Shown: piece after piece, positions 1 through 53,481 of the stretch
Position numbering within the stretch: the stretch's first letter is position 1
Layout: each line of letters opens with the position of its first letter
Source: a virus
IMG/VR virus record: IMGVR_UViG_3300044707_000344
Span: 1-53,481 of that record
Direction: 5' to 3' (one strand)
DNA: 53,481 bases
The notes under the pieces: model-generated
The model's database searches: none
Told to the model about the DNA's origin: nothing
The model's input: the letters and a program-made list of their open reading frames with translations, nothing else
Position numbers and translations under genes: made by a program

Positions 1-98
1 TGTCGGTGGTGAGCCGACCAGACCTCCGGTACGACGTCGCGAATGGCCAATGCCTATGTGCGTCGTGCCACAGCAAGAAGACAGTGCGCGGTGGTTGA
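1..98 (+). CDS. HNH endonuclease, 3' fragment (repeat copy)
   Basis: This is the last 32 codons of the HNH nuclease gene that is complete at 53038-53343, seen again because of the terminal repeat. It contains the second zinc-binding pair (CASC, then HSKK) and ends at TGA 96-98. It is not an independent gene. On the closed map the nuclease lies directly upstream of the ParB/TAGT/terminase genes. Confidence 0.85.
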   Translation, partial: SVVSRPDLRYDVANGQCLCASCHSKKTVRGG

Positions 99-236
99 CC
101 CGGGGGACGTGGAACTTTTGGAAGCCCTTAGGTTGACACAGGGTGCATATATAAAGAACGGAGGCCACACCCGACCCCATAGGGGGGGCACGGCAAAGGC
201 CGGCAACGAGGTAAACCACAGGTGATCCCTGCGCGT
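1..236. repeat. Terminal direct repeat, left copy
   Basis: Bases 1-236 match 53246-53481 with one difference (T at 128 against G at 53373). The repeat covers the last codons of the HNH endonuclease gene and the start of the noncoding region after it. It could be a real terminal redundancy of the packaged DNA or the overlap left when a circular genome was assembled. In both cases the window is a complete genome and its ends are adjacent. Confidence 0.97.
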
Positions 237-323
237 GCGCGGCCGGGGGTTTTCGGCCCCCCCCTCTACGAGTCTCACAACTGCGTTCTCTAGCCCGTTT
301 CCCCTCACTAATAGTTTCCCTAC
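99..323 (+). promoter_or_regulatory. Noncoding leader of the late/structural operon
   Basis: These 225 bases have no convincing gene; the small open frames here look like shadows. The start carries GACCCGGGG followed about six bases later by GAACTTTTG (97-120), shared with 29023-29047. A TATATA follows at 148-153, and TTGACA occurs near 133. Around 241-260 a GC-rich hairpin (GGCCG paired with CGGCC, T-rich loop) lies without a downstream T run. The position, just before a long rightward block, suggests the promoter of the head/packaging operon. This is inference. Confidence 0.5.
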
Positions 324-956
324 ATGAACATCCGAAACCGCGTCAAATCGCTCCGTATGGTGCCTGCCAGCGACCTCAAGCCCAATCCGAAGAACTGGAG
401 AACGCATCCCAAGGCTCAACAGGATGCGCTCCGCGGTGTTCTTGCGGAGGTCGGGATGGCAGATGCCTGCCTTGCGCGTGAGCTGCCCGACGGCTCCCTC
501 ATGCTGATCGACGGTCACCTTCGAGCCGAGACGGCGGCGAACGCGACCGTACCAGTTTTGGTACTCGACGTGAACGAGGCCGAGGCCGACAAGATTCTTG
601 CCACGCTAGACCCGCTCGCGGCGATGGCTGACAGCGATGCCGCCAAGCTCGATGAGTTGCTTCGCAACGTGGACACCGGCAGCGAGGCATTGCAGATGCT
701 TCTCACGTCGACGGCGGCGCAAGCAGGGCTCTATGACACTAGCAAAGACCCAGAGGCTTCTGTCGATGACGTATGGCAGGGCATGCCAGAGTGCGAGAAC
801 GAAGAGCTCGACAAATACAAGGTCATCGTGCACTTCAAGACGCCGGAGGACCGCCAGGAGTTTTTTCAGACAATCGGCCAAGAGTGCACAGACAAGACAA
901 AAGCAATTTGGTTCCCAGAAGTCCTAGATACAGACATGAAGAACTACGAATCATGA
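324..956 (+). CDS. ParB-like nuclease-domain protein
   Basis: This is a 210-residue protein with an N-terminal ParB/sulfiredoxin-like fold. It has an LKPNPKNWRTHP segment near residues 18-29, then LIDGHLRAE near 61-69, where the GH(L)R signature lies, and a helical stretch rich in Asp/Ala. The C-terminal third, with a KAIWFPE motif, resembles an extra domain seen on phage ParB-like proteins. It is not a plasmid-type partition protein, since there is no ParA or C-terminal dimer domain. The next gene overlaps its stop as ATGA, implying coupled translation with the TAGT glycosyltransferase. Phage ParB-like proteins are often found beside DNA-modification genes; a role here as nuclease or ATP/CTP-dependent DNA-binding partner is inferred. 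No strong ribosome site precedes the ATG. Confidence 0.85.
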   Translation: MNIRNRVKSLRMVPASDLKPNPKNWRTHPKAQQDALRGVLAEVGMADACLARELPDGSLMLIDGHLRAETAANATVPVLVLDVNEAEADKILATLDPLAAMADSDAAKLDELLRNVDTGSEALQMLLTSTAAQAGLYDTSKDPEASVDDVWQGMPECENEELDKYKVIVHFKTPEDRQEFFQTIGQECTDKTKAIWFPEVLDTDMKNYES

Positions 957-1813
957 ATCCGCAGCATCCGGTTTACGTCATCTCTAAGGGGCGGTGGGAA
1001 TCTAGGCTGACCGCGCGCGCTCTTGAGCTCCGCAATATCCCGTACCGCATAGTCATCGAGCCGCAGGAATACAAGCAGTACGCTTCGGTTATCGACCCTA
1101 AAAAAATCCTTGTTCTTCCATTCAGCAACCTAGGGCAAGGATCAATTCCAGCCCGCAACTGGGTGTGGGAACACTCAATATCAGAAGGGCACGCGTGGCA
1201 CTGGATTCTCGATGACAACATCAGAAAGTTTTATCGCTATCACAAAAATATGAAGTGGCGAACGACCGACGGCACATCGTTCAAGGTCATTGAGGATCTG
1301 TCGGATCGCTACGAGAACGTCGGGCTATCTGGCAAGCAGTACGCGATGTTCATTCCAAGGAAGCGAAAGCGACCTCCGCTCATTCTCAATACACGCATTT
1401 ATTCGTGCATCCTTATTCGAAATAATTTGCCGTTTCGGTGGAGGGGCAGATACAACGAAGACACAGACCTCTCGCTTCGCGTTCTCAAGGCAGGCATGTG
1501 CACAATCCTCTGCCAAGCCTTTTTAGCAGAGAAGATGCCGACGATGACTATGAGCGGCGGCAACACAGAAGAGCTTTACAAGCAGAACGAGCAGATGGAT
1601 GGGCGGCTCAGGATGGCAGAAGCGTTGCGAGCGTTTCACCCAGATTGCGTTCGCGTAGTTTGGAAGTGGAATCGCTGGCAGCACTCGGTTGACTACGGTC
1701 CGTGGAGGAAAAACAGGCTGGTCTTGAGGGACGGAATCTCGATCTCGGCAGAGCCACAGGATTATGGGCTGACCCTTAGGTACAAGCAGAAAGCTATTGC
1801 GGATGACTGCTAG
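953..1813 (+). CDS. TET/JBP-associated glycosyltransferase (TAGT)
   Basis: This 286-residue protein matches the TAGT (GREB1-like) family, GT-A type enzymes known to add sugars to hydroxymethylated bases in DNA. The family hallmarks are in order: YVISKGRW at residues 5-12, GQGSIPARNWVWEH around 60-75, WILDDNIR (the acidic metal-binding motif), LNTRIYSCIL, RWRGRYNEDTDLSLR, MSGGNTEELY and HSVDY near the end. The ATG overlaps the ParB stop (ATGA), and the stop lies inside the start of the methyltransferase gene. In studied phages TAGT acts after a TET/JBP dioxygenase, but I see no such oxygenase here, so the acceptor base is unknown. The family call is strong; the substrate is inference. Confidence 0.88.
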   Translation: MNPQHPVYVISKGRWESRLTARALELRNIPYRIVIEPQEYKQYASVIDPKKILVLPFSNLGQGSIPARNWVWEHSISEGHAWHWILDDNIRKFYRYHKNMKWRTTDGTSFKVIEDLSDRYENVGLSGKQYAMFIPRKRKRPPLILNTRIYSCILIRNNLPFRWRGRYNEDTDLSLRVLKAGMCTILCQAFLAEKMPTMTMSGGNTEELYKQNEQMDGRLRMAEALRAFHPDCVRVVWKWNRWQHSVDYGPWRKNRLVLRDGISISAEPQDYGLTLRYKQKAIADDC

Positions 1814-2633
1814 CACGCAATCCGTAACCGCGGTGCCTCCCAAGAAGGCGCTGTTGCTATTCCTTGAATCGCTTTCCGGCCTAGGTGTGCCGGACGCTGA
1901 GGGCATCGGAAGGCTTGCGGCCAGAACGCTAGCATTGATGCAGGGCGACTCGGCGTCGCAGCAGATGCTGCGTAGCGGCCACCTAATGAAGCGATGGTAT
2001 GCGTCGCTTGATGCAGGCCAGCCGGACTACGGCGTTTACGACTCTCCTCTGTACCTCGCTGAACTGTGGGCTTGCTGGATCGTCTATTCGCGGAAGTATC
2101 TGCTCGGCCTGCATCCCACGAGAAACTTTCCGCCTGTCGGCATTGCTGCAAGAATGGCCCCAGTCAGGAGAATCGTAGACCTTGGTTGCGGCGCTGGATA
2201 CACGACATCCGCGTTTCGGGAGTTGTTCCCCGCGGCGGAAGTTGTCGGGACAAACATCAGCGGATCAATCCAGTATCGCGTTGCTTGCCGCATGGCTGAG
2301 CAGTTTGGGTTCTCTATGGTGCCAACCGTTGAAGATGCCGCCGGCCCCACGACTTTTGTTTTTGCCTCGGAATACTTTGAGCACATTCACTCGCCAATCG
2401 AGCATCTGTACGAAGTAGTGCGGAACCTAAAGCCTCGATTCATGCTGATTGCAAACGCGTTTGGCACGACGGCCATTGGTCATTTTCACACGTACAAGGT
2501 CGGCGGAAAATTGCTAGACGGCAAGGCCACCCAGCGAGTATTCAACGCCGACATGAAGCGGCTTGGCTATGTGAAAATCAAGACAAAACTGTGGAACAAC
2601 CGCCCCGCGTTTTGGGCAAGAAAGGCAGGTTGA
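1803..2633 (+). CDS. Class I SAM-dependent methyltransferase
   Basis: This 276-residue protein has a Rossmann-type SAM-binding motif I (DLGCGAGYTTSAF), followed by VVGTNIS (motif II) and FASEYFEHIHSP (motif IV/post-IV region). The second half (ANAFGTTAIGHFHTY...) is typical of small-molecule, lipid or sugar methyltransferases. The conserved PC, ENV or DPPY motifs of DNA cytosine or adenine methyltransferases are missing, so it is not a standard DNA methyltransferase. The start overlaps the end of the TAGT gene by 11 bases; a TTG at 1797 is an alternative. Its position suggests it methylates a sugar or base modification made by the neighbours, which is inference. Confidence 0.8.
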   Translation: MTASTQSVTAVPPKKALLLFLESLSGLGVPDAEGIGRLAARTLALMQGDSASQQMLRSGHLMKRWYASLDAGQPDYGVYDSPLYLAELWACWIVYSRKYLLGLHPTRNFPPVGIAARMAPVRRIVDLGCGAGYTTSAFRELFPAAEVVGTNISGSIQYRVACRMAEQFGFSMVPTVEDAAGPTTFVFASEYFEHIHSPIEHLYEVVRNLKPRFMLIANAFGTTAIGHFHTYKVGGKLLDGKATQRVFNADMKRLGYVKIKTKLWNNRPAFWARKAG

Positions 2634-2635
2634 TC

Positions 2636-3163
2636 ATGGGCAAACGCGGCCCCGCCCCCGAGCCTTCGATTCTGAAATACATTCGCGGCAACCCGTCGAA
2701 GGGGTCGCTGCCATCGAGCGAGCCGACGCCTGCCCTCGTGCCGCAAGACTTCCCGCCGCCTAAGACGCTCGACGCGAAGGGCATTGAAATCTGGAACGAC
2801 ACTGTGCCAAAGCTCGCGCGGATGCGCGTGCTGACCGAGGCCGACGTGCCAACGCTGACGCGATACTGCATCGAATCGTCGCTCTATCTTGCCTGCTATG
2901 AGAAAGTGAAAGTCGGCGGCGAGGAATACACGCACTGGGAGCCAGACCCAAACCGCACCGATGGAAAGCTCCGAATCAAATACACGCAGGTCGCCCCGTG
3001 GGCAACGCAGATGCACCGGCACCACGCCGCAATGCTGCGGATTGAGCAAGAGTTCGGCATGACGCCGAGCAGCCGGTCACAGGTAAGCACGACCAATGGC
3101 AACGCCGAATCAGACCCGATTGCAGCCTTTGTCCAAAAGCGCGGCAAAAAAACAGGGGCTTGA
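2636..3163 (+). CDS. terS: Terminase small subunit, P27 family
   Basis: This 175-residue protein begins MGKRGPAPEP and has the P27-family layout: a basic N-terminus, a Pro-rich linker, then a helical region (WNDTVPKLARMRVLTEADVPTLTRYCIES) and a C-terminal oligomerisation helix. It recognises phage DNA and regulates the large subunit during packaging. The ATG follows the methyltransferase stop by two bases. Its end overlaps the large terminase gene by 68 bases in another frame, as is common for this pair. Confidence 0.9.
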   Translation: MGKRGPAPEPSILKYIRGNPSKGSLPSSEPTPALVPQDFPPPKTLDAKGIEIWNDTVPKLARMRVLTEADVPTLTRYCIESSLYLACYEKVKVGGEEYTHWEPDPNRTDGKLRIKYTQVAPWATQMHRHHAAMLRIEQEFGMTPSSRSQVSTTNGNAESDPIAAFVQKRGKKTGA

Positions 3164-4703
3164 TTACTGGTTCGACCCCGAGCGGGCCGTTCACGCCATA
3201 GAGTTTTTTGAGGGCTGGCTGCGGCACAGCAAAGGAAAGTTCGCCAATCAGCCTTTTCTGCTGCTTGATTGGCAGAAGGAAATGATCGCGGAGCTATTCG
3301 GCTGGGTGCGTGTCGCCGACGATCTGCGCCGCTACCGCGTAGCGTACATCTCGACAGCAAAGAAATCGGGCAAGTCTACGATCCTTGCGGGCATAGGTCT
3401 CTATCTTCTCGTCATGGATGGCGAGAATGGGGCCGAGGTCTACGGTGCCGCGGCCGACCGCGAGCAGGCATCGGTCGTGTTCCGCGAGGCCGCAAGCATG
3501 GTGCGAGCCTCCCCCCTGCTCTCGCAGCAGCTAGAGGTCATCGACTCTCGCCGCACGATTGCCTACCGCAAGGAGGCGTCGTTCTACCGCGTCCTTTCCG
3601 CCGACGCCTTCCGTGCGGAAGGATTGAATATCCACGGGCTGCTGTTCGACGAGCTTCACGCTCAAAAAGATCGCCGCCTGTGGGATGCCCTCCGCTACGG
3701 TGGCGCGGCCCGCGAGCAGCCGCTGCTCTGCTCGATCACGACGGCAGGCTACGACCGCAAGGGCATCTGCTATGAGCAGTACCAGTATGCCAAGGCGGTC
3801 GCGGCGAACTGGCGGCACGACCCGACGTTCTTCTCGTGCATCCACGAGATGGAGGAGGGAGCCGATTGGAAAGACCCCGACGTGTGGCCCCAGGCGAACC
3901 CGTCGTGGGGCGTGACGATCAAGCCGGGCGACTTCGCCCTCGACGCCAAAGAGGCCGAGCAGTCGCCAACCAAGCTCAACTCATTCCTCCGCTACCGGCT
4001 CAACACTTGGACCTCCTCTGACGTTCGGTGGCTGTCGCCGGAAACGTGGCAGCAAGGTTCGGTGCCGCTCCGCGAGTTCGGCGACCGGCCTGTGTACGCG
4101 GGCCTTGATCTTGCCACGACCTACGACCTCTCTGCCCTGGTCCTTGTCTGCCCCGATCCCGAGGACGGGAGCATTGACGTGCTGCCGTTTTTCTGGATTC
4201 CAGAATCCAACGCCGTCGAGCGGAGCCAGCGGGACAAGGTGCCGTACACCGACTGGATACGCGATAGACATCTCCGCACCACGGACGGCAACGTGACCGA
4301 CTACACGGTTCTCCACCGCGACATTTCCGCCATCTGCGAGCAATATCGCGTGCGACAATTAGCGGTCGACCTGAAGTTCAACGGGCAGATGATCGCCAAT
4401 ATGCTGCAAGGGGACGGGGTTGAAATGAGAGGATTTCCGCAGGGCGGTCGCGCGATGAGTGCGCCGGCCAAGGCTCTGGAAAACTTGGTCGGCAATTCCA
4501 AGATTCGACACGCAGGGCATCCTATCCTGACGTGGTGCGCTGGAAACGTCGCGGTGCACGAAGACCGCTACGGGAACATTTATCCGAGCAAAGCCAAGTC
4601 AACGGAACGAATCGACGGCATCGTCGCCTTATGTCAGGCGATTGGGTGCTGGGCCATAGCCGACCAAACGCCGTCACAAACGCCCGAGATCTTTTTTCTA
4701 TGA
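3096..4703 (+). CDS. terL: Terminase large subunit
   Basis: This 535-residue DNA-packaging motor has an N-terminal ATPase with the Walker A segment STAKKSGKST (residues 86-95), the Walker B segment LLFDELH (182-188, catalytic Glu 186) and the coupling motif SITTAGY. The C-terminal RNase H-like nuclease has acidic residues in YAGLDLATTYD and AVDLKFN, and a last Asp in STERIDGI. Both enzyme halves appear intact. It belongs to the terminase_1-like branch usually paired with P27 small subunits. Its stop overlaps the likely portal start (ATGA). Confidence 0.95.
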   Translation: MATPNQTRLQPLSKSAAKKQGLDYWFDPERAVHAIEFFEGWLRHSKGKFANQPFLLLDWQKEMIAELFGWVRVADDLRRYRVAYISTAKKSGKSTILAGIGLYLLVMDGENGAEVYGAAADREQASVVFREAASMVRASPLLSQQLEVIDSRRTIAYRKEASFYRVLSADAFRAEGLNIHGLLFDELHAQKDRRLWDALRYGGAAREQPLLCSITTAGYDRKGICYEQYQYAKAVAANWRHDPTFFSCIHEMEEGADWKDPDVWPQANPSWGVTIKPGDFALDAKEAEQSPTKLNSFLRYRLNTWTSSDVRWLSPETWQQGSVPLREFGDRPVYAGLDLATTYDLSALVLVCPDPEDGSIDVLPFFWIPESNAVERSQRDKVPYTDWIRDRHLRTTDGNVTDYTVLHRDISAICEQYRVRQLAVDLKFNGQMIANMLQGDGVEMRGFPQGGRAMSAPAKALENLVGNSKIRHAGHPILTWCAGNVAVHEDRYGNIYPSKAKSTERIDGIVALCQAIGCWAIADQTPSQTPEIFFL

Positions 4704-6532
4704 TCGCTCACGAGCACCGGATTCTCTGGCTCCCCGGCGAAGAGCGCTCGTGGGATGACGATGGCGGCGGTCGTTCGCCGGCCGGCGTGCGAATCACGCC
4801 AGAGAATGCGACCTCGGTCGCGGCGGTGTTTTCGTGCCTGCGGATTTTGGCCGAGACGGTGGCGGGCCTGCCGCTCCACCTGCTTGAGCGGACGCCTGGC
4901 GGCGGCAAGCGACTCGCCCGCGAGCTGCCGCTGTATCGCAAGCTGCACTCGCAGCCAAACGCATGGCAGACGAGCTTCGAGTGGCGCGAGCAGATGGTGA
5001 TGCACGTCGGCCTGTGGGGCGACGCCGAGAGCGAGCTTGTTCCAGGTCAGTCAGGGGCGATCGACCAGATCGTGCCGCTGCACCCGAGCCGGATGAAGAC
5101 TGAGACGCTGGAGAACGGCCGGCTGCGGTACACGTACCGCGAGGCGAAGGGCAAGCAGACGATCTACACCGACGAGCAGATTCTGCACGTCCGCGGCCCG
5201 AGCGACGACGGCGTGCACGGCATCTCGGTGGTGGAGGAGTGCCGCGACGCGATTGCCCTGGCTCGTGCGTGCGAAATCCACGGGGCGAGATTCTTCGGTG
5301 CCGGTGCCCGGCCGGGATTCATCCTGTCGACCGACAACCAGCTCAACGCCGACGCTCGCCGCGAGCTTGCAGAGAACTGGAACCGCAAGCACCGCGGCTC
5401 GTACAACGCTCACGAGACGGCCGTCCTCACGGGCGGGCTGAAGCCCTACGAGGTGCCATACGCCAGCAACACCGACTCGCAGTATCTGGAGTTGCGTGAG
5501 TACCAGCTTCGCGAGATCGCCAGGCTGTTCCGTATCCCTGGCTATCTGCTAGGGATTGAGCCGGGTACGCCGCAGGCCGAGATTCAATTCGTCACGCACA
5601 CGATCATGCCGTGGCTGCGGCGTCTTGAGTCGGCATTTATGCGCGACCTGATCGTTGACGACGAGCGGTATCTGGTCGAGTTCGACGTGCGGGGGCTCTT
5701 GCGTGGCGATGCCGCCAGCCGGTCGGCGTACTATCGTGCGATGTGGGACATCGGCGTCGTGTCGACCAACGACATCAGGGCGAGCGAGAATCTTGACCCG
5801 GTCGATGGCGGCGACGAGCGGTATCGGCCGCTGAACATGGGGACGCTTGGGGCACCACCGTCAGTCGGCGACGTGCTCGCCCAGCAGCAGCCCGGAAGCG
5901 GCATCGATGGCCAGGCTGTCGAGGGCGGCGTTGCTGCGGCCGTGGATGGCCAGCCAGCCGAGCCTGCGTCTCCCCAGGTGGCCGACGTGTCGCTCAACGG
6001 TGCACAGATCACGGGGCTGATTGCCATCCTGACGCAGATTCCGGCGGGGCTGCTGACAAAGGAAGGGGCGGCGGCACTGATCGCCGCGTCGTTCCCGAGC
6101 ATTACCGCCGCACAGATTGCGTCGATTCTCGCGGGAGTGAGCGAGGCAGCACCGCCGGCAGAACCGGCACCGGCTCCCGTTTTGCAGCCCGAGCAAGCCT
6201 CCGAAGCCCGCGCTGAGCCGGGTACCGTGTCGGAAGGTGACTTCGTGTCGTGGGATTCCTCGGGCGGCCGTGCTCGCGGGCGGATTGACCATGTGATGGA
6301 TTACGGCACGCTCGACATCCCCGGCACCGATTTCAAGATTGACGCTACGAAGGAAGATCCTGCCGCCCTCATCACGCTCTACGAAGAGGTGGCTGGCGGG
6401 TGGCGGGCGACCGAGACGCAAGTCGGGCACAAGGTGTCGACGCTCACGAAGATCGACCCGCTGCCCGAGCCGCCGCCGGTCGAGGAGAACGCCTACGGCA
6501 AGCCCAAGCGGAAGGGGCGGAAGCGTGGCTAG
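4700..6532 (+). CDS. Portal protein, HK97 type, with a C-terminal Tudor-like domain
   Basis: This 610-residue protein matches HK97-family portals: VAAVFSCLRILAETVAGLPL, then the wing/stem region with PLHPSRM, LHVRGPSDDGVHGIS, and YLELREYQLREIARLFRIP. It forms the dodecameric DNA channel at the head vertex. After a Pro/Ala-rich linker, the last ~110 residues form a separate domain (GDFVSWDSSGGRARGRIDHVMDYG) resembling the DUF2945/HVA1-type SH3-like domain. That domain is an unusual addition to a portal. The start at 4700 gives the ATGA overlap with the terminase; the ATG at 4631 is an in-frame alternative. Confidence 0.92.
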   Translation: MIAHEHRILWLPGEERSWDDDGGGRSPAGVRITPENATSVAAVFSCLRILAETVAGLPLHLLERTPGGGKRLARELPLYRKLHSQPNAWQTSFEWREQMVMHVGLWGDAESELVPGQSGAIDQIVPLHPSRMKTETLENGRLRYTYREAKGKQTIYTDEQILHVRGPSDDGVHGISVVEECRDAIALARACEIHGARFFGAGARPGFILSTDNQLNADARRELAENWNRKHRGSYNAHETAVLTGGLKPYEVPYASNTDSQYLELREYQLREIARLFRIPGYLLGIEPGTPQAEIQFVTHTIMPWLRRLESAFMRDLIVDDERYLVEFDVRGLLRGDAASRSAYYRAMWDIGVVSTNDIRASENLDPVDGGDERYRPLNMGTLGAPPSVGDVLAQQQPGSGIDGQAVEGGVAAAVDGQPAEPASPQVADVSLNGAQITGLIAILTQIPAGLLTKEGAAALIAASFPSITAAQIASILAGVSEAAPPAEPAPAPVLQPEQASEARAEPGTVSEGDFVSWDSSGGRARGRIDHVMDYGTLDIPGTDFKIDATKEDPAALITLYEEVAGGWRATETQVGHKVSTLTKIDPLPEPPPVEENAYGKPKRKGRKRG

Positions 6533-7526
6533 GTACGACCACATTGACTTCACGCCGCCCGCGGGCGTGCGGGAGGAGGCGGCGAAGGGGCTGGCATGGC
6601 GAAGCGAATACGGCCGCGGCGGCACGGCAGTCGGCGTGGCTCGCGGACGCGACCTGAGCAACGGCACGACGATCAGCCCCGAGACAGCACGCCGGATGAA
6701 GGCGTATTTCGACCGGCACGAAGTGGACAAGCAAGGCGAAGGCTGGAGTCCCGGCGAGCCGGGCTTCCCCAGCAACGGGCGAATCGCGTGGGCATTGTGG
6801 GGCTCCGACCCCGGGTGGGCGTGGAGTCGCAAACTAGTTGAGCAAATGAACGCCGCAGACGAGGAGAACCGAAGCATGATCGAGCGACGCAGTCTGTACG
6901 AGGAAGAGTCCGCCGACCTGCCGCTGCTCCGAGTGGAGTCACGCTCCGAGGAAGGTGCCGCGGAGTCGCGGTGGATCGTCGGCTACGCCGCGAAGTTCGG
7001 CGTGAACTCGCTCGATCTCGGCGACTTCGTCGAGCGTATTGACCCGCAGGCGTTTGGTATCGTCGCCGAGCGGCGTGGGCGCAAGAAAGCGCTGGAGACG
7101 CGAGCCCTGTGGAACCACGACGCAAACTTCCCGCTCGCTCGGTATCCGGGCACGCTGCGGATGAACGTGGACGACATCGGGCTGCGGTACGAGTTCCCCG
7201 TGCCAGACACGACCTACGGCCGCGACCTCGCTGCGAACATCGACGCGGGCATCGTCCGTGGCTCGTCGTTCTCGTTCCAGATCGCGCCGGGCGGCGAAGC
7301 ATGGAGCGTCGAGGACGGTCGCAGTATCCGCACCGTGACGAAGATCGACTCATTGATCGACGTGGGGCCGGTCACCTTTCCGGCTTATCCCGACGCCGAC
7401 GTGAGCGTAGCCCAGCGATCCTTCAACGCCTTCCGCAGCCAGCGTGACGCGGAGTCGTCCAAGCGGCTGGCGATCCAGGCACGGGCCGCAGACCTCCGCG
7501 AGTACCTCCGCAAGCATGGCCGCTAG
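6525..7526 (+). CDS. Prohead maturation protease with an N-terminal extra domain
   Basis: This 333-residue protein starts at GTG 6525, preceded by GAAGGGG. Residues from about 120 match the HK97-type (S78/U35) prohead protease: an IVGYAAKF start, LWNHD with the catalytic His, and VRGSSFSF with the catalytic Ser, ending with VGPVTFPAYPDADV. The first ~100 residues form another small domain (RMKAYFDRHEVDK...PSNGRIAWALWG). I recall this being fused or adjacent to phage portal/protease genes, with unknown function. The protease cleaves the N-terminal scaffold of the capsid protein. It overlaps the portal gene by 8 bases. Confidence 0.9.
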   Translation: MARYDHIDFTPPAGVREEAAKGLAWRSEYGRGGTAVGVARGRDLSNGTTISPETARRMKAYFDRHEVDKQGEGWSPGEPGFPSNGRIAWALWGSDPGWAWSRKLVEQMNAADEENRSMIERRSLYEEESADLPLLRVESRSEEGAAESRWIVGYAAKFGVNSLDLGDFVERIDPQAFGIVAERRGRKKALETRALWNHDANFPLARYPGTLRMNVDDIGLRYEFPVPDTTYGRDLAANIDAGIVRGSSFSFQIAPGGEAWSVEDGRSIRTVTKIDSLIDVGPVTFPAYPDADVSVAQRSFNAFRSQRDAESSKRLAIQARAADLREYLRKHGR

Positions 7527-7686
7527 GACGAACGACCCATGCGGTTGCCGCCGCGGCAGGCTGGAAATCGCCAGTAGCCAGCGGCACGGCGACTATCAGG
7601 TGCGGTATCTGCGGTGCCGCGCCTGCGGCTGCACTGACAAGCACGTGCTCCATGCGGTCGAGGTCCGCCGGCTGAAGGTCGGCTGA
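7516..7686 (+). CDS. Small zinc-ribbon-like protein
   Basis: This is a 56-residue basic protein with two cysteine pairs, CGC near residues 9-11 and CRACGC near 38-43, which suggests a zinc ribbon. It starts in another frame inside the end of the protease gene and stops about 100 bases before the capsid gene. A DNA- or RNA-binding role is possible but not shown. The translated pattern (KHVLHAVEVRRLKV) looks like a real small phage protein. Confidence 0.6.
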   Translation: MAARTNDPCGCRRGRLEIASSQRHGDYQVRYLRCRACGCTDKHVLHAVEVRRLKVG

Positions 7687-7792
7687 TTCGTTTACTCTCG
7701 CCGCCCTTTCACTGCAAGGGTCGCGGGGTCTCTCCGTAGTTTTGAGTGTGCGGGCGGCAAGCGTCGCCCATCCCGTACACAGGAGTCTTCAC
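7687..7792 (+). promoter_or_regulatory. Short leader before the capsid gene
   Basis: This 106-base gap ends with AGGAGT seven bases before the GTG start of the capsid gene, a strong ribosome site that decides the start. GGCGGCAAGCGTCGCC makes a weak hairpin upstream. I see no clear promoter. Confidence 0.4.
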
Positions 7793-9151
7793 GTGGACAA
7801 GCTCAAGAAGCTGCTCGACGAACTCGCCGCGGTGGTTGCCGAGATGGAAGCGACCTCGGAAATGCCCTCCGACGGTGACGCTCCCGCGATGAGTGCCGAG
7901 CAGGAGGCGTCCCTCCGCTCGCTCGAGACCCGTGCCGCTGGCCTCCGCGAGCAGATCGAGCTGCTGCAGCGGATTGAGGCGAAGCAGGTCGAACTGCGTG
8001 CCGTTCTGGAGCGTGCCGCTCCCGCCAAGACGGTCGAGAAGACCGAAGCCCCCGAGACCAAGGAGTCCGTCGTGGAAAACCGCAACTACGCTGTCCCCCG
8101 TGCGACCGGCAAGCTCAAGGGCTTCGTCGGCCCCAACGCCGAAGAGCGTGCCTACCGTGCCGGAATGCACCTCAAGGGCTTTGTGCTCGGTGACGAGGAG
8201 GCTCGTCGGTGGTGCCGCGATCACGGCGTCGAGAGCCGTGCCCAGGCGGGCGGCATCAACTCGCTCGGCGGCGTCCTCGTGAGCGAGGAGCTGTCGAGCG
8301 AGATCATCCGGCTCGTCGAGGAGTTCGGCGTGGTGCCGTCGGAGTTCCGCCGCGTCTCGATGAACACGGACAGCATTCTGGTCGCCCGTCGCACCGGCGG
8401 ACTGTCGGCTCGGCCGATCGGCGAGAACGCTGCTCCGACGACCAGTGACGTGACGTTCGACAACGTCAACCTCGTCGCGAAGCTCTGGGGCATCGACAAC
8501 CGCGTGCCCAACAGCCTGCTCGAAGACTCCGTGGTGGACCTGGCTGACGCGATGGCCGTCGAGGTGGCGCAGTCGTTCGCGGAAGCGTTCGACAACGCCG
8601 GCCTCATCGGTGACGGCAGCAGCACGTATCACGGGACGGTGGGCGTGGCGTCGGCCATCAACGATGGCACGCATACCGCGGGCGTGGTGACGGCGACCAG
8701 CCGCACGACGTTCGACGCCCTGACGCTGACCGACTTCACGAACCTCGTGGCTCGGCTTCCGCTGTTCGCTCGGCGGTCGGCGAAGTTCTACATCAGCCCG
8801 GCCGGGTACGGCTCGTCGATGCTGCGGCTCATGGTTGCCAACGCCGGCAACAATGCCTCGGACATTGCTGGCGGTGCGAACCTCCAGTTCCTCGGTTTCC
8901 CGGTCGTTCTCTGCCATCCGCTTCAGTCGGCCCTCACCGGAACGACCGGCACGGTGGCCTGCCTGTTCGGCGACATGAGCCAGGCGGCGACCTACGGCGA
9001 GCGGCGTGCGGTCACGATCAAGACCGACGGCAGCCGGTTCATCGAGTACGACCAGACGCTGACCTTCGCGACCGCTCGCGTGGCGATCGTCGCCCACGAC
9101 CTCGGCTCCACCACCAAGGCCGGCCCGGTGGTCGCCCTCAAGTTCGGCTGA
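7793..9151 (+). CDS. Major capsid protein, HK97 fold
   Basis: This 452-residue protein begins at GTG. Residues 1 to about 100 form an Ala/Glu/Leu-rich coiled coil, the delta/scaffold domain that the prohead protease normally removes. The rest matches HK97-type capsid proteins: GGINSLGGVLVSEELSSEII (N-arm and spine helix region), the P-domain with MAVEVAQSFAEAFDNAGLIGDGSS, and the A-domain with LQFLGFPVVLCHPL and FGDMSQAATYGERR. These subunits assemble the icosahedral shell. The gene follows the protease closely, and a decoration-like gene follows it. Confidence 0.95.
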   Translation: MDKLKKLLDELAAVVAEMEATSEMPSDGDAPAMSAEQEASLRSLETRAAGLREQIELLQRIEAKQVELRAVLERAAPAKTVEKTEAPETKESVVENRNYAVPRATGKLKGFVGPNAEERAYRAGMHLKGFVLGDEEARRWCRDHGVESRAQAGGINSLGGVLVSEELSSEIIRLVEEFGVVPSEFRRVSMNTDSILVARRTGGLSARPIGENAAPTTSDVTFDNVNLVAKLWGIDNRVPNSLLEDSVVDLADAMAVEVAQSFAEAFDNAGLIGDGSSTYHGTVGVASAINDGTHTAGVVTATSRTTFDALTLTDFTNLVARLPLFARRSAKFYISPAGYGSSMLRLMVANAGNNASDIAGGANLQFLGFPVVLCHPLQSALTGTTGTVACLFGDMSQAATYGERRAVTIKTDGSRFIEYDQTLTFATARVAIVAHDLGSTTKAGPVVALKFG

Positions 9152-9182
9152 ACAACACCCCCTTCCTAGGAGACTCTGATCC

Positions 9183-9623
9183 ATGAACCACGTTGCTGCT
9201 ACGAAGTCCGCTGCGGCCGGCAAGGGTGCGGTCTACACGTCCTCGCAGACCGCGACCCTGACGCTCGACACGCTGGGTTATGCCTATGCGTCCATTGACG
9301 TGATCGCCGGCCCTGCGGCGTCGACGTCGAGCGTGTTTCAGACCCTGACCCTGACGGAGTCGGATGCCAGCACCGGCACCTACTCCACCGTCTCGGGTTT
9401 CGCGGTCGACCTCAAGCCGGCGGCCTACGCCGGCCAGACCGCGACGGACGCGATGACCGTCTCGCGGCTGGACGTTGACCTCCGCGGCAAGAAGCGCTAT
9501 CTCCGGGTGGTGGCGAGCCCCAACACCGACACGGTGATCGTGGTCTCGGCTCGGCTCGGCCGCGGCGAGGCTGGCCCGGTCGACGCGACCGGCAAGGGTG
9601 TGAAGGTCTCGGTCGAGTCCTGA
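9183..9623 (+). CDS. Putative head decoration or minor structural protein
   Basis: This 146-residue protein is rich in Thr, Ser, Ala and Val and predicted to be mostly beta strand (SVFQTLTLTESD, RYLRVVASPNTDTVIVVSARL). It has no catalytic motif. CTAGGAGA precedes the ATG. The position directly after the capsid gene, before a strong terminator, is where phages usually place a decoration protein, so it is probably abundant. I do not recognise a specific family. Confidence 0.65.
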   Translation: MNHVAATKSAAAGKGAVYTSSQTATLTLDTLGYAYASIDVIAGPAASTSSVFQTLTLTESDASTGTYSTVSGFAVDLKPAAYAGQTATDAMTVSRLDVDLRGKKRYLRVVASPNTDTVIVVSARLGRGEAGPVDATGKGVKVSVES

Positions 9624-9648
9624 TCGCTTGACACTATCGTCATTCTGG

Positions 9649-9690
9649 GCGGCTGGCAGGGAGCAATCCCCGCCAGCCGCTTCCTTTTTC
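9649..9690 (+). terminator. Rho-independent terminator after the capsid module
   Basis: A perfect 9-bp stem (GCGGCTGGC with GCCAGCCGC) continues after one mismatch into GGGA/TCCC and closes on a GCAA tetraloop. A T-rich tail (TTCCTTTTTC) follows. Its place after the capsid and decoration genes could reduce transcription of later genes and raise capsid yield relative to them. Confidence 0.88.
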
Positions 9691-9703
9691 ACGAGGTACC
9701 AGA

Positions 9704-10441
9704 ATGATCGTCAAGGTGGGGAACACAGAGGCAGACATTCGCGTCGAGGCGGTGCTGTCGATGCCGCGGTTGAGCTTTACCGCCAACCACTTCGCATGGG
9801 CTCAGGCACTCATGCCGCTCGGCATTCGCCCGACGATGGGCACTGGTGCGTTCTGGGATCAGGTCAATTCTCGCATCTTCGAGCAGTTTATCGATAAGTG
9901 CGAATACATCCTCACCATCGACTACGACACGTTCTTCACGAGGGCCGATGTCGAGCACCTCTTTACGATGGCGCTCACGTTCCAGTGCGACGCACTTACG
10001 GGCTTGCAGACCAAGCGTGAAGACGGCCGTCCGATGCTCACGCTCAAGGGCACGCTCGACAATCCTCCCGAGAGCGGCAGCACGACGGTGCCTGCCAGCT
10101 GGTTCGGCGAGCCCGTGCAGGAGGTGGACTCCGCACATTTCGGGCTCACGGTAATCAGCACGGCCGCACTCAAGCGATGCAAGAAACCGTGGTTCTGGTC
10201 GAAGCCAGCGCCGGACGGCACCTGGAATGACGGCAGGTTAGACCCGGACATTTACTGGTGGAAGAACTGGCGTGAGAGCGGAAACCGCGTGTTCGTGACG
10301 CCGCGAGTGATTCTCGGCCACGGAGAGTACGTCGTGACGTGGCCCGGCAAGGATCTCAGCACGCCTGTTTTCCAGTGGACGACGGAGTTCACGAGCAAGC
10401 TGAAAGCCCCCGACACTGCATGGAGCGTGCCCCAATCGTGA
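9704..10441 (+). CDS. Putative GT-A fold glycosyltransferase
   Basis: This 245-residue protein has a nucleotide-sugar glycosyltransferase look. After a Rossmann-like start it has YILTIDYDTFFTRADVEHL, where DYD is a DxD-like metal/sugar-binding motif, and VDSAHFGLTVISTAALK, which resembles the acceptor-side region. DPDIYWWKNW and GHGEYVVTWPGK follow. It lies between the capsid terminator and the head-tail genes, which suggests it decorates a virion protein or DNA. It is a different family from the TAGT enzyme at 953. The exact substrate is unknown. Confidence 0.68.
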   Translation: MIVKVGNTEADIRVEAVLSMPRLSFTANHFAWAQALMPLGIRPTMGTGAFWDQVNSRIFEQFIDKCEYILTIDYDTFFTRADVEHLFTMALTFQCDALTGLQTKREDGRPMLTLKGTLDNPPESGSTTVPASWFGEPVQEVDSAHFGLTVISTAALKRCKKPWFWSKPAPDGTWNDGRLDPDIYWWKNWRESGNRVFVTPRVILGHGEYVVTWPGKDLSTPVFQWTTEFTSKLKAPDTAWSVPQS

Positions 10442-10692
10442 AAATCAAATTCCAGAAGAACTACTCGACTTACCGGCCGGGCGACGTTGTCGATTGCGAC
10501 GAGGCAGTGGCTCGTCGGCTCATCGCCGAGGGCACTGCCGTAGCGGATAGGCAGGCCGACCTGATCGAGACGGCGGCACTTGACCCTGGCGGCGAGTCTG
10601 CGGACCTGACTCCGCGGCGGCGTGGGCGACCTCCCAAGGAGCGAAGCGTTGAATTACCGCAGCACACGGACGGTCACGCAGCCGATAGTTGA
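10438..10692 (+). CDS. Small head-tail region protein
   Basis: This 84-residue protein starts at GTG overlapping the previous TGA (GTGA). Its opening, VKIKFQKNYSTYRPGDVVD, is typical of short phage proteins before the head-tail connector, with a KOW/SH3-like beta start and then ARRLIAEGTA. The tail is basic (PRRRGRPPKE, an AT-hook-like segment). An ATG at 10420 is an alternative start. The function is not known. Confidence 0.6.
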   Translation: MKIKFQKNYSTYRPGDVVDCDEAVARRLIAEGTAVADRQADLIETAALDPGGESADLTPRRRGRPPKERSVELPQHTDGHAADS

Positions 10693-11248
10693 GCCTGTCT
10701 CGCTGGCCGAGGCGAAGGGTCACTGCCGGATCGACTCCACGACCGACGACGCCTACATCGCGTCGCTGGTGACGGCGGCCCGCGAGTGGGTCGAGGCGTA
10801 CATGGACGAGTCGCTCGTCCACCAGCAGCTGACCATGAAGATGGACGGGTTCCCCGTCGAGATCGAGTTGCCGCGTCCGCCGATGGCAACTGCCGGCACG
10901 ACGACTGCCGTCACGGTCACCTACACGCTCGACGAGACAGGCACGACGGCAACGCTGTCATCGACGCAATACCGGGTGGACCGGGACAGCACGCCGGGCG
11001 TGATCCGCACGAACTACGGCGGGGCGTGGCCTGGGCACATCATGGACTACAACGCCGTCACTGTGACGTGGTGGGCAGGCCGCGGCTCGTCTGGAAACGA
11101 CGTGCCGCAGGGCATCCGCAACGCAATACTGATGCTCGTGGGGCACTGGTACGAGCGTCGGCTGGCGGCTGATGCCGGGGCGCTGAACGAGATTCCATTC
11201 GGGGCGAAGGCGCTGCTCGACGCTCAACGCTGGGGCTCGTACCGATGA
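10649..11248 (+). CDS. Head-tail connector protein, phiE125 gp8/HK97 gp6-like
   Basis: This is a 199-residue protein. Residues 1-60 have the connector pattern PVSLAEAKGHCRIDSTTDDAY followed by a helix (LVTAAREWVEAYMDESLV), and WPGHIMDYNAVTVTWWAG is the beta-rich middle typical of phiE125 gp8-type proteins. The C-terminus has RNAILMLVGHWYERR. It forms a ring under the portal. The TTG start at 10649 is chosen because AAGGAG lies seven bases upstream; it overlaps the previous gene by 44 bases. Confidence 0.85.
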   Translation: MNYRSTRTVTQPIVEPVSLAEAKGHCRIDSTTDDAYIASLVTAAREWVEAYMDESLVHQQLTMKMDGFPVEIELPRPPMATAGTTTAVTVTYTLDETGTTATLSSTQYRVDRDSTPGVIRTNYGGAWPGHIMDYNAVTVTWWAGRGSSGNDVPQGIRNAILMLVGHWYERRLAADAGALNEIPFGAKALLDAQRWGSYR

Positions 11249-11562
11249 TTGACCCTGGCAAGCTCCGCGAGCGGGTGACGGTGCAGGTCGCCAGTGGCAC
11301 GACCAATGCCCTCGGCGAAACGGTGCTGACGTGGTCCGACTCGTCTGCCGTCTGGGCGAGCGTGGAGGGCGTGTCGGCACGCGAGCAGATCACGGCGGGG
11401 CAGAGCCAGACGGCGATCAGCCATCGCGTGCGGCTGCGGTATCTGCCTGGCCTGACGCAGTCGCATCGCTTCTCGTGGCGGTCTCGCACGCTGGAGATTG
11501 TCAGCCTGCTCGAGCACGGCAACCGCCAAGAGCACGAGGCTATCTGCCAGGAGAACACCTAG
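11245..11562 (+). CDS. Head closure / head-tail adaptor protein
   Basis: This 105-residue protein matches the SPP1 gp16-like head closure family: IDPGKLRERVTVQ at the start, WASVEGVSAREQITAGQ in the middle and HRVRLRYLPGLTQSHRF before the last strand (LEIVSLLE). It seals the head after packaging and joins it to the tail. The ATGA overlap with the connector gene fits the standard gene order. Confidence 0.88.
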   Translation: MIDPGKLRERVTVQVASGTTNALGETVLTWSDSSAVWASVEGVSAREQITAGQSQTAISHRVRLRYLPGLTQSHRFSWRSRTLEIVSLLEHGNRQEHEAICQENT

Positions 11563-12363
11563 ATGGCGACAGCCGGTATCGTCATCTCGGCAGACTTTCC
11601 CGACCTCAAGCGGGTCGGGGACGCTATCCGCGGGCTGGGCGACAAGAACTTCACAGCCCAGGCGTTGAAGAATGCGCTGGAAAAAGCAATCTATCCGGCG
11701 TATCTGCGGCTGCGTGAACTGTCGCCTGTCGGTCCTACCGGCAATCTGAAGGCCGCGGCCTCGCACTTGGTGAAGGCATACCCGCGTGATGGTGCTGCCG
11801 TCGGCCTGATTGGCTATCGCCGGGCCAACAGGCAGGACTCTCGCAGTGCTGCCGGCGGCAAGGTCCGTGTCTCTAGTGCGTCTGCCGGTGACCGTGCGAA
11901 TCACCAGTGGCTCATTGAGTACGGCACGCGGCAGCGTGTGGTCGGCAAGTTTTCCAACACACCGTACCAGCGGAAAAGCCCGACGGTGCCGTTTGTGCGA
12001 ACCCGCATGGGCATACAAGAGACCGTCCGCGGCAAGGGCGTCGTGCATACGGTCAAGGGGCAGAACGCCTACATCGCGTCGAGCTTCAAGACCCTCGGGC
12101 CATTCGACACGATCCGCCAGCGAAACGGCCGGGTCCAGACTGATCCGCCGTATCCGGGGGCGTTCTTTCGCAAGTCAAAAACGCCCATCGTGATCGCACC
12201 GACGCCCGTGGGCGGTCGTGCAGGACGCCCGCCGGTTCGCACTGCTTTTGAAGAGTCGCAGAGTCAGGTGGCGTTCATCCTGCAGCAGGAGCTGCGGATC
12301 AGCCTGGAGCGAGCACTGAGCACGCTCACGTTCCGCGGCGAAGGCACCCTCTCCGGAGTCTGA
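11563..12363 (+). CDS. HK97 gp10-like neck/tail-joining protein
   Basis: This 266-residue protein starts right after the closure gene. It has the gp10-type pattern: LKRVGDAIRGLGDKNF, then ALEKAIYPAYLRLRELSPVGPTGNLKAA, and later HQWLIEYGTRQRV. It is longer than usual gp10 proteins because of a basic insertion (about 140-215) with PFVRTRMG. It is predicted to sit at the neck or tail terminator. The order, before a DUF3168 gene, supports this. Confidence 0.78.
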   Translation: MATAGIVISADFPDLKRVGDAIRGLGDKNFTAQALKNALEKAIYPAYLRLRELSPVGPTGNLKAAASHLVKAYPRDGAAVGLIGYRRANRQDSRSAAGGKVRVSSASAGDRANHQWLIEYGTRQRVVGKFSNTPYQRKSPTVPFVRTRMGIQETVRGKGVVHTVKGQNAYIASSFKTLGPFDTIRQRNGRVQTDPPYPGAFFRKSKTPIVIAPTPVGGRAGRPPVRTAFEESQSQVAFILQQELRISLERALSTLTFRGEGTLSGV

Positions 12364-12365
12364 CG

Positions 12366-12782
12366 ATGCCTTTGAAATCACCAGAGGCTGCCGTTCGCAG
12401 CCGCCTCGTCGCGACAGCCGGCGTGACCGCCCTCATCGGCACCCGCATCTATCCCGTCATCGCACCGGCCACGGCGGCCCTGCCGTTCGTGACGTGGCGG
12501 CGTGTGGCGGTCGAGCGGACGCAGTCCCTCAAGGGGCCGATCGGCACGCCGACAGTAAGCCTCTCGGTCGACATCTTCGCAGAGACCTACGAATCCGCGA
12601 GAGATATCGCAGACCAGTGCCGGCAGTCTCTGGATGGCTGGGGGGGCACATTGGAAAATGTGACTGTGGCGCGTGTGTCGCTCGACAACGAGAGCGACGG
12701 ATTCGCCCAGTTGGCCGGCGGCGACCTCCCGCCGGTCTACACCGTGCAGCAAATCTACGGCATCCTCTGGCAGGAGAATTGA
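12366..12782 (+). CDS. Tail completion protein, DUF3168-like
   Basis: This 138-residue protein follows the DUF3168 pattern: PEAAVRSRLVATAGVTALIGTRIYPV, then LPFVTWRRVAVE, VSLSVDIFAETYESARDIADQCRQSL and a final VYTVQQIYGILWQE. Members of this family cap the tail tube and attach it to the head. It sits as expected between the gp10-like protein and the tail tube genes. Confidence 0.85.
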   Translation: MPLKSPEAAVRSRLVATAGVTALIGTRIYPVIAPATAALPFVTWRRVAVERTQSLKGPIGTPTVSLSVDIFAETYESARDIADQCRQSLDGWGGTLENVTVARVSLDNESDGFAQLAGGDLPPVYTVQQIYGILWQEN

Positions 12783-12785
12783 GCT

Positions 12786-13166
12786 ATGGCAGTCACGCCT
12801 CATGACGGTGCGGGGACAGTGTTCACGTTCGGCGGCACGGCCTTCACCGTCACGAACATCGTTTACAACCTGGCCGATCCGGCGACCGACAACACGATAG
12901 ACGTGTCGCACCTCGGGCTCACCGCCGGCAACGCCGTCAAGACGATTGACCGCCCCCTGACCGGCAACGCCACCGACACTGGGCGGCAGGTCACGATCGA
13001 CTATCTCGGCAAGGCTATCGTCGCGGACGCCTCCAGTGCCGCCATGTCGATCTCGCACGCCGGCGTGACGTTCCTGTCGAAGGACGCCACGGTCGTCAGT
13101 TCGTCGGTGACATTCGCGACGAACGACGTCATCAAGGGCCAGGCAGTCTTCAAGGTCGCACGCTGA
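12786..13166 (+). CDS. Putative tail tube protein 1
   Basis: This 126-residue beta-rich protein (GTVFTFGGTAFTVTNIVYN, IDVSHLGLTAGNAV, VSSSVTFATNDVIKGQAVFKVA) resembles major tail proteins of siphoviruses in size, composition and position. It polymerises as rings to form the tail tube. A second similar gene follows, and I cannot tell which is the main tube protein; both may be present. Confidence 0.7.
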   Translation: MAVTPHDGAGTVFTFGGTAFTVTNIVYNLADPATDNTIDVSHLGLTAGNAVKTIDRPLTGNATDTGRQVTIDYLGKAIVADASSAAMSISHAGVTFLSKDATVVSSSVTFATNDVIKGQAVFKVAR

Positions 13167-13190
13167 TCGTCGTGACGGAGGCATCCCGTC

Positions 13191-13523
13191 ATGGCTGACT
13201 ATGCTGCCGGCGTTACCGTGACGTGGAACAGCGTAGCGTTCACTGAAGTCACAGACTTCAGGGTAACGCTCGGCGGCAATCTGCCAGTGTCGCGGGAGGC
13301 TCCCGCCGGCAGCGCGTTCGCGCTTGACCTTGGCACTATAGAGATAGCGTGCCTCGGGGCCGCGAACTGTAGCGTTGCCAATTACGGCAAGCGTGCCACG
13401 TTTCAAGTCTCGGGGCCGGGCGTCGTGTTCACGCATAAGGCCATCTTCGAGCGACTCGTCGTCGAGAAGAAGGTCAACGATGTGCAGAGGAACACCGTGA
13501 CGCTGCGTCTGGCACCCATCTAG
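13191..13523 (+). CDS. Putative tail tube protein 2
   Basis: This 110-residue beta-rich protein is preceded by a good ribosome site (GGAGG). It has VTVTWNSVAFTEVTDFRVTLGG and LDLGTIEIACLGAANCSVANYGKRATFQVS, a pattern like small phage tail proteins. It may be a paralogue or partner of the preceding tube candidate. There is no terminator between them, so they are likely co-transcribed. Confidence 0.65.
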   Translation: MADYAAGVTVTWNSVAFTEVTDFRVTLGGNLPVSREAPAGSAFALDLGTIEIACLGAANCSVANYGKRATFQVSGPGVVFTHKAIFERLVVEKKVNDVQRNTVTLRLAPI

Positions 13524-13532
13524 GAGACGAGC

Positions 13533-13877
13533 ATGGCACTGACGGCAGAGCAGATTCTGGCAAGCGACGACCTCGGATTGAAGAAGGTCACCGTCCGCGA
13601 GTGGGGCGGCGATGTCTACATCCGCGTGATGAGCGTCGGCGAGCGTGATTCCTATGAGCGGCTGTGGATGGGCAAGCGGGACACGGGTGTGGAGAACTTC
13701 CGCACCGAGTACCTCGCTCGCGTGCTCTGCACCGAGAAGGGCGAGCTGCTCTTCACCCGCGAGCAGGTCGCGTCACTGGCGAACAAGAGTGGAGCCGTCA
13801 TGGGCAGGCTCTTCGACGAGGCGCTCCAACACAACAACATGACGGAGGCGGACGTCGAGCAGCTGGGGAAAACCTGA
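13533..13877 (+). CDS. Tail assembly chaperone (G-like, short product)
   Basis: This 114-residue protein is in the usual place just before the tape measure gene. It has VTVREWGGDVYIRVMSVGERDSYE, as in phage tail-assembly chaperones, and ends in EADVEQLGKT. The run GGGGAAAAC at 13865-13873 just before the stop could allow a -1 slip into the downstream frame. The short product would be the more abundant chaperone. Confidence 0.82.
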   Translation: MALTAEQILASDDLGLKKVTVREWGGDVYIRVMSVGERDSYERLWMGKRDTGVENFRTEYLARVLCTEKGELLFTREQVASLANKSGAVMGRLFDEALQHNNMTEADVEQLGKT

Positions 13878-14185
13878 GTGTCTCGCCGACGCGGAGGTTC
13901 ATCTTCGCTTTGGCGGGGCACTTGAAGATGACGGTCGGCGAACTGTGCGAGCGAATGGATTCTCGCGAGTTGTCCGAGTGGATGGCTTACACGCGGTACT
14001 TCCAGGCATTGCCAGATCCGTGGAGACAGACAGGGCTCGAGGTGAGTGCGATGCTGGCACCGTACTCCGCAAAAGGCAAGGCACCGAGTGCCGAGGACTT
14101 CAACCCGATTGAGCATCCGCCGCAGCACGAGGATCAGATGCTCGCACAGATACGAATGCTGCAGTCGGCGCTAGGAACTGGCTGA
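13866..14185 (+). CDS. Frameshift extension of the tail chaperone (T-like part)
   Basis: This open frame in the -1 frame continues from the end of the chaperone gene and ends at 14185. It encodes SPTRRFIFALAGHLKMTVGELCERM then ELSEWMAYTRYFQ, a pattern very like the extended GT products of other siphoviruses. An in-frame ATG (13928) would give a truncated protein lacking part of the first helix, so a -1 frameshift near 13866-13872 is more likely. The G run suits slippage, but it is not a textbook heptamer. The last base is shared with the start of the tape measure gene (TGATG). Confidence 0.7.
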
Positions 14186-17100
14186 TGGCGAATATTCTCG
14201 GACTCGCGCTCAAGGTTAGCGGCGACGCCAGCGGGCTGGCGAAGTCACTCACGCCTGTCGATCGTGCGCTCGACAACCTCGGCAAGCAGGCCGAAAAGGC
14301 CACGGCTGTGTTCCAGCCGTTCGCTGAGAAGACGGCGGCAGCGGGCAAAGCTCAAGAGGAGTTCGCGGCGAAGTTCGAGTCGCTTGCCCAGCAGTTGCGA
14401 AACGGCGTTGTCGCGCCCAATGAGTACGCTGCCGCATTTGGGCAGTTGACCGAAGAGGCGAAGGCGGCGGCGGCGGCTTTCCAAGAGGGGCTGCAAATCA
14501 CGCAGCAGAATCAAACTGCTGATCAAGCAAGAGCGGCTAGTCTTGAGCGGCTCAACGAACTGCTGAAGATGGGTGCAATAGACGCCCGCAACTTTGGCCT
14601 TGAGTCAGCCAAGCTTTCTGAAGGATCGGACAGCACTGCCCTGGATCGCTTCACCGAAGCGATTGCCCCGCTGCGAGCGGCGTTTGAAGGCGGTGCCTTG
14701 TCTGCTGAACGCTTCGCAGAGCAGTCGCGGGAAATTGCTGCAGCGATCAGCGGATCAACGCCAACAGCAGAGCGGCAGGCAACGGCGATCCTTGAGCTAC
14801 GCGATCGCTTTGAAGCTGGGCGAATTTCTATTGAGCAGTACCGTGAAGAGTTTTCACGCATTCAGTCTGGCGACATTGCAACAACATTTGAGGTGCAGGT
14901 CGTCGGAGTTCGCGAGGGCGTTGAGGCGAGCAACGAACTGCGAGCCTCGTTAGCTCAACTGACTGACACGCAGATTACCGCAGCGTTGCAAATCGCTGGT
15001 GTCGAGGAACTGGACGATCTGCGGCAACAGTTTGCTGGCGTTGACGGTACGCAGATCGATGCGGTCCTCAAGGTTCTCGGCGTCGATTCGATTGATGCCG
15101 CACGCGAACGGTTGATCGCCCTGGGTGCTTTGCAGATCGAGCCAAAGCTGCAGGCGATCGGGTTTGAGAACATCGACGCTGCTCAATCAGCGATTGAGTC
15201 ACTAAGTGATCGCAGCGTCACGGCCACGCTTGAGTTTCTTGGGGCCGGGACTATCAGCGATGCGGCAGAAAGGCTGGCAGCACTCGACGGCACCACCGTC
15301 GAAGCGTTTCTGCAGGCAACTGGGTTTGAGTCAATAGATGCCGCCCAGGCCAAGCTTGGTGAGTTGAAAGACGTAGACGTGGCGGCGACGCTACAGCTAC
15401 TTGGCGTAGACACGATTGATGCCGCTAGGAATAGGCTTGTTGCGCTGGGCGAAGTACAAATTCAGCCAAAGCTGCAAGCCATTGGATTTGACTCCATTGA
15501 CGCTGCTCAATCAGCGATTGAGTCACTAAGTGATCGCAGCGTCACGGCCACGCTTGAGTTCTTAGGGACAGACAGCATCGACGATGCACGCGAGCGACTT
15601 GGCGTGATTGACGGCACGACCGTCGAGGCGTTCTTGAGAGCCAGCGGATTCGACTCGATTGACGCTGCACAAGCGAAGCTGGCAGAACTTCAGAGCGTAG
15701 ATGTTGCTGCCACGTTGACGGTGCTTGGCGTGGACACAATAGACGAAGCCCGGCAGCGGCTGGCGTCGATTTCTACCGTAGACATTGAGCCGGTTCTGCG
15801 GCTGCTTGGCGTTGATTCAATTGCTGATGCACGGCAGCAGCTTGCTGCTGTAAACGGCACGGAGATTGACGCGCAGCTTCGCGTGCTTGGCGTAGACGGC
15901 ATTGAGTCCGCAAAGGCACTGCTGGCCAGCGTCGAAGGCAAGAATGTCGACCTCATTGCCAAGACGCTCGGCCTTGATTCTGTTTTGAGCCTCACGCAGG
16001 CGATTGACGCATCCGAAAGCAAGACCGTCACTTTCGACGTTGCCGGAAACGCCGATGAAGAAACGAAGCGCATTGCGGAGCTTGTGACAGAGCAAGACGC
16101 CTATCAGGCTGCCATCGCCGAAGGGCTGCGTGTCACCCGCGAGGTTCGCACGGCAGAAGAACGGCGGGCAGCAGAGCTTGAAAAAATCGAGTCGCTGCTC
16201 GCGCGCGGTGCGATTTCGGAAGAGACTGCCGGGCGTGCTCGGGACAAGGCGACAGGGTCAGTAGAAGCGGCGGCTAGGGCCGAGGCTGAATCGCAGAAGG
16301 CTCGCGAAAAACTCCTGCAAGAAGGGGCGAGACTTACGGAGCAGTTTGCTTCGGAAGAGGAAAAACGAGCAAAGACAATTCAGCAGATTGATGATCTGCT
16401 AAAGGCGGGAGTGATCTCGGAGGAAACATACGCCAAAGCCAGGGGGCAGGCGACCGGCGAAGCGGACAAGGCGGCCGAAGCGGCGAGCAAGTATCAGCAG
16501 GTGATTGAGGACGGGCTACGTGTTACGGCCTCAGTGGCGACTGAGGAAGAGCGGCGAGCGACAGAGCTTGAGAAGCTGGAGAGCCTTCTATCGCAAGGTG
16601 CGATTTCTCAGGAGACGTTCGTCCGTGCGTCAGAGCGTGCCACTGGCGTCGAGAAAGAGCGTGCTGACGCTGCCGCTTCTGCGGCTCGCATCATCGCCGC
16701 GAACCTGACTCCGCAGGAAAAGTACGACCAGCAGATTCAAGAACTCACGCAGCATCTGGACGCCGGCCGTCTGACGCAAGAGCAGTTCAATCGGGCTGCA
16801 CAGAAGGCGAAGTCGGACCTCGACGGCGTCGGCTCGGAAGCAGCGAAGACCGACAAAAACATTGAGCGGCTCAACAAAAACGTCAGCATCCTCGCACAGA
16901 TTGAAATCGGCCGCTTGGTCTTCGACGGTGTGCGTGCCCTCGGCAACGCATTCACGAGCGTGACGAGCCAGATCACCAGCCTGGTGGGCTCTGTCAACTC
17001 GTCGCTCGACACGCTCAACGACTTCTCCGCAAGGACGGGCATCGGCGTCGAGGCGTTGCAGGGCTACGCCGTCGCCGCGAAGCTGGCCGGCGTGGACACG

Positions 17101-19428
17101 GAGGCATTCGGGACGTCGATCCAGCGATTGGCCGTCAACATCGGCAAGGCGACGCCTGGCGACGCTCTCGACAAGTCGCTCCGAAACATCAACTTGTCGG
17201 TGCAGGAGCTGCGTGCCCTGTCGCCAGAGCAGCAGTTTTCCGCGATTGGCCAGGCGATATCGCAGCTGCCGACGGCGGCGGATCGTGCTGCCGCTGCGGT
17301 GGAGGTGTTCGGCAAGCAAGGGGCGGCCCTGGCTCCGTTGTTCCGCGAAGGTGCTGACAGCATCGAGGAGTTGCGTGCTCGAGCCGAGCGGCTTGGCATC
17401 ATCGTCAACGAGACGCAGATCGAGAACGTCGCGGCAATGAACGATGGGTTCGACCTCGTGTCGAAGACTGTCGAGGGCATCATCGGCCAGGTGGTTGGCA
17501 ATCTTGCCCCTGCCGTGACTACCGTCACTGATGAGTTCCTTCGATTCGTCGAGGGCTTCGCAGGTGCCGAGGGGAATGGCGGCACCGGAATCGCCAACGC
17601 TATAACGGACGTGCTGCTACAAGGTGCTGACTACCTCGCGGGCGTTTTTGATTCATTCGTTGAAAACTTCGACGGTTTTGTGGTTGGGCTAAAAAGCTCT
17701 GCCGAAGTATTCGCCGCTGTGGGCAATGCGTTCACAGCAGCAGGCGAATCGCTCCGCGTCATATTCAATGCGTTTGAGATTTTCGTAAACGGAAGCCTCG
17801 GATTGACCGGCAGGCTGCTAGAGCAATTCGGGAAACTGTTCTCGACAGACGTGCAGGAGTTTGGCAAAGGGCTGGCCATCCAATCCGAAGCCGCGATGCA
17901 GCAAAACGTCGCAGAACTGCAGGACGCCGCCTCCAACGCAGCCAAGGCTGCCACGCAGGTCATTTACGGTGGCGAATCATCTGCCGGCGCTGCCGGCAAG
18001 GGTGCAGCAACGGAGTTCGTCGACGCCTTCGCGGCACGGATTCAGCAGGAGCGATCTCCGCAGTTCCAAATCGAAACCAACATTGAGAAAACGCGAGAGC
18101 GTTTCGATTCGTTCTTCGGCGGCATCGTCGACCAAAGCAGCGTCATCACTGATGCCATGCGTGGATTTGAGGCGGCCGTCGCAGACGTGCAAGATCCGCT
18201 GAAGCTAAACGAGGAAGAGATCGCCCGCATCAAGGCGGCTCAAGACAAGGTCAACGAGGCCATCACCAAGGAGCAGGCGCGGCGTCAAGAAGTGGCTGAT
18301 GCCGCCGCCAAGCAGGCCGACGCGGACGCAAAGCGAATCGAGAGCCTGACGAAGCCCAACGACGCTCAGTCGAAGCTGGCAGAGGATCTCGCAGCCGTTG
18401 AGCGTGAGCAGGTTCGCGTACAGGAGCAGCAAGCGGCAGCGCGTGCTGCCCAAGATACTGCCTCCGCAGACGCTGCCACTGCGAGGCTGGCACAGCTTGA
18501 CCAGCTGCAGGCGAAGCTGCAAGACACGCAAGCCGCCTCGGAGCAAGGCTTCTCGGACGGCTTTGTCAAAGCGTTTGAAGCGACCAACAAAAGCATTCGC
18601 GACCTTGTAGACAAAGCCGAGGTCAAATCCCTTGTTGGCGTTCCTGACGCAGTAGGGCGGGCTGCGGCAATTGCCGCCGACAATCTCCAGCAGTCAATCG
18701 ACACGCTGCAAGAAAAGGTCAAGGCTGGGATTCTCACGAAAGAATCCTACGACCAAGAGGTTGCCAGGCAGAGAGAGGTATTTGCTGATCGACTTGCTGG
18801 TGCGCAGCGAGTGGAAGAGTTTCTTGCCGCGCAGCTTGACGAGAGGCAGCGTGCTGAAATTCAGTTCCAAGACACGCTTGAACAGAGAAAAATCCAAGCA
18901 GCGGAAAATGTAAAGGCCATACAGGACAGAATCACTGCGGAACAAGAAGCAGTCCAGAACGCTCGCAATACCGGCGACCTCAAGGCTGCGAAGGAAGGAG
19001 CCGACAGGCTCAAGCAGCTTCGGCAGGCAGAGAAGATCGAGAAAGGCATCGCCGCCGGCCGGATAAACTTTCAGCAGCAGGCCGCCGGCGGCAATCAGCA
19101 GTTCGGTGCCGCGATTGCCCAGCAGCAGAGGGCCGCACAGTCGCAGCAGCGGATGCTGGATTCTGCGAACGACGCTATCGCGGCAACTGCGAGGGCCGGT
19201 GCAGAGCTTGCCCGCCGAGCGGAGCTTGCCCGTCCCGTGCAGGGGCCGGTGGCGACTGCCGACATTCGCACCGCCGAGGGTGCAAAGCTCGTGCTCGGGC
19301 TCGGCGCTCAGGCTCAAGACCCGCAGCTGATCGAGGCTCGCCTGCAGACGAAGCAACTGGCGGGTATTCGGACGGCAATCACTAATGCCGTGGCGGGCTA
19401 CCTCAACACGCCAGCGGAGATTTTCTGA
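14185..19428 (+). CDS. Tape measure protein
   Basis: This 1747-residue protein sets the tail length and is the longest gene here. The N-terminus (LALKVSGDASGLAKSL) is typical of tape measures. Residues about 272-622 are 13 tandem 27-residue repeats, and 635-885 hold three or four LExLLxxGxIS-type helical modules. Around residues 910-1010 a hydrophobic/Gly-rich part (GRLVFDGVRALGNAFTSVTSQIT, then ARTGIGVEALQGYAVAAKLAGVD) matches the conserved tape-measure domain. The remainder is coiled coil. Using about 0.15 nm per residue gives a tail near 260 nm, a rough estimate. No peptidase domain is obvious. Confidence 0.93.
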   Translation: MANILGLALKVSGDASGLAKSLTPVDRALDNLGKQAEKATAVFQPFAEKTAAAGKAQEEFAAKFESLAQQLRNGVVAPNEYAAAFGQLTEEAKAAAAAFQEGLQITQQNQTADQARAASLERLNELLKMGAIDARNFGLESAKLSEGSDSTALDRFTEAIAPLRAAFEGGALSAERFAEQSREIAAAISGSTPTAERQATAILELRDRFEAGRISIEQYREEFSRIQSGDIATTFEVQVVGVREGVEASNELRASLAQLTDTQITAALQIAGVEELDDLRQQFAGVDGTQIDAVLKVLGVDSIDAARERLIALGALQIEPKLQAIGFENIDAAQSAIESLSDRSVTATLEFLGAGTISDAAERLAALDGTTVEAFLQATGFESIDAAQAKLGELKDVDVAATLQLLGVDTIDAARNRLVALGEVQIQPKLQAIGFDSIDAAQSAIESLSDRSVTATLEFLGTDSIDDARERLGVIDGTTVEAFLRASGFDSIDAAQAKLAELQSVDVAATLTVLGVDTIDEARQRLASISTVDIEPVLRLLGVDSIADARQQLAAVNGTEIDAQLRVLGVDGIESAKALLASVEGKNVDLIAKTLGLDSVLSLTQAIDASESKTVTFDVAGNADEETKRIAELVTEQDAYQAAIAEGLRVTREVRTAEERRAAELEKIESLLARGAISEETAGRARDKATGSVEAAARAEAESQKAREKLLQEGARLTEQFASEEEKRAKTIQQIDDLLKAGVISEETYAKARGQATGEADKAAEAASKYQQVIEDGLRVTASVATEEERRATELEKLESLLSQGAISQETFVRASERATGVEKERADAAASAARIIAANLTPQEKYDQQIQELTQHLDAGRLTQEQFNRAAQKAKSDLDGVGSEAAKTDKNIERLNKNVSILAQIEIGRLVFDGVRALGNAFTSVTSQITSLVGSVNSSLDTLNDFSARTGIGVEALQGYAVAAKLAGVDTEAFGTSIQRLAVNIGKATPGDALDKSLRNINLSVQELRALSPEQQFSAIGQAISQLPTAADRAAAAVEVFGKQGAALAPLFREGADSIEELRARAERLGIIVNETQIENVAAMNDGFDLVSKTVEGIIGQVVGNLAPAVTTVTDEFLRFVEGFAGAEGNGGTGIANAITDVLLQGADYLAGVFDSFVENFDGFVVGLKSSAEVFAAVGNAFTAAGESLRVIFNAFEIFVNGSLGLTGRLLEQFGKLFSTDVQEFGKGLAIQSEAAMQQNVAELQDAASNAAKAATQVIYGGESSAGAAGKGAATEFVDAFAARIQQERSPQFQIETNIEKTRERFDSFFGGIVDQSSVITDAMRGFEAAVADVQDPLKLNEEEIARIKAAQDKVNEAITKEQARRQEVADAAAKQADADAKRIESLTKPNDAQSKLAEDLAAVEREQVRVQEQQAAARAAQDTASADAATARLAQLDQLQAKLQDTQAASEQGFSDGFVKAFEATNKSIRDLVDKAEVKSLVGVPDAVGRAAAIAADNLQQSIDTLQEKVKAGILTKESYDQEVARQREVFADRLAGAQRVEEFLAAQLDERQRAEIQFQDTLEQRKIQAAENVKAIQDRITAEQEAVQNARNTGDLKAAKEGADRLKQLRQAEKIEKGIAAGRINFQQQAAGGNQQFGAAIAQQQRAAQSQQRMLDSANDAIAATARAGAELARRAELARPVQGPVATADIRTAEGAKLVLGLGAQAQDPQLIEARLQTKQLAGIRTAITNAVAGYLNTPAEIF
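14998..16050 (+). repeat. Thirteen 81-bp repeats in the tape measure gene
   Basis: Each unit encodes 27 residues of the kind GxDSIDAAxxxLxxLxxxxV(x)xxLxxL. Units 2-5 and 6-9 are near copies, a higher-order period of 324 bases. A 62-base segment at 15175-15236 is identical to 15499-15560. The units diverge towards both ends of the array. Confidence 0.9.
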
Positions 19429-20300
19429 TGAGCGTTGCATCCTACCGCGAGCTGGGCCGCACGATCGAAGGCGCTATCGGCGAGTCGACCGTGGCGAAGC
19501 GACGGTTCGTTGTCATCCTTGACGACAACGCCACGGTCTCGCCCACGGCGAACCTGGATGTCGTCAACGCTGTCGGCGGCGGACTGTGGGGCGTCGCCCA
19601 CCCGGAGTTTTCATTTCTGAAGCTCCGCAAAATCGTGATGAATGAGACGTTCGGCGAGAATCCGTACCACGTCGAGGTCATCCTTGAGTACGCGGTGCTG
19701 ACGACGAATCAGGCACTCGGGCCGCTTGACAGAATCCCAGAGTGGAAATTTGAGGTCGTGTCGGGCGAGCAGATTCCGGCGCTTTCCTACTACGACGGGA
19801 CGGACAGGCGACCGCTCACGAACAGTGCAAACGATTATTTTGAAGGGCTGACCGTCGAGGAGTCTCTGACGCGAGCGACGATCACGCGGAATTTTGCCTC
19901 TCGCCCCGATGCAATCATCGGATCGTTCGGCTATGTGAATTCCGATTCGTTCGTCGGCACGGAGCCGTATCAGTGCAAGCACGAGGGAAGCACGATCGAG
20001 CGTATCGAGGAACTGTGGGGCAACGCGATTGTTTCCTACTGGAAAACGGAGTCGCAGGTGCTGTTCCGCCCGACAGGCTGGAACCTCCAGCTGCCTGACG
20101 TGGGGTTCAATTTCCTCTCGGGCAACCAGAAGCGTCGCGCGATGGTGTTCGACTTTGAGAACGGCGAATGGATTCCCAGTGCCAACCCCGTCGGACTCAA
20201 CGGCAGCGGTGCACAGACGGGCAGCTACCCGGCGATTCTGGAGCGGCGAGTGCTGCCAGAGGCGAGCTTTACCGGCCTTTTCGGCTCGCCGCCGGGCTGA
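19428..20300 (+). CDS. Putative distal tail protein
   Basis: This 290-residue protein directly follows the tape measure (ATG overlaps its TGA). It has no catalytic motif. Its sequence is mixed alpha/beta with many aromatics (FLKLRKIVMNETFGENPYHVEVILEYAV, RIEELWGNAIVSYWKT, GFNFLSGNQKRRAMVFDFENGEW). The position fits a distal tail or baseplate hub component. I do not recognise its family. Confidence 0.6.
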   Translation: MSVASYRELGRTIEGAIGESTVAKRRFVVILDDNATVSPTANLDVVNAVGGGLWGVAHPEFSFLKLRKIVMNETFGENPYHVEVILEYAVLTTNQALGPLDRIPEWKFEVVSGEQIPALSYYDGTDRRPLTNSANDYFEGLTVEESLTRATITRNFASRPDAIIGSFGYVNSDSFVGTEPYQCKHEGSTIERIEELWGNAIVSYWKTESQVLFRPTGWNLQLPDVGFNFLSGNQKRRAMVFDFENGEWIPSANPVGLNGSGAQTGSYPAILERRVLPEASFTGLFGSPPG

Positions 20301-20344
20301 ATAGCGTCTGCAAGAATCGTACCCGCAAGGCGTAAAACAGAATC

Positions 20345-20725
20345 ATGGCAGACACGACATACGAGCAGTTGCCGGCCGAGCTTGATCTCGCGTTCGTCAA
20401 AGGTGACGAATTCGGGATGGTCATCTCGATGGACGGCACGGACTTGACCGGCCACACCTACGACAGCCGCATCTACGCACTCACGAGCGTCGCTGCTGGC
20501 GGCGGGCTCGGAGCCGGGGTGACGGTTGCCGCGGGTGGCACCGTGGTGGCGTTCACCGTCACGCAGGTCAATCTCACCGCCGGCCAGGTCAACGTCTCAC
20601 TCTCCGAGGTGCAGACGGACCAGCTGGCGGCGACGGGCGTGTACCGCTGGTGGTTCAAGACGATCACGCCCGGCAACGTGACGCGGACCTATCTGGCCGG
20701 TGACGTGAGCGTGAGGGTTCCCTGA
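20345..20725 (+). CDS. Tail-fibre cassette 1, small BppU-like protein
   Basis: This 126-residue protein (YEQLPAELDLAFVKGDEFGMVI, then QVNVSLSEVQTDQL and GVYRWWFKT) resembles the short N-terminal domain of baseplate upper/fibre-anchoring proteins. It has a clear paralogue at 49502-49825, with the shared pattern YxQLPxxLxL, GxVNVSL, then YRW. It overlaps the next fibre gene by one base (TGATG), suggesting they work together. Confidence 0.68.
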   Translation: MADTTYEQLPAELDLAFVKGDEFGMVISMDGTDLTGHTYDSRIYALTSVAAGGGLGAGVTVAAGGTVVAFTVTQVNLTAGQVNVSLSEVQTDQLAATGVYRWWFKTITPGNVTRTYLAGDVSVRVP

Positions 20726-22170
20726 TGGCCATCAGCGTCTCGATCCTTGGCGAGACGGGCGTCAGTGTCTCCGTCAGCGGCAACACGGGTATCTCCGTGG
20801 TCGCCAGCGGCGGCATCGGACCCGCTGGATTCCTGACCGTGCCAGGCACGGCGACGAATGCGTTCGGCACGTTCCAGCTGGTGCCCGGACCTGGCATCAC
20901 GGTCAGCACGACGAGCGGACAGTTCACGATTGCGAGCTACGACACGGCGGTCGTGGCGGGGTTCTCCCCGGTGCAGTCCGTGGCCGGGAGAGTCGGGGCA
21001 ATCGTCCTCCAAGCGAGTGACGTCACGGCTGGCACGTTCGCGATTGCTCGCATCCCGACGATCTCGTACACGGCTCTGAGCAGCGTTCCGACGACGTTTG
21101 CCCCGTCGGCTCACACGCATTCGACCACGGACGTGGTGGCATTCACGGCGGCGGCGTCTGCCGCAGCACCCGTGCAGTCGGTGCAGTCGAGGACGGGTGC
21201 CGTCGTCATCACACGGGCAGACCTCACCGCCGCCGCTGAGGTGCACACGCACTCGACCAGCGACATCGTCGGGCTCACGGCGTCGTTCTCGCAAGTCGGC
21301 CACACGCACGCAGCCGGCGACATCCAGAGCGGGACGCTCGACATCGCCCGCATCCCGACCATCGGGTACACCGCCCTGTCTGGCGTTCCATCGTCGTTCT
21401 CTCCCTCGGCACATACGCACTCCACGACCGACATCGTGTCGTTCACTGCGGCGGCGTCGGCAGCAGCCCCTGTGCAGTCGGTGGCGGGCCGCACGGGGGC
21501 GATCAGCCTGGCCGCGGCAGACGTCTCGGGTCTGGCGAGCGTGGCCACCAGCGGCTCGTACACGAGCCTAAGCAACGTGCCGCTGACGTTCGCACCGGCT
21601 ACGCACACGCACTCCACCAGCGACATCTCCGGGTATGCCGGGCTGCCGGCGCAGGCTGGCTACGCTGGGCCGCTGGTCACGGACGGCACGAATGCGACGT
21701 GGACGAGTCGCTATTCCATCGTGAGTCCCGTGCTCGTGCAGGGCGCGGGCATGGCGTTCACCCGTGACACGTCCGCCGGCTCTATCACGATTGCTTTCGC
21801 CGGCGGCACGTCCGGCCTGGCTGTTGGCTCGGCAACGCCGCAGCCGCTCGGCACGGCAGCGGCCGGTTCGTCCGCGAACGCCAGCCGCGAGGATCACGTC
21901 CACGGGTTGCCGACGGTCGGGGACATCACTGCCGCTGCCGCGGTTCACACCCATGCCGCCGCCGACATCACGAGTGGCACGCTCGACGTCGCTCGGATGC
22001 CGAGCCACGTGAGCACCCTCAACGGGCTCACGGGAACGCTGACTATTGCGGCGGGGAGTAATGTGACGGTCAGCACCGCCGGCTCGACGATCACGATTGC
22101 GTCGGGTGGTGGAAGCGGTGGCTCTGCCGCCCCGGCTGCACGTTCTCTGCATTTTGTCTTCCGTACTTGA
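20725..22170 (+). CDS. Tail fibre protein, cassette 1
   Basis: This 481-residue fibre-like protein is rich in Ser, Thr, Ala and Gly. Repeats of SAHTHSTTDIVSFTAAASAAAPVQ and TSGSYTSLSNVP are typical of trimeric phage fibres with His-rich metal-binding shafts (HTHS). The C-terminus (SGLAVGSATPQPLGTAAAGSSANASREDHVHG, then a TLNGLTGTLTIAAGSNVTV motif) resembles tail fibre tip modules. A paralogous shorter fibre is at 49825-50973. It likely binds the host surface. Confidence 0.8.
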   Translation: MAISVSILGETGVSVSVSGNTGISVVASGGIGPAGFLTVPGTATNAFGTFQLVPGPGITVSTTSGQFTIASYDTAVVAGFSPVQSVAGRVGAIVLQASDVTAGTFAIARIPTISYTALSSVPTTFAPSAHTHSTTDVVAFTAAASAAAPVQSVQSRTGAVVITRADLTAAAEVHTHSTSDIVGLTASFSQVGHTHAAGDIQSGTLDIARIPTIGYTALSGVPSSFSPSAHTHSTTDIVSFTAAASAAAPVQSVAGRTGAISLAAADVSGLASVATSGSYTSLSNVPLTFAPATHTHSTSDISGYAGLPAQAGYAGPLVTDGTNATWTSRYSIVSPVLVQGAGMAFTRDTSAGSITIAFAGGTSGLAVGSATPQPLGTAAAGSSANASREDHVHGLPTVGDITAAAAVHTHAAADITSGTLDVARMPSHVSTLNGLTGTLTIAAGSNVTVSTAGSTITIASGGGSGGSAAPAARSLHFVFRT

Positions 22171-22178
22171 GGTGAAGG

Positions 22179-22553
22179 ATGGCTGCTCCGAATGTTGCCG
22201 GTACCGCGACCGAGGTGTATCTGCGGACAGTGACGATCCCTGTCGGCACCGCCACCGGGTCGAGCGCTACGCTGGTTCTCGCCAACGGGTCCGCTAGTTC
22301 CGCCGTCCTCGAGATCAACTCGCTTACCGTCAATAACGTAGACGGAGTGAACTCTGCCGACGTGAGCGTGCTGCGATTCGTCGGCACGAACTCCACGCAG
22401 CTGTATACGACGATCTCGGTCCCGGCCGACGCCTCGCTCCGCGTGGTCGACGGCACCGCGAAGCTGGTGCTGCCCGAGGATCACACGATTCGCGTCTTCG
22501 CGAACGCTACCGGCGACCTGACGGTCGACGTGGCCTACGTCGAATACAAGTGA
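22179..22553 (+). CDS. Fibre-associated protein, cassette 1
   Basis: This 124-residue beta-rich protein (VAGTATEVYLRTVTIPVGTATGSSATLVLANGS) has the same place and general character as 50984-51367 in the second cassette. Both follow a long fibre gene and lack enzymatic motifs. It may cap or stabilise the fibre or form a minor virion protein. The family is not recognised. Confidence 0.6.
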   Translation: MAAPNVAGTATEVYLRTVTIPVGTATGSSATLVLANGSASSAVLEINSLTVNNVDGVNSADVSVLRFVGTNSTQLYTTISVPADASLRVVDGTAKLVLPEDHTIRVFANATGDLTVDVAYVEYK

Positions 22554-22565
22554 CGTAGGTGACGC

Positions 22566-23027
22566 ATGGAGCGGATCTCATTCACACGGCCTGCCGCGGC
22601 GAGGATCGCTCGTGCCGTTAGGGTCGTTGAGAACGCCCGGCCTGGTGGGCAGCCGCTAGAGACGCAGCGGCAGGACACGCTCGCGAAAGCGCGGGTATTT
22701 CGCGTCGCCACCTACACGGGCGCGTGGGCTATCGGTTCGGCGAAGACCGTGACGTTCAAGAATCGGACGTCGACTCCGAATACCGTCAGTGCGACGAATC
22801 TGTTCTTCCCCGTCACGTCGACTGCGGCGGGTAGCAGGGACTGCGCCGTCGCGAAAGACGGCACGGCGTGGTTTTTGATTGACGTCGTTCAGCAGACAAC
22901 GGCCGTGATTGTTCTCACGGGCGTCAGCCTCGGGACGGCGGGGCTGCAATTCACGCGAGCGTCTATCACTGTCGCCAGCACGGCGACGGAGAGCGTGTCG
23001 ACCATTACCACGACGGCCTGCACATGA
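22566..23027 (+). CDS. Hypothetical virion-associated protein
   Basis: This 153-residue protein has a basic N-terminal helix (AAARIARAVRVVENARPGG) followed by beta-rich sequence (TVTFKNRTSTPNTVSATNLFFP, WFLIDVVQQTTAVIVLTGV). The N-terminal pattern resembles small phage structural proteins found between fibre genes. Its stop overlaps the next start (ATGA). No family is recognised. Confidence 0.6.
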   Translation: MERISFTRPAAARIARAVRVVENARPGGQPLETQRQDTLAKARVFRVATYTGAWAIGSAKTVTFKNRTSTPNTVSATNLFFPVTSTAAGSRDCAVAKDGTAWFLIDVVQQTTAVIVLTGVSLGTAGLQFTRASITVASTATESVSTITTTACT

Positions 23028-23863
23028 CGCCCATCGCCACGAAGAACGGCAGCATCATCGTCAAGGACGGCAGCATCGCGGAGGGCTGCGAGTGCTGCGG
23101 TGGGTGGTATTGCGACCAGCAGTACGGCGCGTGCTGCAATGGGACTCAGTGCGAAAACAAATACAAGTGCGACTGCGCAAGCACGAGCACGTTCAAAAAC
23201 GGTGTGCCCTGCGGCGCGAGCGCGTGCTATTGCGTGTTTCCAACACTTGAGCCGCTGCCGGGCGCGATTACTAGCATTGACGATCCGATGATTGGCCGCC
23301 GGCTGCCTATCTACTGCACTCTCACCGACGGCCGGCACTCATATTCTGGGAACTATACAAACATTCAAACCTTTTTCCCTGACGCCGCAAGCCTGCTTGC
23401 CGTGTATGGATCAGAAGCACAAACTTCGTTCACCGAAGCGCCCGCACTAGGTGCCAGTGGGTCTAATTACGGTGTCTCAGTAGAAGGAATCTGGAAGAAA
23501 TATCTTGCCACTCCGTTCACGCTATTCCCGCCATTCGCTTCGCCGTGCTGCGGAGATCTCACGGATGGCAACGCGTACGTACTAGCCCAACTGATATGCA
23601 ATAAACAGACGGGACAGTGGGCGATGTCGTGGTCGACTGGAATGACTTGCTTTAGGTGGACGCGTGATCCTTTCTATGGCACATACTCGTACCAGACAAA
23701 CCCCACGTTGCTCTACTCCGACAGCGGCACGATTTTGATACCGGCCGCGTCAAACGGACTTCCGGAGGAGGGAACGCACTCGCTTGCGTCGGGTGCGGGG
23801 TATGGAACTCCGTGCGAGAATTACATACTCAACGCATCTATCACAATCTCGCATTCTGCGTAG
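23024..23863 (+). CDS. Cysteine-rich protein A
   Basis: This 279-residue protein has an N-terminal cysteine-rich knot of about 70 residues (GCECCGGWYCDQQYGACC and CKCDC-type spacing) followed by a larger domain (VFPTLEPLPGAI, RRLPIYCTL, CCGDLTDG, ILIPAASNGLPEEGTH). A close paralogue follows immediately at 23870. There is no signal peptide. The cysteine pattern suggests disulphide- or metal-stabilised folds that could act outside the cell as a tail tip or adhesin. Family unknown. Confidence 0.65.
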   Translation: MTPIATKNGSIIVKDGSIAEGCECCGGWYCDQQYGACCNGTQCENKYKCDCASTSTFKNGVPCGASACYCVFPTLEPLPGAITSIDDPMIGRRLPIYCTLTDGRHSYSGNYTNIQTFFPDAASLLAVYGSEAQTSFTEAPALGASGSNYGVSVEGIWKKYLATPFTLFPPFASPCCGDLTDGNAYVLAQLICNKQTGQWAMSWSTGMTCFRWTRDPFYGTYSYQTNPTLLYSDSGTILIPAASNGLPEEGTHSLASGAGYGTPCENYILNASITISHSA

Positions 23864-23869
23864 CGACAC

Positions 23870-24730
23870 ATGGCCTGCCTCCAAACATCAGCCGGCAATG
23901 GCGGACCGGGCATTCGTCCGACCTACGCCACCGAAGCCGCCTGTCTCGAAGCCTGCAAAGAAGGCGCGTGCTGCGAAGGCACGACGTGCAGCGTCAAGCC
24001 GCAGTGCCAGTGCCAGGGAACGGGGAAGACGTTCAAGGGGGTGGGGACGACGTGCCAAAGCAGCCCTTGCATCTGCGTGTTTCCAACGCTCAACCCGCTT
24101 CCGGGCGCGACAGCGTCGAACGATTATCCTCTTGTTGGAAAGCGACTTCCTGTTTACTGCACTATCTCAGACGGCGCTCGGACATTTAGTGGAAATTATG
24201 CGCCTACTTACCCTGGCGGCGGTGGCGTTCAAGCAATACTAGCTGCATACGGAAATGAGTATCAAGGTGCCTCCACGAATGAACCGGCGGGTGATGCTGT
24301 CGGCGGGATAGTGAAGTTTTGCGTGACTTCTGATTGGCTTCGCTATCTAGATTACCCGGCTCCATCGCAACTCCCATTTGGAACACAGCAGCCAAAGTGC
24401 TGCGGAGATTCTCCAGACAACACCGCGAGGGTCGTGTGCTGTCTTTTCTGTAATGAACAATCGGGATCGTGGACGCTGGAGTGGTCTGTTGAACTTCAAT
24501 GTCGCCTGTGGGGGGCGGCCATCGGCGGCAATCAAACCTATCTGAGACCCAGCAGCTTGTATTTTGGAGCCAACGGAAGCATTTCTATCTCCGCAGCGTC
24601 AAACGGACTCCCCCAAGCAGGGACGTATCGTTTTTTTGACGGAACTGCGAATTATTTGAACAACAACACTCCATGCCGCGGCTACATTACGGACGCCTCG
24701 CTAACGATTGCCCATAACCCACTCCCTTGA
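23870..24730 (+). CDS. Cysteine-rich protein B (paralogue of A)
   Basis: This 286-residue protein shares with its upstream neighbour a Cys-rich head (ATEAACLEACKEGACCEGTTC), a VFPTLNPLPGA motif, a KRLPVYCTISDGARTFSGNY motif, KCCGDSPDN and ISISAASNGLPQAGTY. Overall it is a tandem duplication that has diverged. The cysteine-rich head is built differently from A. Likely a virion surface component in the tail region; the exact role is not known. Confidence 0.65.
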   Translation: MACLQTSAGNGGPGIRPTYATEAACLEACKEGACCEGTTCSVKPQCQCQGTGKTFKGVGTTCQSSPCICVFPTLNPLPGATASNDYPLVGKRLPVYCTISDGARTFSGNYAPTYPGGGGVQAILAAYGNEYQGASTNEPAGDAVGGIVKFCVTSDWLRYLDYPAPSQLPFGTQQPKCCGDSPDNTARVVCCLFCNEQSGSWTLEWSVELQCRLWGAAIGGNQTYLRPSSLYFGANGSISISAASNGLPQAGTYRFFDGTANYLNNNTPCRGYITDASLTIAHNPLP

Positions 24731-25161
24731 TTACCTGCCACCGCTCTAGCCTTGAGCAGCGATGCGCCGAGCGAGGCTACACGCTCGGCGAGGTCATGTC
24801 GTGCGTCGTTTCCCAGGACGGCGACCAGTGGATGATAGACGTTGACCACGCGGCATATCCTCGGTCGCCCAAGCCTGGCCACGAGCAGCCGCCGCCCCAG
24901 CCCGTTGGCCACGGCCCCGGCACCGAGCTATCCAAGCTCTTGAAACGCTTTGGCATCGAGCCGACGCCGACGTGCTCCTGCCGAGCCAAGGCGGCAGAGA
25001 TGGACGCATGGGGATGCGACGAGTGCAGCAAGCCGGAACGGATCGACGAGGTCGTGGCGGTCATGCGCGCAGAGGCACAGGCACGCGGCCTGCCGTTCCT
25101 CGACGCCGCCGGGAGGCTCCTCGTGCGACGGGCGATAGCCAACGCCCGCCGTCGTGCTTGA
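24727..25161 (+). CDS. Hypothetical protein with a CSC/CDEC cysteine pattern
   Basis: This 144-residue protein starts at a TTG overlapping the previous TGA. It has RGYTLGEVMSCVVSQDGDQWMIDVDHAAYP, then a Pro-rich linker and LKRFGIEPTPTCSCRAKAAEMDAWGCDEC, with four cysteines that may bind a metal, and a final helix (LVRRAIANARR). I recall this arrangement near phage fibre genes, but the function is unknown. Confidence 0.65.
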   Translation: MITCHRSSLEQRCAERGYTLGEVMSCVVSQDGDQWMIDVDHAAYPRSPKPGHEQPPPQPVGHGPGTELSKLLKRFGIEPTPTCSCRAKAAEMDAWGCDECSKPERIDEVVAVMRAEAQARGLPFLDAAGRLLVRRAIANARRRA

Positions 25162-25200
25162 CGCGCCTGTCACGCTGTAGGCGTCACAGGAGCGACGCCC

Positions 25201-25428
25201 ATGCCACGGCCAAGGAAGCAGCCGAAGCCCAAGCCTGACGCCGTCATCCTGCCCCCGGAGCTCGACGATGACGACGAAGAAGGCGGCAGTGTCATCCCCG
25301 ACGATGACGGCTGGATCACCCTCAAGCAGGGCAGCGGAGATTCTGGCGCTGGCACAGGCGTCGGGCCAGACGAATTGGCTCACCGCCCTACCGCCAAGCG
25401 AAAAAGAACTCCTCGTCGAAATCCGTGA
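25201..25428 (+). CDS. Small acidic/basic hypothetical protein
   Basis: This 75-residue protein has a good ribosome site (AGGAG) before the ATG. Its N-terminus is basic (RPRKQPKPKP), then acidic (ELDDDDEEGG), with GWITL in the middle. It overlaps the next gene in another frame over about 160 bases. The second half in this frame looks less natural than the overlapping gene, so it may be a frameshifted or shortened version. Confidence 0.45.
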   Translation: MPRPRKQPKPKPDAVILPPELDDDDEEGGSVIPDDDGWITLKQGSGDSGAGTGVGPDELAHRPTAKRKRTPRRNP

Positions 25429-25567
25429 CCGCTGGCGTGCGACTCGCGAGATGACGGGCGTGTCGGCCGCATCGCTGGCGAAGACGCTGATTTCCCAGAT
25501 GCCAGAGACACGATTCCCCTGCAAGAAGGGACTCTCGGAATGGCTGCTCCACGCCGACGCGCCGTAG
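25268..25567 (+). CDS. Hypothetical HTH-like protein upstream of the phosphoesterase
   Basis: This 99-residue protein has a natural-looking second half: AAEILALAQASGQTNWLTALPPSEKELLVEIRDRW, then a possible helix-turn-helix (GVSAASLAKTLISQMPETRFPCKKGLSEWL). Genes with this pattern often precede phage metallophosphoesterases. GGAG lies upstream of the ATG. An internal ATG at 25304 is also possible. It overlaps the phosphoesterase start by 28 bases. Confidence 0.65.
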   Translation: MTTKKAAVSSPTMTAGSPSSRAAEILALAQASGQTNWLTALPPSEKELLVEIRDRWRATREMTGVSAASLAKTLISQMPETRFPCKKGLSEWLLHADAP

Positions 25568-26739
25568 AGATCCTGGCGGCTGCGTCCGCTGGTTCCTCGC
25601 CGAAGCCAGCACCGGATGCCGAGCAAGTCACGCAGCGGCGTGATGGAGACGTGCTCGAGGCACGGTCCACGAGCCGTCGAATCAAGACGGTGGAGGATCT
25701 GCTGCGGCACATCGAGGCGGACCTTGAACGCTACGAGGTCGCCGCGAGCGAGGCAACGAAATGGGAGTGTGCGACTGCTGGAGATGACGGCGAGCCGATC
25801 GTCACCGAGTTGCATCGTGTGTTCGTGCGTCTCAAGCCACGCGGCGGCCCGACGACGAAAGAGATCGTCGAGGCGATGATTGCTGGTGCGTCGGGCGGCA
25901 TTCGCCGGCCCTTGACCAAAGCTGTCAAGGCACAGAAACGCGACGGCCTGTGGCAAGTCTTGCCGGTGAGCGACACGCACCTCGGAAACTACGCCTGGAG
26001 CCAGACGACCGGAGCGGGCGATTGGGATCTGTCTATTGCGGAGCGTGTCATCGGCCAGGCTGCTGGTGAGTTGCTCGCGGTGGGGGACACGCACAAGCCG
26101 GCCCGCAGGACGATTGCGTTCCTCGGCGACCTCTTCCACTACGATCGGGCCGAGCGTGCCGAGACATCGAGCGGCACTCCGCTAGAGCGAGACGGGCGGC
26201 TGCAGAAGATGATCCAGGTTGGTGCGGCCGTTTTGCTTGGCATCGTTGAGCGATCCGCCGAAACCTGCCCGACGGACGTCGTGCTCGTGCAAGGCAACCA
26301 CGATGAAATGCTGTCGTGGGCATTCCATCGCATCCTGATTGAGCGATTCCGCAACGATCGCCGCGTGAAGATCGACGAGCGGTACACGGGCCGCAAGTAC
26401 CTTGCGAGCGGCAAAACGCTGCTCGGCTTCTGCCACGGCCACAAGGCAAAGCGTCGGCTCCCGCAGCTGATGGCACTGGAGGCTGCGGAGGAGTGGGCTC
26501 GCTGCCCGTACCGCGAGTGGCACACCGGGCACTATCACTCGTCGGCTGCGGAGTGGTCGAGACCGATTGAGACGCTCGACGGCGTGCTGACGCGGGTCAG
26601 CCCGTCGCTCTGTGCTCCTGACGATTGGCACGCCAGCCACGGATTCTTGAACACTAGACAGTGCATGGAGACTTTCATCTACGCCGCCGAGGGCGGACTC
26701 ACAGCCATGCACGTTTCGACTCCGAAAGGGACACGATGA
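25540..26739 (+). CDS. Calcineurin-like metallophosphoesterase
   Basis: This 399-residue protein has the complete metallophosphoesterase signature: VSDTHLGN (D-x-H), FLGDLFHYD (GD), VQGNHDEMLS (GNHD/E), CHGHKAK and GHYHS. An N-terminal region of about 130 residues rich in charged helices precedes the domain. Such enzymes hydrolyse phosphodiesters of DNA, RNA or nucleotides. Its neighbours (an HTH-like gene before, an Nmad1-type protein after) suggest a role in phage DNA metabolism or modification. The stop overlaps the Nmad1 start. Confidence 0.88.
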   Translation: MAAPRRRAVEILAAASAGSSPKPAPDAEQVTQRRDGDVLEARSTSRRIKTVEDLLRHIEADLERYEVAASEATKWECATAGDDGEPIVTELHRVFVRLKPRGGPTTKEIVEAMIAGASGGIRRPLTKAVKAQKRDGLWQVLPVSDTHLGNYAWSQTTGAGDWDLSIAERVIGQAAGELLAVGDTHKPARRTIAFLGDLFHYDRAERAETSSGTPLERDGRLQKMIQVGAAVLLGIVERSAETCPTDVVLVQGNHDEMLSWAFHRILIERFRNDRRVKIDERYTGRKYLASGKTLLGFCHGHKAKRRLPQLMALEAAEEWARCPYREWHTGHYHSSAAEWSRPIETLDGVLTRVSPSLCAPDDWHASHGFLNTRQCMETFIYAAEGGLTAMHVSTPKGTR

Positions 26740-27257
26740 CCACCACGCTCGACGAATCCGTATCCGCACTCCGCTCTGCCGTCGAAGCTCGACTCGCAGG
26801 CACACCTGCCAATGATCCCAAAATGCAGGGCTATCGCCTGCCCGGTGACGGCATCCTCAACGCCAGCCCCGAGACCTACGCGGAGTGGACGCCGCCAGCG
26901 TTTGCTTCTGCGAGAGTCGCGGACGTGCATCCGACGAGCCAAGCGTTCTTTGATCTGTGCGATGCCATCAAGGAAATGCACCGGAGGAAGAGCGCCGATT
27001 ACGGGTGTCCGAGCGGCACGGACCCGCTGGCGAACATCCGCAGCGGGGCGAAGTTTGTCGGCATCCCGTCGTGGAAGGGTGCGATGGTGCGGCTGTCTGA
27101 CAAGGTGACGCGGCTCGCCGCGTACAACGCGACAGGCCGGCTGGAGAACGAATCGCTCGAGGACAACCTTTTCGACCTGGCGTCCTACGCACTGCTGGCA
27201 TTGCTCTTGCACCGCGAGGAACAGCAGTGTGCCGCGACCGATGAGGTCGTCGGCTGA
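26736..27257 (+). CDS. Nucleotide modification associated domain 1 (DUF1599) protein
   Basis: This 173-residue protein shows the Nmad1/DUF1599 pattern: IKEMHRRKSADYGCPSGTDPLANIRSGAKFVGIPSWKGAMVRLSDKVTRLAAY, then NESLEDNLFDLASYALLALLL. These proteins are commonly encoded next to phage DNA-modification enzymes, and related folds hydrolyse nucleotides. The ATG overlaps the phosphoesterase stop (ATGA). A role in supplying or clearing modified nucleotides is inference. Confidence 0.85.
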   Translation: MTTTLDESVSALRSAVEARLAGTPANDPKMQGYRLPGDGILNASPETYAEWTPPAFASARVADVHPTSQAFFDLCDAIKEMHRRKSADYGCPSGTDPLANIRSGAKFVGIPSWKGAMVRLSDKVTRLAAYNATGRLENESLEDNLFDLASYALLALLLHREEQQCAATDEVVG

Positions 27258-27323
27258 GCCGGGCGGCGGGTTGCAGTTCGTGCGTGTTTCTCCCTTTCCA
27301 CGCGCGACTCCCCGCCTGCTCGG
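27258..27323. other. Gap between convergent genes
   Basis: This 66-base interval separates the convergent stops of the Nmad1-type gene and the integrase. It is GC-rich with a T-rich patch (GTGTTTCTCCCTTTCC). I find no strong perfect hairpin, so the terminators here are weak or Rho-dependent. Confidence 0.35.
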
Positions 27324-28181
27324 TCAGCCGATGGCAGGAAGCACATCGCACGGCGGAGGCTCGCGGTCCGTCATACGGCGGTCGAGGTACCATCGCTGCG
27401 TGATCCTCGGGCTGGAGTGGTCGAGCAGCTTCGTCGCATCGCCGCCGAGAGCTGCGTAGTGACTCGCCGCCGAGCGGCGCAGCTGGTGGAAGCCGCTGCC
27501 CCTGCCGTGGCCGAGGCCCGCACGGGCTACGATGTCCTTGTATTTCGACCACAGGTACGTCGGATGCTGCGGCCATTCAAGCAGCTTTCCGGTGCCGCAG
27601 GCCAGACGCACGGCTTCGCACGTCGCCTCGGATAGCTGATACACGCGGTCGCGCTTCCCGCCCTTCCGGTACTCGGCGCGCACCGACAGGAACGGCGGCG
27701 AGAAGTCCTCGGGCAGACACGATAGCACCGCGCCGATCCGTTCGGCCGTCTCCCACAGCACGCTCAGGAGTGCTGTGTACCAGATGCCAGCACGCACGGC
27801 CCCGACCGTGCCGCGTGTTGCGGCGGCGGCCCGCATGAGGGCTTGCAGCTGCTCGACTGACCATGCCGTCGGCACTCGCTCTGGCAGCGGAGCAGGAGGA
27901 ACGCATGGACGATCTTTTAGCACGCCGCGGTCGGCCGCGCACCGCCACAGCGACAACAACTGCGTGCGTTCTTTCTCGGCTGTGTACGGACTGCGGATCG
28001 ACGCTCGATGCTCAAGGTATCGGCTGATCGTCAGGTCTGTCAGGTCGTCGAGCGTCGGTATGTAGCCGAGCCACTTTGCAAACGCGCGGATCGTGCAACC
28101 GTACAGCCTCGTCGTGTTTGCCGAGCGTCCTCGCAGACGCAGCGGCCGGTAGAAGTCGTCAAAGAAGTTCTGAAGTGTCAT
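27324..28181 (-). CDS. int: Tyrosine recombinase (integrase)
   Basis: This 285-residue site-specific recombinase is the only clear gene on the minus strand. It has an N-terminal SAM-like DNA-binding domain (residues 1-90). The catalytic domain holds the expected residues: Arg148 (ETAERIG), a Lys in YRKGGKR (173/176), HQLRR (His222, Arg225), His245 (LLDHSSP) and the nucleophile Tyr255 (TQRWYLD). It would integrate and excise the genome with the small excisionase-like gene facing it. It converges with the phage structural block and diverges from the HTH genes. Confidence 0.92.
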   Translation of the reverse strand: MTLQNFFDDFYRPLRLRGRSANTTRLYGCTIRAFAKWLGYIPTLDDLTDLTISRYLEHRASIRSPYTAEKERTQLLSLWRCAADRGVLKDRPCVPPAPLPERVPTAWSVEQLQALMRAAAATRGTVGAVRAGIWYTALLSVLWETAERIGAVLSCLPEDFSPPFLSVRAEYRKGGKRDRVYQLSEATCEAVRLACGTGKLLEWPQHPTYLWSKYKDIVARAGLGHGRGSGFHQLRRSAASHYAALGGDATKLLDHSSPRITQRWYLDRRMTDREPPPCDVLPAIG

Positions 28182-28357
28182 CGGCGGGCCTCTGTTGAGG
28201 TATAGGCCACGCCTCCGTGCTGGTGTTGTGCATCCTGCTTGAAGTAGTCGTAGCGGTTGTGCGGGCCTCCTAGAGTCCTGTCCCCGCCATTTGACTCCCA
28301 GCCGTCCAACGTGGGCGGCTGGCTGTCTTTGTCACGAATACCACCGGTACGCGAACA
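28182..28357. promoter_or_regulatory. Divergent intergenic region, possible attP
   Basis: This 176-base region lies between the integrase and the excisionase-like gene, the usual place for integrase promoters and the attachment site. It holds a hairpin at 28299-28321 (CAGCCGTCC paired with GGGCGGCTG, loop AACGT) followed by a short T run. I could not identify the attP core because the bacterial sequence is not available, and I see no tRNA gene. Confidence 0.4.
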
Positions 28358-28579
28358 ATGCAAAAGGCACCTGAGTGGATTTCAGTCCCCGTCGCCGCCG
28401 AACTCCTTGGCTGCACGGACGTTTGGGTCATCAAAATGATTGAACGTGGCGACTTAGAAGGGTTTCGGCTCAACGGCCGAGCCTGGGCCGTCAACAAAAA
28501 GAGCGTCGAGAAAAACTTGCAAGAGTACCTCAATCGCGACCCCGCCCTTTCTGGCAGAAAGAGATCGAAACTCGTGTAG
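28358..28579 (+). CDS. Excisionase/AlpA-like helix-turn-helix protein
   Basis: This 73-residue protein has a MerR/Xis-type winged helix-turn-helix: ISVPVAAELLGCTDVWVIKMIERGDLEGFRLNGRAWAVNKKSVEKNL. The last part is basic. Its position opposite the integrase supports an excisionase or regulator of lysogeny. Another HTH gene follows after about 35 bases. Confidence 0.75.
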   Translation: MQKAPEWISVPVAAELLGCTDVWVIKMIERGDLEGFRLNGRAWAVNKKSVEKNLQEYLNRDPALSGRKRSKLV

Positions 28580-28613
28580 CGACTATTGACACGGAAGTGA
28601 ATAGAGCCTACGA

Positions 28614-28868
28614 ATGAGGGAGAACGGCGTGGAGGAGCAGCAAGTGGTCTATATTTCTGGTCAGGAAGCGGCGCGGCGGCTCGGCTGTGCGCCGATCACG
28701 GTGAGTCGCATCGCTCGGCAGCAAGGCATCGGCGTCATCGTCGAGGACGGGCGGCTGGCTGCGCTTGCCACGACGGATCTTCTGAGGATCAAGCCGTTCC
28801 TCCACCCGACCGCAGGCAATCCGCTCTGGATTGCCGCGAAGAAGAAGCGCAAGAAACGCGAAGCGTGA
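28614..28868 (+). CDS. Small helix-turn-helix DNA-binding protein
   Basis: This 84-residue protein has a second HTH (SGQEAARRLGCAPITVSRIARQQGIGVIVEDGRLAAL) and a lysine-rich tail (AKKKRKKREA). TTGACA occurs 28 bases upstream of the ATG. A GTG at 28629 is an alternative start. It could be a repressor or an Xis-like protein; no classical CI-type repressor is visible in the window. Confidence 0.65.
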   Translation: MRENGVEEQQVVYISGQEAARRLGCAPITVSRIARQQGIGVIVEDGRLAALATTDLLRIKPFLHPTAGNPLWIAAKKKRKKREA

Positions 28869-28942
28869 CGTTCCCAGCTATATAGGGAATTTCACACAGG
28901 GCAAAAACGCTTCGCGGCAGCACGTTTTCGCGGCACCCCCGC

Positions 28943-28969
28943 CTAAACGGTTGCGCCGCAATGGTTTAG
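28943..28969. promoter_or_regulatory. 27-bp palindrome
   Basis: CTAAAC at one end pairs with GTTTAG at the other, and after one mismatch a further run (TTGCG with CGCAA) pairs up to a central C. Twelve of thirteen positions match, one of them as a G-T. It could be an operator or a hairpin. It has no T run and sits in noncoding DNA. Confidence 0.55.
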
Positions 28970-29133
28970 ACGGCCGCCAGAATTGCCGCGGAAACGTGTC
29001 CTGCCGCCCTTTGTTTTGGGGCAGACCCGGGGTACGTCGAACTTTTGACACGCCCCTGATTCGGCCAGCCCTATATAGAAAAGGGGCTTTCTCCCGCGAA
29101 ATACGCAGCAAAAAAAATTTTACCCCGCCCCTA

Positions 29134-29161
29134 TTGACAGCCGATAAAGAATTGGTAGAAT
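29134..29161 (+). promoter_or_regulatory. Sigma70-like promoter 1
   Basis: TTGACA (29134-29139) is followed after 16 bases by TAGAAT (29156-29161). The bases CTATTGACAGCCGATAAA are shared exactly with the promoter at 31261. The leader after it contains CGCGG/CCGCG, able to form a small hairpin. It drives the early small genes beginning at 29215. This is predicted from sequence only. Confidence 0.78.
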
Positions 29162-29214
29162 GAGGGGGTCAACGCGGCGGACCCCGCGAGACGCCAACAA
29201 CGGAGAACACGACG

Positions 29215-29481
29215 ATGACCAATCGCAAAATCGAACGCATCGCAGCCACCGACGTGCAGGACGGCGACATCATCTTCACCTACGGCTATCGGTGCCGTGC
29301 CAGCGGGTGCCACGATTCGACGGCAGGCGACGGCCAGAAGGTTCGCACGTTCATCCTGACCAGCGAACCGGATGCGCTCAACGGCCAACGGCTGACCGGC
29401 GGCTTCAACGGTGGCCGGTACGGCGGCAACGCCCGCGCGACTTATGGCCGCGAGGTTGTGCCGCACACGGTCGAGGGCTGA
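29215..29481 (+). CDS. Small early hypothetical protein
   Basis: This 88-residue protein (ATDVQDGDIIFTYGYRCRASGCHD, then TFILTSEPDALNGQRL) begins after an AACGGAGA ribosome site. It is the first gene after promoter 1. Its TGA is the first part of the TGATTGTTCGG element, followed by a hairpin. No known family is recognised. Confidence 0.7.
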   Translation: MTNRKIERIAATDVQDGDIIFTYGYRCRASGCHDSTAGDGQKVRTFILTSEPDALNGQRLTGGFNGGRYGGNARATYGREVVPHTVEG

Positions 29482-29521
29482 TTGTTCGGATACCCGTGCT
29501 GCGGGCGTTCCGCAGCACGGG
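29479..29521 (+). other. TGATTGTTCGG element with GCGTT-loop hairpin
   Basis: TGATTGTTCGG (29479-29489) starts at the stop codon of the preceding gene. It is followed by a perfect 12-bp stem (29493-29504 with 29510-29521) closing on a GCGTT loop. There is no T run. Similar elements follow at 29865 and 31803. It may act in RNA processing, stability or translation control. Confidence 0.7.
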
Positions 29522-29555
29522 CGGGACTGACGGGACTTCAACGGAGGACGGGACG

Positions 29556-29858
29556 ATGGCATTCAAGTTTCCCTGCGACATGACGGAGGACGAGCGGGAG
29601 CAGTATCACCGCCAGCGGTTCGAGGACGATCGTCGGGCCGGTGCGAAGAGGTTCGGTCTGAAGACCGACGAGGTGCTGTTCTACAACAGTGGCATCTGCT
29701 ACGACCGGATCGTCGTGACAACGATGCGGGCAGCGAGGAAGGTCGCCAAGGCGGTCAAAGGCGGCACGGTGAACGGCGGCTACCTCGACGGGATGCCGCT
29801 CGGCGGTATCAGCGAAGAGAAGCGTGAAGACAAAGTGGCCTACAGCGTGTACTGCTAA
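29556..29858 (+). CDS. Small early hypothetical protein
   Basis: This 100-residue protein (FKFPCDMTEDEREQYHRQRFEDDRR) follows a GGAGG ribosome site. The middle (VLFYNSGICYDRIVVTTMRAARKVAKAV) is helical. Located between two hairpin elements. No known domain. Confidence 0.68.
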   Translation: MAFKFPCDMTEDEREQYHRQRFEDDRRAGAKRFGLKTDEVLFYNSGICYDRIVVTTMRAARKVAKAVKGGTVNGGYLDGMPLGGISEEKREDKVAYSVYC

Positions 29859-29864
29859 TCGGTG

Positions 29865-29912
29865 CCTGCCCCGGCGGGTGCGTTGCCCGCCGGGGCAGGA
29901 CTGATTGTTCGG
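29865..29912 (+). other. 14-bp GC hairpin with GCGTT loop and TGATTGTTCGG
   Basis: CCTGCCCCGGCGGG pairs perfectly with the following CCCGCCGGGGCAGG around a seven-base loop containing GCGTT. TGATTGTTCGG follows at 29902-29912, then the ribosome site of the next gene. The layout is the mirror order of the 29479 element (hairpin first). No T run follows. Confidence 0.7.
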
Positions 29913-29939
29913 AAACCTAATCAACCGGAGGACGGGACG

Positions 29940-30497
29940 ATGAGTGCAAATCAGGTGTTGGCAGTATTTCACGCCGCGCTCAAGCGGCACGCGACAAACA
30001 GGGCAGGCGACTATCTAGCCGGGGCGTTTATCGCCGTCCCGCACCAGCTTCCGCCGACGTTGATGGACAACAGTTTCAGCCCGCCCGATGAGGAAGCAGG
30101 CGACCAGCACGTCCTGGGCGACCACGACTTTCACCGCTGCGTGTCGTTGGTCGACGGCCTGGACTATGCCGGGCATCAGGCCATCAAGGTGCAGGCTCTC
30201 GCCGCCCAAAGGCTGCGATTGGTACTAGGCTCGGATTGGCAGGAGCGCGTCCTGTGCGACCTCTATTCTGGGACCGCGATGAGCGACCCCGACTACCGGC
30301 GATTGGCAGAGCCGCTGCTGTGGGATTGCGTCTGGCCCGAGGTCGATGCTGACAGGTGCTTGACCGGTCGGCTTGTCGACGACAGCGAAGGCTACGCCAA
30401 CGTCATGAACGAGGCCATGATGAGTGAGGACGTAGCCAGGGCTGCCGGGCTGGTGATCGAGGACGGGTACGTTCACGACAGTCAGGAGGCGCAGTGA
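29940..30497 (+). CDS. Early hypothetical protein
   Basis: This 185-residue protein begins after CCGGAGG. It is mostly helical with many acidic residues (DEEAGDQHVLGDHDFHRCVSLVDGLDY, then WDCVWPEVDADRCLTGRL). Its stop overlaps the next start region (GTGATG). I do not recognise a family; the DHDFH string is not a convincing metal-binding site on its own. Confidence 0.65.
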   Translation: MSANQVLAVFHAALKRHATNRAGDYLAGAFIAVPHQLPPTLMDNSFSPPDEEAGDQHVLGDHDFHRCVSLVDGLDYAGHQAIKVQALAAQRLRLVLGSDWQERVLCDLYSGTAMSDPDYRRLAEPLLWDCVWPEVDADRCLTGRLVDDSEGYANVMNEAMMSEDVARAAGLVIEDGYVHDSQEAQ

Positions 30498-30964
30498 TGC
30501 AGACCTTCCTCCCCTGTCCTTCGTTCAACGAGTCTGCCCGCTGTCTCGATTACCGCCGCCTTGGCAAGCAGCGTGTCGAGTGCAAGCAGATTCTGCTCGC
30601 GCTCGGCGTGCCGGTTGGCGAGCACCAACCGAAGCCGACGGCGTGGGCGAATCATCCGGCAGCGAGAATGTGGCGCGGCCACGAGTTCACGCTTGTCGAG
30701 TACGCCATCGAGGTGTGCCACGAGTGGATACGTCGTGGCTACAACGACACACTGCTGCCGCAGTTCAAAGAGTGCTGGTGGCAGATCGCGTGGAGCAGCG
30801 ACCGTCTGATGGCGTCTCCTAACTGGATCGGCTACGACGCGTTCCACGCCAGCCATCGCAGCAACCTGCTCCGCAAGGATCGCCAGCACTACGGGCGGTT
30901 CGGTTGGAAAGAGCCCGCCGACCTTGAGTACGTGTGGCCGGTCGAGAAGGAGGTGGCGGCATGA
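30497..30964 (+). CDS. Pyrimidine dimer DNA glycosylase-like protein
   Basis: This 155-residue protein has the family pattern of MSMEG_6728-type / T4 endonuclease V-like phage proteins: PCPSFNESARCLDYRRLGKQRVECKQILLAL, NHPAARMWRGHEFTLVEYAIEVC and the final FHASHRSNLLRKDRQHY. The family is commonly annotated as a DNA glycosylase, but activity is not shown for this one. A strong AGGAGG precedes the ATG. The next gene overlaps the stop (ATGA). Confidence 0.75.
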   Translation: MQTFLPCPSFNESARCLDYRRLGKQRVECKQILLALGVPVGEHQPKPTAWANHPAARMWRGHEFTLVEYAIEVCHEWIRRGYNDTLLPQFKECWWQIAWSSDRLMASPNWIGYDAFHASHRSNLLRKDRQHYGRFGWKEPADLEYVWPVEKEVAA

Positions 30965-31206
30965 TCCGCGACCTTCTCCGCACCGTCTGCGTGATCGCCG
31001 CGATGGCGTCGGCCTGCTCGCTGCTCATCGAGACGCGGCTGCAACTTGCTTCGATCGACATCGCGCAGCGTCAGGCGGTGATGCCTATGGCGGGCCTGCC
31101 GACTGCGTACCCTCAGCCTGCACCGGCCTCGCCGCCGGGGCGGCTGCGGGTCTTCGGGCGGGCGGTTCTCGATCTGGCCGACGCGGGCCTGGGGGTGGTG
31201 CGGTGA
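30961..31206 (+). CDS. Small membrane protein
   Basis: This 81-residue protein has one predicted membrane helix (LLRTVCVIAAMASACSLLI) followed by a Pro-rich segment and a C-terminal amphipathic helix. It overlaps the upstream gene as ATGA. No family is recognised. Confidence 0.6.
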   Translation: MIRDLLRTVCVIAAMASACSLLIETRLQLASIDIAQRQAVMPMAGLPTAYPQPAPASPPGRLRVFGRAVLDLADAGLGVVR

Positions 31207-31260
31207 AGACCCCCAGAAAACACCGGGAAAATAGGGGCAAAAAAATAATCCACGCCCCTA

Positions 31261-31288
31261 TTGACAGCCGATAAATATTGTGTATAAT
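31261..31288 (+). promoter_or_regulatory. Sigma70-like promoter 2 (near-consensus)
   Basis: TTGACA (31261-31266) and TATAAT (31283-31288) are both perfect consensus boxes with a 16-base spacer. The upstream and spacer sequence copy promoter 1 at 29134. The leader contains CGGCGGACCCCGCG, also as at promoter 1. This is probably the strongest early promoter in the window. Confidence 0.9.
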
Positions 31289-31341
31289 GAGGGCATGACG
31301 CGGCGGACCCCGCGGCAGGACAACGAAACGGAGGACGAACG

Positions 31342-31554
31342 ATGTACGAGTTTGCGATCAAGACAAAAATCGGCTGGGTGGCTGGGATCAACCGGGCTCA
31401 CATGGTTGTGACTTGCACGACAGACATTCGGCTCGTGAAGACGTTCAAGACGCACAAGGCGGCGAACGCATTTCGCCGCAAGTACGAAAACACCGGAATG
31501 GGCCTGAACGCTGACGCCGAGGTGGTTCAAGTACCGTTCTTTTTTGGATGCTGA
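31342..31554 (+). CDS. Small early hypothetical protein
   Basis: This 70-residue basic protein is the first gene after promoter 2, with an ACGGAGGA ribosome site. Its sequence (FAIKTKIGWVAGINRAHMVVTCT, then RKYENTGMGLNADAEVVQV) has no known domain. The TGA stop is the start of a TGATTGTTCGG element. Confidence 0.65.
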   Translation: MYEFAIKTKIGWVAGINRAHMVVTCTTDIRLVKTFKTHKAANAFRRKYENTGMGLNADAEVVQVPFFFGC

Positions 31555-31571
31555 TTGTTCGGACTTCCAAT
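31552..31571 (+). other. TGATTGTTCGG element
   Basis: TGATTGTTCGG begins in the stop codon, and AATC follows at 31569-31572, forming an outer GATT...AATC pair. No strong hairpin is next to this copy. The ribosome site of the next gene follows shortly. Confidence 0.6.
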
Positions 31572-31594
31572 CAAACCACAACGGAGACACGACG

Positions 31595-31795
31595 ATGACC
31601 CCTGCTAGCAAGATGGACTTCAAGAAGATTCAAGACGCGATCCGGATGCTCGGCCGAGACGATATGCGGACGCGGCTCACGACGAAGATCGGCGACAACC
31701 CCGCCAACGTGGACGCCACGCTGACGCTGATCGAGAACCTGTGTGCCGTGATCCGGCAGCAGGAGGGGCTGGTGGTCGAGGAGATCGAGTGCTGA
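31595..31795 (+). CDS. Small early hypothetical protein
   Basis: This 66-residue helical protein (FKKIQDAIRMLGRDDMRTRLTTKIGDNP, then LTLIENLCAVIRQQEG) follows an ACGGAGA ribosome site. It has no recognised domain. It is between two copies of the TGATTGTTYGG element. Confidence 0.6.
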   Translation: MTPASKMDFKKIQDAIRMLGRDDMRTRLTTKIGDNPANVDATLTLIENLCAVIRQQEGLVVEEIEC

Positions 31796-31802
31796 CTGAC
31801 TT

Positions 31803-31846
31803 GCGGCTCGGCCGCGTTGGCCGTGCCGCTGGACTGATTGTTTAGG
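31803..31846 (+). other. GCGTT-loop hairpin with TGATTGTTTAGG
   Basis: An 11-position stem (31803-31813 with 31819-31829, one T-T mismatch) closes on GCGTT. TGATTGTTTAGG follows at 31835-31846. The layout is the same as at 29865, again just before the ribosome site of the next gene. Confidence 0.65.
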
Positions 31847-31873
31847 TTCGGAAACTAACGGAGGACTCTGACT

Positions 31874-32761
31874 ATGAACGAGATGATCACCTGCAACGTG
31901 GCCGACAAGGTTCGCTCGGCCTTCAATTTCAGCATCGATAAGTTCCCGCTGCGGGGACCGGAGAACATGGCCACGCCGTTCTACGGCCTGTTCCGGTCTG
32001 ATACCGGCGCGGCGGTCGGCTACGGATCGGTCAGCGACCGCTACACGCCGCACACGACTGACGACGTGCTGGCGTTGGTCGAAGCGGCCGGCGTGGCGTT
32101 CGACGGCGTGGCCGATGTGAAGTGTTATTTCGACCACGGCCACTACGTCACGGTCCAGCCGACGAAGGAGCAGCGGCTCGCGGTGTACGGCACGAGGGAC
32201 AACGTGTTTCCTCGCATCGTGATCGACGCCGGCTACGGCGGGCAGGCGTTCCGCGCCTCGCTCGGAATGTATCGCGACGCCTGCCGCAACATGATGATCC
32301 TGCGGCAAGCCGAGGGCACGAACGTGGCGATCCGCCATACGTCGAGCCTGCTGCTTCAGATGGACGAACTGATCGCGACGTTCGCTTCGCTGGAAGCGGG
32401 CTGGGGCAACCTCACGGCTGTCGTGCAGCAGATGCAGTCCCGCGAGGTTCGGATGGTCGAGTTTCTCAACGCGATCTACGGCGAGCCGAAGTCTGACGAA
32501 CGCCGCTCGGTCACGATGCACCGGCACCGCACAGAGGCCATCTTCCGCCGCCTGTCGTCGGAGCGGATGGTCACGGGCCGGGGCTCGCTCGGCTCCGACT
32601 TCGTGGTCACAGGCTGGGAAGCGTTCAACGCGGTCCAGGGATACGTCCAGCACGACAGCATCCGCCGCGGTCGGCCGACCGAGATGGAGCGGATCGTGCG
32701 GGCGCTGCACGACGGCAAGGTTGCACAGGCCGAAAGGCTTGCACTGACGATGGCGGTCTAG
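31874..32761 (+). CDS. DUF932 phage/plasmid-like protein
   Basis: This 295-residue protein matches the DUF932 family (TIGR03299): YGLFRSDTGAAVGYGSVSDRYTPHTTDDVLALVEAAG, then RIVIDAGYGGQAFRASLGMYRDACRNMMIL and IRHTSS. These proteins are frequent in phages and plasmids, often near replication or recombination genes; biochemical function is unproven. It ends just before a strong terminator. Confidence 0.85.
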   Translation: MNEMITCNVADKVRSAFNFSIDKFPLRGPENMATPFYGLFRSDTGAAVGYGSVSDRYTPHTTDDVLALVEAAGVAFDGVADVKCYFDHGHYVTVQPTKEQRLAVYGTRDNVFPRIVIDAGYGGQAFRASLGMYRDACRNMMILRQAEGTNVAIRHTSSLLLQMDELIATFASLEAGWGNLTAVVQQMQSREVRMVEFLNAIYGEPKSDERRSVTMHRHRTEAIFRRLSSERMVTGRGSLGSDFVVTGWEAFNAVQGYVQHDSIRRGRPTEMERIVRALHDGKVAQAERLALTMAV

Positions 32762-32792
32762 TCCCCCGCCAGACGCCGCGTAAGCGGCAGTC

Positions 32793-32840
32793 GCCGTGGC
32801 GGGTGGGTTCCACCGTTCCCCCGCCCGCCACGGCTCTTTT
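32793..32840 (+). terminator. Rho-independent terminator after the DUF932 gene
   Basis: A perfect 11-bp stem (GCCGTGGCGGG with CCCGCCACGGC) with a 20-base loop is followed by TCTTTT. It probably ends the small early operon started by promoters 1 and 2. Confidence 0.88.
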
Positions 32841-32874
32841 CAAACAACGAACGGCAACCAAAGAAAGGGACAAC

Positions 32875-33180
32875 GTGGAACACATCAACAAGGGCACTCC
32901 GGTCTACAGCGCGTACATCGGAACGAACCCGGAGCTTCACTGGATCGACGAGGGAGTGATCTCGGAGATCGTCTTCAACGGCCAGCCGCTGGTGAGATGC
33001 GGCGACGCGCTAGTGCCGTATGGCAAGAAGTGGCGACTGACGAAGGCTGATGCTCGCCGCGACATTCACGCCGCGCTCATTCGGCACATCGGGAAGCTGC
33101 AGGCCGAGGCCGACAAGATGGCCGACGAGATCCTCCACGAAGACCTCGCTACGGAGGAGGTGACTCGTGGCGTGGCATGA
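32875..33180 (+). CDS. Hypothetical protein before the helicase
   Basis: This 101-residue protein starts at GTG after AAAGGG. It has VYSAYIGTNPELHWIDEGVISE and a C-terminal acidic helix. It overlaps the SF2 helicase start by 14 bases. An upstream start would overlap the terminator, so the GTG is preferred. Confidence 0.6.
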   Translation: MEHINKGTPVYSAYIGTNPELHWIDEGVISEIVFNGQPLVRCGDALVPYGKKWRLTKADARRDIHAALIRHIGKLQAEADKMADEILHEDLATEEVTRGVA

Positions 33181-34579
33181 CTCTTTCGACCGGATGAAGC
33201 AGCGTCCGCACGTGTTGGTCGTGTGTCCGCAGGCCGTGGCACCGGCATGGGGTCGAGTTCTTGTCGGGGCATCACGCGGTGAATTCACTGCGTGGCGTCA
33301 CCAGCGAGACGCAGCGGCGTGGGCAGCGGAGCGGCACGCGTCGATGCTCGCGCTTGATATGGGCACGGGCAAGACGCTCACGACGCTGCTCGCTCTCGGA
33401 ATCGACAAGCCGGGCGTCGAAGCTGTGCTGCTCCACGACGGCGAGAACAAGAAGCGTGCAGAGAGACTTCGCAACGCCCTGCTGATGGCGGCGGGCAGAA
33501 CGCTGGTGGTTGTCGTGAACTACGACAGCGTCTGGCGTGGCGAACTTGGAAAGATTATTGAAGCAACGTCGTGGGCAGCGATCGTGCTGGATGAGTCGCA
33601 CAGAATCAAATCGCCGGGAGGAAAAGCCTCGCGGTGGCTGGCAAGGATTGCGGCGAAACACGACCACGCCAAACGGCTCTGCCTCACAGGCACGCCAATG
33701 CCTCACAGCCCGCTCGACTTATACGGGCAGTTTCGGTTCCTCGATCCGAACGTATTCGGCGCAAGCTATACGAGAATGCGGGCTCGCTACGCAGAATGCG
33801 ACCCGCGGTTCCCGTCGAAGGTGCGCACGTGGCGGAACCAAGACGAACTGGCGGCGAAACTCGACGCTCATTCCTGGCGTGTTACGGCAGACGAAGTGCT
33901 CGATCTGCCCGATGCAATCCACGAAACAATCCCGGTCGAACTCAGCCCGAAGGTGTTGCGGTTCTACCGCACGTTCGAGAAAGAGATGACGGCAGAAATT
34001 GATGCCGGCACAGTCACCGCGGCAAATGCGTTGACGAAGCTCCTGCGGATGGCTCAGGCAACCGGCGGCTACGCCCGCATTGACGGCGCGGCTGGCGTGA
34101 CTGCGATCGACGGCATCCCAAGCAAGCGGCTAGCGCTGCAAGATCGGCTGGAAGATTTGTCGGCTACGGAGCCAGTGGTTGTATTCTGCCGGTTCCGCAG
34201 CGACCTCGATGATGTGGCCGCCGCGGCCCGCGAGTTAGGCCGCGAGTACGCTGAGGTGTCGGGCGAGCGGAAAGATCTCGAGCGATGGCAAGCCGGTGAC
34301 GCGGCGATTCTCGGCGTGCAGATGCAGTCGGGCGGCGTCGGGATTGACTGCTCGCGGGCGGCCTACGCCTTCTACTACAGCCTCGGCTACTCGCTAGGCG
34401 ACTACGAGCAAAGTCTGGCCCGTCTACGGCGACCGGGGCAGACGCGGTGCGTGCGGTACTACCACCTTGTGTGCCAGGGCACAGTGGACGAGCAGGTGTA
34501 CGCGGCATTGAGGGAGCGTCGAAATGTTGTCGACGCGGTGCTGCAAAAACTTTCGCCGAGGAAAGGTGCAGTGGCATGA
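33167..34579 (+). CDS. SF2 (SNF2-like) DNA helicase/translocase
   Basis: This 470-residue protein starts at GTG after AGGAGG. Walker A is LDMGTGKT (63-70), Walker B is LDESHRIK (140-147), the motif III region is CLTGTPMPH, and motifs V/VI appear as MQSGGVGIDC and RLRRPGQ. A motif Ia-like segment, VLVVCPQAVAPAW, lies at residues 16-28, before Walker A rather than after it, an unusual order. It probably remodels DNA during replication. The next gene overlaps its stop (ATGA). Confidence 0.88.
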   Translation: MAWHDSFDRMKQRPHVLVVCPQAVAPAWGRVLVGASRGEFTAWRHQRDAAAWAAERHASMLALDMGTGKTLTTLLALGIDKPGVEAVLLHDGENKKRAERLRNALLMAAGRTLVVVVNYDSVWRGELGKIIEATSWAAIVLDESHRIKSPGGKASRWLARIAAKHDHAKRLCLTGTPMPHSPLDLYGQFRFLDPNVFGASYTRMRARYAECDPRFPSKVRTWRNQDELAAKLDAHSWRVTADEVLDLPDAIHETIPVELSPKVLRFYRTFEKEMTAEIDAGTVTAANALTKLLRMAQATGGYARIDGAAGVTAIDGIPSKRLALQDRLEDLSATEPVVVFCRFRSDLDDVAAAARELGREYAEVSGERKDLERWQAGDAAILGVQMQSGGVGIDCSRAAYAFYYSLGYSLGDYEQSLARLRRPGQTRCVRYYHLVCQGTVDEQVYAALRERRNVVDAVLQKLSPRKGAVA

Positions 34580-35031
34580 GTATTGAATTGGAGATCGACG
34601 GCCAGCTTGCGGACAGCCAGCAGCTTTCAAAGCTGCTAGAGCGAGTGGCCGAGTTGCAGGCCGAGAAGGAGCGGATCGCTATCGAGGCGAAGAAGGTCAA
34701 CAAGGCACTTGACGAGGCCGAGCAGATGGCAGTCGAGGTGCTGGCGGCGTCGGGCCTCGACGGCGTGCGGGCGGCTGGAAAGTCGTGGTCCACTCGCGAG
34801 TTTTTCAGCGTTAGCGTGCCGAGCGAGAACCGCGAGGCAGTTGTCGAGGCCGCGGAGGAGGCCGGGCTTAGCGACTTGATTGCGGTCAACACGACCACGC
34901 TCAAGTCGTGGCTGGTCGAGAACCGCGGCGACGGCCAGCCAGCCGAGGCGGGTTTGGCCGCCGGCACCCCATTCGAGGGGCTGATTGATGAGTACCGGGA
35001 GGTGCGGCTGTCGCACCGAACGCTGGGTTGA
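34576..35031 (+). CDS. Coiled-coil protein next to the helicase
   Basis: This 151-residue acidic protein has an N-terminal coiled coil (SKLLERVAELQAEKERIAIEAKKVNKALDEAEQ) followed by a smaller domain (STREFFSVSVPSENREAVVEAAEEAGLSDLI). This architecture recurs in phage replication modules. Its stop lies in a TGATTGTTTGG element. The function is not known. Confidence 0.68.
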   Translation: MSIELEIDGQLADSQQLSKLLERVAELQAEKERIAIEAKKVNKALDEAEQMAVEVLAASGLDGVRAAGKSWSTREFFSVSVPSENREAVVEAAEEAGLSDLIAVNTTTLKSWLVENRGDGQPAEAGLAAGTPFEGLIDEYREVRLSHRTLG

Positions 35032-35040
35032 TTGTTTGGG
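35029..35040 (+). other. TGATTGTTTGGG element
   Basis: A further copy of the stop-linked element begins in the TGA of the coiled-coil gene. No GC hairpin with GCGTT loop is next to it. The following 46 bases are T-rich and end in the AAAGGA ribosome site of the next gene. Confidence 0.55.
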
Positions 35041-35086
35041 TACGTTCTGTTTCTATTTCTTCACTTCACGAAAGGATTGGTGGCTG

Positions 35087-35851
35087 ATGACTCCGACGGG
35101 TGAACTCATTACGGGTGCAGCGCAGAGCAAGTTTCTGGCCCTGCGTCCCGACTCGGACGTGCGTGAGGCTCTGATGGCGAACCTGGGGCCGGGTGAGACG
35201 CTGCTGGCGTCCGACCTGCCCCGCGTCTCAACGCCCGCGGCCGGCGGCAAGGTGTGGTCGTGGACGGACTCGGGGAACAACGAGCAGTCCGCGAAGAGCA
35301 TCGACGGCGTGCTCGTCTACTACGGCGTGCGGGGCACGCTGTGGGGCAGCGAGGAGCCGCAGGGCAAGGCGTCTCCGGTGCTGGTGTCCTACGACCTCAT
35401 GACCGCGGTCAGGGTCAACGAGGACATCGGCGACCTCGATGCCGACGTGCTGGAGTCGTGCCGCACTGGTGACCGCACCTACGATTGGACGAGGCTTCCG
35501 TACAACCAGTACGGCACGAGCAAGTCCGGTCGCGGCAAGCGGTGCAAGGAGTCTCGCCTGCTGGCGATCCTCCGCGGCGACGAGGCGTGGCCGCTGCTGG
35601 TGACGGCGGGGCCGGGCTCGCTGAAGACGGTGACCCCGTTCGTGAAGCGTCTGGCCGTGCCGCACTACCGTGCGATCGTGAGCCTGACGCTCGACAAGGT
35701 TGAAAACGCGGGCGGGCAGCCGTACTCGCAGATCGTCCCGAAGTTCATCGGCTCGATCACGAAGGAAGAGGGCGACATCGTGCGGCGGCTTTACACCGAG
35801 CCGCTGTCGCGTGTCGCCACGCAGATCGACGTGCCGCAGGATGCGGCGTAG
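35087..35851 (+). CDS. Conserved-looking replication-region protein
   Basis: This 254-residue protein has a ribosome site AAAGGA before the ATG. It has beta-rich blocks (KVWSWTDSGNNEQSAKSIDGVLVYYGVRGTLW) and a Lys/Arg/Ser-rich middle (YGTSKSGRGKRCKESR). The position between the helicase and primase suggests a DNA-binding partner, possibly single-strand binding, but no motif confirms this. Confidence 0.62.
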   Translation: MTPTGELITGAAQSKFLALRPDSDVREALMANLGPGETLLASDLPRVSTPAAGGKVWSWTDSGNNEQSAKSIDGVLVYYGVRGTLWGSEEPQGKASPVLVSYDLMTAVRVNEDIGDLDADVLESCRTGDRTYDWTRLPYNQYGTSKSGRGKRCKESRLLAILRGDEAWPLLVTAGPGSLKTVTPFVKRLAVPHYRAIVSLTLDKVENAGGQPYSQIVPKFIGSITKEEGDIVRRLYTEPLSRVATQIDVPQDAA

Positions 35852-35876
35852 TCAGGGAAGGGCTCGTCGGTCATAC

Positions 35877-35918
35877 GCCCCCGCGCCTCGTGGAGACGCG
35901 GCGCGGGGGCTTTCCTTT
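35877..35918 (+). terminator. Rho-independent terminator
   Basis: A perfect 11-bp stem (GCCCCCGCGCC with GGCGCGGGGGC) is followed by TTTCCTTT. It ends the operon that includes the SF2 helicase, and the primase-polymerase gene begins 25 bases later. Confidence 0.88.
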
Positions 35919-35943
35919 CACCGCACAAACGGAGGATCTGATC

Positions 35944-37665
35944 ATGAGCGTGGGCACGCTCGCGGCATCGTACTGCCGCCTTGGATGGCATCTAGTGCCG
36001 CTCTACGGAGTGGTCGAGCCGGAAGTCTGCACCTGCATCAAAGGCAACGACTGCGGCACGCCGGGCAAGCACCCCAGCGGCGGAACGGCGTGGCACCTGT
36101 CCGCGACGAACGACGAGGACGAGGTGCTGAGTTGGTACGAGCGCAGTCAACCTGTGAACGTCGGCCTGCTCCTCGGCCCGAAGTCTGGTGTGATCGACGT
36201 GGAACTCGACGGCGACGATGCAAAGTCGGCGTGGAACGACCTCGACCTCGGCGAGATTTGGACGCCAACTTACCAGGCAGGCCGCGGACCACATCGGCTG
36301 TTTCGCTGGCGGGAAGACCTGCCTGCCGTCGCGGTGCGGAAGGTGCTTGGCATCGAAGTTCGGATCGGCAACGGCGGCAAGGCGGCGCAGTCGGTCGTGC
36401 CGCCATCAACGCACCACACCGGCATCCGCTACGAGTGGGTGCCTGGCATGAGTCCGGACGACGTGGAACTCCAGCCGCTTCCAGAGCGGTTGCTGAACCT
36501 GCTCTGGAACGATGACGGCAGCGGGCAAACGCGGGCTATAGCAAGGTCGCCGGCCCGCGAGATGCTGCATCGGCCCGTGCAGTCGGGCGGCAGGAACAAC
36601 GAGCTGCACAGGTTCGCCGTCTCCGAGGCGTTCCGCGCGGGGCCGAACCTCGACCACGAACGGGAGCAGCAAGACCTGCTGCTCAAGATTCGGGCGGTCA
36701 ACGCGATCCAGTGCAAGCCGCCGCTCGACGATGCGGAGTGCGTGGCGATCTACCGCTCGGCCATCGGGTTCGTCCGCAAGAATCGGGCCGCGGGTGTTTC
36801 GGCAGACGCGGCGATCATCGCCGCCGAGATGGCATCGCCGCCTGCGGTCACGGCCCGCCAGCCAGGGCTGACGCCGACCGGGTGGCAACGAGTGTTTACG
36901 GAAGTCGGCTTGTCCTACGCTCCGCTGACACCGGATTCGGACAGCGACCCCGAATGGGGGCCGGGCGAGTGGGGGCTGACCATCGTGCACAGCGACCCCA
37001 TCGAGTACCGCCTGCACGTCCCGCACTGGCGGAATTACACGCCAGACCACACAGGCAACGTGACGCTGACCGTGGATCAGTACCGCTCTGCACCGAAGGT
37101 GGCGGCGCAGGTGCTGGCCGCGACGGGCCGCGTGATGCTCGACGACGACCCGAAGCGGTGGCGTCAGATTTGGGACGGCGGCTACAAGGTCCGCGACAAC
37201 GTCTCGGCTGGCGACCGGTCGACCAAGCGGAACGCCCGTGGAGTCAAGGCGAAACTCCTCGACAACGCGGGGGAGGAGTGGCCAGGAGCGTCGAGCCTGC
37301 GGTACGTGCTCCTGGCTTCGTGGCTCTACGACCGGCTAGCCCAGGCTGCCCAGCCGTCCGATGATGACATTCCCGACCCGACCGGCCGGGCAGCGTGGCG
37401 GGCAGACGGCACGTTGTGGTTCGCGTGGGGAAAAATCTGGGAAGACATCGAGCGGCAGCACCGGGTTGAGACGGGAGAGCGGCTTGCCCTCAAGAGGCGT
37501 CTGCTTGCCCGTATGGGGGCCGCAGAGGATTTCCGGCATGAGGAGCACCGGCACCTCGGCGGTGCCCGCAAATCGTACGTGGTGTGGTCTCGGAGGGAAT
37601 TCGCGGTGCTAGAAGATATGGCCGCGACACTGACGACCGCCGGGCCTGCCGACGGGACTTCCTAG
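35944..37665 (+). CDS. Bifunctional primase-polymerase
   Basis: This 573-residue protein matches the N-terminal prim-pol (AEP-type) domain: GWHLVPLYG, CGTPGKHPSGGTAWHLS, GVIDVELDG (Asp85 and Glu87 as the metal pair), TYQAGRGPHRLFRW and EVRIGNGGKAAQSVVPPSTH. From about 200, RNNELHRFAVSEAFRAGPNL and AVNAIQCKPPLDDAECVAIYRSAI correspond to a PriCT-like domain. The rest is a long region with no clear helicase motifs. No replicative polymerase of family A or B is visible elsewhere, so this enzyme may both prime and extend. Confidence 0.88.
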   Translation: MSVGTLAASYCRLGWHLVPLYGVVEPEVCTCIKGNDCGTPGKHPSGGTAWHLSATNDEDEVLSWYERSQPVNVGLLLGPKSGVIDVELDGDDAKSAWNDLDLGEIWTPTYQAGRGPHRLFRWREDLPAVAVRKVLGIEVRIGNGGKAAQSVVPPSTHHTGIRYEWVPGMSPDDVELQPLPERLLNLLWNDDGSGQTRAIARSPAREMLHRPVQSGGRNNELHRFAVSEAFRAGPNLDHEREQQDLLLKIRAVNAIQCKPPLDDAECVAIYRSAIGFVRKNRAAGVSADAAIIAAEMASPPAVTARQPGLTPTGWQRVFTEVGLSYAPLTPDSDSDPEWGPGEWGLTIVHSDPIEYRLHVPHWRNYTPDHTGNVTLTVDQYRSAPKVAAQVLAATGRVMLDDDPKRWRQIWDGGYKVRDNVSAGDRSTKRNARGVKAKLLDNAGEEWPGASSLRYVLLASWLYDRLAQAAQPSDDDIPDPTGRAAWRADGTLWFAWGKIWEDIERQHRVETGERLALKRRLLARMGAAEDFRHEEHRHLGGARKSYVVWSRREFAVLEDMAATLTTAGPADGTS

Positions 37666-37854
37666 TTATATGGAAAATTTCAACACGCCCAAAACCGCTT
37701 TGCGGCGGCTCGTTTTCCCGGCAAGGTGCGTTTCGTGCCGTAAAAACAAGTGCAGAACGTGCCGGGAAAATTGCCGGGGAAACTGTTTTTGCCGCGAGAA
37801 CTTTTGGGAACCGCGATTGTTCACCCCCCTTCTGGTTTTAGCAAGGGCAATCTA
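37666..37854 (+). promoter_or_regulatory. Noncoding block homologous to 28870-29050
   Basis: These 189 bases align in large part with the region at 28877-29050: TTATATGG, AATTTC, the run around GCGGC and CGTTTTC, ATTGCCG and GAACTTTTG near 37798-37806. Two operons, the SF1 helicase and the early genes, therefore begin with the same type of control DNA. No clear sigma70 promoter is visible. GATTGTTC also occurs near 37816. Confidence 0.6.
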
Positions 37855-39501
37855 GTGAAGATAGCAAGACTCATCGGCGCGGCCGGCAGCGGCAAGACGA
37901 CCGAACTCCTGAAGATCATGGAGGCGGCGTTGCCTAAGTTGGGCGGCAATCCCCTTCGCCTTGGATTCGCCAGCTTCACGCGGGCCGCGCGGGCCGAGGC
38001 GGTCGGGCGGGCGGCAGCGGCGTGGAACGTCGCCCCGTCGATGCTCGACGGCGAGGGGTGGTTTCGCACCGTCCACTCGACAGCCCGCAGGTGCTTGGGG
38101 CTAGAGCCTGGGCAGCTGATCGGCAACTCCGCGGCCGACACCGAATGGATCAGCAACGCGCTCGGCGTGAAGGTTTCGACGAGTATCGACGACGACACGG
38201 GCCGGCAGAAGTTCGTCGGCGGGCAGGAGGGGGCCGCGCTCACGTGCTGGGAGCGGGCAAGAAACACGCTCCAGCCGCTCGACGAAGTCGTGCGAAAGAT
38301 GCGGCGGCTCGACGACGACGTACCAGACTACGCGGCGGTTGTTCGGATATCCGAACGGTACGAGATGGCGAAGCGGCTAGGAGATCGTCTCGACTTCTCA
38401 GACTTGCTCCTGCGGTTTTCCGGGTTCCGCCTGCATACGGTTGACGGCATCGCGAGAACGGAGCCGGAAGGCGAGCTGCCAGACGTATCCGCGTGGCTGT
38501 TCGACGAGCAGCAAGACGCCAGCCCCCTGCTCGACGCGGCCTGCAAGCGGCTTGTCTCGGCTGAGTCCGTGAAGTGGTGCTACGTCGTGGGCGATCCGTT
38601 TCAATCGATCTTCGGCTTCGCGGGGTCAAGTGCGGAGTGCTTCCTTGGTTGGCCGGCGGAGAAAGAGCGGACGATGCCAAAGTCGTATCGCTGCCCGAAG
38701 CCGATTCTTGAACTCGGCGAGCGGTGCCTGCGGCGGATGCACCGCGGCTACTTCGACCGAAAGGTGGCACCGGCCGATCACGAAGGTCGCATATTCGACT
38801 GCGAGACAGAACTTCCATTCATCCGCGCAAGGCCAGACGAGGAGTGGCTGTTTATCGCTCGCACGAATTATGAGGCGAATCGGCTCTACGCCAGCCTGCA
38901 CGCGGCAGGAAAGCCCGCGAAGTGGGTAACGCAGCAGGAGGGGGCGACGGCGCGCGGCACGGGCCTCGCCGCCCTCTACGCCTTGGAGAAAGGCCAGCAC
39001 GTCAGCGGCAGCGAGTGGGCGCGTGCGATTGAATTGTTGCCATGCACGAACAAAGACAAGGAGCCGATGCTGGACCGCGGCGCGAAGACCGGCTGGGCGA
39101 AGAAGCACTCCGACGAGTGGGACGTGATCTTCCCCGACGATCTCCCGAAGGTCGGCGCGACCGAGCCGCTCGTCGAGAAGATTCGCAGCGGCAGGTGGTG
39201 CGGCCTCGTGGACCGCGGCGAAGAGTGGCGGCGACACGCCGAGCGGTGGGGTCCGAAGCTGGTTGCCGAGACGAAGATCCGCGTCGGGACAATCCACTCG
39301 GTCAAGGGCATGGAGGCCGACAACGTAGCGCTGCTCACGACGGTCGGCAAGCGGGTCGAGCAGGGCCGCGAAGACTGCCAGGACCAGCACGATGAAGAGT
39401 GCCGGATTGCCTACGTCGGCGTGACGCGGGCACGGCGGAATCTGTACGTCGTCAACGAAGGGCGGCACGGGAAGCCGGTGCCGCGCATGGAAGTGCTGTG
39501 A
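37855..39501 (+). CDS. UvrD/Rep-type SF1 DNA helicase
   Basis: This 548-residue helicase starts at GTG after AAGGGC. Motifs are in the canonical order: GAAGSGKTT (motif I, 8-16), ASFTRAAR (Ia), FDEQQDASPL (II), GDPFQSIFGFAGSS (III), SYRCP (IV region), IHSVKGMEAD (V) and IAYVGVTRARRNLYV (VI). It unwinds DNA 3' to 5', as in replication or recombination. Its control region is homologous to the one at 28.9 kb. Confidence 0.93.
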   Translation: MKIARLIGAAGSGKTTELLKIMEAALPKLGGNPLRLGFASFTRAARAEAVGRAAAAWNVAPSMLDGEGWFRTVHSTARRCLGLEPGQLIGNSAADTEWISNALGVKVSTSIDDDTGRQKFVGGQEGAALTCWERARNTLQPLDEVVRKMRRLDDDVPDYAAVVRISERYEMAKRLGDRLDFSDLLLRFSGFRLHTVDGIARTEPEGELPDVSAWLFDEQQDASPLLDAACKRLVSAESVKWCYVVGDPFQSIFGFAGSSAECFLGWPAEKERTMPKSYRCPKPILELGERCLRRMHRGYFDRKVAPADHEGRIFDCETELPFIRARPDEEWLFIARTNYEANRLYASLHAAGKPAKWVTQQEGATARGTGLAALYALEKGQHVSGSEWARAIELLPCTNKDKEPMLDRGAKTGWAKKHSDEWDVIFPDDLPKVGATEPLVEKIRSGRWCGLVDRGEEWRRHAERWGPKLVAETKIRVGTIHSVKGMEADNVALLTTVGKRVEQGREDCQDQHDEECRIAYVGVTRARRNLYVVNEGRHGKPVPRMEVL

Positions 39502-39563
39502 TACGCGGCTGCGTCACGTTGGCGTCGCCGTGCTTTGATTGAATGGATTCAAGGAGAGCAATC

Positions 39564-40139
39564 ATGCCAAGGAAGAAGATCACGTCGAGCTCGAACAACC
39601 AGAAGTCGTTTACGGAGATTCGTCGCGTGTGGGGCGAGATCGAGGTTGTGGATTCCGACAAAGACTTGCGCGTTTTTATCCGGCCGGAAGACGTGTCGTC
39701 CGCAACGCCTAAAGACCCCGGCTGTTGCGTGTTCGCGCAAGCGTGCAAGCGGCAGTTCGCTGCGACGAAGGTCTTGTTCTGGAGAAGCGTTGCTTACGTT
39801 GAACTCCCAGGCCCAGACGGCACGCCGCGTGTCGAGCGGTTCTCGCTGTCGCCGCAAATGCGAAACCTTATCGAGAACTTTGACAAAGGGAACCCGATAC
39901 CGAACGTCGCAGGCTTTGAACTCAAGAAGCCAATCAAGTCTGAGACGCTGTCGCACAAATCAAAAAAGCAGCAGGAGTTTCAGCAGAAGCGAAAGGCCGC
40001 GCTGCTGAAAGGTTCGTACGTAAAAAAAGGCAAGCAAGGCGAAGGCGCAAACCACAATGCTCCGGCCGTGCTTGTCGATCTGCGTGTCAGGCTTGGCTCT
40101 GGCCGCGTTAGTTTCCGGAAGGAAACGACTAAATCATGA
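39564..40139 (+). CDS. Hypothetical basic protein
   Basis: This 191-residue protein begins after AAGGAG. It has a basic N-terminus and Lys-rich end (QKRKAALLKGSYVKKGKQGEG), with CCVFAQACKRQF and WRSVAYVELPG in the middle. The stop overlaps the next start. A DNA- or RNA-binding role is possible. No recognised domain. Confidence 0.65.
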   Translation: MPRKKITSSSNNQKSFTEIRRVWGEIEVVDSDKDLRVFIRPEDVSSATPKDPGCCVFAQACKRQFAATKVLFWRSVAYVELPGPDGTPRVERFSLSPQMRNLIENFDKGNPIPNVAGFELKKPIKSETLSHKSKKQQEFQQKRKAALLKGSYVKKGKQGEGANHNAPAVLVDLRVRLGSGRVSFRKETTKS

Positions 40140-40483
40140 TCGACTTCCACCCCCACCCGGAACCGTGTTACCGCTGCGAGGCCGTCGCGTGGGATCACGT
40201 CGGCGAGTTTGTCCCACGCAGGGGCAAGCTGCAGGACGTGATCGAATGCGCGTTCTGCGGAGTGCGACTGCGGGTCGACGCCGTGCCGCGGTCGGCGACG
40301 GCTTCGCGGCCAACCGACACGGCAGAGTTCCGCTTCCAGTTCGGCAGGTTCCAGGGCATGACGTTTGCCGAGGCAGATGCCGAGCCAAATGGGCGGCGGT
40401 ATTTGGAGGTGCTGCGCGACACGAACGAGAAGCTCCGCGAACGGATCGCGGAATATCTAAGTCACGCCGCACCCTCGGCGTAG
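40136..40483 (+). CDS. Zinc-ribbon plus exonuclease-X C-terminal-like protein
   Basis: This 115-residue protein has two CxxC pairs (CYRC near 11-14 and CAFC near 39-42) forming a zinc ribbon. The C-terminal part, FRFQFGRFQGMTFAEADAEPNGRRYLEVLRDTNEKLRERIAEYL, resembles the small domain seen at the end of exodeoxyribonuclease X or DUF3820. It overlaps the upstream stop (ATGA). It may bind nucleic acid near the replication machinery. Confidence 0.7.
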   Translation: MIDFHPHPEPCYRCEAVAWDHVGEFVPRRGKLQDVIECAFCGVRLRVDAVPRSATASRPTDTAEFRFQFGRFQGMTFAEADAEPNGRRYLEVLRDTNEKLRERIAEYLSHAAPSA

Positions 40484-40569
40484 TGGCTGCTCAGAATCAT
40501 CCCAGCCACACGGGTCGCCCAGCCGGGAGTGGCGAGTAACGCCGGCCGCCAAGGATGGCTCCTATCCGT

Positions 40570-40607
40570 CGCCCCGCTGCGAACTCCGCGCAGCGGGGCG
40601 GCTTTTT
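40570..40607 (+). terminator. Rho-independent terminator
   Basis: A perfect 12-bp stem (CGCCCCGCTGCG with CGCAGCGGGGCG) with loop AACTCCG is followed by GCTTTTT. It ends the helicase operon. TTGACA follows at 40611 but no good -10 box is visible. Confidence 0.92.
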
Positions 40608-40635
40608 GCCTTGACAGTCCTGGTCAGGTGGCGGC

Positions 40636-41391
40636 ATGAGCGTCGCCTCTCTCGCACGGAAACCGCAGGGCCACGGCGACCTGCTTGCGCCGGACGAGAA
40701 CCCGTTCAGCACGAACAAGGTCACAGGGCACTCGCTCAACTTCCCAATCGTGGGAACCTGCACTCCGACGATTGTGTGCAGCGACACGTGCTACTTCGCC
40801 AAGGGGCCGTCGACGTGGCCCGCGAGCCTCGCCAAGCAGCACCGGCTGCTGAACTCCCTGCGGGCCGATCCGCAGCGGCTCGCCGGTCGCATCGCTGGCT
40901 GGGCGACGCGGCTGCAACTCACGTTCGTTCGTTGGTGCGGCGGCGGCGACCTTGTGGCCGAAACGCCAGCGTGCATTGACGCCGTGGCCTGCCTGCTGCC
41001 GCACGTGCCGCAGTGGGTGGTCACACGGAAGCCGGAGGTCGCAGCAACCATCCGGCCGCACCCCAGCGTCTACGTCCACTTCTCGGTAGACGGGGCATCG
41101 TGGGCAAGGCTGGAGGAGTTTCGCAGCATCGTGCCCGACGGCTTGCAATGGTTCTGGTCGTACCAGTGCGACCGTGGAGAGGTGCCGCCAGCAGCGATAG
41201 CGCCGGTCGTGTTTCGTGACGGATATGACCTTGACGGATCAGCCCCCATCGCTCAGGATTGCCCACTCAACTTGAGCGATTCGATTGTTCGGGTATGCGA
41301 ATCTTGCCGTCGCTGCTTCAACGGTGACGCCGTAGCAAAGGCAAAGGAATGCCACGCGAGTCCAACATCGTCGCGTCGATTGTTCGGGTAG
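40636..41391 (+). CDS. gp88-like phage protein
   Basis: This 251-residue protein is similar in pattern to the mycobacteriophage gene-88-type family: NKVTGHSLNFPIVGTCTPTIVCSDTCYFAKGPSTWPASLAK, then CIDAVACLLPHVPQWVVTRKPEVAA and a C-terminal CESCRRCF. Several cysteines could bind a metal or cluster. Function unknown. It overlaps the VRR-NUC gene by 43 bases and contains a GATTGTTCGGGTA copy. Confidence 0.75.
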   Translation: MSVASLARKPQGHGDLLAPDENPFSTNKVTGHSLNFPIVGTCTPTIVCSDTCYFAKGPSTWPASLAKQHRLLNSLRADPQRLAGRIAGWATRLQLTFVRWCGGGDLVAETPACIDAVACLLPHVPQWVVTRKPEVAATIRPHPSVYVHFSVDGASWARLEEFRSIVPDGLQWFWSYQCDRGEVPPAAIAPVVFRDGYDLDGSAPIAQDCPLNLSDSIVRVCESCRRCFNGDAVAKAKECHASPTSSRRLFG

Positions 41392-41693
41392 CCGAATCAC
41401 TGGGCTGGAAGCCCATCAAGATTCATGGCGGGCCGTACCAGCTTGCGGGCTTGCCCGACCTCCTCTGCTTGCAACGCGGGTACGCCGTGTGGCTGGAGGT
41501 CAAGCAGCCAGGCAAGAAGCCAACAGAGATTCAGCGCCGGCGCATGAACGAACTAGAGACTCGGGGAGGGACTCCGTGTCACGTCGTCACCAGCAAGGAG
41601 GAAGCGTATGCGTGTCTACGAACTCATGCGGCGAGTTTCGGTTGGCCCGTTGACGATCCGCCTGTGGATCGAAGCCGACGACGGCCTGTGTGA
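41349..41693 (+). CDS. VRR-NUC domain nuclease
   Basis: This 114-residue protein has the nuclease pattern: RVAESLGWKPIKIHGGPYQLAGLPDLLCL (GxPD) followed by VWLEVKQPGKKPTEIQRRRMNEL (the ExK of the PD-(D/E)xK core). It is a small endonuclease-like protein often acting on branched or damaged DNA. Its position near replication genes agrees. Confidence 0.85.
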   Translation: MPRESNIVASIVRVAESLGWKPIKIHGGPYQLAGLPDLLCLQRGYAVWLEVKQPGKKPTEIQRRRMNELETRGGTPCHVVTSKEEAYACLRTHAASFGWPVDDPPVDRSRRRPV

Positions 41694-41868
41694 ACACTGC
41701 GAGGAACACGCCGACGAATTGGCGCTCTGTGCCGCAACGCTTGCCGACGAAGAAGACGATCCGATGGTGCTGGCTGAAAAACTTGCGAACACGTTGAACG
41801 GACTCAACGCGGTTGAGGTTGTTGACGCGAGCGGAAGCGGAGGTCTGGTCTATCCAGATTGGCCATGA
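41608..41868 (+). CDS. Small acidic hypothetical protein
   Basis: This 86-residue protein follows AAGGAGG and overlaps the nuclease gene by 86 bases. It is acidic and has CEHCEEHADELALC, a possible metal site. No family is recognised. Confidence 0.65.
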   Translation: MRVYELMRRVSVGPLTIRLWIEADDGLCEHCEEHADELALCAATLADEEDDPMVLAEKLANTLNGLNAVEVVDASGSGGLVYPDWP

Positions 41869-42023
41869 CAGTCGAACAACTTTGCTGCGTGTGTCTTGGC
41901 GTCATTGTCGAGGCGATGACATTCGTCTTCGCCCTCATGATCGGTGCGTCACTGCGAAGGAAGGAACCTTCAGATGAGACGAGGCCGCCCCCGCGAGCCA
42001 GCTGCCCCAAGTGCCCTCGATGA
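41865..42023 (+). CDS. Tiny membrane protein
   Basis: This 52-residue protein starts with the ATGA overlap to the gene before. It has a hydrophobic helix (CLGVIVEAMTFVFALMIGASL) and a Cys-containing end (SCPKCPR). It overlaps the next gene in another frame. The function is unknown. Confidence 0.55.
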   Translation: MTVEQLCCVCLGVIVEAMTFVFALMIGASLRRKEPSDETRPPPRASCPKCPR

Positions 42024-42168
42024 AAGGCTTTCAATTGCTTCGCTTCGCAGCTCGCCGTGGGTTGTGAAAAGAATTAGGGAGCTTGGCTTGCAGGGAAAGC
42101 TCGTCAAGGGCTGGACGCCGCCATACGTCAAGCTCTTAGATTTCCACTTGCAGCACGTCTCCGAATGA
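41974..42168 (+). CDS. Small basic AT-hook-like protein
   Basis: This 64-residue protein follows AAGGAAGG. It starts MRRGRPREP, an AT-hook-like segment, and has a basic helix (SSPWVVKRIRELGLQGKLVKGW). It may bind DNA. It is overlapped at both ends. Confidence 0.55.
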   Translation: MRRGRPREPAAPSALDERLSIASLRSSPWVVKRIRELGLQGKLVKGWTPPYVKLLDFHLQHVSE

Positions 42169-42266
42169 CAATGCTCCAGCACATCGACGCAATGCCACCT
42201 TGGCTTTGGTTTGCAAGCGTTGCAGCTCTGGCGGCCCTGCTATGCCAGGCATCAAGAGAGCCATGA
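42165..42266 (+). CDS. Very small membrane protein
   Basis: This 33-residue open frame overlaps the stop upstream as ATGA and has a hydrophobic helix (WLWFASVAALAALLC). It is likely a membrane peptide, but its short length makes it uncertain. Confidence 0.4.
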   Translation: MTMLQHIDAMPPWLWFASVAALAALLCQASREP

Positions 42267-42385
42267 CGAAAGAAAGACTGCCGCGTATTTCTTACTCGCT
42301 TTGCCCTCAAGTGTCGGAATATACCGACGGTATATCCGCACGCACCGAGTCAAAGCCCACGCTCACCGCCGAGGAGGAGGACGAA
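42267..42385 (+). promoter_or_regulatory. Leader with 17-bp perfect palindrome
   Basis: The palindrome ATATACCGACGGTATAT (42319-42335) is perfect around a central A. It may be an operator. If the next gene begins at 42263 this stretch would be coding, but the strong GAGGAGG site at about 42371 favours the start at 42386. No clear promoter is visible. Confidence 0.5.
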
Positions 42386-42664
42386 ATGAACACCATCAGT
42401 CGCGACGCCTACGAGGGCGACATCGTCAGCCGCCTGCGCAACTGGCGTGGCCTGCACATCGCACACAGCGGCAGGCTGTACGAGGAGGCGGCAGACGAGA
42501 TTGAGCGGCTGCGAAACGGTGCACTAGAAGGACGCGCAACGGTATCGCTCACCGACGAGGAGCGAGAGGCGATCCATCGCGCCGAGGCGCGGCTGCGAGC
42601 TGCGTATGTGCCAGACGACGAGACTGCCGCCACGCTCCGCAAGCTGCTTGCCCGTCTCGCTTGA
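42386..42664 (+). CDS. Hypothetical helical protein
   Basis: This 92-residue protein has SRDAYEGDIVSRLRNWRGLHIAHSGRLYEEAADEIERLR, a pattern frequent in phage small proteins of unknown role. It is followed by an acidic helix (SLTDEEREAIHRAEARLRAAYV). A strong GAGGAGG precedes the ATG at 42386; 42263 is an in-frame alternative with ATGA overlap. Confidence 0.68.
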   Translation: MNTISRDAYEGDIVSRLRNWRGLHIAHSGRLYEEAADEIERLRNGALEGRATVSLTDEEREAIHRAEARLRAAYVPDDETAATLRKLLARLA

Positions 42665-42728
42665 CGCGGCATCTACCGTGATTCGCATGAGGCCGCGCAG
42701 TGCGGCCTGGCTCACGGAGGATTAGCCA

Positions 42729-43109
42729 ATGCGTTTCGCTTTGCTTCTCGCGGTCCTGCTCTGCTCGACCGCTGCGGCCGATACGGTGTGCATCAACGGA
42801 CGATGCAGCCTGCTGCGTCCCCAGCGTGTCGTGGTTCACAGTGACGCACCCACCAGCGTCGTTGTCAGCACGCCGCGTAGCGTGACCGTCGTGTCGGCTC
42901 AGTCGCACGCCGACCACTTGGCGAGCACCAACACGTTCGTCCACTGCGGACGGCGTGGTGGCGGCTACGAGGGCTTGGGGTTCTCGACATCGTCGCCAGA
43001 CCATGCGTGCCGCTCGGCGTGCTTCTGGGGCACAAGGCGCGTCCGCGAGATCGGCACCGCGTGGTGCCCGGCGCGTCGCGGCTGGATCGCAGTGGTTCGA
43101 TACGAGTGA
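42729..43109 (+). CDS. Secreted protein with signal peptide
   Basis: This 126-residue protein starts with a classical signal peptide (MRFALLLAVLLCSTAAA). The mature part has ADHLASTNTFVHCGRRGGGYEGLGFSTSSPDHACRSACFW, with several cysteines and a Gly-rich loop reminiscent of small CAP/SCP-like secreted proteins. A GGAGG site precedes it. It would act in the periplasm or outside. Confidence 0.72.
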   Translation: MRFALLLAVLLCSTAAADTVCINGRCSLLRPQRVVVHSDAPTSVVVSTPRSVTVVSAQSHADHLASTNTFVHCGRRGGGYEGLGFSTSSPDHACRSACFWGTRRVREIGTAWCPARRGWIAVVRYE

Positions 43110-43114
43110 CCGAT

Positions 43115-43156
43115 AGGCAAGCCCGTCCAGCGCCCTGATGCTGGACGGGCTTGCCT
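43115..43156 (+). other. 17-bp perfect hairpin
   Basis: AGGCAAGCCCGTCCAGC is followed, after eight bases, by its exact reverse complement. There is no T run. It lies between the signal-peptide gene and the radical SAM gene. It might be an RNA processing or termination signal, or an operator. Confidence 0.65.
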
Positions 43157-43177
43157 CGGGCGCGAGGTGCAATCCAA

Positions 43178-44026
43178 ATGAAGCTCGTCTGGTTCCCATC
43201 GTGGTCATGCCAGAACTACAGCGCTGGCCACAGCTACGGCCGAAAATGCCCGTACTGTCCATACTCAATCGACAAGCAAACGAACCGCCTGATCTTTGAC
43301 AGCAAGATCACGTCGTCCGACGAGCGTGCCCCAGCTGCGGACCTCGTTGCGTTCTTCGCCGCCAACTACGACGCGATGGGCGGGCACCTGGAGATCAGCG
43401 GCGGCGAGGCGCTGATGCGTCTCGACCTGCCCGAGATCCTCGCGGCGATTCCGCATCGCTGGGCGATCACGAGCAACACGCTGATGAGCACGGCGATTCA
43501 GCGGCTCATCGCCACGGGTGCCCTCGAGCGATGCGTTGCCTGGACTGCGTCGTGGCATCCGTGCAGCGGCATGGAGGACTCGTACAGCCGCAGCATCCGT
43601 ATGCTCGCGGAGTGCGGTTGTCCTGCTCGGGCCACGGTCGTGATTGCCGACTCGACGGTTTCGAAGCTCGCCGAGACGCTCGCGTACCTCCGCTCGCTGC
43701 CGCTGGCCGGAATCAACTGGCACCTCGACACGCATGGCCCGGCGGACGTGTCGCACCTCAAGGCGGCGGCTGAGGAGATCCTCGGGCCGGGCAACGTCTA
43801 CCTCGCTGGACCGCCGCCGCAGGGAAAGCTCTGCAATCGGCACGACAAGCTCATGGCAGTCGGAGCGGACGGCTCGCTGTATCAGTGCGTGACGTTTGCG
43901 TATCAGGACATCGAGCCAATCTGCAAAGTCGACGGCAGCGTGCGACTGAATGAACTAGAGCGTCGTGTCGAGTGGTGCGACGCTGTCTGCTTTGCCTGCT
44001 GTGACCACGTGAAGCACGAGGGCTGA
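43178..44026 (+). CDS. Radical SAM protein
   Basis: This 282-residue protein has a cluster-binding region with Cys10 and then CPYCPY (Cys24 and Cys27), a variation on CxxxCxxC with a wide first spacing. It has ISGGEALMR, the GGE motif that contacts SAM, and later strands. The C-terminus contains more cysteines (LYQCVTF, then CDAVCFACCDHV) resembling an auxiliary cluster (SPASM-like). The ATG at 43178 follows GAGGTG. The next gene encodes a glycosyltransferase. It could modify DNA, RNA or a peptide; the substrate is unknown. Confidence 0.8.
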   Translation: MKLVWFPSWSCQNYSAGHSYGRKCPYCPYSIDKQTNRLIFDSKITSSDERAPAADLVAFFAANYDAMGGHLEISGGEALMRLDLPEILAAIPHRWAITSNTLMSTAIQRLIATGALERCVAWTASWHPCSGMEDSYSRSIRMLAECGCPARATVVIADSTVSKLAETLAYLRSLPLAGINWHLDTHGPADVSHLKAAAEEILGPGNVYLAGPPPQGKLCNRHDKLMAVGADGSLYQCVTFAYQDIEPICKVDGSVRLNELERRVEWCDAVCFACCDHVKHEG

Positions 44027-44029
44027 GTG

Positions 44030-44899
44030 ATGGAATCTCCACCGGATCACCTGCTGTACCCGCTGGACGTGTTCGTCGAGGACTTCAAGGCGAACTACGA
44101 GCGAGGCGTCGACGTCTTGCGTGATACCGACGTGGCATTCGTCGGTCTTGCCCGCAACTGCGACAAGTGGCTGGCGGGCAATCTTGCTCGTCTGGTGCAG
44201 CTGTGCGACGGCGTCCGCTCGTGGAGGCTGCACGTTCGCACGAACGACAACACCGACGAGACGCCGCGGGTGCTGCAGGAGTTCTGCCAGGAGTATCCGC
44301 AGGCGTCCTACATCGACCAGACGCTCGGCCGGAAACACTACGGAGCCGAATGGGCTGGACCCCGGACGCAGGCGCTTGCGGAGTACCGGACGGAGTGTCA
44401 GTCGTGGGTAAGGGAGTCCGCGCCGAATGCCAGCCTCGTCGTGGCGATCGACTTCGATATGTGGGGCGGCTGGAGCCACGCAGGATTCCTGCACGGCGTG
44501 GGGGCGCTGGCTGCCAATCCGCACGCCTACGGTATGGCGAGCGTGTCGCTGATGCGGCACTTCCAGATGGTGATGACCCCGTCTGGCGAAACGAAGCGGG
44601 AGAGAACGTGGCTGCAGTACGACTGCTGGGCGCTGCGGCTCAACTCAAGCTTCGACGACTACACGGCTGGCATCGGCGGCTGGAAACACTCGTGGCTGCC
44701 CCCCGTGGGATCGCCTGTCGTTCCGGTGGCATCTGCGTTCGGCGGGATGACGACCTACGAGACCGGCGCGTATCTGTCTGGCACCTATGACGGCAGCGAC
44801 TGCGAGCACGTTCCGTTCCATGCGTCCATCGCGGCGAAGACAGGCAGGTCGCTCTACCTCGATCCGGCGATGAGGACGGTGATGTCGTGGCTGGAATGA
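44030..44899 (+). CDS. Putative GT-A fold glycosyltransferase
   Basis: This 289-residue protein has AFVGLARNCDKWLAGNLARLVQLCD, an NDNTDETPRVL part, and VVAIDFDMWGGW, where DFD acts as a DxD-like motif. It resembles glycosyltransferases acting on cell-surface or protein sugars. A GTG at 44027 is also possible. It directly follows the radical SAM gene, suggesting shared action. Confidence 0.7.
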   Translation: MESPPDHLLYPLDVFVEDFKANYERGVDVLRDTDVAFVGLARNCDKWLAGNLARLVQLCDGVRSWRLHVRTNDNTDETPRVLQEFCQEYPQASYIDQTLGRKHYGAEWAGPRTQALAEYRTECQSWVRESAPNASLVVAIDFDMWGGWSHAGFLHGVGALAANPHAYGMASVSLMRHFQMVMTPSGETKRERTWLQYDCWALRLNSSFDDYTAGIGGWKHSWLPPVGSPVVPVASAFGGMTTYETGAYLSGTYDGSDCEHVPFHASIAAKTGRSLYLDPAMRTVMSWLE

Positions 44900-45249
44900 C
44901 GGCGACGATCAACGTGCTTTCGTTTCGTGCGGATTGGGATTCGCACATGCCGATTGCTGCACTGTGCGTCCGCTACACAATCTCCAAGGACCAGGTCATT
45001 CGCCTGCGTGACCTCTGGGATCTGCCGCTGCGGAACAATCGCCGTCTGCGGTACAAGCCTGCCCGCGGCGAGACGCGCGACCCGACGCCGGCCGAGATCG
45101 AGCAACGCTGCAAGGAAGTGCAGGCGCGATGGGATGATCGCACCAGGCAGGAGCGGTCGGTCATCAAGCCTCGGCCGGTGACGCTCAAGCGAATCGAAAT
45201 GACCGACGAGGCTCGCCAAGCGTTCGACGAGCTCCCGGTGGAAGAATGA
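44896..45249 (+). CDS. Putative HTH protein
   Basis: This 117-residue protein starts with the ATGA overlap. Residues about 10-45 (WDSHMPIAALCVRYTISKDQVIRLRDLWDLPLR) look like a helix-turn-helix of the GcrA or sigma-like type. The rest is basic with TPAEIEQRCKEVQARW. It is likely a regulator of transcription; weakly supported. Confidence 0.65.
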   Translation: MTATINVLSFRADWDSHMPIAALCVRYTISKDQVIRLRDLWDLPLRNNRRLRYKPARGETRDPTPAEIEQRCKEVQARWDDRTRQERSVIKPRPVTLKRIEMTDEARQAFDELPVEE

Positions 45250-45533
45250 GTCGCGAGCACGACTACATCGAACGCCGTATCGTCATCGAGTACGGGCGTC
45301 GGTATGTGTACCTGACGATGACGGACGCCACGGCGAAGCTCGTGCCGGGCCGGGAGGAGGTCTTCACGCAGCCGTTCCTGCTGGAGCGGCGCGACGCCCA
45401 CGACGAGGCGGACGACTGCTGGCAGGCGTGCTACCAGCACATCTCTGACGCCGTCGTGTTCCCGATGCCCCTGCAAGGGGACGGGGGGCAGGCGGCAGAA
45501 TCGACGGAGGACGATTCGCCGCCCTCTGGATGA
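45246..45533 (+). CDS. Hypothetical protein
   Basis: This 95-residue acidic protein (EYGRRYVYLTMTDATAKLV, DDCWQACYQHISDAVVFPM) overlaps the previous gene as ATGA. It has no known domain. It is the last gene before the membrane-protein block. Confidence 0.6.
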   Translation: MSREHDYIERRIVIEYGRRYVYLTMTDATAKLVPGREEVFTQPFLLERRDAHDEADDCWQACYQHISDAVVFPMPLQGDGGQAAESTEDDSPPSG

Positions 45534-45540
45534 CGCTGCC

Positions 45541-45900
45541 GTGGACGCCGCCGACAACCTCCAGACAGTCGCCGCCAAGGCCAATGCGTTCCTGGCGGCT
45601 GCCCGCGAGCAAGCATCGGACGGCCTGACGTGGGCCGAGTTCGGCAGGCTGCTCGTGCAGTTGCTGCACCTGCTCGTGGCTGGGCTCGACGCCGTGACAA
45701 CGCTGTCGGGTCCAGAGAAAAAGGCGGTCGTGCTGACGGCCGCCGCCGCCCTGTTTGATTCGTTTGCGGACAAGTGCGTGCCGATCACGTTCTGGCCAGC
45801 GTGGCTGCTGATTCGGCCGGCGACTCGCGTGCTGATCCTGTCGCTCGCCGCTGGTGCCATTGAAGCATTGCTCGCAATCACGAGGAGAGACCCCGCATGA
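45541..45900 (+). CDS. Membrane protein, possible holin-type
   Basis: This 119-residue protein (GTG start) has helices at LLVQLLHLLVAGLDAV, KAVVLTAAAALFDSF and PAWLLIRPATRVLILSLAAGAIEALLAI. The ribosome site is weak. It is the first of several small membrane proteins that overlap in a chain. A holin role is only a hypothesis from the neighbourhood. Confidence 0.6.
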   Translation: MDAADNLQTVAAKANAFLAAAREQASDGLTWAEFGRLLVQLLHLLVAGLDAVTTLSGPEKKAVVLTAAAALFDSFADKCVPITFWPAWLLIRPATRVLILSLAAGAIEALLAITRRDPA

Positions 45901-46166
45901 TGACGCTGCTTATCGTCGCCGCTGCCGTGGCCTGGCTCATGTGGCCTGCCGGCAAGGCGACGCCATCACAGGCGATGCCGCTGCCGTCTGACCTGTTCCG
46001 AGTGCAACCGCCTGCGGCACCAGCCACGCCGGATGCCAGGGCTGCGATCGACAGCCTGCTGGCCGTGCGTGACCGCCTGTCCGCTGGTGGCCCGCTCGAC
46101 GAGGAGAGCGGTGCTGCTGTCGACCGTCTCTGGCTGGAGCTGCTCCACGGGAGCGCCAAGCGATGA
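45897..46166 (+). CDS. Small membrane-anchored protein
   Basis: This 89-residue protein has an N-terminal helix (MTLLIVAAAVAWLMWP) and a helical soluble part rich in Ala (DARAAIDSLLAVRDRL). It overlaps both neighbours. Function unknown. Confidence 0.6.
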   Translation: MMTLLIVAAAVAWLMWPAGKATPSQAMPLPSDLFRVQPPAAPATPDARAAIDSLLAVRDRLSAGGPLDEESGAAVDRLWLELLHGSAKR

Positions 46167-46618
46167 GCCGAGAGAAGGCAATCGTATTCGCCGCCCTGCT
46201 TGCCGTGGCGGCACTGGCTGCCGTTGTCGAGTTCTCGCAGCGTCCAGGCGAGGACGTTCGGCCCGAGCCCGGCCTGTCGCTCCGGGGTAAGTTCGTCGGG
46301 CCGTCGGCGGCCGATGACGCTGCCGCCTTCGCCGGGCTGTGCCGAGGCATCGCCGACGCCTTGCAGGCCGACGGCCAGAAGTCGACGCCACGAATCACCA
46401 CGGGCGTTCAGCTCGAGGACGTTCGTGTCGCTGCCGCCGAGGGGCGATTCCTGCCGCGGACGCTGACACGCGAGCAGCCACACGCTACCGCCGCTGCCGG
46501 CCGGTATCTCGATGAGGTGGCCGGCACATCTGGCGGGCCGCTCGACACGACGACTCGTGCCAAGTGGGTCGCCGCGTACCGCACGCTTGCCGATGCCGCC
46601 GAGGAGGCCGTCCGATGA
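46163..46618 (+). CDS. Membrane-anchored hypothetical protein
   Basis: This 151-residue protein starts with MSREKAIVFAALLAVAALAAVVEF, a signal anchor or signal peptide, followed by a soluble domain with GLCRGIADALQADGQKS and a C-terminal amphipathic helix. It may act in the periplasm. Not a known lysis protein. Confidence 0.6.
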   Translation: MSREKAIVFAALLAVAALAAVVEFSQRPGEDVRPEPGLSLRGKFVGPSAADDAAAFAGLCRGIADALQADGQKSTPRITTGVQLEDVRVAAAEGRFLPRTLTREQPHATAAAGRYLDEVAGTSGGPLDTTTRAKWVAAYRTLADAAEEAVR

Positions 46619-46860
46619 CGCTGCTCGATCACGTGTGGGAGGTCGTCGACAACGCTCTCATGCTGTGCTGCTGCATTGCCGTGCTCGTCGTGGCCGCGTC
46701 TGCCATCGCGTGCCCGGTCTACCTGCATCTCATCCACGCGGAGCTTGTCCAGATCCGCGAGCAGTCCGCCTCGTGCAAGTGCAGCGAAGACCGCGGCCCT
46801 GGCCCCGTGCTGCCGCGAGTGCTGCCACGCCTCCGCAATCTCGGGGAGGCTGACGATTGA
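46615..46860 (+). CDS. Small Cys-rich membrane protein
   Basis: This 81-residue protein has a hydrophobic helix (ALMLCCCIAVLVVAASAIACPVYL), followed by a short helix and CKCSED. The TTG of the peptidase gene overlaps its end. It could be a spanin- or antiholin-like partner; the evidence is location only. Confidence 0.55.
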   Translation: MTLLDHVWEVVDNALMLCCCIAVLVVAASAIACPVYLHLIHAELVQIREQSASCKCSEDRGPGPVLPRVLPRLRNLGEADD

Positions 46861-47924
46861 GCCATCGACGCAGCGTCTGGACGATGTCAGCCATTGCATT
46901 CGTCGTGTTCGCGGCGATTGCTGGAGCCATCATTGACCACTACACGCATCGCCTACTGAAGCGCGTCGATAGCGGATTTGGCTATCAGCCGAATCCCGAG
47001 GGCGTTCGCCTGTTCCTCGGCGAGTTGGCACAGCCGACGTTCGCAGAGGCGGGTGCCGACGCGATGAAGAACGCGACCGGCCGCGACACGTTCCTCTATC
47101 GTGCGGTCGACATTGCTCACCAGCGGAAGTACGGCACGCCGTGGCGGTCGTGGGACCAGGGCTCTGCGGGCACATGCGTGTCGTTCGCGTTTGCGTTGGG
47201 CGAATACACAGCGGAAGCCGTCGACCATGTTGCGGGGAAAGTGAAGGAGCCGCCGGCTGCATGTGCGACCGAGCCGGTGTACGGCGGATCGAGGACGGCC
47301 GCCAGAATCCCGCCGATGGAGAGAAACAACGGAGGCGACGGCAGCTACGGAGGTGCCGCGGCCCGCTGGCTCACTGGGAAGTGCACCGACACGGCGCTCG
47401 GCGGCGTCCTCTATCGCCAACAGTACGGGTCGTTCGACCTGTCGAAGTATTCGATCTCCCTGTCTCGCGATTGGGGACGCAACGGCGTGCCGCTCGAGTT
47501 GGCCCGTGAAGCCAACAAACGCAAGGCGAAGTGCGTGCAGGTGCAGACCTGGCAGGAACTCTGTGCCGCGATTGAGCGAGGCACGCCTGTGGCCATCTGC
47601 TCGCAGGTTGGATACGGCCCGACGCCGCGAGTGCGTGACTCTGACGGCGCACTCTCCCGCGGCTCGTCGTGGTCCCACGCGATGCTCGTGTGGGGCGTAA
47701 GGCACAAGCACAACGGCTCGCCCGACGATATGGGGCTGATACAAAACAGCTGGAACACCAACTGGGTGTCAGGGCCGCGGTGGCCCGACGATCAGCCTGA
47801 CGGCTCGTTCTGGGCACGCCGGCGAGACGTTGAGGCGGCACTGCAACAGGGCGACTCGTGGGCGATCGGCACCAGCTACGAGTGGCGTGACCTTCAAAAT
47901 GCCGATTGGGGGCTCGCACTATGA
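46857..47924 (+). CDS. Membrane-anchored papain-like cysteine peptidase
   Basis: This 355-residue protein starts at TTG. A transmembrane helix lies at residues about 8-28 (WTMSAIAFVVFAAIAGAII). The C1-type peptidase domain follows: SWDQGSAGTCVSFAFALGEY with Gln and the catalytic Cys, SSWSHAMLVWGV with the catalytic His, and LIQNSWNTNW with the Asn. All three key residues are present. In this run of membrane proteins it is the best candidate for a lysis enzyme acting on envelope proteins. No lysozyme-like endolysin is visible in the window. The role is inferred. Confidence 0.85.
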   Translation: MSHRRSVWTMSAIAFVVFAAIAGAIIDHYTHRLLKRVDSGFGYQPNPEGVRLFLGELAQPTFAEAGADAMKNATGRDTFLYRAVDIAHQRKYGTPWRSWDQGSAGTCVSFAFALGEYTAEAVDHVAGKVKEPPAACATEPVYGGSRTAARIPPMERNNGGDGSYGGAAARWLTGKCTDTALGGVLYRQQYGSFDLSKYSISLSRDWGRNGVPLELAREANKRKAKCVQVQTWQELCAAIERGTPVAICSQVGYGPTPRVRDSDGALSRGSSWSHAMLVWGVRHKHNGSPDDMGLIQNSWNTNWVSGPRWPDDQPDGSFWARRRDVEAALQQGDSWAIGTSYEWRDLQNADWGLAL

Positions 47925-48148
47925 CGCTGATCGTCTGGGCAGTGACCGGGGTGATCGCGGGCAGCATCGCGAAGGCGATCCTGCCGCTGCAGTGGCCCGG
48001 CGGCTGGGTGCCGTGTGCCGCTCTTGGCTGCATCGGCAGTGTCGTCGGTGGTCTGCCGTTTGGCCAGGGGCCGGCAGGCATGGTCGGCTCTGTGATCGGG
48101 GCTTGCGTCGTGTTGTATCTCTACACCGCATGGAGCCAGCAGCAGTGA
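47921..48148 (+). CDS. GlsB/YeaQ-type small membrane protein
   Basis: This 75-residue protein has the transglycosylase-associated (GlsB/YeaQ/YmgE) pattern: VTGVIAGSIAKAILPL and GCIGSVVGGLPFGQGPAGMVGSVIGACVVLYLY. It has two or three membrane helices, and the ATG overlaps the peptidase stop (ATGA). Size and topology fit a holin, but the family is usually not one. Confidence 0.72.
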   Translation: MTLIVWAVTGVIAGSIAKAILPLQWPGGWVPCAALGCIGSVVGGLPFGQGPAGMVGSVIGACVVLYLYTAWSQQQ

Positions 48149-48426
48149 ACGCCACGCAAAAGAAACTCGCCGTCGCGGCCGTCGTCCTCGTTGGCGTGAC
48201 GTGGTGGTTCGCGACCGCACCTGACTCTCCGATTCGCCCAGAGCCACCGCGGCCCGACCGGCCGGTGCTCAAGTTCTTCGCGAAAATCGGCAAGCTCGCG
48301 GCCCGCATCGGGCTCACCGCCCTGGTCTTCATGGAGCCTGCACCGGCTGATGCCGACGAGACACAGATGGCTCACGCCGTGCTCGGCATCGACGGCCACG
48401 TGCAGCTGCGAAACGAGAGGTGGTAG
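48145..48426 (+). CDS. Membrane-associated hypothetical protein
   Basis: This 93-residue protein starts at a GTG overlapping the previous stop (GTGA). It has an N-terminal helix (KLAVAAVVLVGVTWWF), a Pro-rich linker and a second hydrophobic region (LAARIGLTALVF). It continues the membrane-protein chain. Function unknown. Confidence 0.6.
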   Translation: MNATQKKLAVAAVVLVGVTWWFATAPDSPIRPEPPRPDRPVLKFFAKIGKLAARIGLTALVFMEPAPADADETQMAHAVLGIDGHVQLRNERW

Positions 48427-48720
48427 ATGCACGCTCTGTGGCACTGGCTGCTCTATGTGCTGACGTGGTCATCCGCCGATCCCGGAGTGATTGACGCGGA
48501 GCGTGCCCGCACGGCCGGCAGCGTCAACGTCGCCTACGCTGGCCTCGCACTGGAGCCGACGAAGCCGCAGGACGTGCCGGCTGCCATCGAGCCTCCGAGG
48601 CCATGCCAGCAGTGCAGCGGCACGGGCCGCATCTACCGCCCCGATGGTGGATGGGTGAAGTGTCCGTGCGGTGCGTGCTCGGCTGATCGCTGCCAGGCGA
48701 AAGGCAAGGCGACGCGATGA
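48427..48720 (+). CDS. DnaJ-type zinc-finger-like small protein
   Basis: This 97-residue protein has an N-terminal hydrophobic stretch (ALWHWLLYVLTW), then PCQQCSGTGRIYRPDGGWVKCPCGAC, a single DnaJ-type CxxCxGTG zinc finger. It overlaps the lectin-like tail protein gene that follows. Confidence 0.68.
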   Translation: MHALWHWLLYVLTWSSADPGVIDAERARTAGSVNVAYAGLALEPTKPQDVPAAIEPPRPCQQCSGTGRIYRPDGGWVKCPCGACSADRCQAKGKATR

Positions 48721-49490
48721 CTCGACCGCGTGCGGGATATGTCGGATTCACGCGGACGCCGACCTCGACGGCGGCGTCTGGGATCTGGACGCTGCGAGAA
48801 GCAGAGGCGAGCAAGCGTGCGGCAGCGTGGCCAGACACGATGCCGGATCTCTCTAGCGACCCGTTCTTCTCCAACGTGGTTCTACTTCTCCACGGCGAGT
48901 CGATGGTCGACTCGTCCAATGCAGCTCGCACGCTCACGGCAAGCGGAGCGACGATCAGCACGGCGCAAAAGAAATTTGGCTCATCGTCGATTTCCATCGG
49001 CAGCGGCCAGTACGTCAGCCTGCCAGGTGCCACAGCGTTCAATATGTCTGGCGACTTCACGCTGGAGTGGTTCCACTATTTGACCAGTGCGACGGCACAG
49101 GGCTGGATCATCGGCGGCAATGCCAATGCCAGCGGGTATTTCATGCTGGGCCTAAACCTCACAGGCTCGCAGCAGTTGTGGGTCGGTCAGGCGAACGTCG
49201 GCTGGCCGGTGCAGTTTGGCAGCGTCCCGCTCGCCGCGAACACATGGCAGCACGTCGCGATCAGTCGCAGCGGCTCAAGCAACAGGCTGTATATCGACGG
49301 CACGCTCGTCGGCTCTGCGATTACTGATTCGACTAGCTGGGTCGCGAATCCGACTCAGATATGGATCGGCTCACAATCAGGCGGCGTGTCGATGGCGGGA
49401 TACCTCGACGAGTTCCGCTGGACCGTGGGGGCGGCGCGGCACACGGGCAGCACCATCACCGTCCCAACAGCGGCATACCCAGACAGCTAG
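48717..49490 (+). CDS. LamG/lectin-like tail protein
   Basis: This 257-residue protein has a phage fibre-type N-terminus (GIWTLREAEASKRAAAWPD, then PFFSNVVLLLHGE), followed by a concanavalin A-like (LamG) jelly-roll: DFTLEWFHYL, WQHVAISRSGSSNRLYIDGTLVGSA and GYLDEFRWTVGAAR. Such domains bind sugars. It starts the second tail-fibre cassette. It likely binds a cell-surface glycan. Confidence 0.83.
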   Translation: MTRPRAGYVGFTRTPTSTAASGIWTLREAEASKRAAAWPDTMPDLSSDPFFSNVVLLLHGESMVDSSNAARTLTASGATISTAQKKFGSSSISIGSGQYVSLPGATAFNMSGDFTLEWFHYLTSATAQGWIIGGNANASGYFMLGLNLTGSQQLWVGQANVGWPVQFGSVPLAANTWQHVAISRSGSSNRLYIDGTLVGSAITDSTSWVANPTQIWIGSQSGGVSMAGYLDEFRWTVGAARHTGSTITVPTAAYPDS

Positions 49491-49501
49491 TGGAGGTAGA
49501 G

Positions 49502-49825
49502 ATGTCGTCCTACGATCAACTGCCGGGGCAGCTCAACCTCTCCGTGCGTGGCGGCGACCGCCTGTCGGCAGAGATCGACTTCAACCCGATTTCGCTCACG
49601 GGCTTCACGATGGCGGCGACGATCTCGTCGCTCGTCGGCGGCAACACGCTCGCCGCGATGACGACGACGCTGACTGACGCGGCGGCCGGAAAGGTCAACG
49701 TCTCATTGACCGGCACGCAGACGGTCGACCTGCCGCGGGGCACGTACCGCTGGGATCTGACAGCGACCGACGCCGCCAGCGTGCGGCGTAGCTACCTCAC
49801 TGGATTCGTCGAGGTCACTCGCTGA
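49502..49825 (+). CDS. Tail-fibre cassette 2, small BppU-like protein
   Basis: This 107-residue protein is a paralogue of 20345-20725: YDQLPGQLNLSVRGGDRL, FTMAATISSL, GKVNVSLTGTQTVDL and YRWDLTATDA, ending with a RRSYLTGFVEV strand. GGAGGTAG precedes the ATG, and its end overlaps the fibre gene that follows. Confidence 0.7.
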   Translation: MSSYDQLPGQLNLSVRGGDRLSAEIDFNPISLTGFTMAATISSLVGGNTLAAMTTTLTDAAAGKVNVSLTGTQTVDLPRGTYRWDLTATDAASVRRSYLTGFVEVTR

Positions 49826-50973
49826 TGGGCATCACAGTCTCCACAAGCCCGCAGCAGGTCACGGCCTCGGTCAGCGAGGACAAGATCACGGCGGCCGTGA
49901 GTTCGCAGGCGGTCACAGCGACCGTGCAGGCGGGCTTCGGTGCCAGCGGTGCTGCCGGCTCTCCGGGTGCGTCAGGATCGAGCGGCGTCGTCACTGTGTC
50001 GGCACCGCTCACCAACAGCGGCACCAGCTCCGCTGCGGCGCTTGCCCTGTCTGTCGGGTCTGGCCTGGACGTTTCCGCGGGATCGCTCGTCGTGTCTGCC
50101 GTGCCTCTGTCGTCGCTCGCTCAAGGCGGTGCGACTGCCGGCCAGGTCGTGCGATGGAACGGCACGGCGTGGGCAGTCGGCAACGTGACGGCTGGCAGCA
50201 CGGCGTGGGATGACATTCTTGGCAAGCCGACTTTCGCGACGGTGGCCACTACGGGCAGCTACGCCGACCTGACGAACAAGCCGACCATCCCGGCCGCGTA
50301 CTCGCTTCCGGTGGCGACGAGCAGCGTCCTCGGTGGCGTGAAGCAAGGAAGCAACGTCACTATCGGCGGTGACGGCACGATCAGCGTATCGGCACCTGTG
50401 ACATCGCTGCCGTACTCGTCCATCACAGGCACGCCGTCTCTGGCAACCGTGGCAACGAGCGGCAGCTATGCCGACCTCACTGGGAAGCCGACGCTCGGCA
50501 CGATGGCATCGCAGGATGGCACGTTCAGCGGCACGTCGAGCGGCACGAACACGGGCGACCAGACGATCACGCTCACCGGAGACGTCACAGGCAGCGGCAC
50601 TGGCTCGTTCTCGGCCACGCTCTCGAGCACGGGCGTCTCGGCGGGCACCTACACGAGCGTGACGGTTGACGCGAAGGGGCGCGTGACGGCCGGCTCCTCG
50701 CCGACGGTCGCGTACTCGTCACTCTCGGGAGTGCCATCGACATTCGCTCCGTCAGCACACAAAACATCGCACGCGACGGGTGGCAGTGATGCCCTGACCG
50801 CCAGCGACATCGGTGCGGCGTCGACCAGCCACGCCAGCACGCACGCGAGCGGCGGCAGTGACCCGGTAACGGTTGCGGCGAGTCAGATCACTAGCGGCAC
50901 GCTCGAAGACTCGCGGCTCTCGGCAAAAGCAGCGGCAGCGATGAACCTGTATCTCTGGCAGACATACCGATAG
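49825..50973 (+). CDS. Tail fibre protein, cassette 2
   Basis: This 382-residue fibre is rich in Ser/Thr/Gly. It has a short collagen-like GAAGSPGASGSSG piece, repeated TGSYADLTNKP/TSGSYADLTGKP motifs, SLPYSSITGTPSL, then TNTGDQTITLTGDVTGSGTGSF and HKTSHATGGSDALTASDIG. These are typical phage fibre modules. It is paralogous in layout to 20725-22170 but not in all parts, and shorter. Confidence 0.82.
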   Translation: MGITVSTSPQQVTASVSEDKITAAVSSQAVTATVQAGFGASGAAGSPGASGSSGVVTVSAPLTNSGTSSAAALALSVGSGLDVSAGSLVVSAVPLSSLAQGGATAGQVVRWNGTAWAVGNVTAGSTAWDDILGKPTFATVATTGSYADLTNKPTIPAAYSLPVATSSVLGGVKQGSNVTIGGDGTISVSAPVTSLPYSSITGTPSLATVATSGSYADLTGKPTLGTMASQDGTFSGTSSGTNTGDQTITLTGDVTGSGTGSFSATLSSTGVSAGTYTSVTVDAKGRVTAGSSPTVAYSSLSGVPSTFAPSAHKTSHATGGSDALTASDIGAASTSHASTHASGGSDPVTVAASQITSGTLEDSRLSAKAAAAMNLYLWQTYR

Positions 50974-50983
50974 GAGCTAGAAC

Positions 50984-51367
50984 ATGGCAACATCACCAGC
51001 ATTCGCAGTAACTCCAAGAGTTGGAGCGGTCAGCATCGCCACCGCAGACTCGTCGTACACCGCCCCCAGCAACGTCGGCACTGTGCTGACGGGCGTGGCC
51101 GCCGGCACAAGGATCGCTGAGGTGGTGGTCAAATGTGCGGCCACAAGCGCGGCGGCGATTGTGCGGCTTTTCCTGTACGACGGGACCACATACTGGCTCT
51201 TCGATGAGGTGACGATTGCCGCAGCCACAGGATCGTCAACCGTGCAGCAGACGCGCGTGTCAGTCGTCTACAACAACCTGATCCTACCGTCTGCTTCATG
51301 GTCACTACGGGCGACGACCAGCGTGGCCCAGGCCACGCACGTCACGGCCCTTGGCGCTGATCTCTAA
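50984..51367 (+). CDS. Fibre-associated protein, cassette 2
   Basis: This 127-residue beta-rich protein (AVSIATADSSYTAPSNVGTVLTGVAAGT, LFLYDGTTYWLFDEVTIAAATGS) sits as 22179-22553 does in the first cassette. No catalytic motif. AGGAGCTAG precedes it. Probably a fibre tip or chaperone. Confidence 0.65.
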   Translation: MATSPAFAVTPRVGAVSIATADSSYTAPSNVGTVLTGVAAGTRIAEVVVKCAATSAAAIVRLFLYDGTTYWLFDEVTIAAATGSSTVQQTRVSVVYNNLILPSASWSLRATTSVAQATHVTALGADL

Positions 51368-52560
51368 TGAACGCTGGCATCTTTGGCTCATCGGCAGCCG
51401 TGGCGATGCCGGCTGTATCACCGCAGCCGTCGGACGGGCCGCGATCCAGTTCCGGCTTGCCCGATTGGAGGAGTTCTGCGGATCTGTCTCGCTACACTGC
51501 CGCCATCAGATTCGGCATCGCGTCGTCCGTGAGAGTAGCAGATACGCTCTCGCTCGCGGGTGCGGCAAACTCATTTCCAGGGACGGTGGGAGCGTATCAA
51601 GGCGGCGTCACGCTGCCCGACGGCAGTGTGTTCTGCCCACCGCGAAACGCTACGCAGGCGAGAATATACAATCCACGGACAGATACGGTATCGACAGCCG
51701 GACCAGCAAGCTCATTCCCGGGCTCTAACGCTTACGCCGGCGGCGTACTGATGCAGGACGGTCGCGTGTTTTGCGTCCCAAACATCGGCGCAACTCAGGC
51801 GCGAGTCTACGATCCACGCACGGATACTGTCAGCCTCGTCGGTCCAGCAGGCTCGTTTCCTACGTCGCACAATAATGGCGTGCTCCTCCGAGACGGGCGC
51901 GTGTTTTGCTCGCCCGCGCCAGTCGCTGGGTCTGCAACCTCGGTGGCGCGAGTCTACGATCCGCGTAATGACACAGTTTCCAGCTACGGCACGTTCTCCA
52001 CAGGCGCAAACGATTGGCAGGGTTGCGCGCTGATGCTTGACGGTCGCGTGTTTGTCTGCCCTCGCTCGGCAACGCAGGCGAGGATCTTTGACCCGACCAA
52101 CAACACTGTCTACGCCGCCGGAAGCCCAAGCTCATTCCCGGGCTCTAACGCTTACGCCGGCTGCGTACTGATGGCTGATGGCAGGGTGCTATGCGTTCCA
52201 CTCAGCGCCACGCAGATACGAATCTATGACCCATACGCAGACAGAGTGACGTTGGCTGGCCCTGCGACATTCCCCGCCAGCAATTCCTTCGCTTATGGCG
52301 TGCTGATGCCTGACGGTCGCATACTGATGACGCCGTTCAACGCGACCTCGTTGCGAATCTATGATCCAGTCACGGACACGGTGACGCTGGCCGCAGGCAC
52401 ACTTCCAGGGGCAAACGCTGTGCTAGGTGCATCGCTTTTGATGGATGGTCGCATGATTATCTGCGCGTACAGCGGCACGCAGGCGCGGACCTACGGCAGG
52501 GCGGGCAGCACTTATAACCAAAACGTAATACTGAGCGGTTCCTTTTACAACAGGTCGTAG
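51367..52560 (+). CDS. Kelch-like beta-propeller tail protein
   Basis: This 397-residue protein has about seven repeats of roughly 45 residues with the pattern GGVLMQDGRVFCVP..ATQARVYDPRTDTVS, typical of kelch/galactose-oxidase-like propeller blades. The ATG overlaps the previous stop (TAATG). No copper-enzyme residues are evident, so it most likely binds rather than catalyses. It is in the fibre cassette and may be the receptor-binding tip. Confidence 0.8.
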   Translation: MNAGIFGSSAAVAMPAVSPQPSDGPRSSSGLPDWRSSADLSRYTAAIRFGIASSVRVADTLSLAGAANSFPGTVGAYQGGVTLPDGSVFCPPRNATQARIYNPRTDTVSTAGPASSFPGSNAYAGGVLMQDGRVFCVPNIGATQARVYDPRTDTVSLVGPAGSFPTSHNNGVLLRDGRVFCSPAPVAGSATSVARVYDPRNDTVSSYGTFSTGANDWQGCALMLDGRVFVCPRSATQARIFDPTNNTVYAAGSPSSFPGSNAYAGCVLMADGRVLCVPLSATQIRIYDPYADRVTLAGPATFPASNSFAYGVLMPDGRILMTPFNATSLRIYDPVTDTVTLAAGTLPGANAVLGASLLMDGRMIICAYSGTQARTYGRAGSTYNQNVILSGSFYNRS

Positions 52561-52561
52561 A

Positions 52562-53029
52562 ATGTATATCTGGTTTGCTGGCATTGAAGGTGCAGTCGCC
52601 ACAGTCATCTCTATCAGCGAGAGCGACTACATCCTCGCGGCCTACTCATCGGCGCAGGAGCAGCGCACCGGCGCTCCGACATCGCAATGGACGCTAATCG
52701 GGACGCCAAACTCCACCGACATCCTGTCGGCCCTTGGCGACGGATGGACGAACGAGAGCGTCGATTTGCCTGTGGAGCGGTCAGTGCCTGCGAGCGTCAC
52801 GGCACGGCAGATACGCCTGTGGCTGGTGCGGCACGGCGTGTCGCTCGCCCAGGTCGATGCCGCCATCGACGCGATACAAGACGCACAGGCCCGTGAGGAA
52901 GCAAGAGTCGAGTGGGACTACGCGCCCTATGTCGAGCGGGCGCACCCGATGCTCGTGCCGCTCGCCGCTGCCCTCGGGCTCGACGAGGCCCAGGTCGACG
53001 AGGCGTTCCGCCAGGCGTCCACGATCTAG
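52562..53029 (+). CDS. Tail-fibre-associated protein (XkdW-like)
   Basis: This 155-residue protein has an N-terminal beta-rich region and a C-terminal helical domain (SVTARQIRLWLVRHGVSLAQVDAAIDAIQDAQAREEARVEW, then ALGLDEAQVDEAFRQAS). This pattern is found in small phage proteins near tail fibres. Probably structural or a chaperone for the fibre. Confidence 0.65.
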   Translation: MYIWFAGIEGAVATVISISESDYILAAYSSAQEQRTGAPTSQWTLIGTPNSTDILSALGDGWTNESVDLPVERSVPASVTARQIRLWLVRHGVSLAQVDAAIDAIQDAQAREEARVEWDYAPYVERAHPMLVPLAAALGLDEAQVDEAFRQASTI

Positions 53030-53037
53030 GGTGAGCT

Positions 53038-53343
53038 ATGCCGCAGCGAATCGAGTTCATCAAGGCGGCGCGTGCGAATCACCAGATCCGCAGGCGCGAC
53101 AACGGGCCGAATGCCCACGAGCGAGGCTACTGCTCGCCGCAGCACAAGGCGTGGCGGCTGGCTGTGCTTGAGCGTGACAACTGGCAATGCCGCGCCTGCG
53201 GTCGTGTGTGTGCCAAGCGACGCGAGGCCCACGCAGACCATGTGCTGTCGGTGGTGAGCCGACCAGACCTCCGGTACGACGTCGCGAATGGCCAATGCCT
53301 ATGTGCGTCGTGCCACAGCAAGAAGACAGTGCGCGGTGGTTGA
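53038..53343 (+). CDS. HNH endonuclease
   Basis: This 101-residue nuclease has the zinc-binding pair CRAC (around 51-54), the HNH core AHADHVLSV, and CASCHSKKT. Such small HNH proteins next to the terminase help cut DNA at packaging. In the closed map it lies directly upstream of the ParB/TAGT genes and about 2.8 kb before the small terminase gene. Its last 32 codons are in the terminal repeat. Confidence 0.9.
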   Translation: MPQRIEFIKAARANHQIRRRDNGPNAHERGYCSPQHKAWRLAVLERDNWQCRACGRVCAKRREAHADHVLSVVSRPDLRYDVANGQCLCASCHSKKTVRGG

Positions 53344-53481
53344 CCCGGGGGACGTGGAACTTTTGGAAGCCCGTAGGTTGACACAGGGTGCATATATAAA
53401 GAACGGAGGCCACACCCGACCCCATAGGGGGGGCACGGCAAAGGCCGGCAACGAGGTAAACCACAGGTGATCCCTGCGCGT
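53246..53481. repeat. Terminal direct repeat, right copy
   Basis: This is the copy of 1-236, with G at 53373 where the left copy has T at 128. It includes the end of the HNH gene and part of the leader of the late operon. Confidence 0.97.

Follow-up and report, generated by a model that had tools for sequence, protein, structure and literature searches.

The DNA analysed here, IMG/VR virus record IMGVR_UViG_3300044707_000344 over its full 53,481 nucleotides (hereafter the window), belongs to a tailed phage, as judged from PHROGs matches to a terminase, a portal, a head protease, a major head protein and a head-tail adaptor. A tape measure gene (14185-19428, 1747 aa) and a gene for a phage-tail-repeat, fibre-like protein with Pfam and PHROGs matches (20725-22170) are followed, on the same strand and with compact spacing, by two adjacent genes, P1 (23024..23863, plus strand, 279 aa) and P2 (23870..24730, plus strand, 286 aa). 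Behind this pair come a downstream gene (24727..25161, plus strand, 144 aa), an exonuclease gene assigned by PHROGs (25540-26739), an integrase gene on the minus strand (27324-28181), and then helicase and primase genes. The tail-module location proposed in an earlier description made from the letters alone (the sequence-only reading) was confirmed, with tape measure and fibre-like genes upstream of the pair and replication genes downstream. The tape measure has 1747 aa in the window, compared with an ORF of 1255 aa in the near relative L076, and the window gene contains a tandem repeat of 324 bp in 1.8 copies (15140-15737). Just before the terminase gene, 773-2633 holds a TET-associated glycosyltransferase gene (Pfam TAGT, E 2.7e-38) beside a methyltransferase-like gene, and the two may point to glycosylated, hypermodified phage DNA.

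P1 consists of head A, a constant anchor (ATKNGSIIVKDGSIAEGCECCGGWYC; 23024..23113, plus strand), a GACC-type cysteine-rich unit (23126..23233, plus strand) and a body, and P2 of a variable N-terminus, head B and a body; the core of head B is the constant segment C2 (YATEAACLEACKEGACCEGTTCSVKPQCQCQGTGKTFKGVGTTC; 23923..24055, plus strand). One single BLASTP comparison gave 42% identity between P1 and P2 over 255 aa, and because the match scored 180 bits (E 5e-60) the likeness is not due to chance; a search of the window's own record with P2 returned the P1 and P2 places only. The adjacent, related pair with a shared body was thus correctly recognized, and of the motifs said to be common to both proteins VFPTL.PLPGA, CCGD and ASNGLP are present in each, whereas RLPVYCT is exact in P2 and reads RLPIYCT in P1. 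The proteins are indeed rich in cysteine, which makes up 6.5% of P1 and 7.0% of P2 (median of 28 further window genes picked by coordinates, 1.05%), and some of these residues may form disulphide bonds. That the two heads are differently built held true for the first ~30 residues (MTPIATKNGSIIVKDG...CECCGGWYC versus MACLQ...TEAACLEACKE) but not for ~residues 31-70, where the GACC unit of P1 is homologous to the head-B unit of P2 in both the BLASTP alignment and the cysteine positions.

We collected relatives, which come from uncultured phages, from IMG/VR. Scanning with P2 gave 75 loci, a P1 scan a single locus that belongs to the near relative IMGVR_UViG_3300033993_001389, and a DNA pattern derived from the head gave 117 stretches, among them record L141, which has no match to the head-B profile. 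Merging gene hits with an identical 400-bp core around head B reduced 180 hits to 88 contexts, window included. In most fetched loci the match to P2 covers the head only, and the sequence that follows differs. A profile scan with the P1/P2 body returned no further contig, but it was insensitive and missed a member of this body family in slot 1 of L175, which is 63% identical to P1 (P2 versus P1, 42%).

The arrangement of the heads is regular across these contexts, with P1 filling slot 1 in the window and P2 slot 2. A slot-1 head (A) upstream of a slot-2 head (B) was found with a regular expression in 81 of 88 contexts, window included, comprising 62 heads of type A1 (ATKN..IIVKDGKLAENCGCCGGWYC), 13 of type A2 (MLGGECS.CCGGWYC) and 6 joined to head B in the same frame; four of the seven contexts in which none was found have under 900 bases upstream. 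Fusion of slots 1 and 2 in a single reading frame (L104, L153, L062, L063 and L178) means that heads A and B can share one protein. Head B also contains an insertion point after CQC, occupied by a CCGPD-type cysteine-rich unit in 17 of the 88 contexts, and in six contexts the slot-2 gene is bodiless, head B leading directly to the end. Median protein identity to the window was 74% for head A (match in 60 of 87 contexts) and 72% for head B (87 of 87), the latter partly by selection since the loci were fetched via head B; head A played no part in the fetching. Where the downstream gene matches, its conservation equals that of the heads (72%, 70 contexts). Lower medians were obtained for the exonuclease (64%, 31 contexts), the tape measure (33%, 22) and the genes starting at 19428 (31%, 22), 20345 (39%, 23), 20725 (52%, 19) and 22566 (46%, 30), while the gene at 22179 reached 98% in only 5 contexts, it being understood that not all contigs of the relatives reach the tape measure-side or exonuclease genes.

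The bodies behave in the opposite manner. We compared 75 contexts with separate slot genes pairwise by blastn, taking flanks outside both slots and counting pairs only where the DNA is present. Head A gave a match in 2084 of 2775 pairs, head B in 2770 of 2775, the DNA upstream of head A in 1253 of 2346 and the downstream DNA in 1390 of 1830, against 26 of 2775 for body 1 and 68 of 1953 for body 2. In 22 pairs the outer flanks on both sides reach 85% identity or more across 400 bp or more; 16 of these pairs lack a match in either body and none shares both. Two of the remaining pairs share body 2 only, one (window/L001) shares body 1 only, two have a short body-2 match and no body-1 match, and L107/L164 share body 1 and part of body 2. 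The 63 contexts in which both bodies are present gave the same picture: body 1 is common (at least 80% identity over half) to 17 pairs, none of them with a shared body 2 (3 partial matches), and body 2 to 15 pairs, none with a body-1 match. Collapsing on the 400-bp core drops phages alike at slot 2. The lack of pairs sharing both bodies therefore shows that separate change of the slots is possible; it does not show that the two bodies never travel together.

Identical bodies also occur on unlike backgrounds. In L147/L153 and L021/L153 the body is 100% identical, with no match in the upstream 2 kb although at least 2.0 kb is present in each; L091/L145 was considered as another such pair and dropped, L091 having just 103 bases upstream. 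The same body 1 was found under head types A1 and A2 (for example L007/L025 and L131/L136), in a head-type assignment that missed some A2 heads. Compared with L001 and L076, the window is 88-96% identical around the locus and 98% identical in body 1, and body 2 is unrelated. Different bodies between the same flanks, together with the same body on unlike backgrounds, indicate that whole bodies move and that each slot is able to change alone. The heads are constant, their bodies are replaced wholesale and independently, and one body can occur on different heads and backgrounds. The sequence-only reading had pictured a changing head on a shared scaffold, and the relatives reverse this, since heads are constant and bodies unrelated between nearly all of them. 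Its proposal that a probable host-recognition protein changes rapidly by modules is supported, and relatives do vary, which it had named as a test; the change sits in the bodies and not in the heads.

In total, 115 closed body strings fell into 43 families, 22 of them single, by single-linkage clustering at E 1e-4, with slot-1 bodies taken by a strict search expression and P1 and fused-gene bodies counted twice; one 14-member family is joined partly via fused genes and cysteine-rich units. Fused genes aside, about four families, the P1/P2 family included, occur in both slots, one of them through a weak link (L119/L043, 25%). The window, with one body family in both slots, is an uncommon case, and the body shared by P1 and P2 is one family occupying both slots.

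The edges of the exchanged segments are reproducible. When the window was compared by blastn with six relatives, homology was lost at 23108-23120, the end of head A, in four of them (the other two share the body-1 family with the window), regained at 23923-23924, lost again at 24054-24055 in six of six, and regained at 24882-24912. These edges delimit two exchange segments. V1 (23114..23922, plus strand) comprises body 1 and the beginning of the slot-2 gene and has no blastn homology with L008, L013, L011 and L019, all matching on both sides; V2 (24056..24890, plus strand) comprises body 2 and the 5' portion of the downstream gene. Both exchange units cross gene borders. The NPLP-stop end of body 2 (24716..24730, plus strand) overlaps the start codon of the next gene at 24727, which accounts for the NPLP ending, and among closed slot-2 genes ending in PLP or YLP the downstream start was of the CHRS type in 46 of 46. 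The other 35 slot-2 genes are followed by CxxCG-type starts in 28 cases, unclassed starts in 6 and a CHRS start in 1 (L026). At L026:8001-8775 an NPLP-kind slot-2 body ends in another frame shortly before the CHRS-type downstream start, which looks like a frameshift near the end of this body. The downstream gene is itself a chimera, with an N-terminal part of two types that varies with the body-2 type and one constant C-terminal part from GPGTEL (24913) onwards; its product could be a partner or an assembly factor of body 2.

Head B is common to many phages in these datasets, so assemblers might have joined different phages at this sequence and produced the mosaic artificially. Against this, the longest identical head-B run between contexts with unrelated bodies has a median of 23 bp and a maximum of 110 bp; of 3731 pairs, 4 have a run of 99 bp or longer. 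Each of the 16 pairs with homologous outer flanks around two unrelated bodies would need several false joins, and the same gene recurs across datasets (L018/L020/L022/L023, and six copies of the L060 gene). We regard an assembly artefact as very improbable. Mutation of the bodies by a diversity-generating retroelement, reverse-transcribing from a template, would likewise place a hypervariable C-terminal region behind a constant N-terminus. The bodies differ as whole unrelated families rather than by point changes, and RVT_1 was found in 0 of 14 records, window included and some perhaps fragments, by a search that was positive in 3 of 14 control genomes; this explanation can be practically discounted.

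We consider it reasonably probable that the locus encodes two tail adhesins on constant anchors, the bodies of which are exchanged by recombination in short conserved stretches. Each adhesin would carry a short, constant, cysteine-rich N-terminal anchor, head A in slot 1 and head B in slot 2, by which it is probably docked to the tail, and a C-terminal body of mostly ~150-250 aa that probably contacts the host surface. Bodies would be replaced whole and separately per slot, most likely through homologous recombination in three conserved stretches of DNA, namely the end of head A, the 133-bp core of head B and the downstream gene, and such replacement may alter host range. Most near-identical body tracts start where head B ends, ~89-105 bp from GACC, with a few starting elsewhere (3, 66 and 69 bp), and their right ends range from a few bp past the stop codon to kilobases beyond. 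Homologous recombination in flanking conserved DNA gives such a pattern of starts and ends; the clustering of the starts would also be produced by a fixed left site at the head-B end.

A site-specific enzyme, for example the phage tyrosine integrase, could accordingly move the bodies of the same adhesins at the head ends, and edges at the same places against six relatives, the concentration of tract starts at ~89-105 bp, the bodiless slot-2 genes of six contexts and a tyrosine integrase in 13 of 14 records all fit this. The head end is also where homology between phages stops, so that homologous exchange looks alike there, and a site-specific reaction fits less well with the few tracts starting elsewhere and the widely varying right ends. 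Across records the distance between the integrase and head B varies from ~3 kb to over 40 kb, a resolvase-family (serine) recombinase was found in 0 of 14 records, some of them fragments, and known bodies had 0 matches beyond the slots across 746,171 flank bases, a search that silent cassettes of unsampled families would escape. On balance we find site-specific exchange unlikely.

The heads resemble one another more at synonymous sites than neighbouring genes do. Measured at conserved residues, codon identity exceeded the expectation from codon usage by 0.61 in head A (40 sequences), 0.56 in head B (76 sequences, some codons of which are fixed by the head-derived DNA pattern), 0.32 in the downstream gene (48) and 0.19 in the exonuclease (29). 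In matched contexts, with the codon usage of each stretch itself as reference, the excess was 0.56 for head A (8 contexts) and 0.49, 0.25 and 0.24 for head B, the downstream gene and the exonuclease (16 contexts). An RNA element was examined as the cause of the conserved head DNA and rejected: the window head B gave no RNA fold signal (z 0.24), and no Rfam match was found within 22000-27500. In a bolder form of the recombination reading, the DNA of the ~133-bp head-B core and of the head-A end would be kept similar to serve as universal recombination sockets, through which a large phage group would share one open library of unrelated binding domains and combine them independently in two slots, each body bringing along the start of the next gene; this we put forward tentatively, as a doubtful extension.

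The genomic setting of the genes points to receptor-binding proteins. Like modular receptor-binding proteins, P1 and P2 are encoded beside tail genes, and P1/P2-type genes combine a constant N-terminal module with an exchangeable C-terminal one; we draw the assignment from the small constant anchor, the exchangeable body and the place behind tail genes, and the products would accordingly be expected in the virion. Database searches returned no known family. P1 and P2 had no Pfam match up to E 1 and no NCBIfam match up to E 0.1, and in PHROGs P1 had none and P2 three weak matches only, at E 0.095 or worse. At E <= 0.01, 0 of 43 body-family representatives matched Pfam or PHROGs, and the one body family searched against PDB sequences had no match. 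AlphaFold2 models of P2 were poor (mean pLDDT 35.3 from the single sequence and 53.8 from the alignment), and Foldseek, limited by the poor model, gave no match at E <= 0.001. Profile comparisons among three body families, two with few sequences in their profiles, gave probabilities under 1%. As for hosts, head-B and downstream-gene profiles confirmed 0 of 29 and 0 of 111 pattern matches in GTDB genome contigs, and 50,697 GenBank phage records held no match for P2 or the downstream protein.

The integrase suggests a temperate phage, and no body representative resembles a known receptor-binding family; P1 and P2 might then decorate the head, or be variable proteins that the lysogen makes for its surface or for immunity, and lie after the tail genes by chance. 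Their strand and compact spacing are nevertheless shared with the preceding tail genes, and a small constant anchor joined to an exchangeable body is typical of receptor-binding proteins, so we judge such a role improbable and retain the reading as tail adhesins. Far from the tail module, 48717-52560 holds a second structural-looking cluster with a concanavalin A-like lectin (Laminin_G_3), a protein with PHROGs families common to the fibre-like gene at 20725, and a weak RCC1-repeat match. This fibre/lectin-like cluster could be the real receptor-binding apparatus, and for this reason P1 and P2 need not be the sole or main adhesins of the window phage.

The locus offers a natural system in uncultured phages for seeing swaps of attachment proteins, with constant anchors, defined edges and two independent slots. 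The 43 body families, without relatives in Pfam or PHROGs, are candidates for new binding folds, and head A, head B and the GPGTEL gene can serve as sequence markers to collect bodies from metagenomes and link them to hosts. Within the open full-text literature, outside of which most subscription papers lie, no title or abstract start among the matches listed described this locus. The principle of modular receptor-binding loci is already known, and this locus is, on the basis of its sequence, a functionally putative variant of it.

Several known systems invite comparison. Unlike a shufflon or invertible tail-fibre cassette, the locus has no serine resolvase (0 of 14 records, some fragments) and no known body as a silent cassette in the 746,171 flank bases, and unlike a diversity-generating retroelement target it has no reverse transcriptase in the 14 records, some fragments. 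Recombination between conserved motifs of the T-even adhesin gp38 was reportedly described by Tetart et al. in 1998. According to PMC12529663, T-even gp38 adhesins have conserved glycine-rich motifs between hypervariable segments. The alternation of conserved and hypervariable stretches is alike here, whereas our exchange segment is a whole body crossing gene borders, the constant parts are cysteine-rich, there are two separate slots, and P1 and P2 match no phage adhesin family in Pfam, NCBIfam or PHROGs. Receptor-binding proteins of Klebsiella phages (PMC8262889) carry an N-terminal anchor and an exchangeable C-terminal specificity module; phage KP32 encodes a pair of them, of which the second interacts with the first. 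The two-protein, anchor-and-module layout is shared with the present locus; theirs bear depolymerase domains, whereas here the anchors are cysteine-rich and ~30-70 aa long and no body representative has a match in Pfam or PHROGs. In aquatic populations, PMC3909814 reports metaviromic islands of marine phages in which host-recognition genes have a recruiting N-terminus and a variable, under-recruiting C-terminus. This recruiting N-terminus and variable C-terminus in aquatic phage host-recognition genes resemble the P1/P2-type genes, and unlike in those islands, the edges, the independence of the two slots and the co-exchanged start of the next gene are here resolved, through comparison of contigs rather than read recruitment.
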